DNA of 19,699 bases from Chloroflexota bacterium (lineage in GTDB: Bacteria; Chloroflexota; Anaerolineae; Anaerolineales; Anaerolineaceae), in contig JAEXTI010000575.1 of the NCBI GenBank assembly GCA_023406965.1, positions 1-19,699 of the forward strand, in the 5' to 3' direction. A program made the translations under genes and the position numbers. Below are positions 1 to 19,699 of this stretch, in pieces; position 1 is the first letter of the stretch, and every line of letters starts with the position of its first letter. A model generated the notes under the pieces. It was not told the DNA's origin and made no database searches. It saw only the letters and a list, made by a program, of their open reading frames with translations.

Positions 1-590
1 TCTTCATCAAGATTTTCTTGAGCCTCTTTTCGTTCCCGATTGTCCTCATCCTTATCCAGCAATGAGTCCAGTTTATCTCGTGCCTCGCGATAGGATTTTT
101 CGGCGACCTTATAGTCATCCAGAGCGAGCTCCAGGTCGGTAGCGTTTTCCGTATTCCCCAGGGTCCAGCCAGGTACCAACAGATCATAGGCTTTTTGAGA
201 ATCCAGCATTTTCTTCTCAGCTTGCGTGGCGGTGAACATCGCATTGCGTTTCAATTGATCCAGCGCTTGCGAGGCCAGTGTTTGTTCAAGTTGAGCCGCT
301 GCCAATTCAGCCTGAACGGCTTCTGTGCCGACTAATCTGGCAAGGACGTCGCCGACAGAAACATTGTCGCCGGGCTGCACCAGCACTTCGGCAATCAGGC
401 CACCTTGTGCAAAGGACAACTCGACAAATGTGGCCGGCAGAAGCGTGCCTTCAGCAGAAATGATTGCTGGGTTTGTGCTAGCTTCGGCTGTCTGCGCCAG
501 CGCAGTTGGGGCGGGAGTTGCTCCGCAGGCGGAAAGCAGGCTCGTGAGGATGATCGACACGACAAGTAGGGTAAGAGAGGTCTTTTTCAT
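1..590 (-). CDS. HlyD/MacA-like membrane fusion lipoprotein (partial, C-terminus beyond left edge)
   Basis: This is the periplasm- or surface-side adaptor subunit of a MacAB-type ABC export system. Only the N-terminal 196 residues lie in the window, and the frame is still open at base 1. The ATG at 588-590 is preceded by AAAGGAGCTCATT, a good Shine-Dalgarno site. The protein starts MKKTSLTLLVV and has a lipobox, LLSAC at about residues 18-22, so it should be a lipoprotein. Residues ~40-95 look like the first half of a biotinyl-lipoyl domain (EGTLLPATFVELSF, then VQPGDNVSVGDVLARL). From ~95 onward there is a charged, heptad-like helical hairpin (AAAQLEQTLASQALDQLKRN and a later KSYREARDKL segment), as expected for this family. 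It lies 33 bp downstream of the FtsX-like permease on the same strand, consistent with one operon. The family is fairly certain; the exported substrate is unknown. Confidence 0.85.
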   Translation of the reverse strand, partial: MKKTSLTLLVVSIILTSLLSACGATPAPTALAQTAEASTNPAIISAEGTLLPATFVELSFAQGGLIAEVLVQPGDNVSVGDVLARLVGTEAVQAELAAAQLEQTLASQALDQLKRNAMFTATQAEKKMLDSQKAYDLLVPGWTLGNTENATDLELALDDYKVAEKSYREARDKLDSLLDKDEDNRERKEAQENLDE

Positions 591-623
591 AATGAGCTCC
601 TTTGACTTCTTCAATTTGTAAGG

Positions 624-3008
624 CTATTCATAAGCCAGCACTTCCGTAACCGTCAGGCGCACGGCGCGCAGAGCAGGGAAAACGCTGGCTACGATTGAGA
701 TGATGATGACCAGGGCTGCCCAGATGGCGATGCCACCAGGGGCGACCACGGCAGGTAGGGGGTAATCCATGAAAGATAAGCCAATGGTGCGAGCCAGAAG
801 GGCTCCCAGCGGGTAGCTGAGGACGATACTGAGCGCCCAGCTAATCGAGCCGATCAAGAGGCCTTCGAGGATCACGATCCTAAAGACGGCAGCGCTGGAG
901 GCACCGTATGCGCGCATGACTCCAATCTCGCGGGTGCGTTCGATGACATTCAAGCTCATGGTTCCAGCCAATCCCAGCCCGCCGACCGTTGCCAGAATTA
1001 GGGTCATGACCATCAGCAAGGCGACAATAATGCCAAATGCGGCATTGATTTCTTCGCGCTCCTCGGAGATCAGGAAGTTAGAAATTACTTCGATGTCTGC
1101 CTGGTCAAAGCGTGTTTCGATGGCACTGGAGATGGCTCTTTGATCCGCAGTTGTGCCGGGAGGAAAGGTGAGGATGACCGTATTAGCCCGGTTGGGTTCC
1201 CGGACATGGCGAGCGTAGGTGTCATACTCGATGATCGAGAAGTACCCGATGGTGCTATTGCCCATCATGTTCACGATTCCGACAATCGTGTAGGGTACCT
1301 CGCGGCCCTCAATTTTTACAGACATCTGACTACCCAGGCTTAATTCCGGTTCGGCAGCGAGCAGACCCGGGCTGACCAGGATAGCGTTTGTATCCCCGGG
1401 TAGCAGGCCGCGCCCGGCGATGATGGGCGGGTCAAGGAGCTGGGTGCCTGCCGGGGGGGCCATTAAGTATAAGTTATCGCTTTCAGTTCCATCCGGGCGA
1501 ACATACCGCGCCAGGGTGAAACCCCACCCCTCGGCCTCCATAACGCCTGGTACGGCTTTCGCTTCGGATATTAGTTTCTCCACAGGAGCATGTCCTTCGA
1601 TAACCAACCAGGCATCGTATTGCCAGAAATCGAACATCTCATTTAAGGCATCATTCAATGCGGTTTGCAAGTTGATGATCGCCATAAATACAGCCCCGGC
1701 AAAAACCAACGTAGTCAAAGAAAGGATCAGGCGGCTGCGCTTGCGGAAAGGGTTGCGCAGGGCTAGCAAAGTTGCGCGAGTCAAACGGGGGATTCCGGAA
1801 AGGATGCGGTCCATAATCCCGGCGCCTGACCAGACCTGGCTGATGCCGTATTCGCTTAACACTTGAGCAGGTGAAACCTGTGTGCCGGTCAGGATGGCTG
1901 GGGCGGCTGCGATGATAGGAATGATCAGGCCGACACCGAGTTGAAGGAGTAAGCCCTGCAAGGTGAAGTGCACGATCGGTGGGTCGAAATTGATCATCTC
2001 GGCGATAAAGCTGCACAAAGCGCCTGCTCCCAGGAAGCTGAAGGGAACAGCAATCAGGCAGGCGACGGCGCCAAGGAAGATGACCATACAGAAGTACATG
2101 CCGATGATCTGTCCAGATCGGGCCCCCACGGCTTTCATGATCCCGATTTGACGTTCTTGCTGCGCAATGAGCGCGGAGATGATGTTGATCACTAGCAGCG
2201 CGCTGAGCCCCATCGCCATGACGGCAATCAATCCGAGTAAAAGTAGTACGGTGGTGATTATGTAGTTGAGCGGGTGCTCTCCTTTGTTGGGGAGAGTCTT
2301 TTGATACACGGGCAGCCCCTGGCCCTCGATGCGATTGGCAACTTTGTCTGCCAGGGTCGAAACCTGGGAAGAGTCAGACGACTTCAGATATAACTCGTTG
2401 TAGCCCTCTGCTACGCCCATCCAGCGCAAGGTATCCATGCTAACATAGCCATACAGCCAGCCTTCGATGACGGGTGGAATGCGGTACAGGTCGTGGGCGC
2501 GCCCGGTCACCGTCAGCCGGAATAGGCGCCCGTCGGGTGTTTTGACGAGGAGTTCGTCTCCGGCTTTTAAACCGAGTTGATTCAGGGTGGCGCGCTCCAG
2601 GAGCACTTGGCCTTTTTCGGGGGGCCAAACGCCTTCTTGCGGGCGAATATAAAGCAGGCGTTGATCATCGTAATCATTCAACGCGTAGAGGGTCAGGTCT
2701 CGCCAGGTATCTCCGCTGCCGTCCAGGGAGAGTCGCAAGGCCAACGAGCGGCGCCCTTCGGCTTGATCGATACCCCGAATATGTCGGATGCTTTCAACGA
2801 AATCTTCGTCCAGGCTTGGCTCGGTCAGAAGAATGGCATCGGCGGGTTGAATGGCAGCGTATTGGCTGTCGAGAGATTCGGTCAATGCCTGCTGCGCAGC
2901 GGCAATCATGCCGACGGCGAACACGCCAACGGCGATGGAGAGAATCACGAGTGTCGTGCGAGAGCGGTTGTTCCACAGGTCGCGGAGGACTTTGATCCAG
3001 CGAGTCAT
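624..3008 (-). CDS. FtsX-like ABC transporter permease (two-module, MacB/LolE superfamily)
   Basis: This 794-residue permease is the membrane subunit of the export system. An N-terminal TM helix at ~18-38 is followed by a large extracytoplasmic MacB-PCD-like domain (~40-245) and three TM helices (~250-375). A second copy of the layout follows: a TM at ~426-447, a second soluble domain, then three TM helices near the C-terminus. Each FtsX half carries the typical cytoplasmic signature, QERQIGIMKAVGA at ~284-296 and ERTREIGVMRAYGAS in the second half. The ATG overlaps the TGA of the upstream ATPase gene (ATGA, 3005-3008) and has an AAAGGAGG Shine-Dalgarno, so translation is probably coupled. 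The eight-TM tandem form is usual for two-domain permeases in Gram-positive and Chloroflexota genomes, whereas MacB itself has four TMs and a fused ATPase. Substrate cannot be inferred. Confidence 0.92.
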   Translation of the reverse strand: MTRWIKVLRDLWNNRSRTTLVILSIAVGVFAVGMIAAAQQALTESLDSQYAAIQPADAILLTEPSLDEDFVESIRHIRGIDQAEGRRSLALRLSLDGSGDTWRDLTLYALNDYDDQRLLYIRPQEGVWPPEKGQVLLERATLNQLGLKAGDELLVKTPDGRLFRLTVTGRAHDLYRIPPVIEGWLYGYVSMDTLRWMGVAEGYNELYLKSSDSSQVSTLADKVANRIEGQGLPVYQKTLPNKGEHPLNYIITTVLLLLGLIAVMAMGLSALLVINIISALIAQQERQIGIMKAVGARSGQIIGMYFCMVIFLGAVACLIAVPFSFLGAGALCSFIAEMINFDPPIVHFTLQGLLLQLGVGLIIPIIAAAPAILTGTQVSPAQVLSEYGISQVWSGAGIMDRILSGIPRLTRATLLALRNPFRKRSRLILSLTTLVFAGAVFMAIINLQTALNDALNEMFDFWQYDAWLVIEGHAPVEKLISEAKAVPGVMEAEGWGFTLARYVRPDGTESDNLYLMAPPAGTQLLDPPIIAGRGLLPGDTNAILVSPGLLAAEPELSLGSQMSVKIEGREVPYTIVGIVNMMGNSTIGYFSIIEYDTYARHVREPNRANTVILTFPPGTTADQRAISSAIETRFDQADIEVISNFLISEEREEINAAFGIIVALLMVMTLILATVGGLGLAGTMSLNVIERTREIGVMRAYGASSAAVFRIVILEGLLIGSISWALSIVLSYPLGALLARTIGLSFMDYPLPAVVAPGGIAIWAALVIIISIVASVFPALRAVRLTVTEVLAYE

Positions 3009-3709
3009 AGACCTCCTTTTCCATTACCGTTCACGTCGTTGATGATTTCACCGTCTGCAATGTGGAGCTGACGCCCAGCCCGGCGAGCCAGGTCGGGGTC
3101 ATGGGTCACCATGAGCACCGTCTTGCCAAGCCCGGCTAACCGTTCGAACAGAGAAAACACTGAGCCGGCGGTCTTTGAGTCGAGGTTGCCGGTGGGCTCA
3201 TCGGCAGCCAGGATGGGCGGGTCGGTGGCCAGGGCGCGGGCAATGGCAACTCGCTGTTGCTGACCTCCGGAGAGCCGCGCAGGAAGCTTGGACGCGTGCG
3301 ATTCCATTTCCATCAAGCTTAATAGCTCCATAGCTCGTTCGCGACGCTGGCTAGACGGCGGCGTGGCGCAAAAATCCATAGGCAACATAACATTCTCCAC
3401 GGCGGTGAGTGTTGGTAAAAGTTGGAAAAACTGGAATACGACGCCAATGGTTCTCCCGCGCCAGGCAGCCAGACGATTTTCACCCAGCTTTTCGACCATC
3501 GTGCCGCCGATCAAGACCTCACCCTGGGTGGGGCGGTCGAGTCCTGTGATCATGTTGATCAAGGTTGTTTTTCCGCTACCGGATTTTCCGACGATGGCGA
3601 CGAACTCACCCGTTTCTACGTTGAGATTTATTCTCTGAAGGGCCTGAAATTCACCGGCGTCAGTACGATAAGTCTTTGTGACGTTATTCAGGTGGATTAG
3701 CGTGTTCAC
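3005..3709 (-). CDS. ABC transporter ATP-binding protein (MacB/LolD family)
   Basis: This 234-residue ATPase energises the adjacent permease. All nucleotide-binding motifs are present: Walker [10 protein letters not shown] (41-49), Q-loop VFQFFQ (91-96), signature [15 protein letters not shown] (146-160), Walker B ILAADEP (166-172) and the switch histidine in VTHD (His203). The length and the DEPTGNLDS motif are typical of the LolD/MacB/DevA ATPase family. The start is a GTG at 3707-3709 preceded by AAAAGGAGCATT, a strong Shine-Dalgarno that supports this choice over any downstream ATG. It is the first gene of a three-gene minus-strand operon with the permease and adaptor. The preceding regulator gene is separated by a terminator-like hairpin. 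Confidence 0.95.
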
Positions 3710-3749
3710 AATGCTCCTTTTGGCGAGCCGTTTCCTCTCACGCGGATCG

Positions 3750-3802
3750 GAATCAAAACTCCCCGGCTGTATCTGTTCTCAAAAGGATACACTGCGGGGA
3801 GT
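3750..3802 (-). terminator. Terminator-like hairpin after the MalT-like regulator gene
   Basis: ACTCCCC (3758-3764) pairs with GGGGAGT (3796-3802), and inside it TGTATC (3768-3773) pairs with GATACA (3786-3791). There is a small internal asymmetry and a 12-nt loop. Read on the minus strand, the stem is followed by TTTTGATT. It sits about 40 bp after the regulator stop and before the ABC ATPase start, so it probably ends the regulator transcript. The T-tract is short and interrupted, so termination strength is uncertain. Confidence 0.6.
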
Positions 3803-3841
3803 AGGTTGTCGGCACTCAAAAGGAGTAGAAAAGAGGTATTT

Positions 3842-6526
3842 TTAGTGGATCCAGCCTTTCTGTTTTGCCAGCATCACTGCCTGGGTCCGGTTGGCGACGC
3901 TCATTTTACTGAGTATGTTGGCGACGTGCTTTTTTACGGTGTTCAGTGTGAGCACACGCAGTTCGGCTATTTCCTGGTTGCTTAAACCGTCGGCCAGTAA
4001 AGCTAAAATATCCAATTCGCGTCGAGTGAGGGGCAGGTTGTTTGCAGACCGGGTTTCCGGCAGCGCTTCAGCAGTCTCCATGAGTTGGGTTAAAAAATTA
4101 GTATAGGTTGCTGGCGCGTCCAGTTTCGAGCGGTATTTCTTGATTAGAGTAAATAACGGGAGACCCTCATCGACGATTGCGCGTATATAACCGCATTGAG
4201 CGCCCAGGGTTACTGCCTGATTGAGCACCTGGGCTGACTGATTCGACTTGCCGGCCGCGTCTAGTGCAAGGGCCGCGAGGATGTTCGCTTCTAAAAGTGC
4301 GGAGGTGCGCTCACGGGATTCCATGTCGAGACGCAGGTTTTGAATCTCGGTATAAATTGCTGCTGGGTTACGCTGCCCACGGAGCAAATCGGCTCTTAAA
4401 AGGGCTAGTATGGCTATGTCTCGTAGATGGGGATACATACGAGGAACAGATTCCTGTATCCGGTGCAGTTTTATCCAACGATCGGCGGACGCCAGATCTT
4501 TTTGCATCAGATAGGCACGGATACGGTGCACGTTGACAAAAGTGTCGTCCATGAGAGAGACCGTGTTTTCGGCGGTCCGGGCAGCACAATCGAAGTAAGC
4601 CAGGCAAGCCGCCCAGTTTTGTCGCCCTACCTCCAGGTGCGCCAGGGTAAGCCAGCCGTCCATGCTGGCCATTGGTTGCCAAATTTGACAATATTCGACG
4701 CCCTGGTTAGCACAGGCTACGGCCTCATCGAGCCGGTTGAGTTCGCGTAACAGGTCGGCGTAACTGACGAGTGGCATTCCTTGGATGGGGGAGTGCTCAC
4801 CAACGGTTTCCTGGGTGTAGCGAATGGTTCGTTGAAAAATTCGCTCTGCCTTCTCCAGTTCACCGTGGATTTGGAGCTGTTCGCCCAACTGCGTGCCAGC
4901 GGCGATCATCACCAGATGGTTGTCCAGCTTCTCAGACAGGCGGACAGCTTCAGATAGCGAGTCAATGGCCAGGGCAGTTTCGCCTTGGATGACATGGGTG
5001 AGTCCCTGGTTGAAATGAAGTAAATTGTGTAGAAAGTCATCCTGCTCGGCAAGCAAGACGAAGGCTTCATTGAAGTCGTCAATTGAAGGGCTATTACCTT
5101 GAAATGCCCCCATAAGAATGCGCAGTGACAGAAGTTCACCTCGTAAGATGTTTCCATCTTCTCCGACCGGTATTTGCGGTTCGGCTAGCCTGATAGCCTC
5201 TTCTGCCATACCCATGTCAAATAAAATCACACCAGACCAGCCTTTGGCGAAAGCCAGCCGAGGGCGATTGGAGATCGTCCCGTCGGGCAGCCGCTCCAAC
5301 CAATATAAAAGCCGGGCTTGCTCGCCGTGGATGAGCAACTCGCGGTAAATGGTTTCAATCAGAGTGGCAGCCCGATCGTGATCACCTATTCTGAAGGCCA
5401 GACTGATTGCATCTTCGATCAGTCCATTCTGTTCTAACCAGGAACTGGCTGCCCGAAGGAGTGGAACGAATGGCAAGGTTGCGGCCTGGCGGCGCAGAAA
5501 ATCGGTGAACAACGAATGGTAGCGAAACCAATCGCCCTTGGCATTGAGCGGTACCAGGAATAAATTCGCGCGTTCTATGTGGATCAGAGTTTCGGCTGGG
5601 GACATCCCCGGTTGAGTATCCTCGGAGAGGTCGATGGCTTCACGGATAGTTAAAAATTCAGGAGTTGAGTACAAAAACTCGCATAACGATAAGCAGAAAC
5701 GATCCAGCAGTGCGGTTATCAGGAGAAAAGTCTGTGTATAAGGCGATTCGCGGGAAAAGACCTCGCCGGCCAGATAGTCGAATATATGAGCCTGGCCAGC
5801 AGGCAGACTCCAATGTTCGGGTTGGCGGGCAAGGGTCATTCCGGCTAATTGCAAGCCGACCGCCCAACCTTCTGTTGATTGGCTCAACCCGTTGATCTGC
5901 CCAGGGGTAGGGTTAGCTCCTAGCACATCCTCGAGAAATCTTCGGATCTCTTGTTCGGTGAAGCGCAGGTCGGCGGCGGTAATATCCACAACCTGATCTG
6001 TGGCTCGCAAGCGAGGTAGGTTGAGCTTTGGTGAGGCGCGGCTTATCACAACTAAGTGCAAGCAAGGTGGACGATTTTTGAGTATGAAATCAATGATGTA
6101 GTCAATTTCAGGCTCGTCGCATGCGTGAAAGTCGTCCAGAATGACAGAAAAATCAAAAGGAATTTGGCTGAGGTCGTTTATAAAAGTTGAGAGGATGACC
6201 TCCAGCGGGATTCTTTGCCCACTGTGCATTAATGCGAGCGCTGATTGCCCGGCATACTCCTGAACGGATTGTACTGCTTGAATAAGATAAGAAAGGAAGC
6301 GTTCGGGGGCCTGATCGTCTGCATCCAGAGATAACCATGCGCACGGGTGAAGCGAGGTGTGCGCCCAGTCGACAGCCAGGGTGGTTTTGCCAGAACCTGC
6401 AGGCGCGACCACCAGCGTGAGAGCCCGCAGCCAACCTTCCTCCATCTGATCCAACAGGCGAGAACGCTGTACTCGCTTTGGGCGGGCTGGGGGAAGTATG
6501 GTTTTAGTGCGCAGCAATTGGAGCAT
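3842..6526 (-). CDS. MalT-like LuxR-family ATP-dependent transcriptional regulator
   Basis: This 894-residue protein has the STAND/MalT architecture. An N-terminal NTPase has Walker A APAGSGKTT (41-49) and Walker B SVILDDFH (~127-134). A long helical, TPR-like sensor region follows (~330-820). The C-terminal LuxR helix-turn-helix (~834-894) contains LTRRELDILALLADGLSNQE and NTVKKHVANILSKM. In characterised relatives such as E. coli MalT, inducer and ATP binding drive oligomerisation and promoter activation. The start is placed at the ATG at 6524-6526 because MLQLLRTKTILPPARP is the usual opening of this family. An upstream in-frame TTG at 6610 would add 28 residues without support. There is no Shine-Dalgarno before the ATG, but a TATAAT lies six bases upstream. 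Neighbouring sugar genes suggest a carbohydrate signal; the target promoters are unknown. Confidence 0.9.
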   Translation of the reverse strand: MLQLLRTKTILPPARPKRVQRSRLLDQMEEGWLRALTLVVAPAGSGKTTLAVDWAHTSLHPCAWLSLDADDQAPERFLSYLIQAVQSVQEYAGQSALALMHSGQRIPLEVILSTFINDLSQIPFDFSVILDDFHACDEPEIDYIIDFILKNRPPCLHLVVISRASPKLNLPRLRATDQVVDITAADLRFTEQEIRRFLEDVLGANPTPGQINGLSQSTEGWAVGLQLAGMTLARQPEHWSLPAGQAHIFDYLAGEVFSRESPYTQTFLLITALLDRFCLSLCEFLYSTPEFLTIREAIDLSEDTQPGMSPAETLIHIERANLFLVPLNAKGDWFRYHSLFTDFLRRQAATLPFVPLLRAASSWLEQNGLIEDAISLAFRIGDHDRAATLIETIYRELLIHGEQARLLYWLERLPDGTISNRPRLAFAKGWSGVILFDMGMAEEAIRLAEPQIPVGEDGNILRGELLSLRILMGAFQGNSPSIDDFNEAFVLLAEQDDFLHNLLHFNQGLTHVIQGETALAIDSLSEAVRLSEKLDNHLVMIAAGTQLGEQLQIHGELEKAERIFQRTIRYTQETVGEHSPIQGMPLVSYADLLRELNRLDEAVACANQGVEYCQIWQPMASMDGWLTLAHLEVGRQNWAACLAYFDCAARTAENTVSLMDDTFVNVHRIRAYLMQKDLASADRWIKLHRIQESVPRMYPHLRDIAILALLRADLLRGQRNPAAIYTEIQNLRLDMESRERTSALLEANILAALALDAAGKSNQSAQVLNQAVTLGAQCGYIRAIVDEGLPLFTLIKKYRSKLDAPATYTNFLTQLMETAEALPETRSANNLPLTRRELDILALLADGLSNQEIAELRVLTLNTVKKHVANILSKMSVANRTQAVMLAKQKGWIH

Positions 6527-6532
6527 ATAAAG

Positions 6533-6538
6533 ATTATA
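6533..6538 (-). promoter_or_regulatory. Candidate -10 element giving a leaderless regulator mRNA
   Basis: A perfect TATAAT on the minus strand ends six bases before the ATG at 6526. Transcription would therefore be expected to start at or next to the A of the start codon. No Shine-Dalgarno lies upstream of this ATG, which fits a leaderless transcript. A -35 box is not convincing: AGTTCG lies at 17-bp spacing. Confidence 0.45.
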
Positions 6539-6727
6539 TCCCAACAGCAGATTGGCGAACTGATCTATGGTCACTCTTGTCCGCTCGCTCTTTTTGCTGC
6601 TTATAGACAAACCTTGGCTTTTGGCCAGTCGCCGAAAGGTTCTTGATCTCAGTCCGGTCCGATTAAATTTGACCCCTCCATCAAGCCCAAAATCGATGCG
6701 GCCGTTTCTCCTTGCGTTAACTGAGCT

Positions 6728-7918
6728 CTACGATGCTTTCTTCACCTGAGTAAGACAGATTAATCCAAACAGCGCCAGCACTGCCCAGAAGGCGAACGGC
6801 GCGCTGGGGTTCCAGGAAGCCAGGCTGTTCCCAATTGGGGGCGCAAAGGTTGAGCCTATGGCGCTAAGGGCCATTGTTAATCCGGTGGCGGTACCGGCAT
6901 ATACGCTGCCTACGCCGCGGGTTTCCATGACCATTGTAAAGAAAATAGCCATAGCGGCATCGCGGGCAAAACCTGCGATGAACACAGCTACCCAAACCAG
7001 GTTGCCACTCACAATGGTTAATAATCCCGTACCCACAGAAATCATCAAAGCAGCGGTGATCAGAAAGCGCCTGCGTGAACCGAGGCGGTCGGACCAGAGG
7101 GCAATGGGCAGGACGAACAACAGGCTAACCGAGTGAAACAGTGTCAACGCACTGTCCGCCAAGGCTCCTTCCCAGCCGGCGGAGCGTAAATACAAAGGCA
7201 GGTATCCGAGCAATCCCTGGACACAGCCGCCAAAACCCAATAGGGCGAATCCCAACAGCCAAATGTTTTTGATCTGGACAACCGCTCGGATGGAAGTTTT
7301 GATGGGCACCCGTGAAACAGCCCCGGCGGCCGTTTGTTTTTGAGGGGGGGGAGGGCACAGCAGCCAGGGGACACTGAACAATGCCCCGCAGATGCCGTAG
7401 ACAATCAACACATTACGCCAACCGCCTAAAAGTGGGGAGAACACGGTCGCGCTGAGCATGGCCCCGAGCATGAATCCAAGGGCCATTCCCATGGATAGAA
7501 CTCCATTTGCCAGACCGAGTTGGCGTGACGGAAACCACTGTCCGGCGGTTTTGATCGTGTTCATAGACAGCATAGGGGCAAGCGCGCCGATGAGCAAGAC
7601 CAAAAGAACCATTGTGGCAAAGTCGTTGGCGAAGCCGCGAGCCGCGCCAAAGGCGCCTACCAGTAAGCTGCCCACAGCCAGGATGGGTTTGGCGCCAATT
7701 TTATCGCCTGCTGCGCCACCAACCAGAGCGGTCAAGATCATGGGGAACGAGCCGATGCCCCACACCACGCCTACCTGGACCAGATTGAGGTTCAAGCTCT
7801 GCGCGATTTCGTCGGCCAGAACAGACATCCCCATAGAAGGTATCGCCAGGGTGACCATGTTGGTCAGCACAGAAAGCGCCAGGATGATCCATTTGGTGTG
7901 GTTGTTTTGCTCAAACAT
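6728..7918 (-). CDS. Major facilitator superfamily transporter
   Basis: This is a 12-TM secondary transporter of about 396 residues. The start is taken as the ATG at 7916-7918 (MFEQNNHTKWIILALSVL), directly before the first TM helix. A GTG-initiated extension to 8059 would add 47 residues of polar sequence with no family resemblance. The loop between TM2 and TM3 carries the MFS signature region GGAAGDKIGAKPIL, and the equivalent loop in the second half reads LWSDRLGSRRR. TM5 follows WFPSRQLGLANGV, a pattern common in anion and organic-acid MFS carriers, but the substrate cannot be assigned. It diverges from the FGGY kinase gene across a 256-bp region and runs in the same direction as the downstream regulator, about 200 bp away. 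It may import a substrate for the adjacent sugar genes; that is context inference only. Confidence 0.85.
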   Translation of the reverse strand: MFEQNNHTKWIILALSVLTNMVTLAIPSMGMSVLADEIAQSLNLNLVQVGVVWGIGSFPMILTALVGGAAGDKIGAKPILAVGSLLVGAFGAARGFANDFATMVLLVLLIGALAPMLSMNTIKTAGQWFPSRQLGLANGVLSMGMALGFMLGAMLSATVFSPLLGGWRNVLIVYGICGALFSVPWLLCPPPPQKQTAAGAVSRVPIKTSIRAVVQIKNIWLLGFALLGFGGCVQGLLGYLPLYLRSAGWEGALADSALTLFHSVSLLFVLPIALWSDRLGSRRRFLITAALMISVGTGLLTIVSGNLVWVAVFIAGFARDAAMAIFFTMVMETRGVGSVYAGTATGLTMALSAIGSTFAPPIGNSLASWNPSAPFAFWAVLALFGLICLTQVKKAS

Positions 7919-8174
7919 AGGCGCTAATTTTACTCGATGCATGCCGAATTCAAAAAGTGTAAACCTGGGCTGACTGGGAATCGACGTGGTGTTTTGGTAT
8001 AGTAAAGGGTGACGAAATTGTCTCATTTTTGAAAACACGGATTTCTCCGTGCCCTCCACAATGAAACATTCTTTTATAACTACTCAGGCCTTGGTAGGAA
8101 AGTCCCGAGTTCTTGGTGGTTGGTGGGGGAAATCCCAACCAACTACCAAAAATAAGGTATATCGAAAAAAGCTT
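7919..8174. promoter_or_regulatory. Divergent control region between MFS transporter and sugar kinase
   Basis: This 256-bp gene-free stretch separates two divergent start codons, so it must hold promoters in both directions. On the minus side, TTGAAT (7948-7953) and TAAAAT (7927-7932) with 15-bp spacing lie just before the MFS ATG. On the plus side, TATATC (8158-8163) lies 11 bases before the kinase ATG and TATAGT (7998-8003) lies further upstream. Neither start has a Shine-Dalgarno. A small perfect stem CACGGA/TCCGTG with a 4-nt loop occupies 8036-8051, and a larger imperfect palindrome occupies 8113-8149. All promoter assignments are weak matches. Confidence 0.4.
8113..8149 (+). promoter_or_regulatory. 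Long inverted repeat upstream of the sugar kinase gene
   Basis: TTGGTGGTTGGTGGG (8113-8127) pairs with CCCAACCAACTACCAA (8134-8149). This gives 15 pairs with one G-T pair, one bulged A (8137) and a 6-nt loop GGAAAT. The left arm is itself a tandem TTGGTGG repeat. It ends 25 bp before the kinase ATG. If TATATC at 8158-8163 is the -10 box, the right arm would cover the -35 position, which suggests a DNA operator. There is no following T-run, so it is not a normal terminator. An RNA leader hairpin is the alternative. Confidence 0.5.
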
Positions 8175-9665
8175 ATGACTCTACTAGCAATCGACATTGG
8201 AACGACGCATTGTAAGGCAGGTCTCTTTGATGTTAACGGCACTGTAATGAAGATCGCTAGCCGCAAGACCATCACCCGACAATCCAGTGATGGCTGGGCG
8301 TATTATGAACCCCACGAAATGCTAGGTGTCGTGGCGGCGATCGTTGAGGAGGTGACCAGGGATCAGCTACAACCCATTGCTGCAATTGGAATTGCCAGCA
8401 TGGCGGAGACCGGTCTTCTTGTAGATCGGAAAACAAGCCAGTACCGCTCTTTCATGATCCCCTGGTTTGAGACGAAAGCCCAGCCGTATGCCGATGAGAT
8501 TATCCTAAAAATCGACCCAATGGATTGTTACTTGAAGTATGGCTTAAGGGTTAGCTTCAAATCCAGCCTGGCAAAAATATTGTGGCTGCGACAAGAATGC
8601 TGTTCGTTGGAAAACGCCATATGGCTTTCGGCGGCGGATTTCGTGGCCTATTGGTTGACTGGCGAGTTTGGAACCGATTATTCGCTGGCTGGGAGAACCC
8701 TGGTTTTTCGCGTAGGCGAAAAACGGTGGGATGAGGAATGGCTGAGGGAGTGGAAAATTCCTGAGAATCTGTTTCCGCCGGCTTACCAGAGTGGAACACC
8801 TATTGGCAAGGTTGTCGTAAGTGTGGCGGGGTTGAAAAAGGGCATTCCGGTTTCAGTTTGCGGGCACGACCATATTTGCGCATCATTGGCGATGGGCGTA
8901 ATTCGCCCTGGAATTGTTTTTGACTCTATGGGCACTGCGGAATCGATGATTGGAGTGCTGCCGGAACGTTCCTTGACAGAGGCGGACTATCACAACGGGT
9001 TGCATTACGGTTGTCATGTGGCCGAAGGGCTGGGATATTGGACGGGCGGGCTGTCAACTTCGGGAGGTTCGGTGGAATGGGTGCGAACCTTGCTGTCGTC
9101 GGCTCCATCGTACCAGGACCTGGATGCCCTATTGGACAATGCCGGGCCTCGACCAACCGGCATTCTCTATTTCCCGTATTTATTGGGCAGTGGTTCGCCG
9201 CATGTGGATCCGCGGGCTCGCGGAGCGCTGATCGGTTTGACCAAAGAACACCGTTCTCAGGACTTTTTCAAGGCTGTTCTAGAGGGCACTGCTTATGAGA
9301 TGGAGTTCATTCGCCGGGCGGGAGAGCGCATGACCGGACAACCTATTCGTTCCTTGGTAGCGGCGGGTGGCGGGACTCGATTCGCTTCCTGGATGCAGAT
9401 CAAGGCGGATGTGTCCGGTTGCGAAATTAAGGTTTCAACTGAACCTGAAGCTACCCTGGTTGGGGCGGCTATTTCGGTGGGGGTCGGTTGTGGTGTGTAT
9501 AGTTCGCTGGGAGAATCACTCAACGCATTCGGCGCGCGTTTTCCCGACACTTTCCATCCCATCCCACAGAATTTCGCTATCTACAAGCAGCTCTACGAGA
9601 ATGGATATTTGCATTTTCAGGAGGCATTGCGCAGTTTCAGCCTTCCGGAGATGCTTGGAATGTGA
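8175..9665 (+). CDS. FGGY-family carbohydrate kinase
   Basis: This ATP-dependent sugar kinase has about 496 residues, the normal length for FGGY enzymes. The start is set at ATG 8175 because MTLLAIDIGTTHCKAGLFD is the expected N-terminal phosphate-binding strand-loop. A GTG at 8049 would add 42 unrelated residues. The catalytic-base region is VCGHDHICAS (Asp232), and the C-terminal ATP-binding motif is AAGGGTRFASWMQIKADVSG at ~397-415. FGGY members phosphorylate xylulose, fuculose, gluconate, glycerol and others; the substrate here cannot be read from motifs. It lies 18 bp upstream of a GH38 alpha-mannosidase on the same strand, so the two are probably co-transcribed. Mannose is not a classic FGGY substrate, so the link may be through another sugar in the same glycan. 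No Shine-Dalgarno precedes the start. Confidence 0.88.
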   Translation: MTLLAIDIGTTHCKAGLFDVNGTVMKIASRKTITRQSSDGWAYYEPHEMLGVVAAIVEEVTRDQLQPIAAIGIASMAETGLLVDRKTSQYRSFMIPWFETKAQPYADEIILKIDPMDCYLKYGLRVSFKSSLAKILWLRQECCSLENAIWLSAADFVAYWLTGEFGTDYSLAGRTLVFRVGEKRWDEEWLREWKIPENLFPPAYQSGTPIGKVVVSVAGLKKGIPVSVCGHDHICASLAMGVIRPGIVFDSMGTAESMIGVLPERSLTEADYHNGLHYGCHVAEGLGYWTGGLSTSGGSVEWVRTLLSSAPSYQDLDALLDNAGPRPTGILYFPYLLGSGSPHVDPRARGALIGLTKEHRSQDFFKAVLEGTAYEMEFIRRAGERMTGQPIRSLVAAGGGTRFASWMQIKADVSGCEIKVSTEPEATLVGAAISVGVGCGVYSSLGESLNAFGARFPDTFHPIPQNFAIYKQLYENGYLHFQEALRSFSLPEMLGM

Positions 9666-9683
9666 TGCGTAGGGAGAGAAAAA

Positions 9684-12116
9684 ATGAAGAACAAGATATT
9701 GCACATGATCGGGAACGCACATATCGACCCTGTCTGGCTGTGGCAATGGCAAGAGGGTTTTCATGAGGTAAAGGCTACCTTCCGTTCGGCGTTGGATCGG
9801 ATGAAAGAGTACGAAGATTTTAAGTTCGTAGCCAGTTCTGCCGCATTTTATGAATGGGTGGAGAAATCGGATCCGGGTATGTTCGCGGAGATCCAACAAC
9901 GCGTCAGTGAAGGTCGCTGGGGACTGGTGGGGGGATGGTGGGTGGAGCCGGATTGCAATATCCCAAGCGGCGAATCGTTTGCTCGTCACAGCCTATACGG
10001 CCAGAGATATTTCAAAGAAAAATTTGGCGTAGGGGCTCGAACGGGCTTCAATGTGGACAGCTTTGGCCACAGCGCTACTATTCCACAAATTCTGCAAAAA
10101 AGTGGCATCGATCACTATGTGTTTTTACGACCCATGCCCCATGAACGCAGCCTGCCCTCACGTTTGTTCTGGTGGGAGTCCGCCGATGGCTCGCGGGTGC
10201 TGGCGTTCCGGATACCTTTTGAATACCTTTCTTGGGGCAAAGACCTGGCGGCTCATGCATTGCGCTGTGCCGAGGAGATGAAAGAACCGGTTGACGAGTT
10301 CATGTGCTTCTACGGGGTGGGCAATCACGGCGGCGGGCCGACAATTGAAAACATTGAGAGCTTGCACAAACTGGATCGGGATGAAGAATTCCCAACTCGA
10401 CTGATTTGCTCCACTCCCGAGGAGTTTTTTGCTGCGGCAAAGGAAAAAGGCTGGACTATCCCGGTTGTGCGCGATGAATTGCAAAACCATGCCAAAGGCT
10501 GCTTTGCGGTGCATTCGGGGATTAAGCAGTGGAACCGGCAAGCCGAGAACCGCTTACAGGCGGCTGAGAAGTGGAGTGCGGTGGCGGATTGGCAATTGGG
10601 AATCCCTTACCCAGATAACTTCACCCACGCCTGGAAGCAGGTGCTGTTCAATCAGTTTCATGACATCCTGGCCGGAACTTCTCTAGAAGCAGCCTATCAT
10701 GATGCGCGCAACAGTTTTGGCGAGGCACTGGCGATTGCGGATCGCAATTTGAACGCTGCTGTACAGGCGCTGGCGTGGAATATCCGTATGGATAAAGATG
10801 ATGACGTTCGCCCGTTAGTGGTGTTCAATTCGTTAACCTGGCCGGTGAAGACGAACGTGGAAATCGAATCCCGATTCTGGCCTGGGGAGGCTGAGTTGCA
10901 GGATGATGCGGGGTGTGTCGTACCATACCAACAGGTTCAGTCAACTACCACGACCGGACGTGTGCGGACCAGCTTCAATGCCGAACTGCCCGCGATGGGA
11001 TATCGGACTTATCGAATGGTGTTGAGCGGTGGGACAGGTCAGAGAAAAGAGTCGACCGATGAGATCCGAGCGTCCGATCAGGTATTAGAGAACCGGCGGT
11101 TGCGCCTGGAATTCAATCCGCAATCTGGCGCTATTGCCAGCTTGCGCGATAAAGTGGCGGGTGTAGAGGTATTCTCGGGAGAAGCAGCCAAAGCCATTGT
11201 GTCGAATGACCCTGGCGACACCTGGGGGCACGACATTTTCCGTTGGGATGAGGTGGTAGGTGCATTTACTGCGACGCAATTGCACCTGGTTGAACATGGG
11301 CCGGTGAAATCGGTGGTGCGAGTGACCAGTGAATACGAAAGCTCTACGCTGGTTCAAGATTTCGCCATGTACCCTGGTTCGGACCAAATTGATGTGACTG
11401 TGAGGCTGGATTGGCGTGAACAGATGAAGATGCTCAAGCTACGCTTCCCAGTCAATGTCAATTTTATGAAAGTCACCCGGGATATTGCCTATGGAAGTAT
11501 TGAGACTTTCTCGAACGGCGAGGAAATGCCTTTCCAGCAGTGGGTCGATGTGTCAGGAACCTCGCGAGATCGGGAAATTAAATATGGTTTCGGCTTACTG
11601 AATGACGCGAAGTACAGTCTAGACGTCAATATCCGTGACATAGGCATGACCATATTGCGCAGCCCGGCTTATGCCCATCATGACCCGGCCAAGCTCGATC
11701 CAAATGGTCACTATACATACATCGATCAGGGTCTTCAAACTTTCCGATACAGCCTGGCGCCGCACGTAGGTAGCTGGGAGAGTGCCGGGATCGTTGCCCG
11801 GGCTGCTTTGTTGAATCAACCGCCGGTGGTGATGTTTAGTACTTCCCATCCGGATGGTATCTTGCCGCAAAGCGCAGCGTTTATTGAAGTCACGCCTGCC
11901 CAAATACAAGTGACAGTGCTCAAACGAGCTGAAGACAATGATGATTTGATTATCCGGGTCGTGGAGACCACGCAATCAGCCTGTTCGGGCACAATTTCTC
12001 TGCCACAATGGAACCGTGTGTTTTCTGGCCAATTCTTGCCCGGCGAAATCAAAACCTTGCGGGTACCGCGAGATGGGACAAAGCCGATTGTGGAGACGAA
12101 TCTGCTCGAAGAATGA
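9684..12116 (+). CDS. Alpha-mannosidase, glycoside hydrolase family 38
   Basis: This is an 810-residue GH38 retaining alpha-mannosidase, which hydrolyses terminal alpha-mannosides from glycans. The zinc site and active site are visible: His13 and Asp15 in GNAHIDPVWLWQW, Asp125 in GFNVDSFGHSATIP (nucleophile and zinc ligand in family structures), and His326 in FNQFHDILAGTS (fourth zinc ligand). The N-terminal catalytic (beta/alpha) domain spans ~1-270, a middle helical domain ~275-365, and C-terminal beta-sandwich domains the rest. There is no signal peptide, so it should act in the cytoplasm on imported oligosaccharides. The ATG at 9684 has an AGGGAGAG Shine-Dalgarno at 9671-9678 and starts 18 bp after the kinase stop. 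Exact linkage specificity is not predictable. Confidence 0.93.
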   Translation: MKNKILHMIGNAHIDPVWLWQWQEGFHEVKATFRSALDRMKEYEDFKFVASSAAFYEWVEKSDPGMFAEIQQRVSEGRWGLVGGWWVEPDCNIPSGESFARHSLYGQRYFKEKFGVGARTGFNVDSFGHSATIPQILQKSGIDHYVFLRPMPHERSLPSRLFWWESADGSRVLAFRIPFEYLSWGKDLAAHALRCAEEMKEPVDEFMCFYGVGNHGGGPTIENIESLHKLDRDEEFPTRLICSTPEEFFAAAKEKGWTIPVVRDELQNHAKGCFAVHSGIKQWNRQAENRLQAAEKWSAVADWQLGIPYPDNFTHAWKQVLFNQFHDILAGTSLEAAYHDARNSFGEALAIADRNLNAAVQALAWNIRMDKDDDVRPLVVFNSLTWPVKTNVEIESRFWPGEAELQDDAGCVVPYQQVQSTTTTGRVRTSFNAELPAMGYRTYRMVLSGGTGQRKESTDEIRASDQVLENRRLRLEFNPQSGAIASLRDKVAGVEVFSGEAAKAIVSNDPGDTWGHDIFRWDEVVGAFTATQLHLVEHGPVKSVVRVTSEYESSTLVQDFAMYPGSDQIDVTVRLDWREQMKMLKLRFPVNVNFMKVTRDIAYGSIETFSNGEEMPFQQWVDVSGTSRDREIKYGFGLLNDAKYSLDVNIRDIGMTILRSPAYAHHDPAKLDPNGHYTYIDQGLQTFRYSLAPHVGSWESAGIVARAALLNQPPVVMFSTSHPDGILPQSAAFIEVTPAQIQVTVLKRAEDNDDLIIRVVETTQSACSGTISLPQWNRVFSGQFLPGEIKTLRVPRDGTKPIVETNLLEE

Positions 12117-12232
12117 CAGTGAAATACCAGGATCGGCATCTGCATATTTTTTACTTAATGTGTGCAGTTTTGCGGTACATTCGATTCTTGGGAATAGCCA
12201 TCAAACAGTATGATCTGTGTAGAGATAAATAT

Positions 12233-12268
12233 TTCGAGGTTTGCCGTCAGGGGGCGGCAAACCTCGAA
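12233..12268. terminator. Bidirectional terminator between convergent genes
   Basis: A perfect 14-bp stem pairs 12233-12246 (TTCGAGGTTTGCCG) with 12255-12268, enclosing an 8-nt loop TCAGGGGG. It stands between the plus-strand mannosidase (ends 12116) and the minus-strand 24-heme cytochrome (ends 12325). Downstream sequence is moderately T-rich on the plus strand (TGGTTTGAATGGTGGTTTCTTTT) and AT-rich on the minus strand (AAATATTTATC). The rest of the 208-bp gap holds no recognisable gene. Confidence 0.75.
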
Positions 12269-12324
12269 CTGGTTTGAATGGTGGTTTCTTTTGCAAACTC
12301 ACCGACCATAGGCTGGGTGATTAA

Positions 12325-14628
12325 TTATTGTACAGGCTCGGTCGGTTCTTCCGTGGGAGCGGGCGTTTCACTCGGCTCTTCGGTCGGGTCAGGTGTTTCG
12401 CTCGGCTCTTCGGTCGGGTCGGGTGTTTCACTCGGCTCTTCGGTTGGATCGGGCGTTTCACTCGGCTCTTCGGTTGGTTCGGGTGTCTCGCTCGGAACGG
12501 GAGTGTCGGAGGGAACCGGAGTAGTAGGAACTGGAGTTTCTGTTGGAGCTACGTACCAGCTACTGGTGTTGTGACATTTTGAACATTGCCCTCGGCTGTG
12601 ATCCGCAGGACGGTCGTGGCAAGATTTGCAGTCGGTGTACCCGGTGTGGTCGAAGACTGCGCTCGCCCATACGCTCGTGTTGTGACATTTGGAGCATTGT
12701 CCAGGCCAGTGCCCGGAAGGCGCAGCATGGCAGTTGGTACAGGTGTCATTGCTTTTGTGTGTGTAAGACGCTGCCCAAGTGGAGGTGTTATGGCAAAGCG
12801 TACAATCACCAGGATAGTGGTTTGTGGGAGTCGTGTGACAGGTTGCGCAGGCTGTGTAGCCGGTATGATCGAAGTGCGCCAGTGCCCAACTGGCAGTGAT
12901 GTGGCACCTATAGCAATCTCCCGCATAGTGACCGCCCGGGGCGGTATGACACTGGCTACAGGTGGACACCCCCGCATGGTTATAGGAGATAGATGACCAG
13001 TTATTAGTATTGTGGCAAGACAGGCAGGCGCCGGGATAGTGATGGCTGGGAACGGCATGACACTGTGTACAGGTTGTGACACCGCCGTGGTTGTAGGAAG
13101 CGTTCCCCCATCCGCTGGTAACATGGCAGGCGGAACAGGCGGCTGGGTAATGCCCTGCAGGTGCTTGATGGCAGGTAGAGCAATCGCTGAAGTTGTGGAA
13201 CATGGCGCCGTCTGTCCAACTGTTGGTACTGTGGCAAGAACTACAGGTGTTCCCACGGTTGCCATGCGGCGCATCGTGACAGGTGGCGCAATCTGAGTGT
13301 TTTCTGGTGTGCGTGAAACGCACTCTGGTCCAGTCAACCGTACCGTGGCATTCGGAGCACTGCCCAACATAATGCGGCATGGGCTTTTCGTCCAAATGGC
13401 ATTGTAAGCAATTGGGGTAAACCTCGTGATTCACATGGACAGGTAGCCAATCGTTCACATCCGTGTGGCAGTTGATGCAGTCGCCAGGATATTTTCCTGC
13501 ATGTTTATCATAACTATGGCAATCCTGACAGTTCTCGACGCGCAGGCAAGTTTCATCTTGTTTAACTTTGATTATCGCATCGTAGTTGCCGTTGATATGA
13601 CAGCTATTACAGGTGCTTAAGTGGTGGTCGTATGTGTAATCCTCCCAGCTTTCAATGCTGGTATGACATCCAATACAGTCTCCGGGGTAGTGAAGCTGCG
13701 TTGAAGAAGCGGGCTTGGCGTTGGTGTTCTTCCAAATGACATTGCGCACAAAGCGAGGCGTTTCATCCGCCACTGCCTCCTGCGCTGGGAGATCGCCGGC
13801 ATGGCAGGAGATGCATTCTCTTACTCGAGCATGGTCGTAGATAATATCACTCCACTCAGTATCAAGGTGGCAGGTTGCACAATCGCCTTCGTAATGCAGC
13901 GGGTAGTTTGGGCCGGCGGCTGTGGCCATCGAGATTAAATACTTGGTATCCAGGACAAGCTCATCTTCCAAGGTGTGGCATGAGATGCAATCACTGGGGG
14001 TGTCGGCATACTCGCCGGTTGTGTGACAGGTCTCGCATTCAACCTCTGTATGTGCACCTTCCAGTGGGAAGATACTATGATCGACTTCCTGGCCGAGGAA
14101 GGGGATGGCTTGCGAGAGGATCACCGCCGGGGTTTTGGGTTTTTCTTTGACAATTTTTTGGATTTCCGAAGGAGTAGAGGCAGCTTGTAGCGTGGCGATC
14201 TTATCATGTAAAGATTGTAACGCCTCGTCGGAGATGGTTTCTTCCAGGCCAGATAGTACGATGTCAATCCGAACTAGCATTTTCTCCACTGTATGATACA
14301 GCGCTTCTTTTTGCTCGTTCGGAACCGTTTCAATGTTTCGAATCGATGCTGATAGGCTGGCATCAAACGCTGTGACTGCTCTCTTTAGATGCTGAGGTTT
14401 GCTAAGGGTGAGATCAAGCAGGCGACGTTCGACCAGGTCGAAGCTTCTTTCGGCCCGTCGGGTTGGATCGCCTGTTAACCTAACCTGAGTGTTCTCAGCA
14501 AAAGATTGGATGTCAAAGAAGACGCTTCCTGGACGGAATGGGTAGGTCTCCGCCAGGAAGAGCAGGCCGAGGATCATGAAGATCAGGACTGCGTTTATGG
14601 CCCCAATGATAATCAGTGTTTTCTTCAT
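12325..14628 (-). CDS. Membrane-anchored 24-heme c-type cytochrome with Pro/Thr/Glu-rich tail
   Basis: This 767-residue protein carries 24 CXXCH heme c motifs by direct reading. The order is an N-terminal TM anchor (~2-27); a helical heme-free domain (~35-165) resembling DUF5667-type extracellular helices; a heme-rich region starting with CETCH at ~198; six diheme repeats of 36-37 residues (12586-13245); and a low-complexity tail of SETPDPTEEP repeats. Conserved His residues in the YNHxG and HYPG positions between motifs are likely axial ligands. The start is ATG 14626-14628, preceded by AAGGAAG; an in-frame extension to 14661 would overlap the upstream gene by 29 bases. It follows the 12-heme cytochrome gene by 4 bp and ends the operon. 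The inferred role is long-range electron transfer outside the membrane. The partner acceptor is unknown. Confidence 0.9.
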   Translation of the reverse strand: MKKTLIIIGAINAVLIFMILGLLFLAETYPFRPGSVFFDIQSFAENTQVRLTGDPTRRAERSFDLVERRLLDLTLSKPQHLKRAVTAFDASLSASIRNIETVPNEQKEALYHTVEKMLVRIDIVLSGLEETISDEALQSLHDKIATLQAASTPSEIQKIVKEKPKTPAVILSQAIPFLGQEVDHSIFPLEGAHTEVECETCHTTGEYADTPSDCISCHTLEDELVLDTKYLISMATAAGPNYPLHYEGDCATCHLDTEWSDIIYDHARVRECISCHAGDLPAQEAVADETPRFVRNVIWKNTNAKPASSTQLHYPGDCIGCHTSIESWEDYTYDHHLSTCNSCHINGNYDAIIKVKQDETCLRVENCQDCHSYDKHAGKYPGDCINCHTDVNDWLPVHVNHEVYPNCLQCHLDEKPMPHYVGQCSECHGTVDWTRVRFTHTRKHSDCATCHDAPHGNRGNTCSSCHSTNSWTDGAMFHNFSDCSTCHQAPAGHYPAACSACHVTSGWGNASYNHGGVTTCTQCHAVPSHHYPGACLSCHNTNNWSSISYNHAGVSTCSQCHTAPGGHYAGDCYRCHITASWALAHFDHTGYTACATCHTTPTNHYPGDCTLCHNTSTWAASYTHKSNDTCTNCHAAPSGHWPGQCSKCHNTSVWASAVFDHTGYTDCKSCHDRPADHSRGQCSKCHNTSSWYVAPTETPVPTTPVPSDTPVPSETPEPTEEPSETPDPTEEPSETPDPTEEPSETPDPTEEPSETPAPTEEPTEPVQ
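12361..12490 (-). repeat. 30-bp tandem repeat coding the Pro/Thr/Glu-rich tail
   Basis: About 4.3 near-identical 30-bp units start at 12361, 12391, 12421, 12451 and 12481. The core is GTTTCACTCGGCTCTTCGGT on the plus strand. In frame on the minus strand each unit encodes the decapeptide SETPDPTEEP. Units differ by a few bases, so the array is young and could vary in copy number by slippage without breaking the frame. It is a coding minisatellite, not a CRISPR array: there are no spacers. Confidence 0.9.
12586..13245 (-). repeat. Six tandem diheme protein repeats (36-37 residues each)
   Basis: The six units begin at CSSCH, CSACH, CLSCH, CYRCH, CTLCH and CSKCH. Their lengths are 36, 37, 37, 37, 36 and 37 residues, which sum exactly to the 660 bp. 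The consensus is CxxCHxTxxW, then YNHxG, then CxxCH, then P and HYPG. Each unit carries two heme sites and two extra conserved histidines. A seventh, partial unit (CSKCHNTSSW) follows at 12585, and a looser unit (CSECH) precedes the array. Confidence 0.9.
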
Positions 14629-14632
14629 ATCG

Positions 14633-15877
14633 TTAGTCTTCCTTTCCGGACGGGCTTGCATTGTCCTGATTGGGATCAGTCAACTGATAATTGGATCCGG
14701 CCTGGTTTGGGTTGGGTTCTCCGGTATGAGTATCCATTGACCCAGAGGGTTCAGTGTTCGCATTGTTGCCGGTTTCGTTACCCGTATAATTGCCTGCGTC
14801 ATTACTGCCTTGCCCTTGCCCATCCTCCGGATCGGCCTGTGGTTTAGCTTTGAGCGGTGTTTCGTCTTCTGTGCCGGTGGGGTGGCAATCGGCGCACTGT
14901 TGAATGTCGGTTGTCTCCAGGGAAACATGGGCAGTGACTATTTCTTCGTTTTCATGGCATGAATCGCAGGTGTATTCTGTGTAGGTCGCGAGATGGCATT
15001 CTTCGCAGGTCTCAATGGGTTCATCGCCATGTTCCAGCGCAAAGGTGTGGATCTTCAGTTCTGCGGGAGTCCAGGCGACATCGGTGTGGCAGCGGGCGCA
15101 TTCCAGGCCAAATTGCCCGGCATGGACTTCGGGTTCCTCATGGCAGGAACTGCAACTGGCGCTGGTGCCTACATAATGCTGGTCACTGTGGCACTCGGCG
15201 CATTCGTGATCGGCATGGCCGCCAGACAAGGCGAATTGACTATGATCAAAGCCCTTGACCATGCGATCCTGCCCGTCGTGACATTCCGTACATGCGGAGC
15301 CATATTCTTCGATGTGAGTTGCAAGCGCGTTGTGGTCGTGGCTGGAATGGCAGGTGATGCAATCTGTTTCTTTGGCAAAACTTCCGTCTTCGTCGCTGTG
15401 GCAGGATTGGCAGGTCATCTGTTCGCCATCATAGTCCGCGATATGGCTGGCAAGGCTAAATTCAGCCAGCATGTAATGATCTACATTTTGGAAGGCCAGC
15501 TTAGTTAGGTCGGCTTCCTCACCGTTGTGCTCAGGGTGGCAGGCCTGGCAGCGGGAAACCCCCGGAAGCCGCCCGTGCAGCGAGTTAATATCCTCGCGCT
15601 GGGCGGCAATATCTTTGTGGCAGTCCTGACAGGTACTGTCACTGAGGCAGTGGACGGGCACGTGGCAGTGAGAACAGTCGTTTGAAAGCTCGGCGTGGGA
15701 CGAGACGCCGCCCAGAGGTTGACTCTGATGGGCGGTGGATAATGGCCCCGGGCTCAGTTGGTGGGTTGCTTTGAGGTAGAGAAAACCGCTACATCCAAGC
15801 ACAAACCCGATCACAACCGCGAACCGAATAAAGAACCAGGGTCTCAATAAGAACTTTTTCCACAATTTTGTAATCAT
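14633..15877 (-). CDS. Membrane-anchored 12-heme c-type cytochrome
   Basis: This 414-residue multiheme cytochrome has 12 CXXCH motifs starting at residues 68, 83, 110, 156, 173, 196, 226, 242, 260, 291, 304 and 328. An N-terminal hydrophobic segment (~15-36) anchors it. VLGC at 26-29 is a poor lipobox, so a TM anchor is preferred. Residues ~242-337 are clearly homologous to the pentaheme module of the preceding cytochrome (LECARCHTDVAWTPAE against INCGRCHNTLAWTPAV). The last ~75 residues are a heme-free, Gly/Asn/Pro-rich acidic tail. The ATG at 15875-15877 has a GAGGAG Shine-Dalgarno. The gene lies 62 bp after the 6-heme cytochrome, with an intercistronic hairpin, and 4 bp before the 24-heme gene. 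It probably relays electrons between these two partners. Confidence 0.9.
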   Translation of the reverse strand: MITKLWKKFLLRPWFFIRFAVVIGFVLGCSGFLYLKATHQLSPGPLSTAHQSQPLGGVSSHAELSNDCSHCHVPVHCLSDSTCQDCHKDIAAQREDINSLHGRLPGVSRCQACHPEHNGEEADLTKLAFQNVDHYMLAEFSLASHIADYDGEQMTCQSCHSDEDGSFAKETDCITCHSSHDHNALATHIEEYGSACTECHDGQDRMVKGFDHSQFALSGGHADHECAECHSDQHYVGTSASCSSCHEEPEVHAGQFGLECARCHTDVAWTPAELKIHTFALEHGDEPIETCEECHLATYTEYTCDSCHENEEIVTAHVSLETTDIQQCADCHPTGTEDETPLKAKPQADPEDGQGQGSNDAGNYTGNETGNNANTEPSGSMDTHTGEPNPNQAGSNYQLTDPNQDNASPSGKED

Positions 15878-15902
15878 ACATCTCCTCTCACCGTTCAGAA
15901 AC

Positions 15903-15927
15903 TTGGGGCGTTTTCCGCGCGCCCCAA
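15903..15927 (-). promoter_or_regulatory. Intercistronic hairpin between the 6-heme and 12-heme cytochrome genes
   Basis: TTGGGGCG (15903-15910) pairs perfectly with CGCCCCAA (15920-15927) around a 9-nt loop. Read on the transcribed minus strand it is followed by GTTTCTG, a poor T-tract. It may act as a partial terminator or mRNA-stabilising stem that sets the ratio of bc core to multiheme proteins, rather than as a full stop. The Shine-Dalgarno of the 12-heme gene lies just downstream. Confidence 0.45.
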
Positions 15928-15939
15928 TCTGAACTTAAC

Positions 15940-16875
15940 CTAGGGAATTCCGATTCCCGTTCCAATTTTGTCCATCGATAACTGTAAAGCCCCTGGATCG
16001 GTGGTGGTGCTGGTCTGTTCGGTAGAGGCGGGTTGCACCGGGAATAGTTCCGGGTTTTGATCGCGTAGTTGACGGGCTTCATCCGCAGCGCCGGTGGGGT
16101 GGCAGAGGGCGCATTGGCTGAATTCAAAGATATTTTCGGCGTTGTGAGCGGTGACCATTTCATCATGCTGGTGATCTTCGTGGCAGGCGTAGCAGTCGTA
16201 CTGAACATAGTTGTTGGGGTGGCAGGTCTTGCAATCTACCTGACCGGCTCCGCCATGATCGAGTGCAAAGTTATGGCGAGTAAGAACCGCGGGGGTCCAG
16301 GCCAGGGTGTTATGGCAGCGGCCACAATTGATACCAAATAGCTCAGTGTGCAGCGCCGGTTCTTCGTGACAGTCGGTACACTGATGAGGATCCTCTTCAT
16401 CCTCAGTGGAAAGATACTCCAGGCCACTTTCCACGGCGGGGTCGGAGGGTGAGGAAAAGCCTTTTTTTAGTGCAATCGTTTCGACATCTGCCCAATCGGT
16501 ATGTTGGATGAGGGCCACCAGTTCACTAACCTGGTAATCGTTGAGGTAACCACCTTCGCTGACGTGCCAGGCGGCCATAGCGGTGCCGTGTGTGGCGCGG
16601 GCAATGGTGTTGAATAGCGCATCTTCATCCGCTTCGGCCAGGGCGGGGTTGTTGAGGGGCGGCATCATGCCCAGGCCGGCCCCATCGGCGCCGTGGCAAG
16701 AGGCGCAGTTTTGAACGTATAAATCGATACCCTCCTGTACATATTCGTTGCGTAGATTCTCTTTGGCCTGCGCCATGCGATCTTCTTCCATGTACCCGTA
16801 TATGGGAATGGCGATGACCATAGCCAGGAGGGCTAATAAACTTATCCAGGTGCTTTTTTGCATTAGTTTTGCCAC
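15940..16875 (-). CDS. Hybrid cytochrome c: class I monoheme domain plus pentaheme domain
   Basis: This 311-residue protein stands where the c1/f-type subunit of a bc complex would be expected. An N-terminal TM anchor (~10-28) is followed by a class I cytochrome c domain, with CASCH at 57-61 and the likely axial Met100 in GTAMAAW. A C-terminal pentaheme domain has CXXCH motifs at 166, 184, 215, 228 and 255. The tail (~265-311) is heme-free. The start is the GTG at 16873-16875, with AGGGAG six bases upstream; an ATG at 16863 with GGAG 11 bases upstream is an equally possible start and does not change the mature protein. It begins 10 bp after the Rieske stop. It probably accepts electrons from the Rieske centre and passes them to the multiheme cytochromes downstream. 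Confidence 0.9.
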   Translation of the reverse strand: MAKLMQKSTWISLLALLAMVIAIPIYGYMEEDRMAQAKENLRNEYVQEGIDLYVQNCASCHGADGAGLGMMPPLNNPALAEADEDALFNTIARATHGTAMAAWHVSEGGYLNDYQVSELVALIQHTDWADVETIALKKGFSSPSDPAVESGLEYLSTEDEEDPHQCTDCHEEPALHTELFGINCGRCHNTLAWTPAVLTRHNFALDHGGAGQVDCKTCHPNNYVQYDCYACHEDHQHDEMVTAHNAENIFEFSQCALCHPTGAADEARQLRDQNPELFPVQPASTEQTSTTTDPGALQLSMDKIGTGIGIP

Positions 16876-16885
16876 TCCTTTCTCC

Positions 16886-17395
16886 CTACGCGGGGTATGT
16901 GATGTGTTCGGGCGTGTGGTGCTCGCGGTTTTGGGGAACTGCGGTGTCTACTTTGACCATGCCATCCTCAAAGATGATAGGGAAGGTGTCGAGAGACCGC
17001 GAAACGATCGAGGTTTGATACTCACCATTGTTGTCAAAGCTGGCTGAATGACATGGGCAGAAGAACTTGTTCTTCTCGCCGATCCAATCCACTGTGCAGC
17101 CCAGGTGCGGGCAGCGGCGGTAGATGGCCATAAAGCCGCCGTCTGCGGTGCAGATGAGGAAGAAGTTGCCATCTTCGAATTCGGTGACCGAGCCGGGTGT
17201 GAAGCTGGCAATAGGCCCGGCGGTGATGATGCCACCAAATTCGCCTTCCAGGCTGCGCGAGCGCAGGAACATTACGCCCGCCGCGCCCAGCTCGAGCATC
17301 AAGACTCCGCCCAGAACCTTGAGCGCATTTTGTAGAAAGGCGCGGCGGTGCGGGTCGAATTGGTCTAGTGAAATGGACTGAACATCTTCACTCAT
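16886..17395 (-). CDS. Rieske [2Fe-2S] iron-sulfur protein of a cytochrome bc complex
   Basis: This 169-residue Rieske protein transfers electrons from quinol bound at cytochrome b to the c-type cytochrome. Cluster motifs are CPHLGC (95-100, ligands Cys95 and His97) and CPCHSA (113-118, ligands Cys113 and His116), with Cys100 and Cys115 placed for the usual disulfide. The second motif has Ser-Ala where many bc1 Rieske proteins have Gly-Ser. The N-terminus has a twin-arginine signal (HRRAFLQ at 16-22) before a hydrophobic anchor (~27-44), so TAT export is expected. The start is ATG 17393-17395 with GAGGAG seven bases upstream. A longer frame open to 17668 runs inside the cytochrome b gene and is rejected. 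It lies 14 bp after cytochrome b. Confidence 0.95.
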   Translation of the reverse strand: MSEDVQSISLDQFDPHRRAFLQNALKVLGGVLMLELGAAGVMFLRSRSLEGEFGGIITAGPIASFTPGSVTEFEDGNFFLICTADGGFMAIYRRCPHLGCTVDWIGEKNKFFCPCHSASFDNNGEYQTSIVSRSLDTFPIIFEDGMVKVDTAVPQNREHHTPEHITYPA

Positions 17396-17409
17396 GGTTA
17401 ATCTCCTCG

Positions 17410-18777
17410 CTAAAACGGTAAGACAAGGGCCATGTGCGGCCCGCGGAAGAAATTGCCGATGATGGTGAGCATGACCAGCGCGGTCATGACGAAGACAAAG
17501 ACGCCCAGGAGGGCTTCGCTGTGGCTGGCGCGCTGACCTTTGTGTCGGATGAGCCCGCGGACGAGGAAATAAATCCCGACCAGGGCAGCCAGACTGGCAA
17601 TGAAGGGGATAACGCCCATTGTCCAGGCCCCTGGCACATTGGGCAGCCAGGCGGGGATGTTGAGCCAATACTCATCCACGATGACCATGACAGGAATGAG
17701 GTAAACCGCGATGATCGCGCTGATGGCCGCGGCACGTTTCCCCAAAGTCGAGCGGAAATAGACGCCGATATCTTTTTCGTCGCGGTCGAAGTAAGGGACT
17801 ACGAACAGGGCGGCGCAAAGGATGCCGACCAACCCCAGCGCTGAAAGGGGATGCATGTGCAGAAGCAGTTCTTGCAACCCCACAAAATACCAGGCAGCCT
17901 TGGCGGGATTGGGAGAACTGAGCGGGTTGGCGATGGGACCAAGCGGTGCGGGGGTGGTCATGGCCCAGATGGCGACCACCAGCAGGGTGACTAATCCCGC
18001 GGCGTATTCTACATTGACCAGGTGGGGAATGGTTGTAACGAGTTGAGGTCGTTCATCGTTCTTGGTAATTGGTTGGGAAAGGCCGCCGTTCTTGCGCACT
18101 TTCCAGAAGTGGTAGCCCATGAAAGCCATGAGCAGAGTGGGGATGAAGACAACGTGTAGGGCATAAAAATTACTGAGACCCGATTGACCGACCTGTGGAC
18201 CACCGAGGGCAAAGGTACGGATTTCGTTGCCGATCACCGGAATATAGGCGATCAGGCTGGTGCTGACGGTGATGGCCCAGTAAGATAGTTGGTCCCAGGG
18301 GAGAAGGTAGCCGGTGAAGTTGGCCATGAGGGCCAGAAGGAAGAGAACAACCCCGATGATCCAGTTGACCGTGCGGCCCTGTTTGTAGGAGCCGGTGAAG
18401 AAGACACGCAACAAGTGCAGGAAGGAAGAGATGACCAGGAGGTTCGCCGACCAGTGATGGGCGGCGCGGACGAGCGAACCGAAGGCCACTTCGGTTTCGA
18501 GGGATTGGATGCTGATATACGCATGATCGACGCGGGCGTCGTAGCGGAACATAAGCAGCACACCGGTGAGCGCCAATACCACTGCCAGGACGGCAGAGAT
18601 GCCGCCCAGACCCCAGGTGTAAGTGAGGCGTATGGCCTGGACGGGGACGCGAACGGGGTGCAGGTGCAGGATGAGGCTGTTGGTCACCTGCTGCAGGCGG
18701 CTTTGCTCACCAGAAACATTTTTTCCGGCAGCAGCCGCATGGCGGCGAAAGCGTAAGAGGGGGGTTTGAGTGGCCAT
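17410..18777 (-). CDS. Cytochrome b of a quinol-oxidising bc complex (full-length, b6 and subunit IV parts fused)
   Basis: This 455-residue diheme cytochrome b forms the quinol-oxidising membrane core. Heme ligands are His107 and His121 in helix B (13 residues between) and His208 and His223 in helix D (14 between, the b6-type spacing). The Qo-site region is NPAKAAWYFVGLQELL at ~290-305; the usual PEWY tetrapeptide is replaced by AAWY. The first half ends near residue 235 and the C-terminal part (~255-455) corresponds to subunit IV plus an extra C-terminal helix ending FFRGPHM. The start is ATG 18777, preceded by AAGGA at six bases; an upstream in-frame codon at 18801 lacks such a site. It is the first gene of the five-gene respiratory operon and starts 29 bp after the FG-GAP gene. 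Confidence 0.95.
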   Translation of the reverse strand: MATQTPLLRFRRHAAAAGKNVSGEQSRLQQVTNSLILHLHPVRVPVQAIRLTYTWGLGGISAVLAVVLALTGVLLMFRYDARVDHAYISIQSLETEVAFGSLVRAAHHWSANLLVISSFLHLLRVFFTGSYKQGRTVNWIIGVVLFLLALMANFTGYLLPWDQLSYWAITVSTSLIAYIPVIGNEIRTFALGGPQVGQSGLSNFYALHVVFIPTLLMAFMGYHFWKVRKNGGLSQPITKNDERPQLVTTIPHLVNVEYAAGLVTLLVVAIWAMTTPAPLGPIANPLSSPNPAKAAWYFVGLQELLLHMHPLSALGLVGILCAALFVVPYFDRDEKDIGVYFRSTLGKRAAAISAIIAVYLIPVMVIVDEYWLNIPAWLPNVPGAWTMGVIPFIASLAALVGIYFLVRGLIRHKGQRASHSEALLGVFVFVMTALVMLTIIGNFFRGPHMALVLPF

Positions 18778-18806
18778 TAGGTGTCCTTCGGTTTCAATCA
18801 ATAACT

Positions 18807-19699
18807 CTAACGAATGATGGCAGGTAGATATATGTGGAAATCGAGTACGGGGAGGTCGCCTGTTGCCATGCCGTGAAAGACGAAAGCTGCGCCCATTTTC
18901 GTCTTCTGGTCCCTCATGTAAGTGGGCGCTCCGGCGATCAAGTCATATCGACCATCGGCGTTGACATCTCCTGCGCCGGACAGGGAGACGCCGAAGTCTG
19001 TGTCACTTTTGTTCCCCCCGGCGGACCATGTAGGCGCCAGGCTAGGGCCGGCTGAACTGCCGTTGTAGACAAAAACCATTCCTTCGAAGGATTGATCGCC
19101 GTCGTGGTTTGGAGCGCCAACACCCACATCATCGTACCCGTCCATATTGACATCGCCCAAACCTGCCACCGCTGAGCCAAATCCTGAACTGGTTTGGCTG
19201 CTGGTGACGAACCAGCCGTATGTGGTGCTCAAGCTCCCCGAACTGTTGAAAAACAGGTAAGCTGCGCCTACATCGGCTTGCCCTCCGTCGTAACCGTTCG
19301 CGCCAACAATCAGATCGACGTAGCCGTTGCCGTCCACATCTCCAGCGCCATCGATTGAACTTCCGAAACGCATGTTCGGCTGGGAGCCTTCCACGGTCCA
19401 GTCCGGGGCGTCGAGAGCGGGCCCGGTGGCCGAACCTTTGAAAACCCACACCTGACCGGAATCGATGCGAGGAAGATCGGATGGAGGCAAGGGGGGGAGG
19501 TCGACTGTGGGGGCCGAAATGGCGATGTCGGCGTAACCATCGTGGTTGAGATCGCCAATTCCGGCCACGTCGTAGCCGAATTGGGCTGAAACCAGATCGC
19601 TCTGCATCATCCATGCGGGAGTAGTTTCGAGCCCGGAGGCAGAGCCTAAGAAAAGGTAGGCCGCGCCCTCGTTGATTTGCGGCTCGCTGTAATGAATGG
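18807..19699 (-). CDS. Secreted FG-GAP (integrin alpha-type) repeat protein, partial, N-terminus beyond right edge
   Basis: The frame stays open to the right edge, so only the last ~297 residues are seen. Four FG-GAP beta-propeller repeats are visible, each with a calcium-loop-like D-x-N/D-x-D-G motif: GDLNHDGYADI, GDVDGNGYVDL, GDVNMDGYDDV and GDVNADGRYDL. Each is preceded by an FG(Y/S/V) opening, and they are followed by VFKG/LFF/VYNG/VFHG strands. The tail before the first repeat (EGAAYLFLGSASG) belongs to yet another unit. The protein ends FHIYLPAIIR, a short hydrophobic Tyr-Leu-Pro tail with terminal Arg that recurs on secreted Chloroflexota proteins and may be a sorting or anchoring signal. 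It is probably extracellular and may bind a surface or polymer. It lies 29 bp upstream of cytochrome b on the same strand, with no clear terminator between. Confidence 0.85.
   Translation of the reverse strand, partial: IHYSEPQINEGAAYLFLGSASGLETTPAWMMQSDLVSAQFGYDVAGIGDLNHDGYADIAISAPTVDLPPLPPSDLPRIDSGQVWVFKGSATGPALDAPDWTVEGSQPNMRFGSSIDGAGDVDGNGYVDLIVGANGYDGGQADVGAAYLFFNSSGSLSTTYGWFVTSSQTSSGFGSAVAGLGDVNMDGYDDVGVGAPNHDGDQSFEGMVFVYNGSSAGPSLAPTWSAGGNKSDTDFGVSLSGAGDVNADGRYDLIAGAPTYMRDQKTKMGAAFVFHGMATGDLPVLDFHIYLPAIIR

Follow-up and report, generated by a model that had tools for sequence, protein, structure and literature searches.

To which acceptor does a bc-type complex pass its electrons when the genes beside it encode long series of hemes? 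The question is raised by five minus-strand genes at positions 12325-18777 of the window (the whole stretch of 19,699 nucleotides analyzed here), which lie head to tail and encode cytochrome b, a Rieske protein, and three cytochromes with 6, 12, and 24 CXXCH motifs, here called Cyt6, Cyt12, and Cyt24 (Table 1). This layout, the total of 42 motifs, and the intergenic gaps of 14, 10, 62, and 4 bp had been described in a sequence-only reading of the locus and were all recovered, with no CX3-4CH motifs beyond the CXXCH ones in the three cytochromes. Homologues suggest that Cyt6 probably starts at ATG 16863 and not at GTG 16875, in which case the gap between the Rieske and Cyt6 genes is 22 bp rather than 10. 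The operon also runs on upstream of cytochrome b, where an FG-GAP gene terminates at 18807, leaving 29 bp between the two. Both this upstream extension and the fused make-up of Cyt6 had been overlooked. We consider it likely, on balance, that the operon encodes a quinol-oxidizing Rieske/cytochrome b complex rebuilt to feed electrons straight into a heme wire.

Table 1. Positions in the window of the operon genes, their parts, and flanking features.
Feature	Positions	Strand	Matches and remarks
FG-GAP beta-propeller gene, 3′ part, cut by window end	18807..19697	-	PF01839 2.7e-26; C-terminus ...FHIYLPAIIR
Cytochrome b, 455 aa	17410..18777	-	PF00033 6.6e-46
Rieske [2Fe-2S] protein, 169 aa	16886..17395	-	PF00355 5.3e-10; CPHLGC ... 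CPCHSASF
Cyt6 hexaheme connector	15940..16875	-	membrane segment at the N-terminus, then a class I cytochrome c domain and a pentaheme tail
Cyt6 half 1, residues 1-151	16423..16875	-	membrane segment and class I heme domain
Cyt6 half 2, residues 160-266	16078..16398	-	pentaheme module
Cyt12 dodecaheme cytochrome	14633..15877	-	12 CXXCH; PF14522, PF14537, PF22113
Cyt12 pentaheme tail, residues 242-339	14861..15154	-	common to Cyt6
Cyt24, 24-heme cytochrome	12325..14628	-	24 CXXCH; ATG start
Cyt24 heme region	12571..14037	-	
Cyt24 Pro/Thr/Glu-rich C-terminal tail	12328..12540	-	
Possible operon terminator	12233..12268	-	14-bp stem, weak T tail, just 3′ of the Cyt24 gene

The bc core is best read as a quinol-oxidizing complex of the Rieske/cytochrome b type, with a predicted quinol:acceptor activity and a Q cycle. 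Its cytochrome b is a single chain, in which the b6 part is fused to a subunit-IV-like part. In an alignment of 14 rows inspected by eye, the four heme-b histidines of helices B and D are present in the 13 full-length rows (L013 is truncated), and the Rieske motifs CxHxGC and CPCH occur as CPHLGC and CPCH in 14/14 rows of the merged form, in which bc core and multiheme genes lie together. A c-type subunit is encoded beside these two genes, a role that the class I half of Cyt6 fits. The Qo motif of the window cytochrome b reads KAAWY in place of PEWY, with no acidic residue, and KAAW[YF] is found in all 14 merged cytochrome b rows; because the Glu of PEWY is replaced by Ala, electron bifurcation is not certain. 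The motif was rejected as a hallmark of the merged form, AAWY being present also in near triheme-type cytochromes b and KAPWY in deeper ones. The best NCBIfam match of the window cytochrome b is ExtP, at 267 bits against a cut-off of 290, while ExtQ matches its second part at 46 bits, also under the cut-off.

What ties this core to the multihemes is Cyt6, which, judged by sequence comparison, is a chimera of one class I heme of the bc c-subunit type and a pentaheme module of the Cyt12-tail type. The first half shares 53% identity (E 1e-49) with the triheme c subunit of L075, which represents the ordinary type of Anaerolineae bc complex to which the cytochrome b and Rieske proteins are related too, and matches Cyt12 at E 0.18 at best. 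The second half shares 48.5% identity (E 4e-30) with the C-terminal end of Cyt12, with nearly the same heme spacings (18, 31, 13, 27 versus 18, 31, 13, 24), and matches the triheme protein at E 0.46 at best; the pentaheme module weakly matches the Cyt24 repeats too (E 5e-9). Half-models N and C made from Cyt6 matched 81 rows, and both were carried only by the 18 Cyt6 rows (14 distinct). Among solved structures, the class I domain matched actinobacterial QcrC (9wcx_U, E 1.4e-7). QcrC carries two class I hemes, whereas Cyt6 has one, followed by the pentaheme tail. Pfam assigned PF13442 plus multiheme families to the three cytochromes. An AF2 model of Cyt6 (mean pLDDT 64) is good in the class I half only, with residues 162-234 below 50, and was set aside as too weak for structural support. 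Descent of the Cyt6 pentaheme (Cyt6C) from the neighboring Cyt12 was likewise not retained: the pentaheme tree, from which rows under 70 bits were excluded, gives no proof of it and requires two changes for Cyt6C, and a single Cyt6C clade is unrejected by the AU test (p 0.249).

The earlier description of the cytochromes as anchored fits the N-terminal hydrophobic segment that all three sequences carry. Cyt12 has 1570 homologues at E <= 0.001. In Cyt24, the anchor is followed by a heme-free region, the heme region, and the Pro/Thr/Glu-rich tail; its last 14 hemes are spaced alternately 15 and 21-22 residues, and its reading frame holds a second in-frame ATG upstream, at 14661. Cyt24 was aligned in 14 rows (alignment A2). 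The Cyt24 profile has as its best solved relative 3ov0, a 'cytochrome c family protein' (E 9.8e-15, residues 19-317 of 318), which we take to be the Geobacter 12-heme 'nanowire' cytochrome. The solved protein is shorter than Cyt24, which has an anchor and 24 hemes (relatives carry 22-29). NCBIfam yielded no match for Cyt24, no Ext model for Cyt6, and only a weak DmsE match for Cyt12. Cyt24 is predicted to lie at the surface or cross the wall.

The gene order is conserved, and a lack of conservation, named beforehand as an outcome that would speak against the idea, thus did not arise: cytochrome b, Rieske, and Cyt6 follow one another in 13/13 Chloroflexota loci found with a hexaheme gene, Cyt6 itself having been the query. 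A 22-29-heme cytochrome lies downstream in 12 of these 13, and the contig of the remaining locus, L003, ends before that point. The Cyt12 gene is missing from the DNA covered in four of the 13 and placed before cytochrome b in one, so that heme number rising along the operon, an element of the sequence-only reading, is no general rule. On the upstream side, an FG-GAP gene is present in 11 of the 12 relatives' loci having upstream DNA (directly before cytochrome b in nine), and a choice-of-anchor O relative in 11/11 merged loci whose DNA reaches far enough, three of these relatives being partial. Locus annotation excluded the weak matches in other phyla (L017-L026) and covered L016 by its ORF list only. 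Choice-of-anchor O proteins are rare in the class, occurring in 3/100 genomes, G003 among these. Against solved structures they gave nothing better than matches near E 1, an AF2 model was too weak to use (pLDDT 53), and no paper under that name was found in the literature searched; the operon supplies a setting for them.

How electrons would leave such a complex can be set out in steps. Quinol, probably menaquinol, would be oxidized at Qo, with one electron returning via hemes b and the other passing via Rieske to the class I heme of Cyt6. From there it would run along the Cyt6 pentaheme to Cyt12 and on to the 24-heme Cyt24 across the wall, a heme wire that probably serves extracellular electron transfer. 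The choice-of-anchor O and FG-GAP proteins would stand outside, holding or contacting the acceptor, which may be a mineral, an electrode, a humic substance, or a partner cell. It is a more tentative matter, which we offer as a possibility rather than as our expectation, that in cells lacking an outer membrane the bc complex acquired the docking module of the wire on its c1-like subunit and so became a single unit for extracellular respiration, using no soluble carrier or porin and having these two proteins as its outer contact. Among the window genes, no beta-barrel porin was seen in a Pfam/NCBIfam scan. Anaerolineae, known by report from anodes and iron-reducing environments, carry large multiheme cytochromes, those of Anaerolineales varying in heme number, yet a bioanode study, in the account it gives, did not find a porin-cytochrome complex in these bacteria (PMC7399161). 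Another large Anaerolineae cytochrome is the 24-heme protein of RBG-9 (PMC3971608). These proteins, compared here by description only, may overlap the Cyt24 family, and as described in the two sources neither is linked to a bc operon (PMC7399161; PMC3971608). If the proposed flow is true, it would be an extracellular respiration route in Anaerolineae, and the operon provides a pathway between quinone and surface that can be put to the test.

The suggestion that this is an undescribed respiratory module was too strong as to kind, given precedents in Geobacter and anammox bacteria; the variant of these uncultured Chloroflexota, with its chimeric Cyt6, was not found in the literature searched. 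The Geobacter extHIJKLMNOPQS cluster (GSU2940-GSU2930) likewise encodes a cytochrome b (ExtP), a Rieske protein (ExtO), and 10-, 12-, and 5-heme cytochromes in one conserved cluster (PMC2825233, PMC5877670). As described there, it has an outer-membrane porin, ExtI, and a cytochrome b split into ExtP and ExtQ, whereas the present system has one chain, along with a fusion of class I and pentaheme parts, a cytochrome with 24 hemes, and FG-GAP/choice-of-anchor O proteins. The anammox complexes Kuste4569-4574, whose subunits are reported to comigrate, and Kustd1480-1485 likewise combine a b6f-like cytochrome b with a hexa-/octaheme c subunit replacing cytochrome f (PMC12954380). According to that account, both include putative NAD(P) oxidoreductase subunits, and one has an octaheme resembling HAO; the window shows neither of these, the oxidoreductase by Pfam/NCBIfam, and the relatives' neighbor genes are partly annotated. 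In the archaeal Methanoperedens, MPEBLZ_00816-00823 likewise holds Rieske/cytochrome b, with two extra pentaheme cytochromes, and is proposed for nitrate reduction without a large heme wire as described (PMC4683180).

These systems bear on an alternative in which the multihemes stay inside, storing electrons or feeding a wall-side reductase of nitrite, nitrous oxide, sulfur compounds, or selenite/tellurite. The best NCBIfam cytochrome b models stem from a Geobacter selenite/tellurite operon, and the anammox multiheme bc complex has a proposed nitrite-reducing octaheme (PMC12954380). However, no reductase is found among those cluster genes that were identified, and a wall crossing would fit the numerous repeats, the anchors, the Pro/Thr/Glu-rich tails, and the partner proteins, which look exported; an internal role is therefore unlikely. 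Flow in the inward direction, in which Fe(II), a cathode, or a partner would supply electrons to be driven uphill via the bc core into quinone, appears distinctly improbable: the hardware could be reversible in principle and the Chloroflexi isolate Ardenticatena is described with anodic and cathodic transfer (PMC5808234), but sugar kinase, GH38, and MFS genes in the window suggest a heterotroph.

Outward flow to the surface must also be weighed against a complex III of oxygen respiration with the hemes as a buffer, which we regard as highly improbable. COX1, the heme-copper oxidase, is found in 9/12 relatives' genomes, and in six of the 12 (the L003 genome lies outside the set) the merged cytochrome b is the sole PF00033 match, as such a role would have it, a finding on which the main reading draws too. 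However, G003 has an alternative-complex-III-like cluster and, elsewhere, a COX1/CoxB oxidase (scanned), and G002 shows the same cluster by gene pattern alone. In addition, G007, a possibly incomplete genome, has the operon but neither a COX1 match nor a further match to PF00033, and triheme bc complexes occur without multihemes. An ordinary cytochrome c1 elsewhere, which would have spoken against the coupling of bc core and multihemes, did not turn up; PF02167 is found in 0/12 relatives' genomes and is absent among the Pfam matches of the window proteins. The coupling itself stands on the conserved cluster and the chimeric Cyt6, but not with the merged complex as sole partner, since G001 and G010 also carry a separate cytochrome b-Rieske-triheme complex.

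The two modules are found apart in the class as well, and the class survey, in which at most six candidates per genome were scored, gives its counts as lower bounds. The heme module occurs without a bc core in L065, as choice-of-anchor O, FG-GAP, Cyt12, and a 27-heme cytochrome, with a similar set in L015, while the ordinary cytochrome b-Rieske-triheme arrangement occurs in L062 and L075-L084 (L080, where a Rieske ORF was not called, was left out of the joint tree). Such separate occurrence is what chance neighbors without a functional link would predict, but the kept order, the short gaps, and the chimeric Cyt6 nearly refute this. With duplicates of loci L027-L056 removed before tree building, the merged form is one clade in the joint tree (100/100) and in the cytochrome b tree (82/86), and several origins are unsupported. 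Unrooted, the joint tree does no more than separate the merged forms from the triheme ones, and the ancestral bc form thus depends on the root. Surface heme module and bc core probably started out separate and were joined, probably a single time, when a pentaheme was placed on the c subunit. Read this way, the operon would show an evolutionary step, a domain swap by which a chain of hemes was linked to an energy-conserving complex.

A promoter scan of the stretch was at chance level (four found versus 4.5 expected). Terminator-like sites number 10 against 6.9 expected, and the stem just beyond the Cyt24 gene is by far the longest of them.

The sequence-only reading had described five minus-strand genes, for cytochrome b, Rieske and cytochromes with 6, 12 and 24 CXXCH motifs, separated by 14, 10, 62 and 4 bp; both the gene set (12325-18777) and the gaps proved correct. 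The three cytochromes carry 42 CXXCH motifs in total. A motif scan of the window (19699 bases, GC 54%) found promoter-like sites in numbers not above chance.

Features of the window
Feature	Position	Strand	Remark
ABC transporter pair	624-3709	minus	LolD-like ATPase, ADOP/MacB-like permease
MalT-like LuxR-family regulator	3842-6610		922 aa
MFS transporter	within 6728-12116	minus	
FGGY kinase	within 6728-12116	plus	
GH38 alpha-mannosidase	within 6728-12116	plus	convergent with cytochrome operon
14-bp stem	12233-12268		3′ of 24-heme gene
24-heme cytochrome	12325-14628	minus	
12-heme cytochrome	14633-15877	minus	
6-heme cytochrome (hexaheme)	15940-16875	minus	
Rieske	16886-17395	minus	
Cytochrome b	17410-18777	minus	
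FG-GAP gene, 3′ end	stop at 18807	minus	

The hexaheme protein joins two modules. In other Anaerolineae, cytochrome b and Rieske are followed by a triheme protein, with whose first domain residues 24-151 share 53% identity (E 1e-49). The second module, residues 166-266, aligns at 48.5% identity (E 4e-30) with the C-terminal five-heme stretch of the 12-heme protein; heme spacings in this tail are 18,31,13,27 in the hexaheme and 18,31,13,24 in the 12-heme protein. Cross matches between the hexaheme halves and the opposite source proteins reached E 0.18 or worse; the pentaheme module also matches the 24-heme repeats, weakly (E 5e-9). Two half-models from the hexaheme alignment, run over the collected ORFs, matched 81 rows. 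The first alone matched 28 (20 distinct), all with three CXXCH motifs; the second alone matched 35, ORFs of 7 to 44 hemes, some of them truncated at contig ends; both matched 18 (14 distinct), every one hexaheme. The two triheme subunits scanned seem to consist of class I cytochrome c domains in series.

A search with the hexaheme protein gave 96 matches up to E 0.001, with E below 1e-47 for 90, and a contig scan of genomes with the hexaheme-derived alignment gave 26 loci. Thirteen (L001-L013) contain the hexaheme, and the title of each gives Chloroflexi or one of its subgroups: six name Anaerolineaceae, Anaerolineales or Anaerolineae, two more loci (L004, L011) share, by the class survey, a class with one of these six, and the titles of the other five say Chloroflexi only. 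Two Anaerolineae loci, L014 (contig too short to judge the upstream side) and L015, have 12- and larger-heme genes without the hexaheme; the remaining 11 (L016-L026) are weaker matches. The cytochrome b-Rieske-hexaheme order is kept in 13/13 (cytochrome b cut by the contig end in L013). The 12-heme gene directly follows the hexaheme in eight (cut in L003), precedes cytochrome b in L011, and is not shown in L009, L010, L012 and L013. A large cytochrome of 22 to 29 hemes is present in 12 of the 13 (cut at 23 in L009), the L003 contig ending before its position. The operon is real and conserved. L004 (14530-16758) and L005 (14599-16692) have a second large cytochrome after the first, of 26 and 24 hemes, respectively, without the Pro/Thr/Glu tail. 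In L011, the stretch at 12553-16279, 3′ of the operon, encodes two further proteins, one of 8 hemes with a PF11783 Cytochrome_cB domain and one of 7 hemes, perhaps another quinone-linked cytochrome system.

Upstream, an FG-GAP gene occurs in 11 of 12 loci having upstream DNA (absent in L008), immediately before cytochrome b in nine. Wherever the DNA extends far enough (11/11 loci), a relative of an exported protein of ~1100 residues is encoded there as well, in L003, L011 and L012 only in part. In L001 and L015, NCBIfam assigns this protein to choice-of-anchor O (in L001 at 688 bits against a cut-off of 125), a family found in three of the 100 genomes sampled from the class, G003 (that of L004) among them. 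A short C-terminal LP motif, such as HIYLPAIIR, which is perhaps an uncharacterised sorting tail, occurs in 10/13 choice-of-anchor O relatives and 14/16 FG-GAP proteins (L001-L015, L065 and the window, where the FG-GAP gene part lies at 18807-19697). In L001, a regulator gene (110-1456) lies divergent to the operon; its product, in which a domain scan found BTAD and GGDEF, could control the operon. Similar-looking ORFs occur in L002 and L004-L006.

The two modules also occur apart. Among 396 genomes of the class survey, with all counts lower bounds, at least 84 have any module match, at least 4 the full hexaheme (G003, G007, G009, G010), at least 44, including these four, a pentaheme-module match outside it, at least 41 a match to the first half, extending to residue 130 or further, in a different protein, and at least 15 both modules separately without the hexaheme. 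L065 has the order choice-of-anchor O, FG-GAP, 12-heme, 27-heme without a bc core. Likewise lacking the core, the surface-module relatives L015 (8201-13300) and L068 (4466-10954) have 37- and 44-heme cytochromes near a 12-heme gene, with at least one ORF between. Cytochrome b-Rieske-triheme complexes occur in L062 and L075-L084 (no called Rieske ORF in L080; a 7-heme ORF nearby in L083), and G001 and G010, whose operons are of the hexaheme form, have one separately (L062, L077). In a joint tree of cytochrome b, Rieske and the class I domain (24 rows), the 14 hexaheme-form rows are one clade (support 100/100). The triheme form comes out as ancestral when the tree is rooted with five deeper triheme rows, a root choice that follows the cytochrome b tree with its two long-branched outgroup rows. 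The pentaheme tree did not settle that module's source.

As a kind, the bc-multiheme operon is already known: in the text available, such clusters are described in Geobacter (PMC2825233, PMC5877670), anammox bacteria (PMC12954380) and Methanoperedens (PMC4683180), and large multihemes in Anaerolineae (PMC7399161, PMC3971608). In the available text of these and further open-access papers (PMC10052568, PMC5808234, PMC6295460, PMC7382037, PMC9671151 and PMC10989804), neither a Chloroflexota bc-multiheme operon nor a class I/pentaheme chimera was found described. What looks new is the Chloroflexota variant, whose connector is domain-swapped and which comes with partner proteins.

The window cytochrome b is one chain with b6-like and subunit-IV-like parts; its NCBIfam matches include ExtP (267 bits, under the cut-off of 290) and ExtQ (46 bits, under 150), model names derived from a Geobacter selenite/tellurite operon. 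Ser/Tyr in the Rieske motif raise its potential; here the motif, CPCHSASF, lacks both, and the Qo-motif Glu of cytochrome b is replaced by Ala. These features may suit a menaquinol system, and with them electron bifurcation at Qo is not certain. Every pattern-matching merged-type (hexaheme-form) Rieske (L001-L013, window) has CPHLGC versus CTHLGC in the triheme type, which may tune the potential.

In the 24-heme protein, an anchor is combined with a regular repeat (the last 14 hemes are spaced 15/21-22) and a Pro/Thr/Glu-rich tail; the closest solved relative of the protein is 3ov0. Cytochrome b and Rieske would oxidise quinol, Rieske would reduce the class I haem, and the pentaheme would hand electrons on to the 12-heme and 24-heme proteins. 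Extracellular electron transfer is our best guess for the operon's role, and a reasonably probable one. In the available text of a bioanode study, no porin-cytochrome complex was found in Anaerolineales, because, per its authors, they have no Gram-negative envelope (PMC7399161).

L001, L002 and L004-L013 come from 12 genomes whose completeness is not given. PF00033 occurs in all 12 (the hexaheme-form copy the only one in six), COX1 in nine and NrfD-type proteins again in all. One NrfD-type protein in G003 clusters with QrcA-, QrcB- and DsrP-like proteins and mono- and pentaheme cytochromes, a make-up we take to be that of alternative complex III, which this cluster probably is; COX1/CoxB lie elsewhere. 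Oxygen respiration therefore need not use the operon there. G002 has the same pattern, by ORFs alone.
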